A stretch of 64,000 nt of DNA, taken from Rhododendron vialii. Lineage: Eukaryota; Streptophyta; Magnoliopsida; Ericales; Ericaceae. Positions 1 to 64,000 of this stretch are shown here, one piece after another. The position numbers and the translations under genes were made by a program. Every line of letters starts with the position of its first letter. Within the stretch, counting starts at the first letter, position 1. The notes beneath the pieces were generated by a model. That model was not told where the DNA came from. It searched no databases and saw only the letters and a list, made by a program, of their open reading frames with translations. The stretch is from assembly GCF_030253575.1 (NCBI RefSeq), contig NC_080557.1, positions 41,926,501-41,990,500 on the forward strand, read 5' to 3'.

Positions 1-661
1 CTAATTGGGCGGCCTTGTAAACATTCTTATAAAAATTGATACTGTATTGTTTTTGATAAAAAGTCACTATTTTTGTCCCAAGGTTTTTGTTTTTCTACTG
101 TTTGACAAAAGGGGAGTTCGTGGGCGACCAGTGGTAGTGTTCCTGCCTGGGCGTGACCAAGGGGGATTCAGAGCCGGTGGACATTGCAGTATATCTGTAT
201 AGCCAGTGCAAAAGACGCAATCAGTTTGAATTGGGCACTAACTACCACCGGACCAGTAACCTGCACCTTACCTGCCTCTTTCCCCATCCTTCCATATCTT
301 CCCTGTATTGTGCATCATAAAAATATAGGACAAAGACAAGACTGGTGCTTTATACCATCTGTATTCTGTACTTTTCTTAGGACCTGGGATGCTATGGAAC
401 ATTAATCTGATTAGCTTTCTTGTTTGCAATTTTTCCTCTCTTTTTTGTCTGGCTGAAGATTTAGGATCCCTTTTAGTATTAGAGAAAATTGGCTGGATTT
501 GCATCCATTTTCTCTTTACTTTTCTGTTCTCAGTACATTGCAGCGTTCTTTGTTTTTGTTTATACCTCAGAATCTGCACCTATATTCATTAATGTTTTCC
601 CCTTCCCTTTACATTTCTAATAACCTTATTGTTTGGTCTAATTTTGCATTTGGGTGCTCAG
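1..661. other. Non-coding left edge, probably intron of the first FDM-like gene
   Basis: No exon of the XH family is recognisable here. The stretch is T-rich and ends in a pyrimidine-rich acceptor just before the final exon at 662. The first half of the XH domain, which should be in the preceding exon, is not visible. It lies either left of the window or has been lost. Confidence 0.5.
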
Positions 662-880
662 GAAGTGATCAACGAGGAGGATGAGAAACTGAATGGTTTA
701 AAGGGTGAGTTTGGCGACGAGGTTTATGAGGCTGTAACAACTGCCTTGACCGAGATAAATGAGTACAACCCCAGTGGTCGGTGTGTCTTCCCAGAATTAT
801 GGAATTTCAAGGAAGAAAGGAAGGCAACCTCAACCGAGGGACTGTCTTACGTGCTGAAACAATGGAAAAGGCATAAATGA
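662..880 (+). CDS. FDM/IDN2-like protein, last exon only (C-terminal half of XH domain)
   Basis: This 73-codon terminal exon encodes the second half of an XH (rice gene X homology) domain. It contains the family signature NPSGR, followed by ELWNFKEERKAT, and ends KRHK-stop. In Arabidopsis FDM1-5 and IDN2 the XH domain mediates dimerisation in complexes acting in RNA-directed DNA methylation. The acceptor is the AG at 660-661 and the exon starts in phase 0, exactly as in the two paralogues at 18.3-23.4 and 27.3-30.7 kb. Relative to those, it lacks the lysine/arginine-rich tail and has a cysteine where they have tyrosine after NPSGR. The earlier exons are outside the window, so it cannot be said whether this copy is functional or has an XS domain. 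Confidence 0.8.
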   Translation, partial: EVINEEDEKLNGLKGEFGDEVYEAVTTALTEINEYNPSGRCVFPELWNFKEERKATSTEGLSYVLKQWKRHK

Positions 881-1411
881 AGGAGAAGATAAAGTTCATG
901 ACTTGCCTTTTGTTTGTTTTGCATTGGAGGGTTCTGACTTCGGACATGGCATAGTGTGACGGGTTACCCAACTGAACCCCGTCATGACTCAAACCATTGT
1001 GCCGGAATTCCATGTTCCTGGCCAACATGTCGAGCGACCAAGTCAAAGCGTGTTAGCAACTTCAACACCGAGCCAACTTATAATTCATGCACTTTTTGTC
1101 GTGTCATCTAGGGTCCAAATGATTGTACACACTTTGGAATGTGTTGTAGTAGTTGGATCCTAGCTTAGGTATTTTGGTCTATTTTCTATGTATTTTATCA
1201 AGGGTAGTGTTTATTACACTTCGAGTCCTTGTATTTCCTTATGATCCTTCAAGCAGGCCCCGTGTTCCTTCCTGTTGCATGGGGAAAGTCTTGTTTTGCT
1301 CCTTTATATTGGAGGGATAGTAACCACGTGTTGGAGCTATCCTCCCATCAATGTACCAAGATAGTGTCATTGTTTTAACTTTGTCAGCCGTTAGTCTATT
1401 TTGTAATGCTT
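881..1411. other. 3' flank of the first FDM-like gene
   Basis: This stretch holds the probable 3' untranslated region and downstream DNA. No further coding potential is seen. It ends at the left target-site copy (1396-1411) of the retroposed insertion described next. Confidence 0.45.
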
Positions 1412-1944
1412 TTTTTTTTTTGTTTTACAGGGATTTTTTTTATTAATCTGTGAAAATTGTTACAAAGATTAAAAAGAACAAGGAATGAAGGCATCAAATC
1501 CTAAGCAAATCTAAGAACTATCACTTGCACATCTGAGAGCCAAATCCTAAGTTAATAAGAGGGGAAAATGACAGCCTATGACGTGTTTTGATAATTAATA
1601 TCCGCTAAGGACATTTTCAGCATTAATAAAATGTTCTCAGCATGTCCTTGGCAATTATCAAAACACGTCTTGAGCTGTTAAGCAAAGCTCCATCAACACC
1701 CATTGGGCCAAGCCCAAACACCTATGAGTCTCAAGCCCAGATCTAAACCTCAGCTCAAATACGGGCCAAGCCCAGTCCAAAATCAAACCAGGCTTGGCCT
1801 GAACACCCTAATCCTAACCCTCTGATAAACTGCCGCCGACCACCCTAAACCAAAATCCCACAACCGGCAAGCCCATCCACCACCAGAAACCTTGGCCAAA
1901 CCGAGAACAACCAGACGTCAAGAATAGCGCCGTAACAAATCTCA
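1412..1944 (-). mobile_element. Retroposed insertion (5'-truncated LINE-like) with 16-bp target-site duplication
   Basis: A 16-bp sequence (CTATTTTGTAATGCTT) is perfectly repeated at 1396-1411 and 1945-1960. Immediately inside the left copy is a T run, which is a poly(A) tail on the minus strand. A long target-site duplication plus poly(A) is the hallmark of L1-type retroposition, so the insert (about 533 bp) is a LINE 3' end or a cDNA mobilised by LINE machinery. The body is C-rich on the + strand and has no recognisable reverse transcriptase. A small MITE (1561-1682) lies inside it and is therefore younger. Confidence 0.7.
1561..1682. mobile_element. MITE (GGAAAATGAC family), nested copy, right end incomplete
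   Basis: It shares its terminus and the internal segments TTTTGATAATTAATA and AAGGACATTTT with the element at 2245-2383, and it folds back on itself through ATTATCAAAACACGT. The right terminus lacks the expected CATTTTCC end. It lies inside the retroposed insertion at 1412-1944. Confidence 0.6.
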
Positions 1945-2244
1945 CTATTTTGTAATGCTTATTGCTCATCAATAATGTACTCTTAGTTTGGACTACTTTG
2001 TCGTCGTTCATTTTGTTAGCTATATTGTTGCTTGCTTGTTGGTATGATATATGGATAGTGCTTGGCTACTTTGGAGTTGTTTGAAGATTGGTGTACCTTT
2101 AAGGGTGTATTGGTTGGAGGCCACACATGGTGTCTCTTGAGCATAATCTTGCCTATTTGCGCTGAGCCTAGACGGTTCCCATTCATAGACAATTAACTAT
2201 GACTTCATTTCTTGAACATGGTATCAAAACCAGTCCTTCATAAG

Positions 2245-2383
2245 GGAAAATGACGGTCAATGACATGTTTTGATAATTAATACTCGCGGGCCGCCAAGGA
2301 CATTTTAAATATTAACAAATGTTCTTAGCATGTCTTTGACGGGTATTAATTATCAAAACAAATTCTGAGCCGTCATTTTCCCC
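2245..2383. mobile_element. 139-bp MITE with 9-bp target-site duplication (Mutator-like)
   Basis: Terminal inverted repeats start GGAAAATGACGG and end CCGTCATTTTCC, and the whole element is a hairpin. It is flanked by CTTCATAAG (2236-2244) and TTTCATAAG (2384-2392), a 9-bp duplication with one mismatch. Nine-base duplications are typical of Mutator-like elements, hence the assignment. Confidence 0.7.
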
Positions 2384-2392
2384 TTTCATAAG

Positions 2393-3402
2393 CTTTCCAC
2401 AGGACAATGATCTTCTATTTAACTTTCAGTTGATCTCTTCATGTGCAGGCAAGTATGTGAATAGGGTGCCACTGCTCATATTCAAGCAATTTTGAATCGG
2501 ATGCTTCAACAAATTAACAAATTTAATGGGACGTTTAAGAACATCAAACATACCTGTATACGCAAATGATATTTATGTAACTAAACATACTGCCACAAGA
2601 ATTTTATTTGTACCCATATATCATCGTACACACAAATGGTCTGACCCATAGAAGTGTCAATAGACAAGTAGCTCGAATAAATCCCCTAGGTGCATTCCAT
2701 TCTGGCTTTATATGGAATCCCAAAGTTTCTGGTTTAATAGCCAAAACTCAGAAAAAACTCTTTATAATTGCAAACCTCACTCCACCCTGTTTTATACTAC
2801 ATTATGAGAACTCTGCTCAAGTTAACAAGGCAATCAAATAGCATCGAAAGAAAGACGAAAGAAAGTAAACACAATCCCACCAATCATTTGTGTAAACAAT
2901 TATTTATGAACCAATAAATTCTGAACATTCACTTGAATAAGCTAGTCTGCAGTCTGTACAAGTTATTGATGATTCTACACTATGAAACATGAATAGAATC
3001 CTAAGCCTGTCAACAAATTCTCATTCCATTACTAACAAAAACTTTGTACAAATTGATGCCTAGGCGTTAAAAAGTGCAGAAAACCAAAAGATGGGCCCTA
3101 GGCAACCCAGGGGCACAATAATCGAGAAATGATAAATGAACCCAATGCAAGTCTTAACTACTACTACCTCAAAGCCATCTCAAGTAAACGAGATCCTCTA
3201 CTCAGAGTAGTTTTCTCCGTTCAATTTTGCAGTGAATGAGCAAGAAAAAACAAGCTTGTCGTACATCGATGCTTCATTTAACTTGGTCCATAAATAAACA
3301 TATGTTGTGTTCGCATACGACATACCTGTTGGTTGATCAAAACTTTCAAAATTGATGAATAGCAATATCTCCCTCTACAGAATCACAGCGATACTCTAAT
3401 AG
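2393..3402. other. Intergenic and 3' flank of the SWIM gene; nothing further seen
   Basis: No conserved open frame or repeat was recognised. The right part (about 3150-3402) is probably the 3' untranslated region of the minus-strand SWIM gene. Confidence 0.4.
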
Positions 3403-6400
3403 TCATCTCAACCTTGACAATCTCTTCCGCTTCCTATTCCTTTTAGGCACAATAGCATTGCTCTTCGAGCTAGATGGCAAAGCAGAAGGAGGCTTGCCAA
3501 CGGATGTTCTACCTCTTTTAGCAATCCATTTCAGAGGCATATTATTTACGACACATCCAATGTCATTGGAACTGTTCAGTTCAACAAGTTTCTGAATTTG
3601 CTCAAGAATCTGCTGAGTCCAGGCCATTGACAGATCCAGAGAAATCGAATCTTCAGTTGGTTTTCTCCATAAGTTCGTTAATATCTCCTTAAATGACTGA
3701 TATGACATGGACGGTTGAAATTCTTGCCGATTTTCGCAAAATATATTGACCTTCACGACATGCTTGCAGAGATTTCCCTGAATCGACCAAGAACAATCAC
3801 AAAAGGCAAATTCTGATCCAGGATTCCAAACTAGATGTGTCAAGCTGCTGTCTTTTTGGCTCACAACTTTGGCAAAGAGGTGGTCCTTATCATCCAAGGT
3901 AACATCACAATCAGGAATTTGCAGTGCCCTGTGCCACGAGGTGGAAGCAATATATTCTTCCTTAACATTCTGAAAGGAATCACTTTCGTCCGCATATCGG
4001 TCAAGCCAATAGCTTGAGTGCAACTCGGTCATCAGCTTGTGCACTAACCAATCTACTCTCTGGAGGGCACCAAGATGTGAATCATCGTAGAGTTTAACTT
4101 TCAGCTTCACATGGTATGCTTCTATGGCCCCAGATGCCTCCTGGCTTGCAATAGGAAGGTTTCTCATTGACGTAAGCCACATTTCTGCGCACCAAAAATG
4201 AAAACTAACACTTTAGGAAACAAATAATATCAATATTTTTGCTTCTTTTCTTTATAAGACAGAGAAAGAGACAGATGCGGAGAGAGCAACATCTAACCAA
4301 TCTTAGGCACCCAAGAGGCATTGAAATACTGGACAAAGGAAGTTTGATCAACAAAATCTTGGTTTAACTCCTCTAAGGCAACTGAATAATCAACACCGTC
4401 CCAAATGCTATATACTATTTTCCCAAGGCGTTTAAAAATCTCTCGCTGAACTTCAATGTTACTGCATCTCTTGACAATGTTCCGCAGCCATGATCTACGA
4501 ACACGCCAGAGTGAAAAAAGGATAGGACAAGAAAATGTATCCCTGGAAGATCGATCACTACATAAATAAGCTGTATGGGAATATTAGACAAATTTAAAAA
4601 CAAGATAAAAGTAGTAAGACCACAATGCCTTATGGGGTCAGTCTCTGCTGCTGCATCATCAATTAAAAATCCATTGATCCTCCATCCAGGGTCAACAGCC
4701 CGAACACGATTAAGTAAAGCTTTCATCCATTTTGAGACATCAGGCTTAGCAATGCTACGAGTAATGACCCAAGCAACAGGTAATGCATGCTGTCTTGAAT
4801 CAAACACAAGAAGAGTGCACAATGGGTACTGCCATTCAGACATCATGACATAAGAATCAGATGGCGTTAATTGTAGTGCATCTTATTACTGAAAAAGGCA
4901 TCGAGAAATTCATTACCTTAAGTCTCTTTATTCCAAAAGTCGAATCTGCTGCAACAAGACTGCGATGGCCAAAACGGATCATTTGCTGCAACTGCCATTC
5001 GGTTTGAATACCCAGAACGAAAGGATTCGTTTCTGAAGTATCCTGATAAAAGAATATGGATTTTTTATTGCGTTCAACCCACATTCTAATGCTTGCTTGA
5101 TCATCTAGGTCTAACTCATGGGTAGAACGTTTGATAATCATCCCAAGTTTATGGACATACTGTGAAGCAAGGCTATTTACGGTTGCATTTGAATCACCAT
5201 AGCGTTGCAACCCCTCGATGTGCTTCTCCAACACATTTTCCTCGGGGATTCCAAGGTAAATCATTGACATAGTTTGCTGTTGGATTTCATTACATAAGTA
5301 TGGAACTTTCTTGGCACCAGGTCCAATCGCGTCTCCATCAAGTGGCCCATGACACACAAAACCAGACTTGTTTACATGGCGCCTATCATTGTATATAAGA
5401 AGTGCAAGTGACGGACGCGCATACAAGCGCTTCACTACAAAATGACACGTGCACCCCCTCATAGATTGAGGTCTAGCAGCACGGTTTCGGGTATTGAGTC
5501 TATATCTTCTGCTTGGCAATATCCCTCCTCCTTCTCCATAATTTTCAGGACCAAAGGAACACCAATACCTTCACAAAGAAGAAAAGGAAACAAAATGAAT
5601 GACTCAAGAATGCCCAAAACAAAATTGCAGTAATGTTCCACATTCCTTACAAAATGCAAACCCAAAGTTCAGTCCTCCAGATGTAACTGTCAATAAAGAA
5701 TATATTTACACGGGTACATTTGGTCTCTAAGTTCCATAAAAAAGATCATATATAAAGAGGATGATGAGGACAAAAATACCAATTTCTCACCTAGCTTCAA
5801 ATTTTCTGTCTTCTTTATATTTCAAGTGAACTTTTCTCAAATATCATTAACTGTTTTACTTTTCTAGTTTATCTGCGGGACAAGATCAGATAAAGTAAAT
5901 AACTCCCATGAAATATAAAAAAGAAATTGAAGAGTTTTTAGTTTTTGAGACATCAGTACATCACAAACCATGTCTTAAATGCTGTTATAATATTTTCGGT
6001 TTCACGACCACCCCATCGCATGACTAAAGTAAAGGAAGTTCTTCATTTTCTATATAAGCAATGACTAAAGAAAGCTAGTGTGCTATCCATTTGAGCTTAT
6101 GTCCTTGTCAAAATAATGATCAATTACAAAGCCCTAAAAGTGTCTTTTGATTACTTCAGCTATGATAAATTTCTCCTAGTCTCAAAATTTTCCAACAAAT
6201 TCACCAATAAGTTTGAAGGCCAACTACACAGTAGTGTCTTACGTAAACCAGTCTTGATGTTTTCCGAACATGTAAAACACAATAAGTTATGTCAAAAAAA
6301 ATAAGTGATGTCAAATCCATACTGGTCACGACTTTAAACTTCCAAGGATTATTGGAAATTTGGAACGGGAAAAAATGAGGATGAGTGGCCTCCTTATATC

Positions 6401-6822
6401 AAGGTCGAGAGACTGAATGGGAGACCGGTGGCATGTACAACAGTGTCTCTCACAAAAATGACTCCTTGTTGATGAAGAGGGAGGATAACGTCATCACCTC
6501 GGAAGAAAGGAGCAAGATGGAGATAAGTAGTATGGAAAGATGATATAACTTACAGCCTATACTCCAAATATTCGTCGCTCTTGTACTCTTTTAGGCTGCC
6601 TTTGGATCGTTTTCTTCCCCTCTCAATGTGGAACCGCGTTGGGCATTCTACATTAGAGCACTCCCCAATTATGAATGCATCAACCCTTGCATAAGGAATA
6701 AGGGCAACATTATCATGACGATCAGCAGTTCCAAACTTGGACCAACTCAAGTCAGCAGACGAGAACTCCTCTTCTGGTGGGTCTTGCACAGGTATGTTGA
6801 GGATGGATTCGATTATATCCAT
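3403..6822 (-). CDS. SWIM zinc-finger protein with MULE transposase-derived domain
   Basis: Five coding exons: 6822-6554, 5568-4917, 4828-4629, 4542-4298 and 4184-3403, all phase-consistent and giving about 715 residues. An N-terminal Cys/His-rich region (ECPTRFH, then YWCSFGP and RGCTCHFVVKR) is followed by a MULE/DDE-type domain in exons 2-4 (VAADSTFG, FLIDDAAAE). A SWIM motif CDC-x8-CKH lies near residues 584-597, and the tail KRNRKRKR looks like a nuclear localisation signal. The protein resembles plant SWIM-family proteins of the Arabidopsis At1g60560/At4g13970 type, which are domesticated from Mutator-like transposases. Their biochemical role is not established; DNA or protein binding in the nucleus is inferred. 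An alternative in-frame ATG lies three codons upstream at 6831. No terminal repeats flank it and all exons are open, so this is a host gene and not an active transposon. Intron 3 uses a GC donor. Confidence 0.9.
4543..4628 (-). other. GC-AG intron in the SWIM gene
   Basis: Reading on the minus strand, the exon ends ...ATAAG at 4629 and the intron begins GCATTG. It closes with CCAG at 4543 and the next exon opens GGATACATTT. Only this junction restores the frame (PIR-DTFSCP). No GT within the expected range does so. The intron is 86 nt. Confidence 0.75.
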
Positions 6823-6831
6823 ATCCCACAA

Positions 6832-7174
6832 TATCCCTTACGGATCGATCGGTATAGTTGTTGAGCCAGTTTGGTATCACCAGAAGCAACTGCTAAAAAT
6901 AAGGCACATATTAGCTAATGAACATGATGTAGTCCAGAAGGGCAAAAGGTGCAACCAACAACACAAAAAATGCTCACATGATAAGGTTAAACAATTGCAA
7001 AGAACGTGAAACCATTTAGGCTTTTATTGGCTAATGCACTTACAAAACTCGTTTATAAGACCCTCAAAGAAAGAGAGACACAGACATAGCAGCATGAATT
7101 ATACCTATATATAAAACAGTTACATGTTGACACACACTGCTATATCCAATTTTCATATTGCTTTCGAGCATTTT
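6832..7174. other. Upstream region of the SWIM gene
   Basis: The presumed 5' leader and promoter of the minus-strand SWIM gene. No TATA element or repeat stands out, and no coding frame was recognised. Confidence 0.35.
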
Positions 7175-7455
7175 GAAGGGCGGATCTGGCGCAGTATTAG
7201 AGCTGTCCCATTTTGACTTGAAGGTCACGGGTTAGGTTCTCAAAAACAGCCTCTCTGCTCACTAAAACTAGTGATATCCATATTTTTGTACATGAAATTA
7301 AATAGATAACATTACAAGAACTTAAAACACACACACACTCAACACCCGCCTATGTGACTGCTTTATATTTTAACTGATGTAACAATGCGTACATCAAACC
7401 TTTCCAGACCCCGCTTATGCATGAGCTTTGTGCATTGGGTACACCCTTCTTTTTC
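7175..7455 (+). mobile_element. tRNA-derived SINE, interrupted
   Basis: The head has polymerase III-like A-box (GGATCTGGCGCAG) and B-box (GTCACGGGTTAGGTT) sequences. It is followed by AACAGCCTCTCTGC and, further on, TGCGTACATC, CCAGACCCCGC and TGTGCATTGGGTACACCC. These are in the order of a well-known plant SINE consensus that ends in a T run. About 130 bp of unrelated sequence separates the AACAGCCTCTCTGC block from the GCGTACATC block. Confidence 0.65.
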
Positions 7456-7619
7456 CGCGCACTTTTAAATCATATTTCAAGACCTAAACTAATACTAGAA
7501 AATGAAGATAGAAGGATGTCACAGCATATAATAAAGTATTCAAAATGATGTCACAGCATATAATACATAGTACTCCAATATAGGAATAACCTATGAAGCA
7601 CCAACACTCCAAAAGGGCG

Positions 7620-8890
7620 TCATGTTTACGTATTGGACACAGGGACACGGCGGGGACAAGCCCAAATACGTATTGGACATGCCACGTGGCGTGTCCAATA
7701 ATTTTTATTATTTTTTGTTAGGGGACACGCCTGGGACTCGGCTGGGGGTTAAAATGTAATTATTGAAAACATTTGGGTTAAACTGTAATTATGTCTTTCT
7801 TTGAACCATGTTAATCTCATACATTCATATAAAACAGCTCAGTATTTAAATCCTATGTACATAAATCTAACAGCCCAAACTTATCCCTCATAAATCCTAC
7901 AATTGAGAAGAGTCCTAAGGCTGAAAAATCCTATTTTTAATCTTCTATAACCTTTCCTATTCCAACTCTCTTTTGCTATGGAAAGATAGAAAACATAAAC
8001 AATCCATTGCCAAAAAAAGTGCCAGATTTTGAAATAAGAAAGGGAAGTAATTTTTTGAAACCTTAGCACTCTCTCTCTCCCCAAAGCAAGACGAAATCTT
8101 CTCTAACTTTTCTTATCCTAACTCTCTTTTGTTATGGGAACATAGAAAGTAATAAAATTTCATGAATAAAATTAATGCAAGGCAGATCGCAGATCGGAAA
8201 CTAAACAAAAGGGTAAGAAATATTTTTGTTTATCGGTTGATCAATTTCAATTTTTTTGGTGTGTGTTTTTTTTGTAAACTAAACAAAAGGGTAAGAAAAA
8301 AATCTGTTTGATCCTAATTTAAGAAAAAATCTTCCCGTATAAATCAGTTTCGTTGGCGGGGTGGTCAATAGTTTCGCAATTCATTTTAGTTGTGTTCAAA
8401 ACGCGTTGCGCCAAAACTCTAGTACATTCATATAGGACATGTCTTCGTCAACGGGCATAAAAAAAAGAAAAAGAAAAAGATATGTATGTATTTATATATT
8501 TGTACACAGTGGGCTTCCTCTAAGGGCTAAGGGAATAAAATGCTGACATCGCTTTTCAGCCGTTGGATCATGTTTTCAATGGTTTGGATCTGCGGAAGAT
8601 TTATGACCAGTCACAATTAACTTTTTCCCAGAAAAGTTTCATTAAAATTTGGACCATTAAAATCACGATCCAACGGCTACCAACAACGTCCGCATTTAAC
8701 GAAAATAAGGGCACCCTTATTAGATGCGCCTTGTATGTATGTATGTGTGTGTGTATATATTTATTTATTTATATACACGTGACGTGTCCCTCGCCGTGTC
8801 CGTATTTCTATTTTTTTAGAATTGCTGTGTCCCGTGTCCATTTCAATATCCGTGTCCGTATCTGTATCCGTATCCGTGTCAATGCTACAT
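7620..8890. repeat. Dispersed repeat region rich in CGTGTCC motifs
   Basis: At 7627-7735 the sequence is rich in GGACACGG/GGACACG, and at 8775-8880 in the reverse complement (CCGTGTCCGTATC). This suggests inverted ends of one degenerate element of about 1.25 kb. A similar CGTGTCC cluster occurs at about 49.64-49.71 kb. The family is not identified, and no transposase frame is visible between the ends. Confidence 0.35.
8520..8735. mobile_element. Fold-back MITE-like segment
   Basis: CAGCCGTTGGATCATG near 8557 is matched in inverse by CACGATCCAACGGCT near 8665. Flanking weak terminal inverts contain AAGGG/CCCTTA. It lies within the CGTGTCC repeat region. The exact ends are uncertain. Confidence 0.4.
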
Positions 8891-9036
8891 AGGGAGTAAC
8901 TGATTGTAGCATATACGAAAGGGTCGACATTGCCATCATGCATAATTCATCTATGACTTTGAATTGGAAAAGATACACTTAACGGGGAGTAATTAGCGAA
9001 AAGCATCAAATTCTAGGGTTTCCTCTGTAATCCTAC

Positions 9037-9038
<2 letters not shown>

Positions 9039-9082
<44 letters not shown>
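9039..9082. repeat. (AT)n microsatellite
   Basis: 22 perfect AT dinucleotides. Confidence 0.95.
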
Positions 9083-9084
<2 letters not shown>

Positions 9085-9292
9085 AATTCCTTCACGATTA
9101 CAACCATCCCAACCTCAAGCTACGTACCCTTCTCTCTCTCGCCGTCTATATCTTTGTTTGCTATTTTCCATGCTTAATTTAGATGCTTAAAGGCCTAGCA
9201 AATAACCACTCCTTGAAATGATTATTATGATGTCCGATTCACACACCAACAGGCAGCAATGAATCAGTGATACATTAGTAACCATTTGGGTT

Positions 9293-9313
9293 GGGGGGGG
9301 GGGGGGGGGGGGG
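9293..9313. repeat. 21-base G homopolymer
   Basis: An uninterrupted G run followed by TGGG. It is potentially G-quadruplex forming, and its length is likely to be unreliable in sequencing. Confidence 0.9.
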
Positions 9314-9595
9314 TGGGTTTTTTTTCCCAGGGCAGTGGTGGTTCTGATTTGATCTTTGTGGTCTCCTGAGTCATGCCTTTTTAGTGCTTTTGTAGTTGCT
9401 TGCTGTTGTTGAATAAATTCTGTTTTGCCAAATTAAAAGACATAATACCGCTTTTCATGTTAGGGTCATATGAACTGATTGTGGGCTTAGACACTTGTTT
9501 GGGTTTATAAGACACGTATGAACAACTGTAATACTTTACCTATCCTACACTTTCCCACGCAAACTTTTTTGTGTTGCTTACCCGTGTGAGAGGGT

Positions 9596-9708
9596 TTGCT
9601 AGTAGGATAGTTCTATCCTACTAGCAAGTGTTCTATAGCAAGTGACTGGGTTTGGCTGGCGGTCGCCACCGTAGTATCATGAGGAACGAGGCTCCAAACC
9701 CAGTCACT
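9596..9708. repeat. Two adjacent short palindromes at the broken end of the F-box pseudogene
   Basis: TTGCTAGTAGGATAG (9596-9610) is followed, after two bases, by its perfect inverse at 9613-9627. AGTGACTGGGTTTGG (9641-9655) is the perfect inverse of 9694-9708, which is WD40 coding sequence. The WD40 homology stops exactly within this structure. Confidence 0.8.
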
Positions 9709-10888
9709 GTGCCTCAAAACTTCCATGCACTTGCGTAGGGAACAGTCCCAGACACGAACAGTCATATCCCAAGAGCCACTATAAATCCTAGTCAGATCCA
9801 AAGCAAGAAAAGTAATGGGGCCTTCGTGCTCCCAGAGCCGGAACTCAAAGCTCTTTTGGTTTTTAGGGCCTTCAAGATCAAACAAATCGGGTAGTCCTTC
9901 CTCTGCCCTCCAGCCATGTATGAAACCATCAGTACCCCCAGCAATCAAAAGTTTTTGCTATGTTTGAATGAGTTTTTGAAAAAAAATTGTAGGGTTATGA
10001 GTGGAGAGATAAATGAAAGTAATGATTGGAAGTAGAGGTAATGAATGAAGAGAGATAGAGAGAGAGAAATGAGAATAATGATTGGAGCTAAGTGTAAGTA
10101 ATGATTGGAAGCAGAGGTAATGAGTGTTTTTTGAGTTGAGAAATTTTTTTCAAAACGCAATCCAAACAAAGCATTTGTATCTGCCACAACTGCTCGGATA
10201 GTAGAGCCAAGTGGACAAGACGATGCAATTGCCAAGCCTTCCACCATGTTCCACATACGAACAATTGAATCATACCCAAAAGTAAGTATGAGCTTCTTAG
10301 AAGCCAAGAGAAATACTGTGCGAACTGCTTCAGCATGGCCATATAAAACATCAACACTATAACGTCCAAGACTCCAAGAAAGGTTTTGCACCAAAATTCC
10401 CTTTCTACAAAGAGTTCTTTCCAAGTCTTCTCGGCCGAACAACCTGATCCCAGAGGTGTTGGGACGATGGGCTGCCCCCATCTCTCGAAATAGAATTCCT
10501 TCCAGATGCGTGTTCAGATGCAAGGCTATAGAGATAATTAGAGACACAGGAAACTATACCAAGCTCCTTTGGGTCAAGACAATTAAGGATTTCAGATATC
10601 AACGCCGGAGGAAGGTCAGTAATTGACTGAGAATAATTAGAAAAAGCCTCATTACCAGGCAATGATTTTGCACTAGACGGCCAAAGTCCCCTCCTTGGGA
10701 CGAAATTCTATAATGGGTTTCGTGTTTTCAGACTCAATTTCTACTTTCGAATCAAATGCCAAATTTTCTTTACCACAAAGGGATTTAATCTGATCAAATT
10801 CAAGTTGCTCACCGCTAGCTCTATCAACCGAATGCACCAAATTGTTTGACAAATCAACCTCCGTAGCTTAGTGGCATTCAAAGGCCAT
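9613..10888 (-). pseudogene. F-box/WD40 repeat protein pseudogene (FBX2/At5g21040-like), 3'-truncated
   Basis: Minus-strand homology begins MAFEC at 10888 and meets a TAA at codon 7. The frame continues for about 60 residues (SGEQLEFDQIKSLCG). It is then shifted before an F-box (ITDLPPALISEILNCLD, near 10630-10560), shifted again near 10515, where a tryptophan-lysine junction is disrupted, and once more before GRYSVDVLYGHAEAVRTVF. Four WD40-type blades follow (DSIVRMWN, GGTDGFIHGW, SGSWDMTVRVWD, HSDWVWSLVPHDTT), after which similarity ends. A 216-bp MITE splits it between the VADTN and LLIAGGTDG segments. The family is an SCF-type ubiquitin ligase adaptor. The 5' leader still appears to contain an intron-like GTACCT donor, so this is a duplicated gene copy and not a processed cDNA. 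Confidence 0.85.
9957..10172. mobile_element. 216-bp MITE inserted in the F-box/WD40 pseudogene
   Basis: Imperfect terminal inverted repeats: GCTATGTTTGAATGAG on the left, and on the right the complement of GCTTTGTTTGGATTGCG. The body repeats GTAATGATTGGAAGCAG-type units. A second copy in the same orientation lies at about 26.84-27.02 kb. A clear target-site duplication was not found, so the superfamily is left open. Confidence 0.65.
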
Positions 10889-11968
10889 AAAATGTATCGA
10901 CTAAATTTTAAGAAAAACCCAGACAGCTCTAGCCCCAAAAACTTCCAAGAATTCAAACCCTAATTGACCTTGAACCCTGTATACTTTCTATCAATAGATA
11001 ATGAATCGACAAAAATGGGAAAAGTGACTAACACCCCAAAAAATCTTTCTAAGGAAGCAAAAATACGAACCCTAAAAGTCAAAACCTTTATACAGGATAC
11101 AAGAATCGGGTTATGAGAATCGAATACAATTTTGACAAAAACCAAACCGGGACAGGAAAACAAGCACTACTGAATTTGGGTTTGTTTAAACCACACGCAC
11201 AGAGATTTGAAACTGAAATGAGTAAGGAGGTACCTCGGACAAGTAGAAGAGATCGTTTGAGGGAGCTAACTGTGATAAATCGGGAATAGAATGGCGGAGA
11301 AATTAGGGTTAGGTCGGAAGGCGCGTGAATGTTTGATGGGGAGTCATGAAGAGGGACGTCACCGACGGATTGGAAACCGTGAGATTATACTCCGTACTTT
11401 TTGTGTAAACTGCGCTAAGAACCCCTGTATGACTACGAAATAGCACTTTCATACCCTCTATTCCTAGAAATACAACTGCACCTCCTTGTTGACTCATAGG
11501 GGTGTAAACAAGCCGAGCTCAGTTTTACAATGTTCAGGCTCAGCTTTTTTACTAAACGAGCTTAAAATTTGAGATTGAGCTCGACTCGGTTGTAAACGAT
11601 TTGAGTCCGATTATCTAATTTATCCTTGAAATTACCTGTGATTGCGAAATTGTATTGTACTATCCGGTTTTAGGTCTCCACTAGTGATGATCATGATAAT
11701 TCTTGATCCTGGTTTATTAAGATGGTACTAGCTGATTTTAGGCCTCCCCTAGTGATGATCATGATAATTCTAGATTCTAGTTTATTAAGATGGTTAATTA
11801 TCTAACACCATAAAGAAAACTTATAGCTTATTTCTCGGCAACCAGATCAATTTACTATTGAATCAATGAAAAACACCCACAAGTTTTTTTTTTCTAGAGA
11901 TACAACAGTCTTTCTCACAATATTACGAGGTTCTAATCCTAAAAAACTTAGGTATGTACAAATAGTTC
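10889..11968. other. 5' flank of the F-box/WD40 pseudogene and intergenic DNA
   Basis: 10889-11300 probably includes the old 5' leader with its intron. 11500-11640 is a GAGCTC-rich dispersed sequence. A direct repeat containing TGATGATCATGATAATTCT occurs at about 11686 and 11752. No gene was found. Confidence 0.4.
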
Positions 11969-14921
11969 TGTCCGCGCGTGTCTCGTCCGTTCGGATAGTT
12001 TTTTAGTGGCTTATGATGATCCAAAACATGAAGGGGAATTTTTAGGCCGGCCCCGTTTTCTAGGTTCGGACTTCAAATAGTCCTGACAAAAATATTTCTT
12101 TTTTATTTTAGTCCTTTCTCTTGACATTTCATGCATTTTTATTATTTTGCCCATTCTTCCTAACTTTTTGTCTACATGTCCATTTTTGTAAAATTTATAT
12201 TTTTAGGATCAATTTCTTACCCATATTATTTCGGACAAAAATACCCTCGGCTCTGTGAACTGGACTGTCAATTCTCATAATCAGTTCTATGAGAACTATG
12301 TGAAATGGCTATGCAAACTGAAAAATATACAGTTCAAATAGCCTTATCACACACTTAAATACATAATTCTCATAGAAAATATATAGTTCTCATAGAAAAA
12401 TACACAGTTCTCATAGACACTTATCATTGACAATAACAGTTCTCACAGAAAAAAACACATTTTTCATAGAAAAAACAGAGTTCTCATGTGAAATGACCAT
12501 GTGAACTGAAAAATACACATTTCAAATAGTCTCACCACACACTAAAATTCATAGTTCTCATAAAAAATACATAATTCTCATAGAAAAAATACACAATTTT
12601 CATAGATAATCATCATGGATAATAACAGTTCTCATAAAAAAAATACAGTTTTCATAGACAGTTCTCATAGAAAATATACAGTTCTTATATAAAATACACA
12701 GTTCTCATAGGGAGTTCTCACAGAAAATACACAATTCTCATAGACAATTATCATAGACAATAATAGTTCTCATTGAAAATAATACAGTTCTTATAGACAG
12801 TTCTCATGTGAAATGGTTATGTGAACTGAAAAATACATTGTTCAAAGAGCCTCACCACATACTAAAATATACAGTTTTCATAGACACTTATCATGGACAA
12901 TAACAGTTCTCATAGAAAAAAACACATTTTTCATAGAAAAAACAGAGTTCTCATGTGAAATGGCCATGTGAACTGAAAAATACACAGTTCAAATAGTCTC
13001 ACCACACACTAAAATTCACAGTTCTCATAGAAAATACATAATTCTCATAAAAAAAATACACAATTTTCATAGATAATCATCATAGATAATAACAGTTCTC
13101 ATAGAAAAAAATATAGTTTTCATAGACAGTTCTCATAGAAAATATACAGTTCTTATATAAAATACACAATTCTCATAGGGAGTTCTCACAGAAAATACAC
13201 AATTCTCATAGAAAATACACAGTTCTCATAGACAGTTCCCATAGACAATTATCATGGACAATAATAGTTCTCATTGAAAACAATACAGTTCTTATAGACA
13301 GTTTTCATGTGAAATGGTTATGTGAACTGAAAAATACACCTTTCAAAGAGCCTCACCACACACTAAAATATACAGTTCTCATAGACAATCATCATGGACA
13401 ATAACAGTTCTCATAGAAAAAAATACAGTTTTCATAGAAAATATACAGTTCTTATATAAAATACATGGTTCTCATAGGGAGTTCTTACAGAAAATATAAA
13501 ATTCTCATAGAAAATACACGGTTCTCATAGAAAAATAAGTAGTTCTCATAGAAAAATACACAGTTTTCATAGACAAATACACAGTTCTCATAGAAAAATA
13601 CTAGTTAGCAGTTCTTATAGAAAATACACACATAAACAAAAATTGAACAAAAATAAAAAAAGGTAATCAAAATCAAATATAGTCATAAATGTTTTTACCG
13701 CCATGTTTTAAAAAAATAATCAAAGTAAAAAAGTAATAGTTCACATAGGTAATAAATTGATTTAGATTTGAATTTTTAACTGCCAAGTCTCGTAGTCAAT
13801 TCTATGAGAACTGGCTATGCGAACTAAGCTATGAGAACTGGCTATGTAAACTATCAATTCTCATAGTCAATTCTATGAGAACTGTTAGTTTTCATAGAAA
13901 AATACATAATTCTTATAGACAGTTCTCATAAATAATACACAATTCTCTTAAAAAATACACACACAAACAAAAACAATAATAATAATAATAATAATAATAA
14001 TCATCATCATCAAACACAAACCAACACCACCCGTTCACAAACAAAATTGTAACATTTTATAAAAATGCATTATTATATATATACACATATATTGTTTTTG
14101 TTTTCCTAAATAAATAATCACTGAGATAAAGGAAGAGCCCACCGCCTCCCTCTTTTTTGCTCCGTTTCCTTTCGATTTCTTCAACTTCAACATCAACATC
14201 AGTGCTCTAAGCTTCATGGCCGATTTCACCGAAGATGATTGCCATTCCTCGTTGGATTTGAAGTAAAGGACAATTGGTTCTGTGAATTGACGATGAGCGG
14301 CGAACAGATCGCACCTGAGCGAGACATTTTCGCGGCGCAGTTCTAGTTCCGATTGATGTTGGAAATTCCGGTGGCGGAGGAGGACCGAGCGTGGTGGTGG
14401 TATCGAAATCACCATAAAAACCAAGGCGGAGAGAATTCGACGACCGGCGAGTGTAGAAAAGGTTCAGAACAGTAGTTACGGAGCAGATCCAGAGGTTACA
14501 GAGCAAATCCAGAGGTTTCGCGGTGGCCCGAGTGTCGTCGGTCGCCGAGAACCAGTTTCCGGTGGTCGTCGGACGTTGCTAGACTCCGATGAGGGTCGGC
14601 TATGGCCTATGGGTAAGAGGTGGTCGGCCGTGTTTGACAAGGGAGAGAGGGAGTGAGATCAGAGAGAGGCGTGGAGGGAGATCGAATTTGGTTGCAGTCT
14701 ACTTGCAAAGAGAGGAATGGATGAGAGAATAAGACAACGGGGTAAAAAAGCCATTGTACAATATATCCGAGCCTATTTAGGTTCGGTAAAATATTTCAGG
14801 GTTGGATTCAAACTAAACCTAAAAAAGGGGACCAGCCTCTAAATTTTTAAAAAAGGGGACCAGCCTCTAATTTTCTAAAACATGAATGCTTGTCCAAACG
14901 GCTTTCATCCCCGTCCGGACA
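11969..14921. mobile_element. Possible 2.95-kb terminal-inverted-repeat element (non-autonomous)
   Basis: About 110 bp at the left (TGTCCGCGCG..., then TTTTTAGGCCGGCCCCG and TTTTCTAGGTT) resembles the complement of the right end (TGTCCGGACG..., AAATTAGAGGCTGGTCCCC, TTTTTTAGGTT). The interior holds the AT-rich minisatellite (12240-13960) and a GC-richer, CGG/GGTGG-rich block (14130-14700). No transposase is recognised. The long degenerate inverted ends would suit a Mutator-like element, but no target duplication was identified, so the assignment is tentative. Confidence 0.35.
12240..13960. repeat. 1.7-kb AT-rich minisatellite with higher-order periodicity
   Basis: Dozens of degenerate units of the form CAGTTCTCATAGAAAATACA, with variants such as GACAATTATCATGGACAAT. 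On top of this is a longer period of about 465-470 bp: a block containing GAGTTCTCATGTGAAATG and CATGTGAACTGAAAAATACA recurs near 12.48 and 12.95 kb, with a further partial copy near 13.31 kb. No reading frame or transcript signal is evident. Confidence 0.85.
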
Positions 14922-15337
14922 ATTCGCCAATGCGGCAGTCGGCCTCAACGGCCCATCTTCCTGACCGAATCAGGCTGCACCTTAACAAGATTGAGCTAAT
15001 GCTCAAAGAATGAACAAGTTTCAAACTATATGCGTGCTCAATTTTTTCACATAATGACTCAAATCTTAAATGAGTCCAGCTCGAGCGTAAATCGTACTTT
15101 ACCAAGTCAAAAAATAAAAATAAACAGAAGGAAAAGGAAAAGGAAATGGATATAAAGTTCAAATATTATGCAAGTACGTAACACAATCAAGTGGTCCTGC
15201 TTCAAATAATGGCTCTTTCTCTGCGAGAGAAATCACGATTCAAAATAAGATCGGTGTAAGCAAGGCATCCAATTAATCTGGTAACAATATCAAATGAAAT
15301 GGAGAAATTCAAATGAACGTAAAATTAGAGATCAAAA
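14922..15337. other. Intergenic; nothing recognised
   Basis: Contains degenerate GAGCTC/CTCAAG-type dispersed sequence (14990-15090) and an A-rich stretch. No gene was found. Confidence 0.35.
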
Positions 15338-15827
15338 CTAGAAGACTGGTGCTGTCGTGAGACACGCGATAGCAAGGCCAAGGAGCTGGGAGATGTTCGC
15401 AATGGCTGAGGCTCCACTTTTAGGGGTACCACCTTCCGGGGACGTACCACCTACAACAATGTTATTTTCTCGAGGGCTTAAGGAAGAAAAAATCTCATGA
15501 TGATCGAGAACATTCATTTTTTCCCCTAAGATGCAATTTTGTAATCCATGTCAATTGGGTACTGGTAGATATTATTTTGGAATCCATTTAAATTTTGAAA
15601 ACAATATGTTGAAACACTGAGTCAGAGCTCATTTATCCCATGGTAAATGGGTTCCGAGATAAGGCATATCGAAAAAGAGTCCAAGAATAAAGTTGCCTTC
15701 TTGGCCATAGAAAACCAATAGAAAAAGAGGTGATCATAGTAAAATTAACAGCAGTTGGGTTTGAGAAAATTACCAGGTGGTGAAGGTGCTTCACTAGGCA
15801 TTGGAACTCCAACCGGATATCCAGCCG
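15338..15827 (-). pseudogene. Orphan last two exons of a GPI-anchored protein (LTPG-like)
   Basis: Two phase-compatible minus-strand exons are visible: 15827-15774 (GYPVGVPMPSEAPSPP) and 15450-15338 (GGTSPEGGTPKSGA, then a hydrophobic tail, ending TTAPVF-stop). A proline/serine-rich linker, small residues (SGA) and a C-terminal hydrophobic stretch form a typical GPI-attachment signal, as in GPI-anchored non-specific lipid-transfer proteins. No exon encoding the eight-cysteine lipid-transfer domain is visible in the next kilobase upstream, which is AT-rich MITE DNA. The gene therefore appears to have lost its 5' part, unless a very long intron separates it. The family assignment rests on the linker and tail only. 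Confidence 0.5.
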
Positions 15828-16217
15828 CTGCAACATAAGCATGTGTTAGAACATTTCAGAAACCGTTTACTGCACGAATAACGAAAATGGACAAACAAAA
15901 TGGCACGATCGAAAGAGTAATATCTTTTGGTCACAAAGCTAATTATTACAAACAATTATGTGCCCATATACGACTATGAGAGCTGTTTTCCCAACCCCCG
16001 ACCCTGCCCACATCCCCCCCTCCCTCTTGCCAGGAAGACCAAAATGCCTCAAATTTCCACCCTTTTAACTAATATTTTTTATTTAATTTCTTAATTCTTT
16101 TATCTTAATTATTTAATTAATTAATTTATTTATTTAATTACTTATTTAATTTTAATTTGGTTAACTCAAATTATATTTTCAGCTAAATTATGTTTTTTAC
16201 ATTTAAATTTGCCTTTA
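15828..16217. other. AT-rich intergenic DNA
   Basis: Includes a C-rich patch (15990-16030) and a TTAATTAA-rich stretch. No exon with an eight-cysteine pattern could be found upstream of the orphan GPI exons. Confidence 0.4.
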
Positions 16218-16465
16218 TATTTAAGACTCCGTTCTCTAGAACTTAACTTAAATTTGGAAATTTTGTCCTAATTAAGTTTTTTTTTTGCATTTGTTAGTTT
16301 TGAGTTATTGATTCGTCTCGACGAGAAAAATCGGAAAATAAACTTTTTTTTTTTACTTTTACCCAACTAAATTTGGCGCAAAACTAACAAATGAAAAAAA
16401 AAATCAAATAAGGACAAAATTTTCATAGTTAAATTAAGTTTAAGTTAAGTTCAAGAGAATGAGGC
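16218..16465. mobile_element. Fold-back MITE, family G (copy 1)
   Basis: Inverted arms: TCTAGAACTTAACTTAAATTT on the left against AAATTAAGTTTAAGTTAAGTT on the right, each about 100 nt. The arm includes the landmark TTGATTCGTCTCGACGAG and TTTTGTCCT. A longer copy lies at 24308-24695. Confidence 0.7.
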
Positions 16466-16564
16466 CTAAAAACTTATTATTATTTTAATTTGTCTTAACA
16501 ATAAATAATAAATAATAAAACTTCTAATCAATAATAATAAAAAAATATACATAGTTTATCAATG

Positions 16565-16890
16565 AAAATTGGAACGTTTCCGGTTCAAATAGAATAAATA
16601 CACCGTTTATATATTAAAAAATATAATTAAAAGTTCTCCAATTTTCAATTCGGTTGAACTGGTGAACATATTACTTTTTTTATCATTTAATCCTAAATGG
16701 TTGTAATGAATTTTGGCTCTAAGGCCTTTTAACGAGCACCCTAAGACTCTTTATTTAGTTTCAGGACTCTCTTAAGGTACCCATTGAAAGGCCGTAAAGG
16801 TAAAAATTGATTATGACCATCTAAGATAAAATGATTAGAAAAATAAGATCTTTGCACCGGTTCAAACAGATTGAAAATTAAAACACTTAA
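16565..16890. mobile_element. Fold-back element, family B (copy 1)
   Basis: The left arm contains TAAATGGTTGTAATGAATTT and GGCTCTAAGGCCTTTTAACG. The right arm contains their imperfect inverses (CATTGAAAGGCCGTAAAGG, TTATGACCATCTAAGATAA). It forms one long hairpin. A homologous copy is at about 17090-17395. Confidence 0.65.
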
Positions 16891-16897
16891 TCCATTA

Positions 16898-17090
16898 TGG
16901 GAATTGACTTATACACTACCCTTTAACCACATACACTTCTTTTTTTTGTCCTTATTCATGTGAATTTACCTTTTTACCCTTTCATAAGTTTTTTTACACA
17001 TTAAGGGGCAATAGAATAATTTCACACCAAATAAAGACAAAAAAAGGGAGTGTATGTGGTAAAAGATGACTGTAGAAGTCAATTTCCATT
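16898..17090. mobile_element. 193-bp MITE between the two family B hairpins
   Basis: The terminal inverted repeat ATGGGAATTGACTTATACA matches the complement of the right end (ATGGAAATTGACTTCTACA). It continues ACCACATACACT in both arms. Confidence 0.65.
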
Positions 17091-17395
17091 TTTTAACTAT
17101 ATTTTTTATAATATATAAACGGTGTATAAAATAAGTATTTCAATTTTTAATCCGTTTAAACCGGTGCAAAGAAGTTATTTTTCTTATCATTTTATCCTAA
17201 ATGATCGTAATGAATTTTTGGCTATAAGACCTTTCAATGAGCACCCTAAGAGAGACCTGAAACTAAATAAGAAGCCTTAAGGTGCTCGTCGAAAGGCCTT
17301 AGAGCCAAAAATTTACTATGACCATTTAAGATAAAATGATAAAAAAATAAGATATTTGCACCGATTCAATCGAATTGAAAATCGGAGCACTTAAA
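17090..17395. mobile_element. Fold-back element, family B (copy 2)
   Basis: The arms share TTTGCACCGGTT, TCATTTTATCCTAAATG and GCACCCTAAG with copy 1 and pair within the element (GGTGCTCGTCGAAAGGCCTT in the right arm). The end base-pairs through CCGTTTAAACCGGTGCAAAG/TTTGCACCGATTCAATCG. Confidence 0.65.
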
Positions 17396-17471
17396 TAATA
17401 TTAAATAAATAAAAGATAAAAAAGATATAAAGATTAGTGTTAAATAAATAAAGGAGTAATAAGAGAAAGAA

Positions 17472-17757
17472 CCCTGTGATATGTACCGACCAAATCCCCA
17501 CCGAAATCGTACCGATGGCCGTGCCATGCCGTCTCCGGCTACTGGACGGCCGATCCGAGCCGTCCAAAAATTCTATAAAAAAAAAAAACCGAGGGGGCAA
17601 GCACCCTACACGATGTCGTTGATTCTCGCGCGAGGCCGCCTCGGTTTTTTTTTTATAGAATTTTTGGACGGCTCGGATCGATCATCTGGTGGCCGGAGAC
17701 GGCCTAGCACGACCTTCGGTACGATTTTGGTGGGGATTTGGTCGGTATAGGATTTCT
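17472..17757. mobile_element. Near-perfect fold-back element, family C
   Basis: Arms of about 115 nt: CCGACCAAATCCCCACCGAA on the left pairs with TTTTGGTGGGGATTTGGTCG on the right. CGAGCCGTCCAAAAATTCTA pairs with TAGAATTTTTGGACGGCTCG. The loop is about 50 nt. The strong pairing explains the overlapping open frames on both strands, which are not genes. Confidence 0.8.
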
Positions 17758-17848
17758 GTAAGATTTTTGTAAGAGAAAATGGGGTTGGGGGTATTTCGGG
17801 GGTATTTTCGGAAGGGGTTTGAGAAAGCAATTTGCCGTTAGGAGCCAA

Positions 17849-18192
17849 GAGCATCTCCAATTTAACACCCTCCAAATCTCTATTTGAGATGATCAAATTA
17901 ATTTATTTTATTTGAAAAATAGATTTAGAGGATCGTACTATTTATCTCAACTCCAATCCAACATCTTATTTCTCAACTATAATACATATTTGGAGGAGAT
18001 CCTCCATAACATTCTATTTCTCAACTCTAATACATATTTGGAGGAGATTCTTCATTTTTTCTTTCATTCTCTGTATTTAGATATTTAAAGGATCAAAGAT
18101 CATCCTCCCAAATAGAAGACAGTTTTAGAGAATGGGTTGAAGAATATTTTTTCCCTAAATGACAGAAATGAAAGCGTGGGTCGGAGATGCTC
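17849..18192. mobile_element. MITE with GAGCATCTCC ends, immediately upstream of FDM-like gene 2
   Basis: The termini GAGCATCTCCAATTT and CGGAGATGCTC are inverted, and the body folds back through CTCTATTTGAGAT-type pairs. The same ends occur at 33794-34140, 34643-35359, 37842-38218 and 54725-55883. It ends about 100 bp before the proposed start codon at 18291, so it lies in the promoter or leader. Confidence 0.75.
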
Positions 18193-18290
18193 TAGGAAGA
18201 TTCGTTTTCCGAAGCAAATCAAATAGAGTCACTCCAACTCCAAAGAACTCCGGACATTCCGAAGCACGAGAAGAAGCTGCCACCGCTTCC

Positions 18291-21200
18291 ATGGCAGATG
18301 ATCGCAAAATGCCCTCCGCCAAGAAGAAGTTGCCTAACCCAATCCCCAGTTAGCCATAATAATACTAACAAATTTGTTGAACTTGCATGTAATTCTTTCG
18401 CATTTATTGTTATAAAAAACGAAAGATTTTGGTCTTTTTCAATTTATTGTGAACTGAATTTACTTTACCAGGGGTAAGGAAGACGCAAAAGCTTGCTCGG
18501 AGTCAGATGAAAAAGATGTTCGAGCAGTACGAAAACGTTGCAAAACAATTGGATGCTCAAAGAAAAGAGCTTGATCGACGTGACAAAGAACTCGAGGAGT
18601 GGGAGGCAGAGATTGATGATGAGAGAATGCAGCTCTTCAATGAGAAGGAAGAAGCGGTACAATAACCATTTTTTTAAGTTCTTGTGATGAATGAACATTG
18701 AACAAATGCATAGCCGGAATGAGTACACAACTACACATTAACTTTAAGGCGTTTCACTGGTTTGTCCAGATGTACTTGCATGCATAGCCGGGTAATCCTC
18801 TAGTTGCTATAATAAATAGGTTAAAAATATTCAACTTTTCCCAAGGTATTGTGTTTCGAAAATCGAAATCATATTATCTTATATATCTAATCGACGTGAT
18901 TTAAGGGGTGGTTTGAATCCTCGAAGATTTTTGATCATTGAAGTGAGTCCGGAAGGGCCCACATGGAGCCTTAACTGGATCATGCATTGCATTGAACGAA
19001 ATTGAGCGGACCCGGATCTTTATATTAAATACATATATCGACTAAAATCACAAGCACAACGAATCGAGGGGCGAAGATATTTTTCTCTTTAAGAAGATTC
19101 AAGTTGGTTGGCCATACTTGAAACTGTATGTTTTTTGCTTAAATCCAGCATTGCAAAGATCTGAGCTAGAATTTGTTTTTGTTATTTTTTGTTGGGTTAG
19201 TGAGCTAGAAATTGTTGGTAACGTGTGCTTCCAATCAGTTGACTCGGGCTCAATTTCAGTTCAGCTCGAGCTCAACCGAGTTGGACTTTGTTATGTAGTT
19301 CCAGAAGTTTTGCTTTTGATGTTTCCTCGTTGGTTTGGGGCAGAGCAAGGAAATCAATTTGGGCAATAATTAGCTTCTGGAAGGACTCTTGGCTATGAAT
19401 ATCGCATGACTCTCTCAAAAAGGGTAGAAGTTCTCGGTTCTTTTAGAGATCCTTATGGGGGTGTTTTAATAGAACCTTAGGGCTCTTTGGTAGATCTTGA
19501 CCATTAGTCAGTTGCCCCTCTTTCCTGGGCTTGGAAGTTCTTTGCTCTTTGTGCTTCGGGTCACTTGGTGGAACTTTGTTGTTTAGCGTTCTCATTGAGA
19601 TCTCCTCATCTCTTGGTTAAAACCAGGGGTTTATGAGACTTGATACGAGATGGTGTCAGTGTGAGATTCCAATTAGTTTTGCCGAGAGAACTCATAATTT
19701 TGGATTGATAAGTTTGTGTTCTTACGAGAGTTTGCTTCGTCACCATTGTAGCTCTTCAGAGCATGGTGGAATCATTTTACCTCATGACACCATAGCCTTA
19801 AAAGGGTAGGATCATTTTTAATGTGTCCATGTAACTAGTGCATTTAAAATCGGAGCAAATACTTTAGCAAATTTGATTGCCTTGAAAAGAAGACCATAGT
19901 TGTCTTCATTTGCTTTATTACTACTTGTTTGCTGATATGTTTGTCAAAAGATAACAAAATAGCGTCAAAGGTGACAATCGCTACCCTGGGAACTTGATGA
20001 GTCAATGACTCTGCATACATACCGTGGCACTTTTATCATGTTCCCCAGTTGTTGCATTAACTGTTGATGATGGGTGAAATATTGCTTTCGAAGGGATGGT
20101 TATGAGCTCTTATAGTGAATGTGGGTTTTGCTCCCTTTTTGATGCAGACATCTTAGATTACCTGGTTTTGATTCTTAGGAATCTGCAGAACATGAACACA
20201 GGATTTTGTGTGTGAAAATCCAGGACTTAGAGAAATAGTAAACATAATGATACAGTAACTTAAAATTTCACAATATTAAGAAGCATAAAAGAAATACATC
20301 GAACTTGCCACGAGAATGTGAAAAATGACAAAAATACTTGTAATATTATTTACCACCCCCCTGATGGCCTGCTGTCAAGTACTAATATCAGCTCCACTGC
20401 ATGACTTTGGCTGCCGGGGACGAGTTCTGAACCTGAACTAAAAGTATTTATCCATTCCTCAATGTGTTTATCGTTATATGCATCTTTTGTTGCTGTGAGA
20501 AATATGTTATGCCGTGCATCATTTCATAGTCTATCTTCTGCACTATTTTTCCCAATGCCAGCTTGTAGACCTCCGGTCAAATACATATTTCTTCTACAGT
20601 GGTTTACATTGTTTCATTCCATTTATTAGGCAAAAGAGGAGAAAAGAACTTGAGTGTCAATCTCAGATCTCTTTACATACATAAAAAGAAAAACAGAACT
20701 TTAAAGTTTAAACAACAATCTGGAAGTATTTCCCAAGGCTTCTTCTTTGGTTTATTGGTTTGGTTGTGAAATTGAGAATTTTTGTTGTCTCTGCATTGGC
20801 TTAAAAGCTTAGTAAGCTGTTCTTCCTCTCCGAAAGATCAGCTTCTGGTGCTTTCTCCGAAAGATCAATTAGGTAGGTTCTCTGGATAACTACTAGTGGA
20901 ACTTTCTCTGAGGAGCTAATAACAGTATTCGTTTCTGCAGAATGAGAGGGCAATGTTAGAGAAAAAGAAGGCTGAGGAAACTATGTTGAAGTCAGAAGAG
21001 GATGCAAAGGTATGTTATCCATTTTCTGCCTTGAACTGCATTGCCCTGAAAATAGTTTGGTAATGGTAGACTCATAACTGCGACTTAGTAAATTGCAGAG
21101 GGAGAAAGAGAAGCTCCTTGAATGAATAGTTGAACTGGAAAAAAAACTTGATGACTCACAGCCAATGGAGTTGGAGATTGCGGGCACACGAGTATCAATA

Positions 21201-23371
21201 CAAATGGCGAAGCCTATGGGTGTGGAGCATAATACGGAAATTGACAGGAAGATCAAATCCTTCGAGGAGGATCTTAAAGACAAGGAAGAAAAACTTGAAG
21301 ACATCACAACACTAGATGGGGCACTCATGATGAAGGAGCGTAATAGCAATGACGAGTTGCAGGAGGCTCGCAAAGAGCTAATTGATGTCAGTCTCTCTCC
21401 CTCTGTCTTGCACACAGAAACTAAAATCCAAAGGGAATCATTAATCTCAAACTAGGGGTTTCAGTGAAACATCAATACATAGTAGGACATAATTTGGTGT
21501 ACTGTTCTTGTTAGTGTCCTTTTACGCATGTCACTTAGACATGTAGGGTGCTTCTGACATGGATCAAAACTTGTCCTGACTTTTTTCCCTTAAACCAGGC
21601 AGTTGGACTGCTTCAAACTTTTGGCAGATCCAAGTACCATCCGTCCATCACTTGAGACACACATGAGCAATGGCGGAACCAGGATTTTGTATTTGGGGTG
21701 CGAGGACAGATTCCTGTCCACTTCCCTACAATACCTCTTTTAATGGATGTTCGTTGCGGTGTGCCTAAAAAAGATAAACAGTGGAAAAATCAACGAAGTG
21801 ATGTTTTTTCTTTTTAGGAAATGAGATTGAATGGATAGTCGAATTATACTCTCGATGTGTAAAATTATACAAGGACAAAGTATTATCCATGTATGTTAAA
21901 TGGGACTCGTTGAAAACATTCCAATTTAGGTGGTGCCAATGTGATGATTTTCACAAGTATTCTATATGTATAACCCTACGTATGCAAAGGTGAGTGAAAG
22001 GTTGGAGGGTGCCGTGGCACCATAACATATAAGCTAGGTGCGCCCCTGCACATGTGCACCATGCAAGTTATAGAGGAAAGTTTCTTGGGATCCAGCAATA
22101 GGCGGAAAACAATTAGCATTTATACCTTGTAAATTCCTCCTTGAAGTTCTTTTAATCATTCAAAGCTCTTAATTTTGTTGAAGTTCAAACTCCCAATTTG
22201 GTTATAAAGATGTCTTTGTAAGATTTTGCTTTCGAGTTTTTGCCCAGTGCCCACTCTTTCCATACATATAGTGAAAAAATGTAGTAGTAGTTAATACTTA
22301 TTTAACATGTCTGTAATTATTCAGTTGGTATATTGTTTTTTGTGTTTCTCAATTTCACTGCAAGGTATCCATGTCCCGTTTCATTTGGCTTTTGCCGCTC
22401 CTACCAGAACTTATTGGAGATTGGATTATAAATTGGCTTCCTGGAATTTTTTTCACTATTATGGATGTCAACACGAATTGATTAGCTAAAAGGGGAAAGA
22501 ACCACATAGTGTCATGCTTTTCGTATGCTCGTTTCAATACATTGTTTCATTTTGGAATGTAGAATTTGTCCAAAAGAGTTTCCTGTAAATAAACTCTTAC
22601 ACATTCAGTGGACGTCACTTCTCTTTCCCTTTAGGGTCTCATGCAAAGCAGGGCTAATATTGGAGTAAAGAAGATGGGTGAGCTTGACCCTAAGCCTTTC
22701 CAAGCAGCGGCAGAGAAAAAGTTCAGAGGCAGGTTAAGAGGCAGCGAAATAGAGGGCAAAGCAATGGAGTGGTGTGCGTTGTGGATGAAGTACCTGACGG
22801 ATCCCAGGTGGCATCCCTTCAAGGTTGTTCGAGTAGGAGGAATCAACGAGGTATGCCTCGGTGATGATGCTTTTTGGTTTTAGCAATGTTTTGATTTACG
22901 AACTAGATCATCAGGTGTTCTTTGCATTGCTACAATATTGCGAGATTGTTTCTTTTATATTGCCTATGTTTTTTTATCATCTTCTATATTGGCATTTTTT
23001 TACTGTGATTGGGTGACCCTATAGACACCTATAGTGATTCACTAAAATTGGTGTATGATTGAATAACATAAAAGGTCCTGCCCTCTTGGCTTTCCGTTGT
23101 TGAGTTTCTTATGTCCCATGGTACTGTTCAGGAAATCATTGACGCGGAGGATGATAAACTGAAAGCTTCGAAGGAAGACCTCGGGGATGAAGTCTATGAG
23201 GCTGTTACAAAAGCGTTGACCGAGATGAACGATTGTAACCCTAGTGGACGTTACCCCGTTAAAGAACTGTGGGATTTTAAGGAGGGGAGGAAGGCTACAC
23301 TAAAGGAGGGAATATCGCACCTGCTGATAGGCTTGAACCTGAAGAAGCGGAAGAGGAACACTCGTTCTTGA
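18291..23371 (+). pseudogene. FDM/IDN2-like gene 2: coiled coil plus XH domain, one in-frame stop
   Basis: Six phase-consistent exons: 18291-18348, 18472-18656, 20941-21009, 21099-21386, 22635-22850 and 23132-23371. Read through, they would give 351 residues. Exon 1 encodes a short lysine-rich leader (MADDRKMPSAKKKLPNPIP). Exons 2-4 encode an E/K/R-rich coiled coil ending in the family motif SNDELQEARKELI. Exons 5-6 encode a full XH domain (ANIGVKKMGELD, WHPFKVV, NPSGRYPVKELWDFKEGRKAT). Codon 113 is TGA (21123-21125, exon 4), where the paralogue has arginine (RIVEL), so translation would end at 112 residues without XH. No other lesion is seen, so the decay is recent or the allele is variable. 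There is no zf-XS or XS domain. Intron 2 is 2.3 kb; intron 4 holds a hAT-like MITE. FDM/IDN2 proteins act in RNA-directed DNA methylation; an activity for this copy is doubtful. Confidence 0.8.
21668..22048. mobile_element. hAT-like non-autonomous element in an intron of FDM-like gene 2
   Basis: Terminal inverted repeats CAATGGCGGAACC / GGTGCGCCCCTG. It is flanked by CACATGAG (21660-21667) and CACATGTG (22049-22056), an 8-bp duplication with one mismatch, as expected for hAT transposition. It is 381 bp with no transposase. Confidence 0.65.
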
Positions 23372-24307
23372 TGTGGCCTTCTTTTGATGGTTGGTGTTTC
23401 GACTTTTGTTGGGGGGAAAGGAAATCCAGCAGCAGAATGTCTTGGTAGCTTTCTGGTTTGATTCCGCGCTGCTGAATCTCAAGCTCTCTCTTTTGATTTT
23501 GCCACATCTTGTTTTCCGCGCTCTTTTGTGGAATCATAGGATAGGTGTTTCCTCCTGTTTTGTTTTCTGATGCAAAATGATGTACTGAACTATTGTTGAC
23601 TTGTACTGACTTTTGGAGATGGAACAATGATCTTGTGTATGTCTTTTTATTCATCATGTTGTTGTCTCCCCTTTCTATGATTACGGCTTTTATTCGTCGC
23701 ATATATCAATTACAAATAATTGAGGACCATGCATGAACAATTTTAACTTCCAGTGTTGGATTTTCCTGGAGATGCTCTGGAGACTAAAAGCTTTGTATGG
23801 AACATGTGAAAAGGAAGAGAGAGTTCACAATTTTCCCTTTCCTTTGTTTGGTTTCAGAGGTAAGAGAAGAGAGAACGGCAAAATAGTGTTCTTAGAATAC
23901 TAAAATTTTCCGTTCCATTTTCTCCCATTTTTCTTCTTAATTATTTCCCCTTTTCTTCCCTCACGTTCCATAAGTTCTAAACCAAGCATAAAATACTCTG
24001 TCTGCCTGTCACTACAGGCCCCCCAGTACTCCGGGGCTCATTACAAGGTGCAGTGGCTAATCACAACTATTCAAAAGTATTTTCAACGGTTTTCTTGGAA
24101 GAATTTTTTTTAAAATCTGGACCTTTAATTGCTAAGATAGATGGCTACGATTACTCACCGGCCACATCTGTAATAAGTTTGCTCACTACTGGGCTGCCGC
24201 TTCCCAGGCGATTCTCCTCTTTTTACTACTTTTTACTCACTCAATACTCAATTGTGATTTTTTTATACGAATCTTAAAAAATATTTTAAACAAAATTATT
24301 CAAGTTG
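23372..24307. other. 3' flank of FDM-like gene 2 and intergenic DNA
   Basis: 23372-23690 matches the 3' flanks of gene 3 (GTGGAATCATAGGAT, GGTGTTTCC, GTTTTGTTTT), so it is the shared 3' untranslated/downstream segment. Nothing else was recognised up to 24.3 kb. Confidence 0.5.
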
Positions 24308-24695
24308 TGTTCTCTTGAATTCAACTTAAACTTAACTTAAATTTCGGAGTTTTGTCCTTATTTAATTTTTTTTTCGTATTTGTTAGTTTTGCGCCAAACT
24401 TTTGTGAGTTATTGATTCGTCTTGACGAGAGGAATCGGAAAAGTTAAAAAAATTTACTCTTACCCAAGTATTTTGAGAAATAACTATTTTTTAGCAAAAA
24501 AAAAAGTCATTTTTTTGGGTTAAAAAGTGGTTATTTCTCAAAATACTTGGGTAAAAGTAAAAAAAAATTACTTTTCCGATTCCTCTCGTCGAGACGAATC
24601 AATAACCCATAAAAATTTGGTGCAAAATTAACAAATACAAAAAAATTCAAATAAAAACAAAACTCCCAGATTTAAATTAAATTCAAGAGAACACA
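24308..24695. mobile_element. Fold-back MITE, family G (copy 2)
   Basis: The arms start GTGTTCTCTTGAATTCAACT and end GAATTC-type AAATTCAAGAGAACACAA. The inner arms pair through CTCGTCGAGACGAATCAATA. The stem is about 185 nt per arm, centred near 24500, where GGTTATTTCTCAAAATACTT mirrors AAGTATTTTGAGAAATAACT. It is related to 16218-16465. Confidence 0.8.
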
Positions 24696-25149
24696 ACCTT
24701 ACTCAATTTACGTGGGATGCCGATGCAGTCCCAACTCCCAAACGTCATGGTGCACATTTCGTCGGGTCCTAATAAAGAAACTATAGATGTGGCTGGTTTT
24801 AGATAAAAAAGTAAATTTAACTTTTTGTTTTTTTTTATTTAAATTTTTGTAAATTATTAATTCTTTTCGACAATAGAAATTGAAAAGATAAAAAATTGTA
24901 TGACTTATTTTTTAATCATATTTTTTAATGAATATAAAAATAAGCCAAAAAGACATATTGTATGGCCTTTTTTCCCCCCAAAATATCTCTATTAGAACAG
25001 ACTTTCCCATTATCATGCATGCTCTACTTGCCTCCAGGAAGCTCTTGCAATTTGCTGGGTTTTGATGGCCAAGTGTTCAGTTGGCAATGGTAGTAATCTT
25101 TATACTGGGAATCACAAAAAATGTGTGCATAAAATAATATTTCCAGAAA

Positions 25150-25355
25150 AAACTTATTTACGGAGCTTTACGTAAAGAAGACGTACGGAACCTAATCGCG
25201 CGCGTCCCAAGTGTTTTTGGACGGTCGGATTGAAAACCAATTGTGACCAATGATAATTAATTTTGACCGGTCAAAATTAAAAATAAATTTCAACCATTGA
25301 TTGCGCGAATGGACGGCCGTAATTGCGTCGAAGCCTCAGTAAATAAATTTCTCTC
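25150..25355. mobile_element. MITE with ACTTATTTACGGAGC ends and GGACGG core
   Basis: The left end TTATTTACGGAGCTTTACG resembles the complement of the right end (TTATTTACTGAGGCTTCGACG). Internal TTTTTGGACGGTCGGATT is the motif shared with several other elements in the window. A related piece with ACTTACTCACGGAGGAGCC occurs at 32690-32800. Confidence 0.5.
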
Positions 25356-25765
25356 TAATATATTTGGTGTACAAATGGGTTTGGCATTTCGGCCATCAAG
25401 AGGCTGTACCTACTACCTACGTCTCTGGAGTAATTCCATGTGTAATGTGTATCTATGCCTGAAATGTTTTATGTTTTTTAAATTATTGTCTTATAAAAAA
25501 AATTAAATTTATTAAATAAGATTCATATTGCATATTTTTAGTAATATACGTCGAGAGATATAAGCCGTTCAAAATGCACGCAAAATCGTAATGGACAATT
25601 AAATAGGAACGAAGAGAATAGTAGTATTAAAAACATTCCTAACAGGTGAGATTTCTTCTCTAAATAAATTGACTTCAGCAAGAAAAAGATTAACTTACCT
25701 AATAAAATGCATATACACAATTCAAAAAAATAAAATGCATATATATACTTATACAGTAAGCTTCT

Positions 25766-26120
25766 AATAAGGGCGTCCTTACCGTATTATGGTAAGGGCT
25801 TTCCCTTTTCTTCTCTTTTCCGACCAAATTTTGATGATCCGAGCCGGTCAATGTATTCAGAACGTGATTTTAAGAGTACACGCAAGAAATCAGCAAAAAA
25901 AATGACCGGAAATGGCTTGATTTGAGCAATTTTTATTTGAACCGTTCGATAAAATACAAACAAAAACTGCTCGGATCAAGCCCTTTTCGGTCTTTTTTTT
26001 TGCTAATTTCTCGCGAGTACCCTTAAAATCACGTTCTGAACACATTGACCGGCTCGGATCATCGCAAATTGGTCGAAAAGGGACGTCCTTATCGTAATAC
26101 GGTAAGGGCGCCCTTATTAG
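25766..26120. mobile_element. Palindromic element E1, left member of a pair flanking (TA)n
   Basis: A fold-back of about 355 bp. The left arm contains CCGAGCCGGTCAATGTATTC, AGAACGTGATTTTAAG and AATCAGCAAAAAAAATGACC. The right arm carries their complements. Ends are rich in TACCGTA-TACGGTA. It pairs in sequence with E2 (26207-26562), and less closely with E3/E4 at 40.5-41.3 kb. Confidence 0.75.
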
Positions 26121-26136
26121 AAGTTTTGTGTATATA

Positions 26137-26138
<2 letters not shown>

Positions 26139-26198
<60 letters not shown>

Positions 26199-26200
26199 AA
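26139..26200. repeat. (TA)n followed by (CA)n microsatellite
   Basis: About 24 TA units to 26186, then CA units to 26200, lying exactly between palindromes E1 and E2. Confidence 0.95.
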
Positions 26201-26206
26201 TCTTCC

Positions 26207-26562
26207 TGTAAGGGTGCCCTTACTGTATTACGGTAAAGAAGCCCTTTTCCTCACTAATTTGTGATGATTTGAGCCGCTCAATGTGTTCAGAACGTGATTT
26301 TAAGGGTACTCGCAAAAAATCAGCAAAAAAAACGATCAGAAATGGCTTGATCCGAGCAGTTTTTGTTTGTATTTTATCGAATGTTTCAAATAAAAATTGC
26401 TCAAATCAAGTCCTTCCCTATTTTTTTTTGCTGATTTCTCGCGAGTACACTTAAAATCAAGCTCTAAACACATTGGGCGGCTTGGATCATCGAAATTTGG
26501 TCGGAAAATGAGAGAATAGGGAACGCCCTTACCGTAATACGGTAAGGGCGCCCTTATAAGAA
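26207..26562. mobile_element. Palindromic element E2, right member of the pair
   Basis: Same composition as E1: terminal GGGTGCCCTTACTGTATTAC and GTAATACGGTAAGGGCGCCC, inner AGAACGTGATTTTAAGGGTA and AATCAGCAAAAAAAACGATC with complements in the right arm. The total is about 356 bp. Confidence 0.75.
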
Positions 26563-26839
26563 GTGGACTGATATATGCTAGTTCCAAAATGGTTTGGTTC
26601 GGTTTTAACTATGAATCTTTAATTGAAAACCAGTAATCAAACCAAAATAAACTATTCTAAATTTTTTTTAAACCATAACCTAGCCAATGGACCGCAAAAC
26701 CAGACCAAATAAGACGATTCAGTTCGGATCAAAACGGTTTAATGGTTCGAACGGTTTTTTAAACACCCCTGCTTTGGGCTCAAATTTCAAAGAAGCCTCA
26801 TCAATCATTTCTCCATGTTTTTACTCACTCTATTACGTT

Positions 26840-27020
26840 TGGATCAGTTTTTAAAAAAAATTTGAGAAATTCTGTAGGATTATGAGTGGGGAAAGAAATA
26901 AGAATAATGATTAAAAGTAGAGGTAATGATTAGAGAGATAGAGAGAAATGAAAATAATAATTGAAAATAAAAATAAGTAATGATTGGAAGCAGAACTAAG
27001 AGTGTTTTCTTGAACTAAGA
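26840..27020. mobile_element. Second copy of the MITE found in the F-box pseudogene
   Basis: Shares GTTTGGATCAGTTTTTAAAA, GGATTATGAGTGGGGA and GTAATGATTGGAAGCAG with 9957-10172. It lies about 240 bp upstream of the proposed start of FDM-like gene 3. Confidence 0.6.
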
Positions 27021-27022
27021 GT

Positions 27023-27258
27023 GTTTACTCGTGTACTTTTTTTTTTTTTTGGTAAGTAATACTCGTGTACTTTGAAGAATGCAAGCGTGGAAGAAAGCTC
27101 TGCAACTTATTACTAGTACTGTACTAATTACTGCGACCCTCGGTACTCTGCTTCCACACAGTCCCACACCCCCACATGTAGTAGTCTTTTCATACCCGCT
27201 CTGTGCAAGGACGGTAAAGAGGAGGAGGAGAGAGAGACAGAGGGAAGTGATCAGCGAC
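27023..27258 (+). promoter_or_regulatory. Presumed promoter/leader of FDM-like gene 3
   Basis: Lies between a MITE (to 27020) and the proposed ATG at 27259. It contains a T run (27039-27051) and a purine-rich AGGAGGAGAGAGAGACAGAG stretch just before the start. No TATA element stands out. An in-frame ATG at 27079 opens a longer frame, but its sequence does not look coding. Confidence 0.3.
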
Positions 27259-30200
27259 ATGGTTTCAGATGATCTTCTGAAAGAGAAAGAGAGAGAGGGA
27301 GAGAGTTCTTACGGAGGAGAAGTGAGAGGTTTTGTGCACCAGAGTAATAGATGGAAGGCATATTGTCGTTGGACCAAACCTACAGCATATCTTCTTGATC
27401 GAGGTGAGATCTCACCCTCCAATTTGTATTTTAATTGCTTCTTCTACCATGCATGGTCCACAGTGTGGTTTATTTGGTGAGAAAGTGTGAGATAATAAAG
27501 AATGGGAGTCTTTTCTCACCATTTTCTTTGTGAGATTGTGAGGGGAGAGTCGATCAAAAAATCTTCTCTTTTCATTTCTCCCTGTAATACTCAATTGTAA
27601 TACTCAATCCAAATGAGTGATTCGCTAGAAACTATAAACATTTATTTTTCTTTTTTTATGAAATCCCTCCATCTAACTGTTTTGTTTTTCTTTCTTTTTC
27701 TAGTGAAATCCCTCCATCCAAAGAGGCTTATTTTCTTCTTCTTCTTCTTCTTCTTCTTTTTTTTCCGTTTTTCTATTCCCCGAAAGAAGGAATTGTCTCT
27801 GCAAGAACTCCTCTTGAGTCTTGTCCAACGCCATGAATGACATTAACACACCAAACAGAGAGACAAACAAGTATAATAGGAGCTATTAGCTTACTCTTGA
27901 CCCATGCATGGCCAGATAGTAAAGGTCAGAGGCTCACTCCCTCCTCAGGTCTCACTTTCCCCACCTGGGTGCTATCAAGTATCACCCCTTTGGAGCCAGT
28001 TGAAACGGGCTTTGCTCGGACCTTAATTGACCTCCGGTAGCAGACCGTGGGATAGGTGCCTAAGAGTACTCGAGTTGCCCCGTAAGCAGGCCCGGACACT
28101 TGAAAAAAAAAAATATTAGCATACTTTTGGTCTTTGTTTGTTTCCTTTCCCGGAGAGAGGTATATCTCTATTTCTCTATGCATTACAGGTGTGGTTGAAA
28201 AATGGTTTGTTTTTCCAACATTCCCTCTTTAATATTTTTCCCTGAATTCGTCGGTGACTCGCTGAACATGTCATGCACGGTTTCAGTAAAAATAATATGG
28301 TTGAAAGGGAAAAAAAATTGTAGTTTATGACCTAGAGTTTGATAATCAGTTTGATCCGCGTGACAAATTATGTTCATTGTTTCATTGCTATGAATTTTTA
28401 ATGTTTTGAAATAGCCGTTCATAGTATCTTTTATTGTGATGTTGTCATTTTTCAGAATCTCCAATGGATACTACTGAGGAGGGAATAGTTGCGAAAGAGC
28501 CCTTCTCTGGGAAATACCCTCACACTATCCACAGTGCGTGATAGTAATTTATTTGAAATTTCATTCTTCTGGATTTGTGTTAAACATAATGTTCATAATG
28601 GGTGTTGTTTTGTTCTGGTTTTGTTTGGCGGAATTTAATTTGAACTAGACGTGAGGAAGATGACAAACAATACTGTGAGTGAGCTGGAAGAAATCTTGAA
28701 TGAGCATGAAAAGATAGCAAAGCATTTAGAAGCTCGTGACATGGAAATTAAGAATCTTCAAAAGGAGTTGGAGGAGGAGAGAAGGAAGATCTACATGGAT
28801 CTTAAGAACCGTGAAAAAGAGTTGGAGGAGAAGAGAAGAAACATTGAGGAGGCAAGGGAGATCGACAAGGATATTAAGAATCATGAAAAAGAGTTGGAGG
28901 AGGAGAGGAGGAAGATCAACACTGAGAAGAAAGCAGCTGAAAAAGCTTTAAGGCTGGCAGAAGACCGAAAGGTAGTGTGCCCCATTTTTTAATTTTTTAG
29001 TAGAGTGACAATTATGTCGTTGATTCGTACTAATTTTGTTATTGCATGATTTACTATGAGTTCCTACGGTAGATAGAAAACGAAAAGCTCCGTAGTAGGA
29101 TAGTTGAACTGCAGAAGAATCTTCAAAATGCTTCAACTTTGGCCGGAAAACAGAAGGTATTTTGACAGTTTATCATTGATTGCGCAAGTAAAATGCCAAT
29201 TTTGTAGTTGAACTCAAAAAATTAAACTATTGCATGATATGTTATGAGATTCTATGGCAGAGAGGGGAAGAAGAGCTCTGTAGTATGATTTTTGAATTGC
29301 AGAAGAAACTTGAAAATGCTTTAAGGTTGGCAGGAGAACGAGAGGTAATATGCCCTGTTCTACATTGTTAATTATGCAAGTAAAAAGACAATTATGTTAC
29401 TTAATTATACTAAGTTGACTATTTCGCAATGTACTGTGACTTTCTATGGCAGATAGGAGAGGAAAAGCTCCATAGAAGGTTTGCTGAACTGCACCAGAAA
29501 CTTGATTCCAAGAAGGCACTATGGCGGAAGGAAAAGGGAAATCTCAATAGAAGGGTTGCTGAACTGCAGAAAAAACTTAAGTCCAAGAAGGCACTGAAGT
29601 TGGCACTAAAAGTCATAAGAGAATTCGATGAGGATGGGCAAGTGGGGCTCGAGAACAAGATGGATGGTGCGGTGGAACTTAAGAACGAGACCAATGCGAT
29701 TCACCAAGATATGAAAGAAAAGGACAAACATATTGAACATCTGGAATCGCTCATTAGCATTCTTACAGCTAAGGAGCTGAAGAGCAATGATGAGTTGCAA
29801 GAAGCCCGCAAAGAGTTAATCAACGTAAGCAATATTATTTTCTCATTTCTATCCTTTATCGCTATTTTTAATGAAGACGTCAAGAAGATATTCACTTGGA
29901 AGTTGCAACACAAGTCCTTGAATGTCCAGTGGATATCTAATGGTCTTCCACTCTAGGGTTTCTTGGATAGCCATGCTTACATTAGTGTCAAGAAAATGGG
30001 AGAGCTTGATAGTAAGCCCTTCCAAACTGCAACGAAGAGAAGGTACGTGGATGAAGCAGCAACTGATGGCGAAGTGACAACCAAGAGAAAATATGATGAA
30101 GATGAAACAACAGATGAACAAGCCATAGAGTTGTGCTCGTTGTGGGAGAGTTATCTAAGGGATCCAAGCTGGCATCCTTTTAAGGTCATCTGCATGGAAG

Positions 30201-30700
30201 GAGATCATAAGGTATTCTTTGCATTACTATGAATTTGCTAGATTCTGTCGTTTACCTTGCCTATGCAAATTTTTTGTTTTGTTTTATGTTTATTAGCATT
30301 TGAACGTGATTGGGTAGTCTCAGACATCAATAGTATTTTAGTTTCACAATGAAATGATGACCATGTGTTAGAAATAGAAAATGCTATGCCTTTTTAGCTT
30401 TCTATTATTGTACGGTTTATATCCTATGTTACTACTGTTCAGGAAGTGATCAACGAGAAGGATGAGAAATTGAAAACCTTGAAGGAACAACTTGGCAATG
30501 AAGTCTATGAGGCTGTAACAATAGCCTTGATTGAATTGAACGATTATAATCCTAGTGGACGTTACCCCGTGCATGAACTGTGGAATTTTAAGGAGGAGAG
30601 GAAGGCAACAGTAAAGGAGGGAGTATCTCACCTGCTGAAACAGTTGAATTTGTATAAACGAAGGAATTTGTATAAACGGAGGAGAAAGTCTCGTTCTTGA
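27259..30700 (+). CDS. FDM/IDN2-like protein 3: expanded coiled coil plus XH domain
   Basis: Eight phase-consistent exons: 27259-27403, 28456-28533, 28649-28971, 29073-29156, 29261-29344, 29453-29824, 29957-30211 and 30443-30700. They are open throughout and give 532 residues. Exons 1-2 (about 75 residues) match no FDM domain. Exons 3-6 encode a long E/K/R-rich coiled coil with serial repeats, ending SNDELQEARKELI. Exons 7-8 encode the XH domain (ISVKKMGELDSKPFQTA, WHPFKVI, EVINEKDEKL, NPSGRYPVHELWNFKEERKAT) and a basic tail. There is no zf-XS or XS domain, unlike Arabidopsis FDM1-5/IDN2. A role in RNA-directed DNA methylation through XH dimerisation is inferred from the family only. The start is uncertain: ATG 28465 in exon 2 is a plausible alternative that would make exon 1 a 5' leader. 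Intron 1 contains a SINE, and intron 2 uses the donor GTGCGT. Confidence 0.85.
27900..28113 (+). mobile_element. SINE in intron 1 of FDM-like gene 3
   Basis: 214 bp ending GGCCCGGACACTTG and a run of A. It is flanked by TATTAGCTTACTCTTG (27884-27899) and TATTAGCATACTTTTG (28114-28129), a 16-bp duplication with two mismatches. The 3' part resembles the conserved end of a widespread plant SINE (GCAGGCCCGGACAC). It is in the same orientation as the host gene. Confidence 0.75.
29073..29580 (+). repeat. Serially duplicated 84-nt coiled-coil exon units in FDM-like gene 3
   Basis: Exons 29073-29156 and 29261-29344 are each exactly 84 nt and in phase 0. The start of exon 29453 is a third copy: ENEKLRSRIVELQKNLQNA, GEEELCSMIFELQKKLENA, GEEKLHRRFAELHQKLDSK. 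A fourth, intron-less unit follows (GNLNRRVAELQKKLKSK). The intervening introns also share TTACTATGAG/GTTATGAG-like and TCTATGGCAG ends, so exon plus intron were duplicated together. Gene 2 has one such unit (exon start 21099). Confidence 0.85.
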
Positions 30701-31189
30701 TGTGGTCTTCTTCTACTTTTGTTGGGGGGGAGGAAAGTTTGGTAGCAGATTACCTAGGTAAATAACATGCAGCTCTAAAGCTTTCTATTTTGATTCTGCC
30801 CATCTTGTTTTTTGCACTCTTTTGTGGAATCATAGGATGGGTGTTTCCCCCTGTTTTGTTTTTGATTCAAAACGATGTACTAAGAACTTCTAACTTTTTG
30901 AGATCAAACACTGATCTTGTATATATATTGCCTTCCGATTTTAACTATGGGGAAATTATTTATTGCCCCTCGGCACAACTTGGTGTCCTAGGCTCATTTA
31001 CCACATCAATGTGTGGTGTGGTAGGGCTTGAATCCCCACATATGGTGCCCTCGGGGCACTAAGTAATCTCTCCTTTCTATAGCTAGACACGAAAGTATTG
31101 ATGATCAGAACATAATTGAGGACTACAATTTCATAGTATCCTAAATTTACTCTTGCTCTTTCAGTGCATATTCATATTTGATACAGGGA
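30701..31189. other. 3' flank of FDM-like gene 3
   Basis: Probable 3' untranslated region and downstream DNA, including GTGGAATCATAGGATGGGTG, which is shared with gene 2 and with 31190-31425. No coding exon was seen. Confidence 0.5.
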
Positions 31190-31425
31190 AGCAGATTAAG
31201 TAGCAGGTCTTTGCGTATAACATGCTACAGCTGCTAATTTTGTAGGCCTTTCTGTTTTCATGTGGACCTTCTTTTTTCCTGTGCGCGCTCTATTGTGTCA
31301 TAGGATGGGTGTTTCCCAGTGGGCTTTGCTACTGATTTTCAAAATAATTTCCTCAAATATTCAATTCTTTATCGGTCTAAACTTCAATCTTGTTCTGTAT
31401 ATATACAGCAGCCTTCTGATGTAAA
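31190..31425 (+). repeat. Orphan duplicate of the FDM-like 3' flank
   Basis: It repeats in order landmarks of the flank at 30740-30940: AACATGC...CAGCT, CTTTCT-TTTT, TGTG-TCATAGGATGGGTGTTTCCC, GATTTTCAAAATAA-like and GATCTTGT/AATCTTGTTCTGTATATA. No XH exon precedes this copy, so it is probably the remnant of a fourth gene copy or a local flank duplication. Confidence 0.6.
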
Positions 31426-32922
31426 ACTATGTCAAGCAAAATGGGAGGTTTTAGGCATGTAGCTGAGGGTGGTATTGGTGCAGGAGGGTGTGGCGTGGTT
31501 GGAAAATGGGACGTTCTTGTACATCAGGTTGGTGTCTTGCCAACCATGGTTCCCCTCGTCGTGATGCCGCTTTCTACGTAAAGCCACTATTTCGGTGCAA
31601 GACTTCATTCCTATTTCTTTTAGGATAACATTTTCTTTGCTGATCAGAAAACTACGCCAAGCAAGCAAAGTAAAAGTGAAACGAAGGAATAAATCGGGTC
31701 TAGGTATCCAAAGCCTTGTTTGTTTTTGCTTTATGGGGGCTGTAGGAATCCAATGACCTTTTCCAAACAGAATGATGAAGAATAGAGGAAGATTAGACAG
31801 CTTGCTATCTCAATATCTCAATATGTGAACAAGAACATAGCTAGCTGAGCTCTCCCACCCTCCAATGCATGTGGAAACTGCAATTCAACACAAGATCATT
31901 GGGTCTTCCTTCAGATGTGTCCCACTTGGACTTAAAGGTGGAAATGTGAATAGAAGACCTGGTAAGTAGTAGTACGATCCATGGATTGAATTTTACTCCT
32001 GGGAAAATCCAGAATCCCACCTTTGAATTGTGGTTGGAAGACTTTGGTAGGGAATTAGAGGCATGATAAGTAAATGTTCGATTGGAACTCCGGCACCCAG
32101 GATTAGTCGAGATTCGCGTAAGCTGATCTGGCCACCTAAATTAAAAAAAAAAAAAACCTAGTGGAAATTTTTTGAAATTTAACCAGTCTTTCTTTTTTTT
32201 TTTTTATCAGCAAATTTTCTTTCATAAATCTTTGAATAAGATTACGAAGATTTAACGGATCAAGGACACACCAGCGAAAACGCCACCCGAGAACCAAACC
32301 TAAAAGAAGACAAGGAGCCAGCCGAAATGCCACAAAGAAAACTCAACCGAAACAACATGAGTTTCAAATTTGCTCCCAAATCTTTCTTAAGCCTTGTTCG
32401 ATTCCATACAATAAAAAAAAGTCAAACAGGTGAGAACCAGGATCAATGTCCTTCCAAATCAATTTCAACCATTTTTACAAATTTCAAAATGCCATTGGCC
32501 AAATCTATTTCAAGCCCTCAAAATTCTGAAATATAGATACACAAGTAGATATTATAATTAAACAGTCATAGATATATATACACATGGTACACACTCAAAC
32601 ATACATTACTCCGGCTCCATACATTTCATCTTTTTGCTGCTCTTTCACTTTCCCATATCAATTATACCCAATATATAATACATGAGAAAAACTTACTCAC
32701 GGAGGAGCCCTGAAAAAGTTTTACGGCGCTCAATCTCTCGACCGTCCAAAAGTGTTTTGGACGGCTGAGATTGTGCGGAGGCGTCGGCTTTCTCTCATAA
32801 TACATACCCAACAGCCAAACTACTAGTAGTTAACAGTTAAAAAGAAAAATGGCGCCGAAAGGGTAAAAATAATGAACAAAGTTAAAAAGGTAGATCCAGT
32901 GAAATATTCCTCCTTTTATTTT
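31426..32922. other. Intergenic between the FDM cluster and the expansin gene
   Basis: Mostly unremarkable. A T-run followed by ATCAGCAAATTTTCTTTCAT (near 32192) may be a minus-strand LINE tail, but no target duplication was found. 32690-32800 holds a small inverted element with GACCGTCCAAAAGTGTTTTG and its complement. 32840-32922 is probably the 3' untranslated region of the expansin gene. Confidence 0.4.
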
Positions 32923-35900
32923 TCAAACTCGGAAGTTCTTTCCAGTGAAGGTTTGACCAAACTGCCAATGGGCCGGGACCATGTTCCACGAGGTGGAGGT
33001 CCGTCTGTCGCTTCCGGTGACCCGGAAAGAAAGGGCCTGGCCCACCAACACCGCGTTGGACTGCCAGTTCTGGCCCCAGTTCCGGCTCATGCTCATCCAG
33101 TCCGTTCTGGACCCTTTTACGCTCACCCTCACGATGTCACCCGCTCCTGCGACGTTGGTGACCAGGACAAGGTTGAAGTAGCGGAAACCGTTGATCGTGA
33201 ACCTTATCCCGCCTTGCTTCCGGCATGGCACCCTGCGTAAATAAATGGCAAAGTCAGGGGCTAGGTTGGTTCAACTGTTTTTTTTTTTTTTCTTCTTCCC
33301 GAACGGCAGAAACTGATTGGCTAAGGTTGGACCAGAAATAATTTGACATTGGTGGAAAAAGGATATCCTTGTCCCACCAAGAACTTTACTCCTGTTTCAA
33401 TGCTCTACCCTGTGTAATCAATTTCTTAATAACAACCATCATATGGTTGAACTTTTTAAAAGCAGGGCAATTACATTTGCCGAGCAAGACAAATATTGAC
33501 TCGCGCATTGTGACTATTGCAAAAGCGTAACCCAAAATGATCTCTTCCGGCATGTCAATTGTAACTATCATAGGTTTGCAAACGGGCAGTAAAGTAGATG
33601 TAATGGGATTTCACCTACTACGGAGCGTGTCCAACGTTTCAAGTATAAATATCTTTTTTTCTTTGTGCCCTTTGGGGTGCATCCTCCACGTGCATTGTAG
33701 ATCCTGGGCGGCGGCGCGGACAGAAAATCTAGAGTCACCTCGCAACCCAAATCTCTATTTTTACCAAGTGCTGGTATTTACCCTTGCACATAAGAGCATC
33801 TCCAATCCATACAAAATAGAGGATTGATGTAACACATTGAGGGGAGATTTTGTAATTTATTCCACTTTTTCTTCACTTTTTCTATTTTTTGGGAGAATTT
33901 TTGAGGGACCCACCGTCCTTTTTAGAGTTTGGTCCTCCAAAAGTAAATTTGGTCCTCTAAAAATGGAGGACCAAAAGTAAATTTGGAGTACAAATTTCCT
34001 CCAAACTCTAAAAAGGACGGTGGGTCCCTCAAAAATTCTCCCAAAAAAGTACAAAAAGTGAAGAAAAAGTGGAATAAATTACAAAATCTCCCCTCAATGT
34101 GTTACATCCATCCTCTATTTTGTATGGATTGGAGATGCTCTAAGCAGTAGACAGTAGTGGAGGTGAAGAAATAAGTAAAACCAACTAGGGGGCCACCCTT
34201 TCACATTCTCAGTTGAGAGGTCAATGAGTCAAATCTTGTCGCTTGCATGAAATAATTATTAATTTGTCTCTATAAAAGTGTCCCCCGTTTTTAATTTATT
34301 TCTTCGAACCCAACTATGGGAATCACAAGTTGTGCACCGTTTGGGGTTTTATATATGTGGAGTTTTCACGCAAATGATCCAAAATGTTTTTTGTTTGGAA
34401 TATTTTTTTATTAGCCTTTTAGAAATCAAGTGCCTGATTGATCATCCAATTTTTTTTTTAGAATTTTTACGTTCAAATTCCGAATTAGACTTTAAAGTTC
34501 AAGATTGAACTAAATGACCAATATGTAATTCTTTGACGTAATTTTCCTACCGCTTAACATAAAAAAGGATGAAATAATTAGGTAATTTCAGAAAGACCGC
34601 AATTCCAACCAACAACCCACTTAAATGCGCAAAGATCATTAAGAGCATCTCCACTAGCTTAGCCAAAACACAATATTCGACAAAATGGCGACAAAAGGGG
34701 GGAAAACACAGACCCGGCAGCCTCTTTTGAGAGGTCGCCAGTTTAACCTCGGTTCCAGTCCCTCGCTGGGTGAGGCAAGCTTCTTGCGCTCGCTTGCTTC
34801 GATTCTTGCTGCAATGTCATCGTCGGTCAGCAATACCACTCTCTCCGTTCCAGCGTCATCGCCAAAGGACATTTTCAACCGTGAATAGCCCAACCTCGTC
34901 ATCGTCGGAGGTTTTATTTTTTGGGGTTTTCAGGGGGTTTGATTTGTGGGTTTTTCAGTTCTATGGTTTGCGATCTATGTTTTTTTTCAGTTCTGTGGTT
35001 TCATCGGATGTTTGATTTTTTTGTTTCAATTTTGAGGTTTGATTTGTGGGTTTTTCAGTTTGAGAGAGAGAGATGTGGTTCCTATCGATGGGTTTCAAGA
35101 GTTGCCGTTCACTCTCTCTCTTCTTATTCTAAAAGGTGGTTTCCGGTAAGTGAATTTCTGTGTTTCCGATGAGTGAGTTTCAAGATTTCTGGGATAACGA
35201 CAAAGGGAAAGGTGGTTTACTTTGATGTCCTTACTTTATTCTAAATGCCTAGGGGTGTTGAGAGGCTGTTGGGTAAACTACAAATTAGTGGCTACCTAAC
35301 ACACTTTTCCTAGCCTAGCCAAAATGGCTAGAAAAATGGTTAAGCTGTTGGAGATGTTCTAACACGAGTAATCAAGCTTGCTCGATTAGGTTTGAGAGAA
35401 ACTAATTTGCAATACCAAAGTTAATGACAAGACACAGCTCCATTGACCCAGAGGGGTGCTCGAAATGACTACTCATGGACACGAAGTCAAGATCTTTACC
35501 AACCGAGCTACCCTCTGGATCCAAAAGGACACAGTGAACAAATCATGGGTCTTTCGGTTAATTGAGAACGTAGTAAATACCCAACTAAAATCTGGTCCAC
35601 AACACAAGGACCAAAACAGAGCATGACCCACGACAAAGCAAAAGACCCTACACATAAAAAACAGAGCAAGAGACAGAGTGAGTTAAAGACAAGGAGAAAA
35701 AGAAATTTACCGGCGGTAAGCAACGGGCACAATTCCGGCACGGTACTCGGCAATTTTAAGAAACATCGGCATGGCGAGGTCGAAGTGGGTCCGAGGAGGG
35801 TTGCACCAGCCGCCGTTGTCGTTGGGGAGGGCGTAGTTCGGAGGGCAGAAGTTGGTGGCGGTGACCAGGATCGAGGGGCTGCCGGAGTGGCACCAGGTGG

Positions 35901-36993
35901 GGTCGTTGGCGCACTTGATCTCGAAGCAGGCGCCGCAGCTGAGGCCGTTGTTGAAGAGTGCCGTGCTTAGGGCCGCCGTGTTGACGCCATAGCCTTGGCT
36001 GTAGAGGTTGCCGTACCCACATGCTCCTCCTGTTTGTGAAAAAACAGAGAGATGGATTAGTAGTAGTACTCCGTATTTGATTATGTCCAATTTAGTAGGG
36101 CTGAAACGTGAAGCCACATAAACTGCGTGAACATAAGCTAGCGCATGCACAAACTTGAAGAAGTCTTTGAAAATTAGTGCAACTATATAAAATTAGCGAC
36201 GGCGAGAATTGAAAACGAAAACGTAACGTAAAAGTTGGGATAGAGCCTTGTTGGAGTATTGTGTGAGCATGGATGGAATTAAGACGAGCCAATGGCGTAT
36301 GGGCCCCTGCTTATGGATTAATTTTTCAGTTTCAATGAGTTTATCTATTTTTAATGACTTTTTCAAAAGTTTATAGGGGGCACAAGAACGACATAGAAAA
36401 TGGGAGTAAGGAAGGCCTCATTTGGCCTAAATTTTTTGGTCCTTTTGACAAAGTCTTTTTTGGTTCTTTTTTATAATTTTTACTAGATTCGGGTAAAATT
36501 TTTTTTATTAATCATTCACTCCGACAAGAAGAATAAATTAGTACTGCCGATAAAAAAAAAGAGAGAATAAATTAGTACTATAAAAATATATATTAAAGTT
36601 GAAAAAAACTCACTAAAGACCAAAAACGTTTGATAAAGACAGCCTCTTAGTGTCTCACATTATACCCCAAATTGCACTGCTGAAAAAAATCTACTAATGA
36701 CACTAGCCAGCAGAATTTGTAACGTTTTAAGATAATTGAGTGTTTGAATCATCTTACGTACATTATTATAGATCTTGAGACAATGTGTTTGAAAAAGGCC
36801 AGAAATTACAGTTGTTGGATGAAGAATTTAGTAGAGATTGCATACCCATTGTACCAGAGGCGTCATTGCCGCCATAAAAGGTGGCGTGAGCGCTTCCCCA
36901 CTGTCCGCCGGTGTAAACCCCTGGGATTCTTGCTTCGATTAGAGGCAGAATCGAAACAAGAGACACAATGCAGCCCACAATAATGCCACCCAT
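32923..36993 (-). CDS. Alpha-expansin
   Basis: Three exons (36993-36846, 36029-35711 and 33232-32923) encode 258 residues, the usual alpha-expansin length. A hydrophobic signal peptide (about residues 1-22) is followed by the mature N-terminus with [14 protein letters not shown]. Next come the GH45-like domain with conserved cysteines ([46 protein letters not shown]) and the HFD motif at residues 131-133. Exon 3 encodes the CBM63-type C-terminal domain ([31 protein letters not shown], ending TFTGKNFRV). Expansins are secreted and loosen cell walls non-hydrolytically at acid pH. The two-intron layout is typical of EXPA genes. Intron 2 (2.5 kb) is inflated by two MITEs and a SINE-like sequence. 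All exons are open, so the gene looks functional. Confidence 0.95.
33794..34140. mobile_element. 347-bp fold-back MITE (GAGCATCTCC ends) in expansin intron 2
   Basis: A nearly perfect palindrome: GAGCATCTCCAATCCATACA on the left and TGTATGGATTGGAGATGCTC on the right. The 3-bp TAA repeats at 33791-33793 and 34141-34143 are consistent with a PIF/Harbinger-type target duplication. Confidence 0.85.
34643..35359. mobile_element. 717-bp element with GAGCATCTCC ends in expansin intron 2
   Basis: The left end GAGCATCTCCACTAGCTTAG matches the complement of the right end (GAACATCTCCAACAGCTTAA). TAA flanks both sides. The interior (34690-35200) is not palindromic and has short open frames on both strands. 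It may be captured DNA, but no known protein was recognised. Confidence 0.7.
35395..35522 (-). mobile_element. tRNA-derived SINE-like sequence in expansin intron 2
   Basis: On the minus strand, CCAGAGGGTAGCTCGGTTGG (A-box-like) and a TTCGAGCACCCCTCTGG segment give a complete seven-base acceptor-like stem (CCAGAGG/CCTCTGG). The middle does not fold as a normal anticodon arm, so this is not called as a tRNA gene. Confidence 0.45.
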
Positions 36994-37018
36994 TTTCTCT
37001 ATGTACAACAAACAATGG

Positions 37019-37022
<4 letters not shown>

Positions 37023-37058
<36 letters not shown>
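37023..37058. repeat. (GA)n microsatellite in the expansin 5' leader
   Basis: Eighteen GA units, read as (CT)n on the coding strand, about 30 nt upstream of the expansin start codon. Pyrimidine-rich CT leaders are common in plant genes. Confidence 0.85.
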
Positions 37059-37059
<1 letters not shown>

Positions 37060-37841
37060 GGTGAGGGAAAAGGAGGGGGAAGGTGAAGCTCTACTTATGG
37101 AGGAGGCTGGAGGGGCTCTCAGTGGCAATTGATGTAATTACACCTTAATTAGGACGTACCTTCCAATTATATTGCTGCTTGACAGAGGTTAGCGTAGGGT
37201 CCACGAGTAATTATCCCGCGTAACTCTCGACCATTTACGTAACGAAAAATTATGTGCAAGGGATATTATCATTCACTTTTTTGTTAGGTGGTCGGTAGAT
37301 AAGGAGTGACAAACGTTTTGCGGCGACGATCTTTTATCCAAGAAAGTATCCCATAATTGGTTAGGGTTCCACGCCCTTAGTCACGTAATCCTTTCAAATG
37401 ATTCGTTTCCACTCTCAATTCTTGCTTTGCATTCGTGCTCTCAATCTTCACGTTCACGAATTATAGTTGTTTTGGAAGTTTTCAAAAGATATTTTTCACG
37501 CTCATGCAAGCGCTCTTGCACGTACATACGCATTATGTAACTTAGGGTCCAACCGGCCACTATCGAACTGCTTTTTCACTTTTTTCCTTCTACCACACAA
37601 AACACTGTCGTACTTGGTGTCTCGTTCGTTACTCATGTGAACTTTTTTACCTCTGAAGGGAAACAGTGGGAAATAGACTCTCCGATAAGTCAACCACTGT
37701 GCGAGAGAGCAAATCTCTGTTCACACTTTTTGGTTTTTGCTCTTTTTTCTACTTATGTTGTGACCTCAAGAAATATGCGAGTGTATCCTGCTACAAGACA
37801 ACCCCGAAAATTATAAAGATGATTCTCTTCCATTTCTGTAA
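37059..37841. other. Expansin promoter region; no repeat recognised
   Basis: Upstream DNA of the minus-strand expansin gene. No unambiguous TATA box could be fixed by eye, and no coding frame was recognised. Confidence 0.35.
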
Positions 37842-38218
37842 GAGCATCTCCAAAGGAAATCGCAAAATCAAGAACAAATCATACATGGTTGAAGTGCCAT
37901 TTCATGTTAAAAAGAACGGACATTCTAAAGTTGCCACACATTGTGTGGTGGATGGCTCTCTTACTCTTTTAAGTTAAGAGTGAGAAATGAGTTTTTGAAT
38001 TGTCACACATCAATTACAGTATATACTATTTAGGATTGGATAGTTTGTATCTAATTGTTTGACAAAGTGGGTCCTTTAAAGTAAAAAAGAGTAATAAAAA
38101 ACTTAAAGTTTGAAGAGTTTTATGGAGCGCATGTGTTACAAATGACTCTTCAACTTGTCACATAGATTTCTAAATCTCTTTTCGGTATAGAAATTTCTTA
38201 CCTCCTTTAGACACGCTC
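37842..38218. mobile_element. 377-bp MITE (GAGCATCTCC ends)
   Basis: GAGCATCTCCAAAGGAAAT on the left versus the complement of the right end (GAGCGTGTCTAAAGGAGGT). TAA lies on both sides (37839-37841 and 38219-38221). Confidence 0.7.
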
Positions 38219-38342
38219 TAAAGGGGAGTACCGTACAATTTCTAATTACAATAATTTTTACGTAAAGCTTCGTTTCGTTTATGTGGCTCGTTTATATCTG
38301 TGAAAATCATATACTATAAATCATTTGGAGCCATATGACTAA

Positions 38343-38564
38343 GGAGTGCAATTTTGTTCACCCTCTTTAAAAGAGGGTGAACATTACCCTCCCTCTTATT
38401 AGTTAAAATGGTGTGGATCACACCTCAAAGTGATGTCATGCTTACCATGCAATACACTTTTTGGTAAGCATGATATCACTTTGTGATGGGATCCATGCTA
38501 TTTCAACCAATAGAAAGGAAGGTAATATTCACCTTTTTAAATGGAAGGTGAACAAAACTCAACT
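38343..38564. mobile_element. Fold-back MITE
   Basis: Arms GTGCAATTTTGTTCACCCTC and the complement of GAAGGTGAACAAAACTCAAC. The inner arms pair through CAAAGTGATGTCATGCTTAC and GTAAGCATGATATCACTTTG. Confidence 0.75.
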
Positions 38565-38668
38565 CTATGACTGAGTAATTGCGAGTTATTGCATAACGAG
38601 CGGCTGCGGTTTGAAGATCTCTTAAAGGGGACCAGGTAAAGGACTAAAAAGAGTCACATATGGGTCGT

Positions 38669-38805
38669 TAATGGGATATGATCTGAATTCCTCTGGCATA
38701 CGCTGATGAGAGTCGTAGGACTCTTGGGCTAAGTCACACAATGCACGTGTGCATGCGTGAATGGGAGTATGAGATCGAGCGTGAAATTCAGATCATATCC
38801 CATTA
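38669..38805. mobile_element. 137-bp MITE
   Basis: The perfect 22-bp terminal inverted repeat starts TTAATGGGATATGATCTGAA and ends with its complement. The middle is unpaired. Confidence 0.75.
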
Positions 38806-39727
38806 AGGTTCGTTCCATTAAGATTTTTATTTTTTAAATACTTATTTTCCGTTATACGAAGCAGGTTATTTTCTCACAATACATCACATTTAATTCAAAA
38901 AATAAGTACTTACTTGAAAAATAAACACTTATTTCAGTTAGCAGAACACAAACGTTTAATTTATTAAAATTTGCAAGAACACATATTAAGTGTGCAAATG
39001 CGGAGCGAGAATTGAGAGCACGACCGCACTCGTCATAATAAAAATGATTATGCGACCAAGCTGTTAAACGTTGTGGGGTAATCAACCAATCAAACGCACG
39101 ATGATGCATTGGAACTACGAAAGCATCCAACGCAACGCAACGCAACGCAGCATGGGCCGGGTGGAGGCGGGACCCAATTAATCCCGTAAAAATCGGTGTT
39201 AATCCATACGCTACCCGGGCCTTTTAATCGAAATGGGCCAGGCCTGGTCCACCGGGCATGTGCGCATCTTGAACCGCACGAGCACCCGGGGCCCATCCAT
39301 TCCGGTTCTCAACACCTCGCTCACATTTTGATGATGTTATTATTTGTCTCTGCTCCTTCTGGAAGCCCCAATTCCCTCGCCGTTTGTTAGCGGTTAAAAT
39401 TTCGAGGAATGTTTGTTACGGTTACTCCTTTTGTCCCTTTTTTCAAGTGTTCAGTACGGCTCTGTGTGCCATTTTCAATGGTTATATTTCTCGACGTATA
39501 TTATGCTTAATATTTTTAAAATCACTGTCTTGTAGAAATAATTGAGATACATCAAGGAATATTCATATTGCATATTTTTAGCAATATACATTAAGAGATA
39601 TTAGACAATTAAACATAACATGCAAAACTGTAGTGGACATTTTAAAAGAAAGAGATGGAGTAAAATCTAGACGGATATATATAAATACTATAGGAGGGTG
39701 TTATGATAAAAAGTGAAATTTTTACTA

Positions 39728-39999
39728 CTCCCTCCGTCCCTTTTTTTGTGTCCAGTATTCCATTTTGGACTGTCCCTTTATAAGTGTCCATTTTGTAAAG
39801 TTAGGGGGGTAAAATTTGGTGCATTGTCTATTTTGTCCCTAAATGTAGATTTCATTTTGAAAAGTTAGTGAGTAAAAGTGTAATGATGATGGGTAAGTAG
39901 GAAAAATGGAGGAAAAAGTTGATGTGAAATGTGTAATGATGATGTCTTTTTAATAAGTTGGAGTTACGAAGCAGGACACTTAAAAAGGGACGGAGGGAG
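39728..39999. mobile_element. Stowaway MITE (Tc1/mariner type)
   Basis: Classic CTCCCTCCGTCCC / GGGACGGAGGGAG ends flanked by TA on each side; 272 bp. Confidence 0.9.
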
Positions 40000-40081
40000 T
40001 ACTATAGAAGCATGATTAGTCATGAAGGGTTTTTGGATATTTTTTAAAAGGTGATATAGATTGATAAATTTGATATGAATA

Positions 40082-40343
40082 GGGTGACTGATATTTTCAT
40101 AATGAATAACGATATTTTTTTAAATAGATTTCGGATAGAGAGGAGGACAAATTATGGACATGCACGGGGAGGGTAAATTTTATCTTGGTGTAGGGAGATT
40201 ATTCAGTATCCTGGGTGACTGATATTTACATAATCAATAACGATATTTTTGTAGATAGAGTTCGGATAGAGAGGAGGACAAATTATGGATATGCATGGGG
40301 GAGGGTAAATTTTATCTTGGTGTAGGGAGATTATTCAGTATCC
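40082..40343. repeat. 131-bp tandem duplication
   Basis: Two adjacent copies, 40082-40212 and 40213-40343. Both contain GGGTGACTGATATT, GGATAGAGAGGAGGACAAAT and GGGAGATTATTCAGTATCC. They differ at a handful of sites. Confidence 0.9.
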
Positions 40344-40484
40344 CGAATTTGCATATACATGCGGGAGTGCGAGTGCAGCCAAACTCTTGATATAAGCGAA
40401 CCGCAGTGTCACATCAGAAATTATGTTATATTCGGGTTCATCATAACAAATAGGTCGTAAATATTGAAACATTCGAGATACCAA

Positions 40485-40488
<4 letters not shown>

Positions 40489-40545
<57 letters not shown>
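40489..40545. repeat. (AT)n microsatellite
   Basis: An uninterrupted run of about 28 AT units at the left edge of palindrome E3. Confidence 0.95.
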
Positions 40546-40548
<3 letters not shown>

Positions 40549-40551
40549 TCG

Positions 40552-40895
40552 GGTTCTGGTGAGGGATCCCGCATTTTAAAAAAATGCGGGACTCCCCTTC
40601 CCTATTGAATTTCGATGATCTGAGCCGCTCAAAGTGAGCAGAACGTGATTTTAAGGGTCCCCGCGAGAAATCAGCAAAAAAATGACCGGGAAGGGCTTCA
40701 TCCGAGCAGTTTTCATTGAACGGTTAAAAAAAAAACTGCTCCGATGAAGCCCTTCCCGGTCATTTTTTTCGCTGATTTCTCGCGGGGACCCTTAAAATCA
40801 CGTTCTGCACACATTGAGCGGTTCGGATTTTCAAAATTTGATCGGAAAATGAAAGTCCCGCATTTTAACAAAGTGAGGGATCCCTCACTTGATAA
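40552..40895. mobile_element. Palindromic element E3, left member of a pair flanking (TA)n
   Basis: Left arm: GGGATCCCGCATTTT, GAGCCGCTCAAAGTGAGCAG, AACGTGATTTTAAGGGTCCC, GCGAGAAATCAGC, AATGACCGGGAAGGGCTTCA. The right arm has the complements, with a loop near 40725. The core is shared with E1/E2. Confidence 0.8.
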
Positions 40896-40902
40896 TTTGT
40901 GT

Positions 40903-40921
40903 ATATATATATATATATATA
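40903..40921. repeat. Short (TA)n tract between E3 and E4
   Basis: About ten TA units, at the symmetry centre between the two palindromes. Confidence 0.9.
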
Positions 40922-40929
40922 TTAGAAAT

Positions 40930-41275
40930 TTTCAAGTGAGAGATCCCTCATTTTGTTAAAATGAGGGACTTTTATTTCCCGATCAAATTTTGAAAATCCG
41001 AACCGTTCAATGTGTGCAGAACGTAATTTTAAGGGTCCCCGCGAGAAATCAGCAAAAAAAATAACCGGGAAGGACGTCATCCGAGCAGTTTTTTTTGAAC
41101 CGTTCAATGAAAACTGCTCGGATGAAGCCCTTCCCGGTCATTTTTTTTGCTGATTTTTCACGGGGACCCTTAAAATCACGTTCTGATCACTTTGAGCGGC
41201 TCGGATCATCGAAATTCAATCGGAAAGGGGAGTCCCGCATTTTAATAAAATGAGGAATTCCTCACCGGAACCTAA
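40930..41275. mobile_element. Palindromic element E4, right member of the pair
   Basis: Its left arm (CAAGTGAGAGATCCCTCATT) is the complement of the right end of E3. The arm order is the same: AACCGTTCAATGTGTGCAGA, ACGTAATTTTAAGGGTCCCC, GCGAGAAATCAGC, then the complements. E3 and E4 together form a larger inverted structure around the TA tract. Confidence 0.8.
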
Positions 41276-42104
41276 CTCATATATATATACCGATAGATCT
41301 AATCCATACTTATGGTAGTTTTATAGCTTACATCGAGTATACTCAATGTATTTTTCCAGTATCTATCTATAGTAGTGCTCATGGGATGTGCAAGTGGAGT
41401 CGTTTGATCCACTGAGTTGTAAAACTTCTTAGAATAAAAATAGACTTTTTACTGGTTTTTACAAATTCGACCCATATACTATATTACAATATTTACTGAC
41501 CCAAAAATCACATTCTAATGTAATGTGTGAAGTTTCAGATATTGAACTTGAGTGTCCATAAATCCTTGCTCTGATTGTGCTCTGCTCATACATAGATAAT
41601 TGCAAAATCAACTCAATACGTTTTCTTTTGTAGTAAGGAGTACTTAAAGTAATGTCGCTTACATTCGACAAGCATAGCAATCCCATCTTATAGTTTGGTA
41701 ATTTTGTCTGCGAAATTTCTTGTAAATTAAGTTAGGCAAAGTCGTTGATGTAGAAAACTGATTGGGAGATACTGCCCAGTGGAGGTATTTGGCAGCGGTG
41801 ATGAGCGATCGATTTGGCCATTCATTTCGGAAATTAACTGCTTGGATCTTGACCAAGCAATGGACGGTTCAAATTTGTATGCATTAAATTTCAATTTGAG
41901 CCGTCCGTGCCGAGATGAACGTCTAGACGCCGCTTGATCGGCGTAATGAAGTAAAAGCTAACAACTTTTGAAAATGTTTTCCTATCTTCTAATTTTGATT
42001 TGGACTTTGCTCGATAAACTGATAGTCACGTTAGCACTACGTAAAACAATTTCTTAGCTACTTGGGTTCAACTCCGTATTGGGTTGATTGAAATATATGT
42101 CGAA
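41276..42104. other. Intergenic; small inverted element only
   Basis: At about 41840-41945 TTGACCAAGC and GCTTGATCGG, with ATGGACGGTTCAAATTTG and CAATTTGAGCCGTCCG, form a small degenerate hairpin. No coding sequence was recognised. Confidence 0.4.
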
Positions 42105-42520
42105 TGGAGCCGGCTCCTCTCCAGTTTTCTTCTCTCTGGCCCTTGTCCAGTTTGCATTTTGGTGGGCCCATTCTAAGTGCACAACAGTTTATAATGTGAG
42201 ATCTCATCGAAATCATGTCGATCGGTACACATTTATATTGACCAAATACACACAACTGGATTGGAATCCAGTGTGAATGATATACTTTTCAAATATAAAT
42301 GTATACCAATCAAGTATCAATTGGTATTCGATCATCATAATTTATTAGGTGGTTGGAGTTCTCGACCAAATCTCCAATATGAACGATTCCAATTATTATT
42401 GTGGGCCTTGGTGTGGTTGGAGTTCTTGACGAAATCTACAACATGAACGGTTCCAATCATTATTGTGGACCTTGGGTGGGCCTACAAAAATGCAAACCGG
42501 AGAGAAGCAACCGGTTCCTT
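42105..42520. mobile_element. Degenerate TIR element
   Basis: The left GGCTCCTCTCCAGTTTTCTT and CAGTTTGCATTTTGGTGGGC match the complement of the right segment (GGTTGCTTCTCTCCGGTTTG, GCATTTTTGTAGGCCCACC). A direct repeat of about 75 bp (TGGTTGGAGTTCT, TGAACG-TTCCAAT-ATTATTGTGG) lies in its right half. Confidence 0.45.
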
Positions 42521-42853
42521 CCGAATTTACTCCAAATATGATCAAGCCAATCTTAAATTTGACAGAAACTCACTCCTTTTTTTTCTTTTTTTTTACACTA
42601 TTCATTTTGAAAATTGATTTTCACTCCTTTTTTTTTATATCCACACCCCTTTTTATTTTTATGTTGAAAGTGTATGTATTTTTTTTGTTAGAAGACAAAA
42701 AAGAAAGTATGGATATAAGAAATGAGAGTATGAAAATCAGTTCCCTTAAATTTTTAGTTAAAAAATGTGTTACTTTTCAAACTGTGTGATGGTATAACTT
42801 TTTGGAACCAGGTCACACAAAAGTATTTTTACAAAAATACATGGCTGTTGATT

Positions 42854-42957
42854 TTGTCACTCCCTTTTTTTGTTAACGCCACTCCTCTGCAAGTGTATTT
42901 TTGGTGCAAAAATACACTTGCAGAGGAGTGACGTTAACAAAAAAAAAAGTGACAAAA
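42854..42957. repeat. 104-bp near-perfect palindrome
   Basis: TTTTGTCACTCCC on the left pairs with GTGACAAAATC on the right. The 30-base core CTCCTCTGCAAGTGTATTTT is followed directly by its complement. It is probably a short MITE. Confidence 0.85.
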
Positions 42958-43210
42958 TCATTTCCCTAATACATTCGAATGAGATCCTAAATTACACGAA
43001 AATGGAGGTATAAAAAGAATTTTGGTACAAGTGATTTTACACTATCCAGCTCCATGTGCCCTCCCGTGCAACACAAAGTGCAGAAGCCCAATAAATGGGA
43101 AAATTATTCAATGCTCTTGCGTCACTGTCATGTGGTGCGCGCCCTAAATTGTTGTCGATTACATATTTATGTGTTCTCCATTGCCTAAGTGTGTAGAGTC
43201 CACTAAAATA

Positions 43211-43383
43211 CTCTCTCCGTCTTGATTTGTTTGTCTCTTTTTTAACTTATACATGTTCAAATTGACCGTCCAATTTCAAAATTAATGGCTCAGATTACGT
43301 AAAATTTCAAATCAATGGATTAAATTTGATTTTCTTAATAAGTTAAAATTTGAAATTGAACAAATAAATCGGAACGGGAGGAG
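43211..43383. mobile_element. Short Stowaway-like MITE
   Basis: CTCTCTCCGTCTTGATTTGT and the complement of ATAAATCGGAACGGGAGGAG, with TA on both sides; 173 bp. Confidence 0.75.
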
Positions 43384-45279
43384 TATGTGATAAAAAAGAA
43401 TTTAGGGCACCGCGATGGGATAATTACTCCAATAAATGGCAACCAATTCAAGTAAAAAAGTACTGCAGTAAAACATGAAAGGGAATTGGACATGTGATTG
43501 TAATAGGTCCACGTACCACCTATAGGGAATGATCATATATATGATTATGGGAGCATGTGAGTCAGGTATTGGGGTCTAGCCTTGATGATTGCATTCAATT
43601 AAAAAGCCTGTCTCTCACTTCCCAATAATGGAACCCCCTTCAATCATTTTCCTCTTTTAGTCAAACCAAAATTTGTGCTTTTGGCTCTTCTTGTTCTTTC
43701 TCCCTGTTCGTATTCGTAGTACATTTTCCTCTGCTGTACGTTTTAACAGCGGAGTCTAGTTAATTCTGGTTATATTAAATGGAAGTGCAAGTATGACACG
43801 CCGTCACCTTTTTTATGGTTTATTTTTCTGTCACAACACATTATTGTTGATGGAAGATCTCACCGTGCTTGTATCGGGGCTAAAACTAAGGTTACATCAC
43901 AAGGGGATGATGTTAAGAGCACGTTTAGATCCAACAAGAGCGTACGGGAACTCAAACATAGGTTTTGTCTAACCAGATCTTGAATTTTCACCTCTTAACC
44001 GACCCCTAGTGAGTGCATGTGCAATGAATAAATAGCTATTGAAACAAGTGTACGGTGTGCCCATCAATCCGTGACCGACGTTGAGTGTAAAAGAGTTAAT
44101 ATGGACAACATTTCCACTAATCAGGGCTTTATGTTTTGGTTATTGGTAGTTAAGGTTGGTGGCCTCTTATTTTGAGCAAAACTTTTCGAAAGTAGTTGAT
44201 TAAGGTACCGCAAAAGACCCCACAGCACCAAATTTGCACAGCAAATCCAAAACTTAAAGAAATGTATTGAACCAATTAACCACAAGGGAAAGAGCCCAAT
44301 GCATTGAAAGTAGAAAAAATCTCAACTTTCGGCCATAGTGATGAGAATCAGAAACAGTAACCTGCTGTGCTATAGTTGATTTTTGGTCGGAAATATTTAG
44401 CCGAAGTGAACAATTCTGGCCGGGAAACCCAACTGTTGAATTGTGTCCTCGGCCATCTTTAGATCGAGCTACGTTTTTAACAGCTCTCCTCACATATTTT
44501 ACGCAGACTTTCTAGTTTCTATCCGATTAAATTTAGCGTCTGTCCAAACGCTAATGGTCTTCCTCGAGGTGGCAAAACTTGTTCAAGCCGAGCTCCCGGG
44601 GATAACACGCTAGTGGCAGCTCTGGGATTTTCAAAAAGGGGATATTCAAACATTATGGAGTACCTTTACTAGCTCAATGACCCAATTATTGTCCACAAGA
44701 TCTTACTATCTCCGTCCCAATTTAACAGTCTCTCGTTCTATTCTAACCGAATAGAAAACTAGTTACTCATATCTTTAAATTGGTAAAGAATTTTATATTC
44801 AAGGATCTAGCTCCTCTCCAGTAATGGGAGAGGAGCTTCTCGTCCAGTTACTCCTTTGTCGGGCTCATACCGGACCAATATTAATGATTGGAATCGTTCA
44901 TTATGTAAATCTCGTCGAATGGCGAAAAATTGTTTGAGGCCCATGATCCCATTAAGAGCAGGAAATCAGTACCTTCGTCATTTTTTTTAAGGCCCATGAC
45001 CCCATTAAGGCTACCCCATGATGTGACCTCATAAGAACCAGGAAAAACACCATAGTGAGACAACGCATCAGATGAAAGGGTGAGCAATAACAATGAGAGC
45101 ATGCATGTTCTTGAGGGAAAAGTACAACTCCCCATTCGGTAGGGCACATAAAGCACACAAGATTATCTATTGAGTGTTAATTCTCACTTAATGTTTGGCC
45201 AATCACGACTCACAACACACACATCCGATCATTGGTAGGTGAGAAATGATAAACAAAAAGATAAGGTCGTACATAATTT
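43384..45279. other. Intergenic; no gene recognised
   Basis: A single Stowaway-like end (CTATCTCCGTCCC) is seen near 44709. Several short open frames have no recognisable similarity or splice context. Confidence 0.4.
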
Positions 45280-45512
45280 ACACAACCAGGAATTGCCCCA
45301 GTGGTTTGGACCCAAACTTTAGGAGTACTTCTCACGGTTTGCAGTTCGATTTTCCATCAGGTGAGTAACCCGAAGTAAGTGAAGGGTCGTCACTGGTGTG
45401 GCCGCGCTAGCTCCCCCGGAGGTTTGGATTGCATAATCGAGTCCATATAAGTGACCTGGGTGTAAAACTGCTAACTGCTCCTCTGTCATAAAAAATAAAA
45501 ATAAATAAATAA
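45280..45512 (+). mobile_element. tRNA-derived SINE
   Basis: The head has GCCCCAGTGGTTTGGACCC (A-box region) and GGTTTGCAGTTCGATTTTCC (B-box). The tail is CTCCTCTGTCATAAAAAATA followed by AAATAAATAAATA. Similar flanks GGTCGTACATAATTT and GTCGGTGCATAATTT suggest a diverged target duplication. Confidence 0.75.
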
Positions 45513-47678
45513 GTCGGTGCATAATTTTCATGCAGAATGACACGGTTGTTTGTGAGCAATTCGTTTGGGAACATAACACCCGTCATTACGGCTTATAATT
45601 TGCACGATGTCGCTTTCAAATCGCTAATTTTTCTCTGTGGACATGTTATGTGCGCAGGTTTACCATTTAATTTTCTTAAACTTTTGTTTGGCCCAGGCCA
45701 ACTTAAGCGGAGCTCAACTAATTCTCTTTCCGGTTCGATCAAAGACAAGTCATTTACGCTGAGACTAAAGAATTAACAAGAAATTGCTTTCTTGAGGCCT
45801 AATTCTCCAAGAATCGAACGGTAGTCAATTGTATTTGAAGCAAATCCACCAATGAACTGGACTAACCCTAGCGCAGCAAGTTTAGGCTGAGGAGTCGTCC
45901 GCACACAACTTTTCAAACTTCGGAATAAATAGACAGGGACAGTGCCCTTTGGAGCCAGTTGACTGACAGACGTCACAATTGAATAAACCATAATGATAGG
46001 TAGGTAGCTCGAAAAGTGAATCCGAAAATGTCCCGAAAAGAGAAATCAATAATTCAAATTCACTTTCATGGAATCCGGACCACTGATTTCTTTTTTCAAA
46101 ACATTTTCGGGCTACCTAGCGTTGCGATAAATGACTCTAGATGGGTAACCTTCACCAATCATCAGTCCAAATTGATTTTGAAATGTGGTTTACTTCCCAA
46201 TTTCTACGGATAACCCTTCCTGGGTTCTGGATTTTGCGCTTGTTTCCAGGAGTATCCCTAGTTTTCTTCTTTCTTACAATTCCCACCATGCAATGTTACA
46301 CAATTACTCACAGGCTTGCTAAATTACTTTCTTGGCAAAGGGCTAAAGGGATGAACAATAATTGAACTGCAAACGAATCGGTTCATAAACAGCTCAAGCA
46401 CAACTCGTTTGGTTTAGAGTTTGAGTTTGACTTCGAGCTTGATATTTAAACGAACTGAGAACCGAGCTCAAACTAGAATGAACACATTTCGAGCATAATG
46501 TCAGTAAAACTACTTGTATAGTGATTTTGCAAACTGGATGATGATACACAGATAATGCCAGAAATCAATCAACATTCTCAAAATTCTTGTGCACATTTTT
46601 TTTCACAGAAATTTAAGAACTTCACATTAACCGCCAGCCTAAGAGCCATTGAGTCAACATTTTCCTTGTAATAACATGAATTTTGTGTTTGAGCAATTTG
46701 TTAAGTACTTAAACCAAGTTTATGCACTGAGCTCAAGCCTAGATTCAAGCATGATACATAAACGAACCGAGCTAAAGATTAATTCCCTCCAAAAATTTAG
46801 AATCAAAACACAGCAATTCTCACGTACAACAATTTCATGCTATAATTATGCACTTGAGCTCAGACTTCAGCATGCATGGATGGAGGGACCATTTTACTAT
46901 TGAATAACCTGCATTCCTAAGAAAAGCCACTAAAGTTTCTCATCCAAGCAAAAATGGCATCATATCTAGGACTTCTATCTGTCCTCTTGCACCTGCAGTA
47001 GGCGGTATCACTGGATGCAGATAGAAAGGGAAACAAAAATCTATTGAAAAGCCCAAAAAGGATTTTTTTTTTTTTTTTGGGGTCAAACGGAAATTTCCAA
47101 AAAGGCTTTTGCCAAACCAAGAACCCCACCACATGCACAAGAAAGCCATGAGATGAATTACAGTTCATATAAAACATACATAAGCAAACTGAAAGAATTA
47201 AGCACTGCTGATATCAACACTTCCTAATTTCATCTTTCTCTTCCTACATGTGAGTGAACAAGATCAAAAAAGCATTAAAACACTACAGCGGTAAATAACT
47301 ACAGTATCAAACAAATATAGCCTCTTATTGCAGCCAACATCAGGCCGCTGATAATAAAACAGAGTACAAGTACTGGGAGCAAATTGTAACTAAGGATGCA
47401 ACATTAGGCCTAAAAGAGACGCTGTGTGCTTCCAATTGAGAAAAAAAAAAAAAAAAGTTTTATGAAGAACAGGCACGGAGGCTCAAGCCTTTCCATTCCA
47501 AAGATATTTCCAACAAATTCGTCACCATTTTTGTCCCGTGCGCACCTAATCCAAATGTTTTGACTGTGAAAACAAACCAAAGCCCTACTGGACGGAAATT
47601 ACCTGAACGCTCAGCAAGAGAGTTATAATGGAACACCAGAGAAACCATTGATGGTTTTGTATTCCCAAATGCTGAAAT
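45513..47678. other. Intergenic and 3' untranslated region of the DCD gene
   Basis: 46370-46870 is a GAGCTCAA-rich dispersed repeat. 47200-47678 is probably the 3' untranslated region of the minus-strand DCD gene. An open frame at 45773-45991 (-) has no recognised relative. Confidence 0.4.
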
Positions 47679-50402
47679 CTAATACCGATACAATGACCGA
47701 AGACGATCATATTCAGATGGAGCTGCTCCAAGATGACGATACTCCGATGGCGGTGGAGCAGCAAGACGGTACTCTGCCCGTGGTTCCACAGGAGGATAGT
47801 ACTCGGGCGGCGCTAGGACTGCAGGAGAATACAGACTATCACGGTATGAAGGAATTTCCCTGTACGACATATAGGGATCACGGCTGCCAATCTCATCCCG
47901 ATGCCTTACATCCAAATCTAGAAGCCTAGGGTCACGACGCTCAACAACTACCTCCCGTCCGTAGGCATCAAGTTCTACTGTCCTCCCGTAAGAAGCATAT
48001 GGCAGAGCACCAGCTGTTGGTGGAGGCAAAGGTTGAAGGCGGTGCAGAGGTGCCAGCTCTCTTTCATACATGATAGGATGGTCACGGTGCCGGTGGGCCC
48101 CAACCAATGGAGAGAGCCTCTCTTCATCCCGATCCCGCCGCCTATATGTCTCTCTATCATATGCAGGAGGACGGGCCTCACGGTACCGGCGGTCTGCAAT
48201 CAATGCAGAGGAGCGCCTCTCTTCGTCCTGACCCCGCCTCTCTTCGTCCCGACTCCGCCGACGGATTCTGCCTCCGTCTACGCGAATACGAGGTTCAGCT
48301 CTGCCTCTGGCGATACGAGGGTCAGCTCTGCCTCTTGCGATATGAGGTTCAGCTCGGCCTCTCGCAATACGAGGTTCAGCTCTGACTCTCGCGATACGAG
48401 GTTCAGCTCTGCCTCTCGCGATACGAGGTTCAGCTCTCGCAATACGAGGTTCAGCTCTCGCAATACGAGGTTCAGCTCTCGCGATATGAGTCTCTGTTCT
48501 CGCTTTTCTGCTTAACTTCTTAGACTTGGAGCCTCTGCTGGAAACAGAAAAGAGCTTACACAGGTCCTTCACCTATCAAAGAATATATGCTTTTCAGTAG
48601 TTTCCAAAGTCTGCAGATGAGTGAATACCAACGTCACTACTTTTAGTATACCATCAAGGAAACCATTAACAGACCTGTTGTGAGGTCAGTTGGCAATTGA
48701 ACTTGTTTTTTCCATAGTAGTTTTCTTTGATTACAGTTTTGAACTTCTCCTCTGCCAGCGGCAAGCAATCATCCAAAACAGTAAAACGGACCTACAACAA
48801 AATTCCATGTTTACCTTGAGGTCGCATATAAAGGAGTTATTCTCTCAGTCACTGAAAGTGATGCAACGAAGAATCCAGGTAAAGACTGAAAGTAATTTGT
48901 CTTCACTACATCATGAAGAGGAGGCATAAAACAGAAATCCAGGAGTTGAAATAGGGGGACCTCTTGTGGGTTGGCTGACTGCTCGATCAAAACAATACAA
49001 CTCCACAAGACAACACAGAAAATCAAGTCAACTTACTAGGCTGTTTTCTCTCTTTTTTCCCCTTTCAGCAGGTTATGGGCTTGAAACAGAGATAAACAGC
49101 ACACTCCACAGCACACTCCACAAACAGCATAAGAATGGGTCATATTCCAGAAATACATGAGTGAGTTAGTCCCACTCTAATGGATAGAAAAAGCAGTGTT
49201 TAAGAAAGTTGCAAGACAAATGCCCAACCACAACTACTAAAGTAACCAAGTAACTCCCATTGACAATAGTGCACAAACTTATCCTAGCAAGTTATATTCT
49301 GAACTAGTGACAAGTAGGGATTGACTTCAACTTCTCTTCATTCCCGTAATCTGCGAAATTAACCATATTAGCCAGAGATGTAAATAACATCTCCAATGAA
49401 TCCATCTAACCTCAATTTAGCAGCATAACTGGACAACATTTTTAAGTCCATCTTCATGTATTGCCATCACCATTCCCTTCTAATCAACTAGGGAAAAGGT
49501 TTGTTCATTGTACTCGAGTCCGGTGACAATCAAGATTCTTCATAACTTAATCTAACTTATGTATTGTAGAAAGAGAGACGTAAACTTATGGTGATAGATA
49601 CATGGCTATATATCTGAATGTATACAAACAACGTACCCCAACGTGTCCCTTTTTGTAAAGATATAGCGTATCTGTGTGTCCGAGTCGCCTCATATCCGTG
49701 TCCCATGTTTGTATTCGTGCTTCTTAGAGTACTAGTAACTAGTATACTACACCAGAAGAAAGTTAAAGATTTGTCCCTAGACATTGTTAAAATCGATATT
49801 CCCTCCGCTCCTAATTGTTCATCCCCTATTCCATTTTGGGATGTTTCAAAATGTTTTTCCCTATAGGAAAGTCAATAATCTAAAGTTGTTATGCTTCCAA
49901 AACTATCCTAGTATCCTCACAAATGTCTATGATTGTACAACAAATGAGTTAGAATAAAGGACAATAAAGGAAATAACACTTTGAGATTTGACATAAATTG
50001 TGATCATTACATGTTCCTTTAAAAAGTTGGAATTGTCAAAAGGGATTAACAATTAGGAACAGAGGGAGTATTCTTGAATCCGTATTTTCTCTCTATAAGG
50101 ATGTGTTATGGAGATACGATACGATAAGTTCACTAACTGTAGAAAGCTATATCAACAGATGCAACCAAAATAATAGAAAAAGGAAGGCAAAACACCGTAA
50201 TGATCTCAAGTCAAGCATGCCACAACAGAACTCCTGGGAGGAAAAGTTGAGCATTGGCTAGGTGAACTGGAAATAGCGCTGAACTCATATTGTCTTCATG
50301 TAACGGAAAAGTGTATGAGACCAAAGTTATTTATCCATAAAACAAAAATAAGTGAAACCAAAACATCCTTTAACTCTTCACATGGCAACACACACGCCCG
50401 AG

Positions 50403-50453
<51 letters not shown>

Positions 50454-53044
50454 AACACACGTATTCAGGTGTATATTGACAGGTGGAGACAAAGAAAAAC
50501 ATAAAAGCATCCCAAGGTCAACTCATGAAAGCAAAGTTCAACTTGGAGAATTAGATAAGCCTCATGAGCAGTGAAATCTAGGATTCGCTATGCTTGAATC
50601 CTTTGATGGCAAGGACTACCCATAAAACCCTTTCTCCCAATAAATGCCATATCAGCATTTTTACTGATTTGGTTCAGGACTTAGAGCTTCCATCTCAGTC
50701 AATCTAGTAAGGAAGCAGTGAGATAAGAAAAGATACATGCAGAAGATAAGACTCTGCAAAAGGTGAAAAAGAAGATGAAAATCTGAGAATTTGGTACTGG
50801 GACTGGGTGAAGAGAAAGGTCAGGCCTTCTTCCATATTTCCTCAAATCCTAGTTTTACCAAAGATGGGGAACCAAGTCAACTCTAGCCATCAGGCTTGAG
50901 CTTGTCAGTCGAGCTGATATTGAACAGGTTTGGTCTTCCCCGATTCTGAAGCTAAACATTTACCATGTCTGCAGGCCTGTTGAGCATGTACAGTCACCTC
51001 CTTAAAATGCAGCATATACAACTAGGCATGAGTCCAATATAAAGATAATAACCATACTACTAGTATTATTCTCCTTAGAGCCAGCCGCACTCAATTAACT
51101 CAAAACATGCAACACCTTAAGTCACACCAAATTCTGTCAACTAGGAGCATGAGTTAAGCGTGCCACATTACACTAAGAAAGTTCGCAAGTGAAGTGGTCT
51201 GATGCTAGTGCAGATTCATGAAAATAAGAACCAAGAAAGTGATTAATGATAAATGAATATTGCAGAAAGCTATAAGACACTGAAAGTGGCTCAGCTGTGA
51301 TGAAACACAATAAAAATCATAATGTTGAATCCTGGCTGAAGGGTTCAACAAGTCCAGGTAAAAGATGCCAAGAAGCATCAGTTCCTAGTGCCTTAATTCG
51401 CATTAAAATCAAAGATCTTTCTTCAAATAGGCTTCCCAGCAGCCAACACCCACTAAAACTCCTGTCCAGGGAGTGAGAACCAGTAAACCTGTCACTGACT
51501 GGCACAAGGATGCAGTTGTACGTTTAGTGAGTGTAGCGGCCATACGAAATCCCATTAAGATAAAGCACAAGAAGTGAGAAACGTGACCATAAAGTCTAAA
51601 GAAAGACCAAACAGAAATCCTCATACACCTACATCCTTTACATGGCAACTCATGGTTAAACTAAGGACATGGTAACTTTTCTCGCAAAATTGTTCCCCAT
51701 CTAATATGTAAGAGATCCCTGAGAGAGCAGACGAGGCATGGAAAATGGATGTGCTCGCGGCCATACGAAATCCCATTAAGATAAAGCACAAGAAGTGAGA
51801 AACGTGACCATAAAGTCTAAAGAAAGACCAAACAGAAATCCTCATACACCTACATCCTTTACATGGCAACTCATGGTTAAACTAAGGACATGGTAACTTT
51901 TTTTGCAACATGGTTCCCCATCTAATATGTAAGAGATCCCTGAGAGAGCAGAAGAGGCATGGAAAATGGATGTGCTCAAGCACATGAACAAAGTACTTCC
52001 TGCTTCTTATACTATCAAAAGGTTTGTAAAAGAGGAGGCTTCTAATATTCTGAAGTTAAGTTGCACCAAGTAATCAACCAGTAAAGACTAACACTTCATA
52101 TACAAGTAGTCACTAACCTGAGATGGGAATGCTGACTTGAAAGCCTTGGGTTCAATATTATAACCCCCAGGTCCTGCAGCTTTGTAAATCCCATACATCA
52201 GTTTGAGATCAAAATCGAACAAAAACAGCCTCATCCCTTTATAAACCTTTTCAACAATATCTCTCTTGCTAGCAGGCAGCCCAAGAACGTTGTAACGGTA
52301 GCAGTCCTTCTTTGTCTTCGAGCTGCACATGAAAATCATCCCCATACTCTCAGCCCTCTTGGAAGTCTTTTCCTTGCCTGATGGTCCTGGCTTATCTTCC
52401 GCTTTCGTTGCTAGTGTCTCAGAACCCAATCCTGCCACCTTATTCTTTCTGCCTCGTTTCCTTGGTCTTTTGACTTTCTCCCCAGAATTTGCTCCTACTT
52501 TCTTGTTTTCTAGCTCATTTGTGTTCTCCTCCTCCTCTTCCTTCTCCTCCTCCTCGATCTCCTTCTTTCTGCTTCGTTTCCTCGATCCTTGGACTTTCTC
52601 CGTTGAATTTGCTCCTACTTTCTCTTCTTCTAGTTCAATTGCATTTTCCTCTTTCTCAACTCCTTTTTCCTCCTCCTCCTCCTCCTCATGCTCATCCTCT
52701 TCCTCTTCCTCCCCATCCTCCTCGTCCTCCTCATCATCATCTTCTGATGTTGCATTCCATTCCTTATCGTCGTCTTCGATTGCATTCGCCTCATTGTTTT
52801 TGTATTCTTCAATTTTATAACCTCCATTTTTTCCTTCTTCTACACTTGCAGTCACTTCATTCTTCTCTTCTTCTTCCATTACAATTTCCCCATTCTTCAT
52901 TTCTACAACTGCATTTTCTCCATTCACTACTTCTTTGCCAGTATTCTCCTCATCTTTACTCTGACAATCAACCCCAGTTTCTTTGCCATTCATTTTCACC
53001 GGGCTGGAGCTAGAAACGCCATCAATTCCTTTCTCATTGACCAT
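47679..53044 (-). CDS. DCD-domain protein with acidic N-terminus and arginine-rich repeat tail
   Basis: Three exons (53044-52118, 48791-48675 and 48572-47679) are phase-consistent and give 645 residues. Residues 1 to about 230 are low-complexity and acidic (long E/D runs) with basic patches such as KRPRKRGRKNK. From residue 235 a DCD (development and cell death) domain begins (GMIFMCSSKTKKDCYRYNVLGLP, LFLFDFDLKLMYGIYKAAGPGG). It continues through exon 2 (VRFTVLDDCLPLAEEKFK, VIKENYYGKNKFNCQLTSQQ) into exon 3 (VKDLCKLF). The rest is an R/E/Y/P-rich tail with tandem ARAEPRI-type repeats (about residues 377-445), then DRETYRRRDRDEER and EPRAEYRLA segments. DCD proteins are plant-specific and linked to stress, hormone and cell-death responses; a nuclear or RNA-associated role is inferred from the charged tails. 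Intron 1 is 3.3 kb, splits the DCD domain and contains a Stowaway, a GA tract and a 221-bp tandem duplication. Confidence 0.9.
48275..48492 (-). repeat. In-frame coding minisatellite (RIARAEP / RIARGRAEP)
   Basis: About nine tandem copies of a 24- or 30-bp unit (minus-strand consensus CGCGAGAGCTGAACCTCGTA type) encode AEPRIAR or AEPRIARGR. All units keep the frame. Variants (AEPHIARG, ADPRIARG, ARVRAEPRI) show it has drifted after amplification. Confidence 0.9.
49799..50068. mobile_element. Stowaway-like MITE in DCD intron 1
   Basis: TTCCCTCCGCTCCTAATTGT on the left and the complement of ACAATTAGGAACAGAGGGAG-type sequence on the right, flanked by TA; about 270 bp. Confidence 0.8.
50404..50451. 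repeat. (GA)n microsatellite in DCD intron 1
   Basis: About 24 GA units. Confidence 0.9.
51536..51977. repeat. 221-bp tandem duplication in DCD intron 1
   Basis: Copies at 51536-51756 and 51757-51977 begin GCGGCCATACGAAATCCCAT and end GAAAATGGATGTGCTC. They differ at only a few positions, so the duplication is recent. Confidence 0.95.
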
Positions 53045-53678
53045 CTTTGTCCTCTATAAACGCCGGGGAAAAATAAAATAAGATACCCCACAAAACCCCC
53101 TAACCTAACAGAAGTAGCCAAACCGAGCTACTCTGGTAAAGTAGCACTGCTGAACTGTTAACAAAGCTCGGTCAAAGAAAGAAATTAGCAAAATCGCGAT
53201 CTAGTGTTAACCTTATGGATGGCAATTGTTAATCCTCTGACTACAGACTACCTATGACCTTAAATGGGATACAGTCATACAAGATAAAAACCATAAAAAC
53301 ACAAAAATTGGATTCCAATTGAATGATTTTTTGTTTGGTCAGATGATTCAAAAATCAAACATCAGAAAAACAGATTAGAAGACCTGAGAAGCCCTGATAA
53401 TTGAGTGCAAACAAGATAGTCGATGGAATAACCACCTATATCTCTCATTTACGATTGGACACAAGGAATCAGCAAAATCAGAACCATTAACAAACCCCTT
53501 CTTCTCGGTTTCGTTACCTTCGACTGAAAAAACGTAACTTTAAGTAAAATAAAAGGAGACATGAACTGATAAATTGAACATCCACACAGGGTTAGGGTTA
53601 ACGATTTAACAGACACCAAATCTACATGGTTAGGCATCTAAATTGCCCCATAAAAAAGACGGAGAGATACATACGGCC

Positions 53679-53748
<70 letters not shown>

Positions 53749-53820
53749 GCTTATCGTCGCCGGAGCTCTGTGGTTCTGATTCTGATGGGATTGTAATTTA
53801 GGTCTGATACAAATACTCTA
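53045..53820 (-). promoter_or_regulatory. 5' leader and promoter of the DCD gene with (GA)n tract
   Basis: A perfect (GA)n of about 31 units at 53682-53743 reads as (CT)n on the coding strand, and probably marks the 5' leader of the DCD transcript. The region between it and the ATG may include a leader intron. No TATA box is evident. Confidence 0.4.
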
Positions 53821-54724
53821 ATACTCTATAAAGTATTGGGACAATTAGATAGAAAACCCTAGGGTTTGGCCTGTGTCACAGATTACTCCTCAAATTTGTA
53901 CTTTTTTCAGTTCAGACGCTATGGCTCCTAATTTAACAACAACGTAAACCCTCCGTGTATCCTGCTCAACTTCTCCGACCGGGGCGAATGCGCCCGGCAC
54001 GGTGTATCTAACCATTTGAACTTGTGGTAAATTATAAGATTTGATTTACCGCACAATGTCACGATCCTATCAATAGACTGTAGACCGTCGTGTATATAGA
54101 ATCAAACACAAGTAATTTTTCCCGAGTTGCCATCACCGAAAACTTCACTTTGTAACCCCCGGCCACATACTCTCTCCGTCCCCGGCTGTAGTGCCCCCTT
54201 TCTTTCCTTGTATAATCAGATTGATAACCTTATCAGATCTAAAGAAAATGAACGGAGTTCGAGTTTGAGTTACTCGGTAATGATATCACAATTGATTTTA
54301 AGAATTGAGTGTGTGATAATTGGTTGTTGATTTGGATTCGTATTGGAAGTAGCAATGGCGATGGGTGTAAAATGCCAGAAATACAAAGACAATAATAACG
54401 TGTCTGTGATTTGAGATTCAAAAATCCATGTGACAACAAATGAAAGGAGAACATATATACAAGTTTCTTCTGACACCTACTATTATTCATTAATCACAAT
54501 TTCAAAGCATTCCACACCTTACTTACGATCACTACTTCCGTTGCTATCAATTACTGTACTACTGTCAATAGTCCTCGCTCACTTTTGACATAATGAATTG
54601 TCTTTTTAAGTAAACGTCTCGTTAAAATATGAGATATTGAGTCACAATTTCCGTCGTGAAAAATAATGATTTTGGTGACCTTTTGACAATATGACAATAG
54701 TACTGATGGTCGTCTTATCCCTAA
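53821..54724. other. Intergenic; possible Stowaway end only
   Basis: CTCTCTCCGTCCCCGGCTGT near 54172 resembles one Stowaway end with no clear partner. No gene was recognised. Confidence 0.35.
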
Positions 54725-55555
54725 GAGTATCCACAGTGGGATAAGCAAAACAAAAAATTATTAAAATTAGTAATGTTGGATCAAAAAAGTGCTCACATTG
54801 AAATAACCAAACCTAGCAATTCTTTAACAACTCATCAAATTTGGGCTCTTCAATAATCACAGTTAGTAATATTTTTGTTAATAACCAAATTTTATCTCTC
54901 AATCAAGTACACCAATATTACACAAAAACCTTCTCTCTTCCACTATCTCTCTCTCAACAATGTTTTCAAAATATAATTTTAAAAAACTGTAACTTTTAGA
55001 TTTTTTTTTCTGTTTTTTTTAGAAACTTTTTTTTTTACAAAAAACAATTTTTTCAAAAATTTTAAATAACTATAAGTAAATAAAGTGTGTTTTTCAAAAA
55101 TTTGTTTTTGAAATTTCAAAACTCTTTTATAGAAAACTGTTTTTTACACAAAATTTGTTTTAAAAAAACTGTGTTTATAGTTTTAAAATTTGAAAACTAT
55201 TAGTGTAAATATAATTCTTTCAAAATTTCTCCAAATTGTATTTCCAGTTTTTAAGTGAACAAAGTTCATTTTTTGTTTAACTGTTTCTAACATAAACTGT
55301 TTTTTTTTCCCCCTTCAAAAATCACTTTTTCAAAAAATATGCGTGAAATGAAGGAAAAAAGTGTTAGACTTGTCCCACATTGCTCATCTAAGTCATCCAA
55401 GTTTGGTTAATAAATTCTACCTATTGCCAATTGGTTTTAGGTTGGAACCATCTAAGAAATCTAACATGGTATCAGAGTTAGGTCTTGGGTGGCCTCACCT
55501 CTCGTGGGAAAGTCTCTGTCATCTCTATTGCCCGAGTCAGTCAGTCAGCTCCTGG

Positions 55556-55586
<31 letters not shown>

Positions 55587-55883
55587 GTGAGGGGGAGTGT
55601 TAGACTTGTCCCACATTGCTCATCTAAGCCATCCAAGTTTGGTTAATAAATTCTAGAGGCTACTCCACCTATTGCCAATTGGTTTTAGGTTGGAACCCTC
55701 CAAGAAATCTAACAAAAAGTTTGGAGAGCCTATTGGTTTTGATTATGGGAAAAAAATAACCAATGTGAAATTTGACATTGCTAACTTTAGCAACTTCTAA
55801 ATAGATAATCAAAAAAATGGATAATCAAAATCTGATGTGGCATGTGTTGATTATTCACATTTGTTTATTCCACTGCTGATGCT
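54725..55883. mobile_element. MITE-type element (GAG(C/T)ATC ends) with a nested TRIM
   Basis: Left end GAGTATCCACAGTGGGATAA and complement of the right end GAGCATCAGCAGTGGAATAA; TAA on both sides (54722-54724, 55884-55886). Without the TRIM it would be about 800 bp, with an A/T-rich interior of TTTTCAAAA-type repeats. It belongs with the other TAA-flanked elements at 33.8, 34.6 and 37.8 kb. Confidence 0.7.
55362..55714 (+). mobile_element. TRIM (terminal-repeat retrotransposon in miniature)
   Basis: Two direct terminal repeats, 55362-55466 and 55598-55714, begin TGTTAGACTTGTCCCACATT and end AAGAAATCTAACA. Between them are a primer-binding site complementary to initiator methionine tRNA (TGGTATCAGAG, at 55467) and a polypurine tract (GAGGGGGAGTG) just before the second repeat. 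The interior is about 130 bp and, as expected for TRIMs, has no coding sequence. AAAAG flanks both sides as a 5-bp target duplication. The structure looks whole. The two repeats differ at a few places, so it is fairly young. It lies inside the element at 54725-55883. Confidence 0.9.
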
Positions 55884-55887
55884 CTAA

Positions 55888-56370
55888 TTCTCTACCTTTA
55901 TAGTATGTTGGAAAGCTAATGGTGTCAGGCGCCCAAGACTCTTGCAATATTTGATTTTTTTAGTAATTTCATCACCAAACAGAAATTACTAAATTAAAAT
56001 CAAGAGTATGAAACCAAAAGGTTGCCACCATTCAACAACCTTTGAATTGAGATAAAGTCTCTTATGGCCTGATTCGATCAAACTTGAGATCTTTGGCTTT
56101 TTCACCACATATGAGTATTAAGGTTGCATTTAGACCATGAATTGTTGTTCTCTATCAAAATCTCTACTAGTTCGTGGTTCAAAGACAAAAAAAACATCAC
56201 TTGGTTTTCTTATTTTACATTAAGCAATTAGTAATTATACATTGGCCAATAATGACATTATCTTGCATTTGAGAATAATATATTTTCCTTTTTTGTTGTC
56301 TCGCATTGCAAATTCATTGTTACATACATGACAATAAAATCCCGGTGCATAGCACGGGTTTAGTGCTAGT
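55888..56370 (+). mobile_element. Small non-autonomous Helitron
   Basis: The 5' end TCTCTACCTTTATAGTATG and the 3' end with the hairpin CCCGGTGCATAGCACGGG followed by TTTAGTGCTAG-T match the canonical plant Helitron termini (TC...CTAG, insertion before T). It is about 480 bp with no helicase. It abuts the right edge of the MITE at 54725-55883. Confidence 0.65.
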
Positions 56371-56819
56371 AAAAGCAAATAAAAGAAGCACAGCAAGGAA
56401 ATCACCTCATTAAATTCTTCCACCTCGTAACCTGGTTATATTTACTCATATGAGATTTTGAAAATCCCCAAACATAGGAACTAACTAAATTCACCTAGAT
56501 TTACACAATCTGTTCTTACTCAGCCATTCAACATTTATGCGAGTGAGAAAAACAAACAATCTGCAAATTATAGGAATAAATTAAATGGCGAGTAGACATA
56601 GGCATATTTGATTGTAAAAATACTTTTATGGAATAATATTTTCTTGAGATACACCGATGAAGAGTAGATACATCAAATTTTCAACGAGCATTGCCACAAA
56701 CACTTACTCAGACACACAGATGTGTCCGGAGCTATCAAATTTGTAGGGGCTCACATGTATTCGTTCAAACTTCAAGGATATCCTATATACTTGTCTGTCT
56801 GTGTTCAGAACATACTCTC

Positions 56820-59800
56820 TCAACTGCAAAGCTGGGAGCAGAGCTGCTCCAAACTGGTAGTGCTGTTTGTAGCATCAAACGTGTAAACCTTGCTCTTCCC
56901 ATTGCTCAGGCATTTCAAGTCCAGCTGGTTGTGGATTGTGCTGGACTGCAGCACCACATCATTCAGGGAAAAAATTTTCAAATGTGAACACAACAAATTT
57001 CCGATGTTTTTTTTCCTACTAAATCACACCCAGAAAAGAATTGAAGTTTTCATAGACCGGCTCATGCGTCAGTTACTTTGAAGGGTTTTATTCGGCGTAC
57101 AGGGCCTTTTTACTTGGTAGTTCTCTTTAATCCATGGTTGCAATGAAATCTGGGCAGTAATTTGTGAAATAAACATGAGGCTCATGCCTCATGCACCTCA
57201 CGCCTCATGAGCTTCAGCTGCGCTTCACAAACTCTGTCTCGCCTCAAGGTGCTCAAGGCGTGCCTTTTGAAACAGTGTTTCAACGAGTTCATCATCACAT
57301 AAGCCCATAATCATATGAACTTAACTTCATGATTTTTTTCCTTTGCTAATCTTTCTTGATGTTTTCAATATGATTTCAAGTTTTACTATGAGACTAGTGA
57401 AAAAATAGGGGCTGAAACAAGGGAATTTGTTATGAGTTACCTCACAATAGACTTGTTCCGGTTTGCATTTCCATAAAGGGGTAGGGACACAGCTCAAATA
57501 GTGACACCATGGACAGTGGTCATTCCCATCAACTCCACGAAGGAGCAAAACCAGGCCAGAAACAAATCTGTCAAGAAACGAACAATTCATGAATTAAACC
57601 ATACGTAGAACACAAAGGAGAATGACAAAATCAAAGGCCTTTCCGCCTCCCTTCTGGAACTAGCAATGTGAATTCATTCAGCCATTTTGGTTCAAGCAAC
57701 ATGAAGAGACCGTGATGTTTTCACTAAGAATTCTCAAGCTTCCATGTGTATGGATGTTGAAAAAAGATGAACTCTTTGATGGTTAATCTTTTATTTTGCA
57801 GATCGCACACTTCACTCTCGTGAAAACGAAGGAAAGTGACTTTGCTGCTACTACCATAGCTCTACTGCCAATAATGTCACTATACATGCCCATTCATCTC
57901 ATTAAAATCGAATAATCATGCCCTCATGCATCAACCACCGCCAATGTTACCACTCTGAGACACGTGACACGAGATTAAGGGAGTGGAGATTTGTTTTTTT
58001 GGGACTTGAATTGGAGCAAACGGGGACATATTTTTACTTGTTTTAGGACTTGAATAGAGCCACTTCTAGATCACTTTTTTATACATTGTACCATGTGGAG
58101 TACCAAGAGTAGAATTTTCTTTGGCATCATTCTCTTGCGCTCTTAAATAATTTACAGGAAGTGCTGAACTAGAAGGAAGAGTTGGAGCATAAAAAGGTTC
58201 AGAATATGGGGAAGACCATCATATTGAATATGAAGTAGAAGATTATTGAATTTGAAGGCGAAAGAGAAGAAACAAAGGCATTGCCAAACCATGATGGATT
58301 TAACATGGGGAATCATATGACTTTTCTTTTTGAGCTAATTAAAGATCTAATCACCACTATGATATTATGGATAAGCCCGGACAAGTAACTTACAGATGAT
58401 TATGGTACAGGGCATCAACCCGAAACCAGAAGGAAGAAAGAAAAGTTACCCGGCAACAAGAATTATGAGAGAGATGACCAGCAATACTCGCTGATAAATC
58501 TTATATTTGGGCTTCGATGAGTTCCCGTAGTAACCAGGAGGAGAATTCCTTTGCCTCACCCACGCATACTGTGGGCGAATCAAAAACACAAATCCAAGCA
58601 GAAATCCGGTTGCAAACCCTCCGAGATGTGCAAAGTTATCCACGTGAGGAAGGATTCCCACCGCTAAGTTAATTGCAATGATGAGGACTAGAGTCAGCAG
58701 TGCAGCCAACTGATGAAGAAAACAAGAAGAACATGTAAGATAATCAAGTACTGAAAAATAAAATAGAGAGCTCAGCTTAGCAAAGAAAAGATTTTGAGTA
58801 CTTTGTTGGCATATATCGTCCAATTCGTAAGGAGTTCGGAAAGCATGCCTCCGAGTAAACCAAATAGAGCTCCAGAGGCACCCACAGAAATCGTTGTTCG
58901 GATGAACAAAGCCGACAACAAGCTCCCACCTACTCCCGATATGGTGTACAGTAACCCTATCCGCACTGCTCAAAGATTGAAGTAGATAAACAAGGTTTGG
59001 AATCAGCTTAAGACACTAAGCAATCTACTGCAAATACGGATCAATCAGAAAATACTACATACGCAGGGATGTGCAGAATTTCAAATGCAGTCTTTCCATT
59101 AGCTAAGACACTGTTTGGATAATGAAATAAGTGTTTTTCTTCTATTGAGAAAACAAAATTGGCAACACATAAATCTTGAGACGAAGTAATCATGATTGGG
59201 ACAAGTCAATAACTAAAGACGAAATGGGGAAGGATCAATATCCATACGAAATCCAAACTCCTGCTCGAGCCGAATGCCAACGAATAGCAGACTCAACATA
59301 TTGGCGAGGACGTGGAAGACACCAGCATGTAACCATGTGCAACTGATCAGGCGCCATACCTCGTGTTGTTCCACCACTTTCTTCACTTCTAAAGCCCCCA
59401 TGCTCTGTAGGCTGAACAAATGAAAACGATACAATTAGGTAGAGCATTTCAGCCCACTGAAAAACCATTACAAAGACCCGTTACTCAATGCCAACATGTC
59501 ATAGAAGCAAAATAAGTCAAATAGAAATAGCTAACCCTATGAACCTAATGGTTAAACACATCGAAAAAGCACTTTCGAAACAGTAGTATCAACATTAGTA
59601 CCTACAAGCTACAATGCATTAACTGCTGATGAACCAAAATCCATCCAAAAAGTATTTTTAAGTACAATAAAAGAACCTATGTAGGTCCAATGAGTTCTCC
59701 TTATGATGATCAGAAGATAAAGAAGTAGTGAAGTTCAACAAGCTTCAACAACGATTTCCGAAAATGGCAGATGATCTTTACCATCCTTTTCCAAAATCCA

Positions 59801-60969
59801 ACTTGCAAAAATACCAACTCTGTGCAAATTTTAAAATATGGTAGTACTTGGGAAGCTGCAGATTACATGAAGTTGATTATCAGTCATGCAGAGTTTATCC
59901 TTAAATTAACGAATAGTTAATTTTCTTGAATGTTCTACAGGATTTGATAAGAAAACCTTCTCACCCAACTTATATTCTATATGAGTGTCGTGTCATCTCA
60001 ATCCTTGTAGGATGATTCTTCCCCAAATAAACATTCTCTTTTATTTTCATGTGGTTAGGAGCTTACTCTCATCGCGTTATAGTCAATAGAGTCTCTTGCA
60101 TGATGGTTAGGGAGACTTATGCCCATACTAATCCTAGGCCACCAGCTTCTTCCTAGTAAGAGGAATTTCAACAGGCTACGCAAAAGAGGCCAGTTCACTA
60201 TTTTAGCTAGTAGAAGCACAATTTTGTGTCGCTACGGGCACGGGCACGGGCACGAGAGCCTCAATGCTCCTTTACTTTGACTGAGCCTGATCTTAGGATA
60301 GGCCTTTGTTTTTGTTTGCTTTGATCAGGGGAATGCCCCGGTGCTCCTGCATTACTGATTTCTTCTAATGAAAGCGTAATTTACCCAAAAACAACAACAA
60401 CAAAAAAAAAAGTGAACAGGCATTTTTGCCCACTTTCATTTTGACTAGCCATCTAAAGCCAATCATTTTGAACCCAAAAAAGGAAAAACAAAGGAGGAGG
60501 TAATCATTGTCTAGTTCAAGCATTGACAACCGAACATAATGCGAGAACAAAAACATAAGCTAATCCCAAAATCCAAACTTGAAAATTAACTCAGGGTGTT
60601 CAGACAACCTTACGCGCCGACTAACATGAGAATATGGACTTACGTGGGACCAGAGGGTCCGAGGAGTGGGTTTTCCTTGAGGCTCTGGAACGCGAACCGG
60701 CCAAGAACATCGGCGCCCACACAGTTGTTGGACCTTTTGGGGCAGTCATTGAGGTACATTACAATGATAAAGAGAGCAACGTTGACAACCACAAAAATAG
60801 GCACGAGCCATGAGAAGTGCTTCTTGAACGGCTGATACATTTGTGGTGGCGGTCGAGGAGGAGACGTGGTGGAGCGGTGGTGGTGTTTATCGTCGCCGCG
60901 GCGGGAATGGACCTTGATTTGGAGCTTGTCCTCCCCCTCCACCGGTGGAGAGTCAGAGACCCTCCCCAT
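56820..60969 (-). CDS. Rhomboid-like intramembrane serine protease (RBL family)
   Basis: Six exons: 60969-60644, 59411-59248, 58965-58802, 58709-58450, 57567-57441 and 56945-56820. The phases all match and give 388 residues, the usual length for the Golgi-type plant RBL1-8 subfamily. The cytosolic N-terminus is proline/histidine-rich. The first membrane segment is about residues 52-72 ([20 protein letters not shown]). The catalytic core shows [13 protein letters not shown] (His137, His142, Asn146), [13 protein letters not shown] with the nucleophile Ser194, and [15 protein letters not shown] with catalytic His246. A last hydrophobic segment ([20 protein letters not shown]) precedes a cysteine-rich lumenal C-terminus ([24 protein letters not shown]). 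The active-site set is complete, so it should be an active protease cleaving single-pass membrane proteins. The substrate is unknown. Confidence 0.95.
57170..57270. repeat. Dispersed GCCTCATG/GCCTCAAGG repeat in a rhomboid intron
   Basis: Short repeated words (GGCTCATGCCTCATGCACCT, CGCCTCAAGGTGCTCAAGGC) of a kind often seen in plant intergenic DNA. They lie between the last two coding exons of the rhomboid gene. Confidence 0.4.
58150..58320 (+). pseudogene. Possible coiled-coil exon fossil antisense in a rhomboid intron
   Basis: Reading + strand from the GAA at 58160, the frame gives EVLN[21 protein letters not shown], then a second stop, then [20 protein letters not shown]. The E/K-rich composition and an AG acceptor just before (TTTACAG at 58153-58159) suggest a decayed exon of a coiled-coil protein. 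The parent gene is not identified; a relation to the FDM coiled coil is possible but not shown. Confidence 0.3.
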
Positions 60970-61154
60970 ATGCGGCGGATGAGGTTTGAGGAAGGAGAGT
61001 GGTTGGGATTGAATTTAGCAGGGGAACAACATTGTGGGTGTGAAGCGAAATTGGTGGCTTGGGTTTGTTTGTGTGGGGAATCATGGAGTTAGGAAGGGAT
61101 GTGGGGATTGTGTGTTTGAGGAATGTGGAAGGTTGCTATATTTAGAGCTGTATT

Positions 61155-61194
<40 letters not shown>
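60970..61194 (-). promoter_or_regulatory. 5' leader/promoter of the rhomboid gene with (GA)n
   Basis: A (GA)n run at 61156-61194 reads as (CT)n on the coding strand, about 190 nt upstream of the start codon, as in the expansin and DCD leaders. Confidence 0.4.
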
Positions 61195-61197
<3 letters not shown>

Positions 61198-61464
61198 GGG
61201 AAGGATATACTCCAGTAAATAGCAAAGAAGAGCTGTCGTAATTCATACCTATGATGGCTAACAGTTATACTATGAAACAACGTTTGAGAGTGTACAGTTG
61301 TCGGCTGTTGTTTGTGTTGGCATGATTCACGTCACGTGTCATTTGAGAATAGAGTGAGAATTCAGTCCCCTTGGCAAAATTACCAATCTTGGAACTTTGT
61401 CGTGTTACTCTTTTTGTTGCTTTTGTTTTTAATCCTCGTTTTTGTTGCTTCATTTTCAGAAATG

Positions 61465-61765
61465 CTGCTTGGGCCCGTCTCGGGTCCAAAAAAGATAATC
61501 GGAGCCGCTCATTTTGTTCAATATATTTTTCTTAAGGTCCTTGTAAAAAACCAGCTTCATCCGAAAACGATAAGGGCATTTGCGAAGGGTCCAAAATCGC
61601 TTTAGAATTCTTTTACAGGGATTTTGGACGCTTCGCAAATGCCCTTATCATTTTCGGATGGAGCTGATTTTTTACAAAGACCTTAAGCAAAATATATTGA
61701 ACAAAATGAACGGCTCCGATTATCTTTATTGGACCCAAGATGGGCCCAAACGCGCACCGTACACG
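61465..61765. mobile_element. Palindromic element, family F
   Basis: Arms of about 140 nt: GGGCCCGTCTCGGGTCCAAA, GATAATCGGAGCCGCTCATT, CCAGCTTCATCCGAAAACGA and GCATTTGCGAAG on the left, with complements on the right ending GATGGGCCC. The loop is near 61610. The order of motifs recalls the E family at 25.8-26.6 and 40.5-41.3 kb. Confidence 0.8.
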
Positions 61766-61904
61766 CTGTCTGTGTAAAATCTGCTGTACCAGTAGCAAGG
61801 TCCCTTCCTTTTTTTTCTTGCCATAAGATTCTGCCTCAAATTGGCACACGCTACTGACTTCAGCATCCACATGTATTTTGTGTCACCATTCCCGGGAAAG
61901 GGAA

Positions 61905-62125
61905 AATTTATCGGTGCCGGGTGTGTATCACGTGGTGCTCGCTCGGCGCATTTGAGCCGTCCGTTGCGTTTTTGGACGGCTCGGATTTGGAGAGAGATAA
62001 ATGAGAGAAAAGTGTTGGGGTGAGAAGAGAGAGAGGGTTTCAATCTGAACTATCCAAAAGTGTATTGGACGGCTCATATGTGCTGAGTAGATACCATGTG
62101 AGATATACCCACCTGACACCGAAAA
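61905..62125. mobile_element. MITE with TCGGTG ends
   Basis: TTTATCGGTGCCGGGTGTGT on the left and the complement of the right end (TTTTTCGGTGTCAGGTGGGT). Two copies of a GGACGGCTC hairpin occur inside. Confidence 0.6.
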
Positions 62126-62599
62126 ACTCAGGAGAACTTTTTTTTCACTCTCCACTTAACAAATAAGGTCATTTTTTGTTCTTACCTAAAAGGAAAGTGT
62201 GTGCAAACGTATTTACATGCATAGGTTCGAATGTAGATATTTATGAAAATCACGTGCATTGTACAATTTCAAACATGTCTACGTTTCATTCCTCTTATGT
62301 AAAACGACAAATTAAAGTTTGACATTTCAAGTCTTGAATGAGATATGTTATATAGAGCTCAATGAGATTTAAGATGTAACTGATCCAATTTGATGTGAAA
62401 CATCGACATCAACCTTGCCAAAAATGAACGATTCCACGTATCACGATAGACATGAAAAAGGTCGAAAGAATGGTTTAAACTGGATCCTCCGGTTAAAGGG
62501 TTGGTTCTAACTAGCTCTTTTTTTTATGGGGTATATTTGGTTCATGCATTTGTTGTTGTAGCTTATATATTTTCACTTCATCTTTTCTTTTTCTTCCCT
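62126..62599. other. Intergenic; nothing recognised
   Basis: AT-rich, with no open frame or repeat recognised. Confidence 0.35.
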
Positions 62600-62740
62600 T
62601 AAAATCTTGGATGCTGCTAAATACAACTGCGAATTTATTACATGTAGTCAATTCATAAAAGGAAATTTTGGAATTCCCTTTTATGAATTGGCTACATATA
62701 GTAAATTCGCAATTATATTTAGCCGGGTCCAAAATCTTTG
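62600..62740. repeat. 140-bp near-perfect palindrome
   Basis: AATCTTGGATGCTGCTAAAT and ACTGCGAATTTATTACATGT on the left pair with their complements on the right (ACATATAGTAAATTCGCAAT, ATTTAGCCGGGTCCAAAATC). The centre is at GGAAATTTTGGAATTCCC. Confidence 0.85.
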
Positions 62741-62850
62741 GTCCAGCTAGTGTTATTGTGAGGATCAAAAAAAAAAAAAAAAGCTAGTGTTATTGGATTA
62801 CACAAAGCAAGTAGATATATTTTTAATATTTCAGTTGCAAACTCAAGCGG

Positions 62851-62921
62851 GCGTTTGTAGTCCAACGGTTAGGATAATTGCCTTCCAAGCAATAGACCCG
62901 GGTTCGACTCCCGGCAAACGC
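62851..62921 (+). tRNA. tRNA-Gly (anticodon UCC)
   Basis: A full cloverleaf: acceptor stem GCGTTTG/CAAACGC, D-arm region AGTCCAACGGTTAGGATAAT, anticodon arm TTGCCTTCCAAGCAA with anticodon TCC, and T-arm CCCGGGTTCGACTCCCGG. The discriminator base is A at 62922. A T run follows downstream (from about 62950), suitable for polymerase III termination. No intron. CCA is not encoded, as expected for a nuclear gene. Confidence 0.95.
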
Positions 62922-62976
62922 ACAGCAAACATTTTGCATTTGTTCTCCCTTTTTTTTTTTTTTTGTTGTTTTGAAA

Positions 62977-63372
62977 AACAAATTAGTGGTGCTACAGGTA
63001 CAACAAAGGTTGTATAGCAGCCGAGCACAGATCAAATTGATTTTGCGCTCGTTTCGAGTCCTACAAAGATAATCGAAGTAGAAAAGGCTGTAAAGCAGCT
63101 GCGCACAGATCGATTTTGCGTCCGTCTCGGGTCCCACAAAAATGTTCGGAATCACTTATTTATTTTTTATTCAAAACAAATTAGTCATGCTACAGGTACA
63201 GCAAAGGCTGTATAGCAGCCGAGCACAGATCGAATTGATTTTGCGCTCGTTTCGGGTCCCACAAAAATGATCGAAGTAGAAAAGGCTGTGAAGCAGCTGT
63301 GCACAGATCGATTTTGCGTCCGTCTCGGATCCCACAAAAATGATCGGAATCACTTATTTTATTCAAATTACT
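62977..63372. repeat. 198-bp tandem duplication, each unit itself a repeat
   Basis: Copies start near 62977 and 63175 and contain GCTACAGGTACA, GTATAGCAGCCGAGCACAGA and CGTCTCGGGTCCCACAAAAA. Each has two related halves of about 80-90 bp (CAGCCGAGCACAGATC and CAGCTGCGCACAGATC). The GTCTCGGGTCC...AATCGGA end resembles the family F palindrome at 61.47 kb. Confidence 0.85.
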
Positions 63373-63646
63373 TTTTTATGATCCTCTAAAAAATCATCTC
63401 AATTTGATATCGGTTAGAGTATTTACGAATTATTGCTATCAATTCAGAAAAAGACAAATGAGCATCACCAATCACAGGAAAGATATTTTGGCGCTGAAAC
63501 GAACCACAACCTCAGAGGGCTTTTTCGTCATAAAATTCACTAATACTAATATCCCAGAATTATAAAACTCGTGGCCGAGACTCGTTTCAGCCGCACGTTT
63601 TCTTTCGTAACGTAACAAGTAACCACCAGCAGCAGCTCAGGCGTAG
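63373..63646 (+). promoter_or_regulatory. Presumed promoter and leader of the PGR5-like gene
   Basis: Between the tandem repeat and the ATG at 63647. A CG-containing stretch from about 63565 (GCCGCACGTTTTCTTTCGTA) is probably the leader. No TATA box was fixed. Confidence 0.35.
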
Positions 63647-63880
63647 ATGGCCACCGGCGCAAGCACCTCCGCCACGACACACGTGATCGGGTCCGCCGTC
63701 ATCGAGCTGGCCCGAAGCAACCGCACCGGAGCCCCGTTCTCGGTCCGTATATCGACGAAGAGTAACAACGGCGTCTTCACCCGGGACGAGCGGGACCCGC
63801 GGGCGGAGGGGCCGTCTTGTATCTTCGTCGGCCCCATCGAAACTGCCCGCAAAGAAACCCTAGAAGCTCTCTATCGCCAG
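63647..63880 (+). CDS. PGR5-like (PGRL1/At5g59400-type) protein, first exon
   Basis: A 78-codon first exon starts MATGASTSATTHVIG and ends PSCIFVGPIETARKETLEALYRQ at a GT donor (63881). The FVGPIE-x(3)-KETLEALYRQ segment matches the start of the conserved part of PGR5-like proteins. These are thylakoid membrane proteins, of which PGRL1 functions with PGR5 in cyclic electron flow around photosystem I. The serine/threonine/arginine-rich N-terminus could be a chloroplast transit peptide. The rest of the gene, including the membrane segments and cysteines that would prove the call, lies beyond the right edge. Confidence 0.6.
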
Positions 63881-64000
63881 GTTTCCTCGTTTTACCTTCC
63901 ACTTCGTTGCTTTTAATTGGGATTCAAATTCGTGTTTTAATTTTGTTGATTCGTCGATTGGTGATTGGAGAAAAAATTTGTTTTAGCAGAATAGAAAGTA

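Follow-up and report, generated by a model that had tools for sequence, protein, structure and literature searches.

A truncated pair of IDN2/FDM-family paralogues in Rhododendron vialii with coiled coil and XH domain, no detectable XS or zf-XS domain, and one copy interrupted

Introduction

Among the known systems closest to the genes analysed here are Arabidopsis IDN2/RDM12 and its partners IDP1/FDM1 and IDP2/FDM2, in which a coiled coil is likewise followed by a C-terminal XH domain. The XH domain mediates the pairing of IDN2 with IDP1 and IDP2, being both required and on its own sufficient for this binding, and the coiled coil is needed for the formation of IDN2 homodimers (PMC3342958). 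In yeast, the E600Q substitution in IDN2 breaks the interaction with IDP1/2, and W616A leaves it intact with a reduced pull-down (PMC3342958). Binding to IDN2 is not shared by the whole family, as neither AT3G12550 nor AT4G01780 co-purified with it (PMC3342958). According to the same work IDP1 and IDP2 do not bind double-stranded RNA (dsRNA); contrary to this, FDM1 was found to bind dsRNA with a 5′ overhang (PMC8872474, PMC6631971). The zf-XS domain is present in six of the nine Arabidopsis XH/XS proteins, and three members, IDR1-3, have XS and XH domains without zf-XS (PMC3935573).

Arabidopsis FDDM1 and FDDM2 also pair via XH. When the XS domain of FDDM1 is deleted the protein still binds FDDM2 in yeast, 5′-overhang dsRNA is no longer bound and the mutant is not complemented (PMC8872474). 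A natural arrangement closer to the one described below has been reported from Hypericum perforatum, where FDM4-like A and C have neither zf-XS nor XS. These two and FDM4-like B and D lie on one strand between positions 220,754 and 241,969 of one contig, and according to the authors a ~6 kb region carrying D and A may have been duplicated to give B and C, or the other way round (PMC6631971). Transcripts are listed for all four genes, that of A being aligned over only 29.3% with an identity of 84.8%. Among the proteins surveyed in that study XS is missing from ~8.5% and zf-XS from ~16%, with the accuracy of the sequences awaiting confirmation according to the authors (PMC6631971). Family proteins without zf-XS and XS are thus not new.

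Here we analyse a stretch of 64,000 nucleotides from Rhododendron vialii (GCF_030253575.1, contig NC_080557.1, forward strand positions 41,926,501 to 41,990,500), hereafter called the window, of which no description was found in the open-licence literature.

Results

A profile search of the ORFs detected the XH domain (PF03469; Pfam cut-off 22.2 bits) at three places on the plus strand of the window, which we call gene 0, gene A and gene B. No further XH copies were found when the A and B proteins were compared by tblastn with both strands of the whole window at E ≤ 10; the remaining hits were minus-strand, coil-like matches around 52.2-52.8 kb (E 0.004-0.021), together with a few others at E values of 0.5 or more. 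Judged from their sequences, genes A (18.3-23.4 kb) and B (27.3-30.7 kb) are IDN2/FDM-family paralogues on the same strand. Their exon borders were set by eye and the first exons of both are guesses, between which no mutual match was found.

The model of gene A has six exons. The proposed exon 1 (18291..18348) is weak, with a poor-looking donor (CCA/gttagc, judged by eye and unscored) and no counterpart found in gene B. Exon 2 (18472..18656) is the first coil exon, beginning VRKTQK..., and is supported by the match of gene A residues 21-121 to 28651-28950 in gene B (tblastn, E 6e-7). The next coil exon (exon 3, 20941..21009) was placed on the basis of frame and splice borders only, and exon 4 (21099..21386), which contains the end of the coil (...NDELQEARKELID), is supported by the match of gene B residues 263-362 to 21096-21386 (tblastn, E 6e-11). 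The N-terminal half of XH is encoded by exon 5 (22635..22850; profile positions 1-62, 57.4 bits in ORF 22635-22883), and the C-terminal half together with the final stop by exon 6 (23132..23371; 103.6 bits in ORF 23072-23371).

Exon 4 of gene A holds an in-frame TGA at 21123..21125, which is codon 113 of 352 with the final stop counted and lies upstream of all XH sequences. At the comparable residue, three of the four gene B coil units have an arginine when aligned by eye. If translated, the product from the proposed start would be a coil fragment of at most 112 residues. Since the TGA precedes XH, gene A is not complete, and of the two complete-looking gene models seen in the first-pass annotation only that of gene B can be retained. 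An alternative acceptor right behind the TGA (...aatag/TTGAAC), read by eye, was rejected because its use shifts the frame.

Gene B can be modelled with eight exons encoding 532 amino acids in a frame that is open throughout. Exon 1 (27259..27403) is a proposal without a Pfam match above the cut-off, and exon 2 (28456..28533) is likewise proposed, from frame and splice borders. Exon 3 (28649..28971) encodes coil and contains an internal near-duplication with a period of 72 (28774-28907). Exons 4 (29073..29156) and 5 (29261..29344) are both 84 nt long and each encodes a coil unit of 28 residues, corresponding to four heptads; they are repeats of one another, with an identity of 69.9% when the introns are included (28999-29313 versus 29187-29505). 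Two more related units and the end of the coil are found in exon 6 (29453..29824), overlapped by a tandem repeat with a period of 75 (29444-29595). Exon 7 (29957..30211; 64.1 bits in ORF 29957-30232) encodes the N-terminal half of XH, which in the alignment has 13 residues more than that of gene A, and exon 8 (30443..30700; 109.8 bits in ORF 30398-30700) the C-terminal half and the stop. An 18-nt unit is tandemly duplicated at 30646-30683, near the C-terminus, so that a basic stretch is repeated.

All 12 introns are GT-AG (five in gene A and seven in gene B), and in both genes the exon starting with VRK is entered in phase 1 and all later exons in phase 0. Identical phases had initially been assigned to all three XH-encoding places; this is correct for A and B, the sequence at 662-880 being one exon. 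A block upstream of XH, NDELQEARKELI, is also common to genes A and B. By eye, gene A has one copy of the coil unit that is repeated in gene B, whose coil was apparently lengthened when whole exons and parts of exons were duplicated in frame. The score for heptad-like windows in the coil was 0.81 for gene B, compared to 0.28 ± 0.09 in 200 shuffles, and 0.54 for gene A, compared to 0.25 ± 0.11 in 200 shuffles. The excess ahead of XH is therefore clear in gene B and less so in gene A, with a simple, home-made score that is not specific because it also flags parts of XH.

Gene 0 is represented by a single last exon (662..880) encoding the C-terminal half of XH (111.1 bits in ORF 593-880); the remainder of the gene lies before the start of the window. 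In a three-frame plus-strand read-through of 1-902 nothing but this XH piece exceeded a curated cut-off, and the missing part was not found in 1-661. DUF7553 appeared in the same scan on the same residues (E 0.32, below the cut-off).

The first-pass annotation described the products of A and B as coiled coil plus XH with no zf-XS or XS domain, and this has been borne out. Neither XS nor zf-XS was found at E ≤ 10 in the joined gene B protein or in the two pieces of gene A, nor at E ≤ 1 with all Pfam profiles in the three plus-strand frames of 881-28482 (read as 881-9882, 9681-18682 and 18481-28482, with stops as X). The only other matches in 881-28482 were WWC1, DUF7179 and FMP23, each weak and below the cut-off. 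The same scan recovered both XH exons of gene A and can therefore detect a split domain in raw DNA, the positive control being this split XH and not an XS gene. XS and zf-XS were also absent at E ≤ 1 from the three plus-strand frames of 1-902, and a profile scan of 30701-37702 gave no match at all. The search for XS covered the plus strand up to position 37702, since minus-strand sequences could not be spliced to genes A or B. It is thus supported by these profile searches that the two loci comprise coil and XH without detectable XS or zf-XS. In this respect they differ from IDN2, which carries an N-terminal zinc finger and an XS domain. Gene B presents this architecture as a full model beside a same-strand paralogue, and gene A only as an interrupted frame.

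The joined XH domain of gene A, downstream of its stop, scores 164.8 bits over the whole profile (positions 1-131), and that of gene B 168 bits, with 15-131 as the best stretch. No relatives were found in the PDB for the gene A last-exon ORF at E ≤ 1 or for gene B at E ≤ 0.01. In last-exon numbering, Glu31, Trp47 and Glu59 are invariant in all three XH copies. The distance of 16 between Glu31 and Trp47 is that of E600 and W616 in IDN2 (PMC3342958), and the distance of 12 between Trp47 and Glu59 is that of W520 and E532 in FDDM1 (PMC8872474). From this spacing only, we infer that the three residues are those tested in IDN2 and FDDM1.

A comparison of the last exons gave a dS of 0.48 for A and B, 1.40 for A and gene 0 and 1.36 for B and gene 0. 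The 3′ flanks agreed in 190 of 255 aligned columns for A and B, 101 of 207 for A and gene 0 and 99 of 241 for B and gene 0, with 61 of 112 for A and an arbitrary stretch as a baseline. Genes A and B are therefore sisters by these measures, and gene 0 is a more distant XH paralogue. The similarity extends over the last intron, last exon and 3′ flank of gene A (22905..23640, plus strand), which is 70.1% identical to 30202-30924 of gene B over 773 columns. Compared with the last exon, the A-B dS is higher in the exon for the N-terminal half of XH (1.23) and at the coil end (1.17) (Fisher's test on rounded synonymous counts, p 0.0056, the comparison having been picked after the data had been seen). 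This post hoc difference suggests that the 3′ end of the pair underwent gene conversion or recombined later. The local cluster of three genes proposed earlier comes down to a pair; the gene 0 exon lies 17.4 kb from gene A and minus-strand ORFs with SWIM and WD40 domains are found between them. Downstream of gene B, at 31248-31317, there is a short 3′ UTR-like fragment, with 74% identity to gene B over 73 columns and 86% to gene A over 36 columns.

Discussion

On the present evidence, genes A and B are two truncated duplicates from a known family, and one of them is broken. We consider it fairly probable that the ancestor of the pair was one 5′-truncated duplicate of an IDN2/FDM-family (XH/XS) gene in which the coiled-coil and XH exons would have survived and those for zf-XS and XS would have disappeared. 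Genes A and B would have arisen afterwards via local duplication, the truncation presumably preceding the duplication. Gene B would then give rise to a 532-amino-acid protein of coil and XH with no XS domain for RNA. Such a protein might pair via XH with full-length family members and thereby take part in RNA-directed DNA methylation, either as a structural partner or as a competitor, and gene A would be a decaying pseudogene. The domain content, the open frame of gene B, the stop in gene A, the absence of XS/zf-XS matches from the scanned DNA and the relatedness of A and B are direct results of the analysis; expression, the first exons, the order in which truncation and duplication occurred, the binding of partners and an effect on methylation are what we infer.

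A different view, which we find rather unlikely, is that both genes are non-functional relics of a tandem duplication, with gene B at an earlier stage of decay. This would agree with the stop codon in gene A, and neither gene has the XS domain that FDDM1 needs for function (PMC8872474). The fragment at 31248-31317 may be the trace of another partial duplication, and the Hypericum authors call the accuracy of domain-lacking sequences unconfirmed as yet (PMC6631971). However, gene B has remained open over its 532 codons and eight exons, all with GT-AG borders. Moreover, the A-B dN/dS is below 1 in all three regions compared (0.36, 0.33 and 0.43), although as a pair average it says nothing about present-day selection on either copy. 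In the same regions synonymous change per site exceeds replacement change (Fisher p 0.0029, 0.0006 and 0.0065, from rounded counts).

The stop codon cuts gene A ahead of XH, and for this reason a decaying pseudogene is the most likely state of this copy. Gene A could still be alive if splicing around the stop or a downstream start produced a short XH protein of ~225 amino acids. Indeed, the first in-frame Met past the stop is at 21165, the frame is open from the stop to the end of the gene, and the XH domain matches the full profile with the 164.8 bits given above. Exon 4 could be skipped in frame because it is 288 nt long with phase 0 at both ends, and it contains 15 in-frame AG dinucleotides downstream of the stop. 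On the other hand, AG dinucleotides by themselves are weak acceptor evidence, and with the stop in the fourth of six exons nonsense-mediated decay would be expected. In addition, among last-exon residues unique to one of the three copies, 10 occur in gene A, compared to 3 in gene B (11 in gene 0), and gene A has therefore changed faster than gene B in this exon. We regard a live gene A as unlikely. That gene B is instead an ordinary full-length XH/XS gene with XS exons that are very divergent or lost from the assembly appears very improbable. In favour of this reading, its first exons are proposals only and a search at E ≤ 1 with HMMER filters can overlook very degenerate domains. Against it, no XS or zf-XS match was obtained in the intervals separating A from B (3.9 kb) and gene 0 from A (17.4 kb), and the split XH of gene A was easily detected in the same read-through.

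Considered as an XS-less product of a truncated ancestor, gene B resembles the laboratory XS deletion of FDDM1, in which coil and XH are kept; natural FDDM1 and FDDM2, composed of XS, coil and XH, are unlike it (PMC8872474). The binding by XH alone in IDN2, the pairing of XS-less FDDM1 and the spacing of the conserved residues together mean that gene B could join family members as a partner while contributing no XS domain. It had been proposed that XH-only proteins of this locus could dimerise with full-length FDM/IDN2 without binding RNA; given the precedents of FDDM1 and the IDN2 XH domain this would be plausible for gene B at most, gene A being interrupted. The associated idea of a modulator or dominant-negative role has to be widened. 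RNA-non-binding partners may be normal in the IDN2 complex, as reported for IDP1/IDP2 (PMC3342958) and disputed for FDM1, and a dominant-negative effect is thus not the only outcome to be considered.

The natural arrangement most similar to the R. vialii pair is that of Hypericum FDM4-like A and C, likewise XH-family members that lack zf-XS and XS and are arrayed on one strand with their paralogues. The species differs, and in the accessible text of that report neither a premature stop nor an exon-amplified coil is mentioned, so that the two loci are compared by description (PMC6631971). If gene B is what we propose, it fits this report of array members without N-terminal domains. Expression and binding to family partners, if they occur, would in addition make it a natural counterpart of the laboratory XS deletion, and plants would be able to keep the XH module separate from RNA binding. 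To go further and regard gene B as a natural regulator that was retained without XS, its coil extended through amplification of 28-residue exon units, entering IDN2/FDM complexes with no RNA-binding domain of its own and so tuning RNA-directed DNA methylation beside a dying sister, is a doubtful step that we offer as speculation.

The surroundings of the pair contain a number of other features. Ten neighbouring ORFs were searched with profiles and five gave a match at E ≤ 0.001, all on the minus strand, corresponding to a SWIM zinc finger (3403-4212), WD40 (9613-9957), an expansin-type DPBB domain (35707-36192), a Development and Cell Death domain (52088-53053) and rhomboid (58446-59015). Some of these neighbours look plant-like, and the window as a whole has the look of genomic DNA from a plant. 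Together, the minus-strand ORFs within 3403-6837 resemble what we take to be a FAR1/MULE-type transposase-derived gene; the other two ORFs scanned there had no Pfam match. A repeat upstream of gene B (26905-27013) is 81.9% identical over 116 columns to 10020-10134, a copy that sits in a minus-strand ORF (9945-10553) without Pfam match. Between A and B, at 25739-26570, there are nested inverted repeats containing motifs such as GGTAAGGGCGCCCTTA, with arms 25897-26073 and 26253-26429 (88% complementary) and 25754-25902 and 26422-26570 (85% complementary). These are probably foldback transposable elements. A further, MITE-like foldback at 24369-24645 has arms (24369-24504 and 24510-24645) that are 85% complementary and separated by a spacer of 5 nt; both this and the nested repeats are among the 25 inverted-repeat pairs listed of a total of 33.
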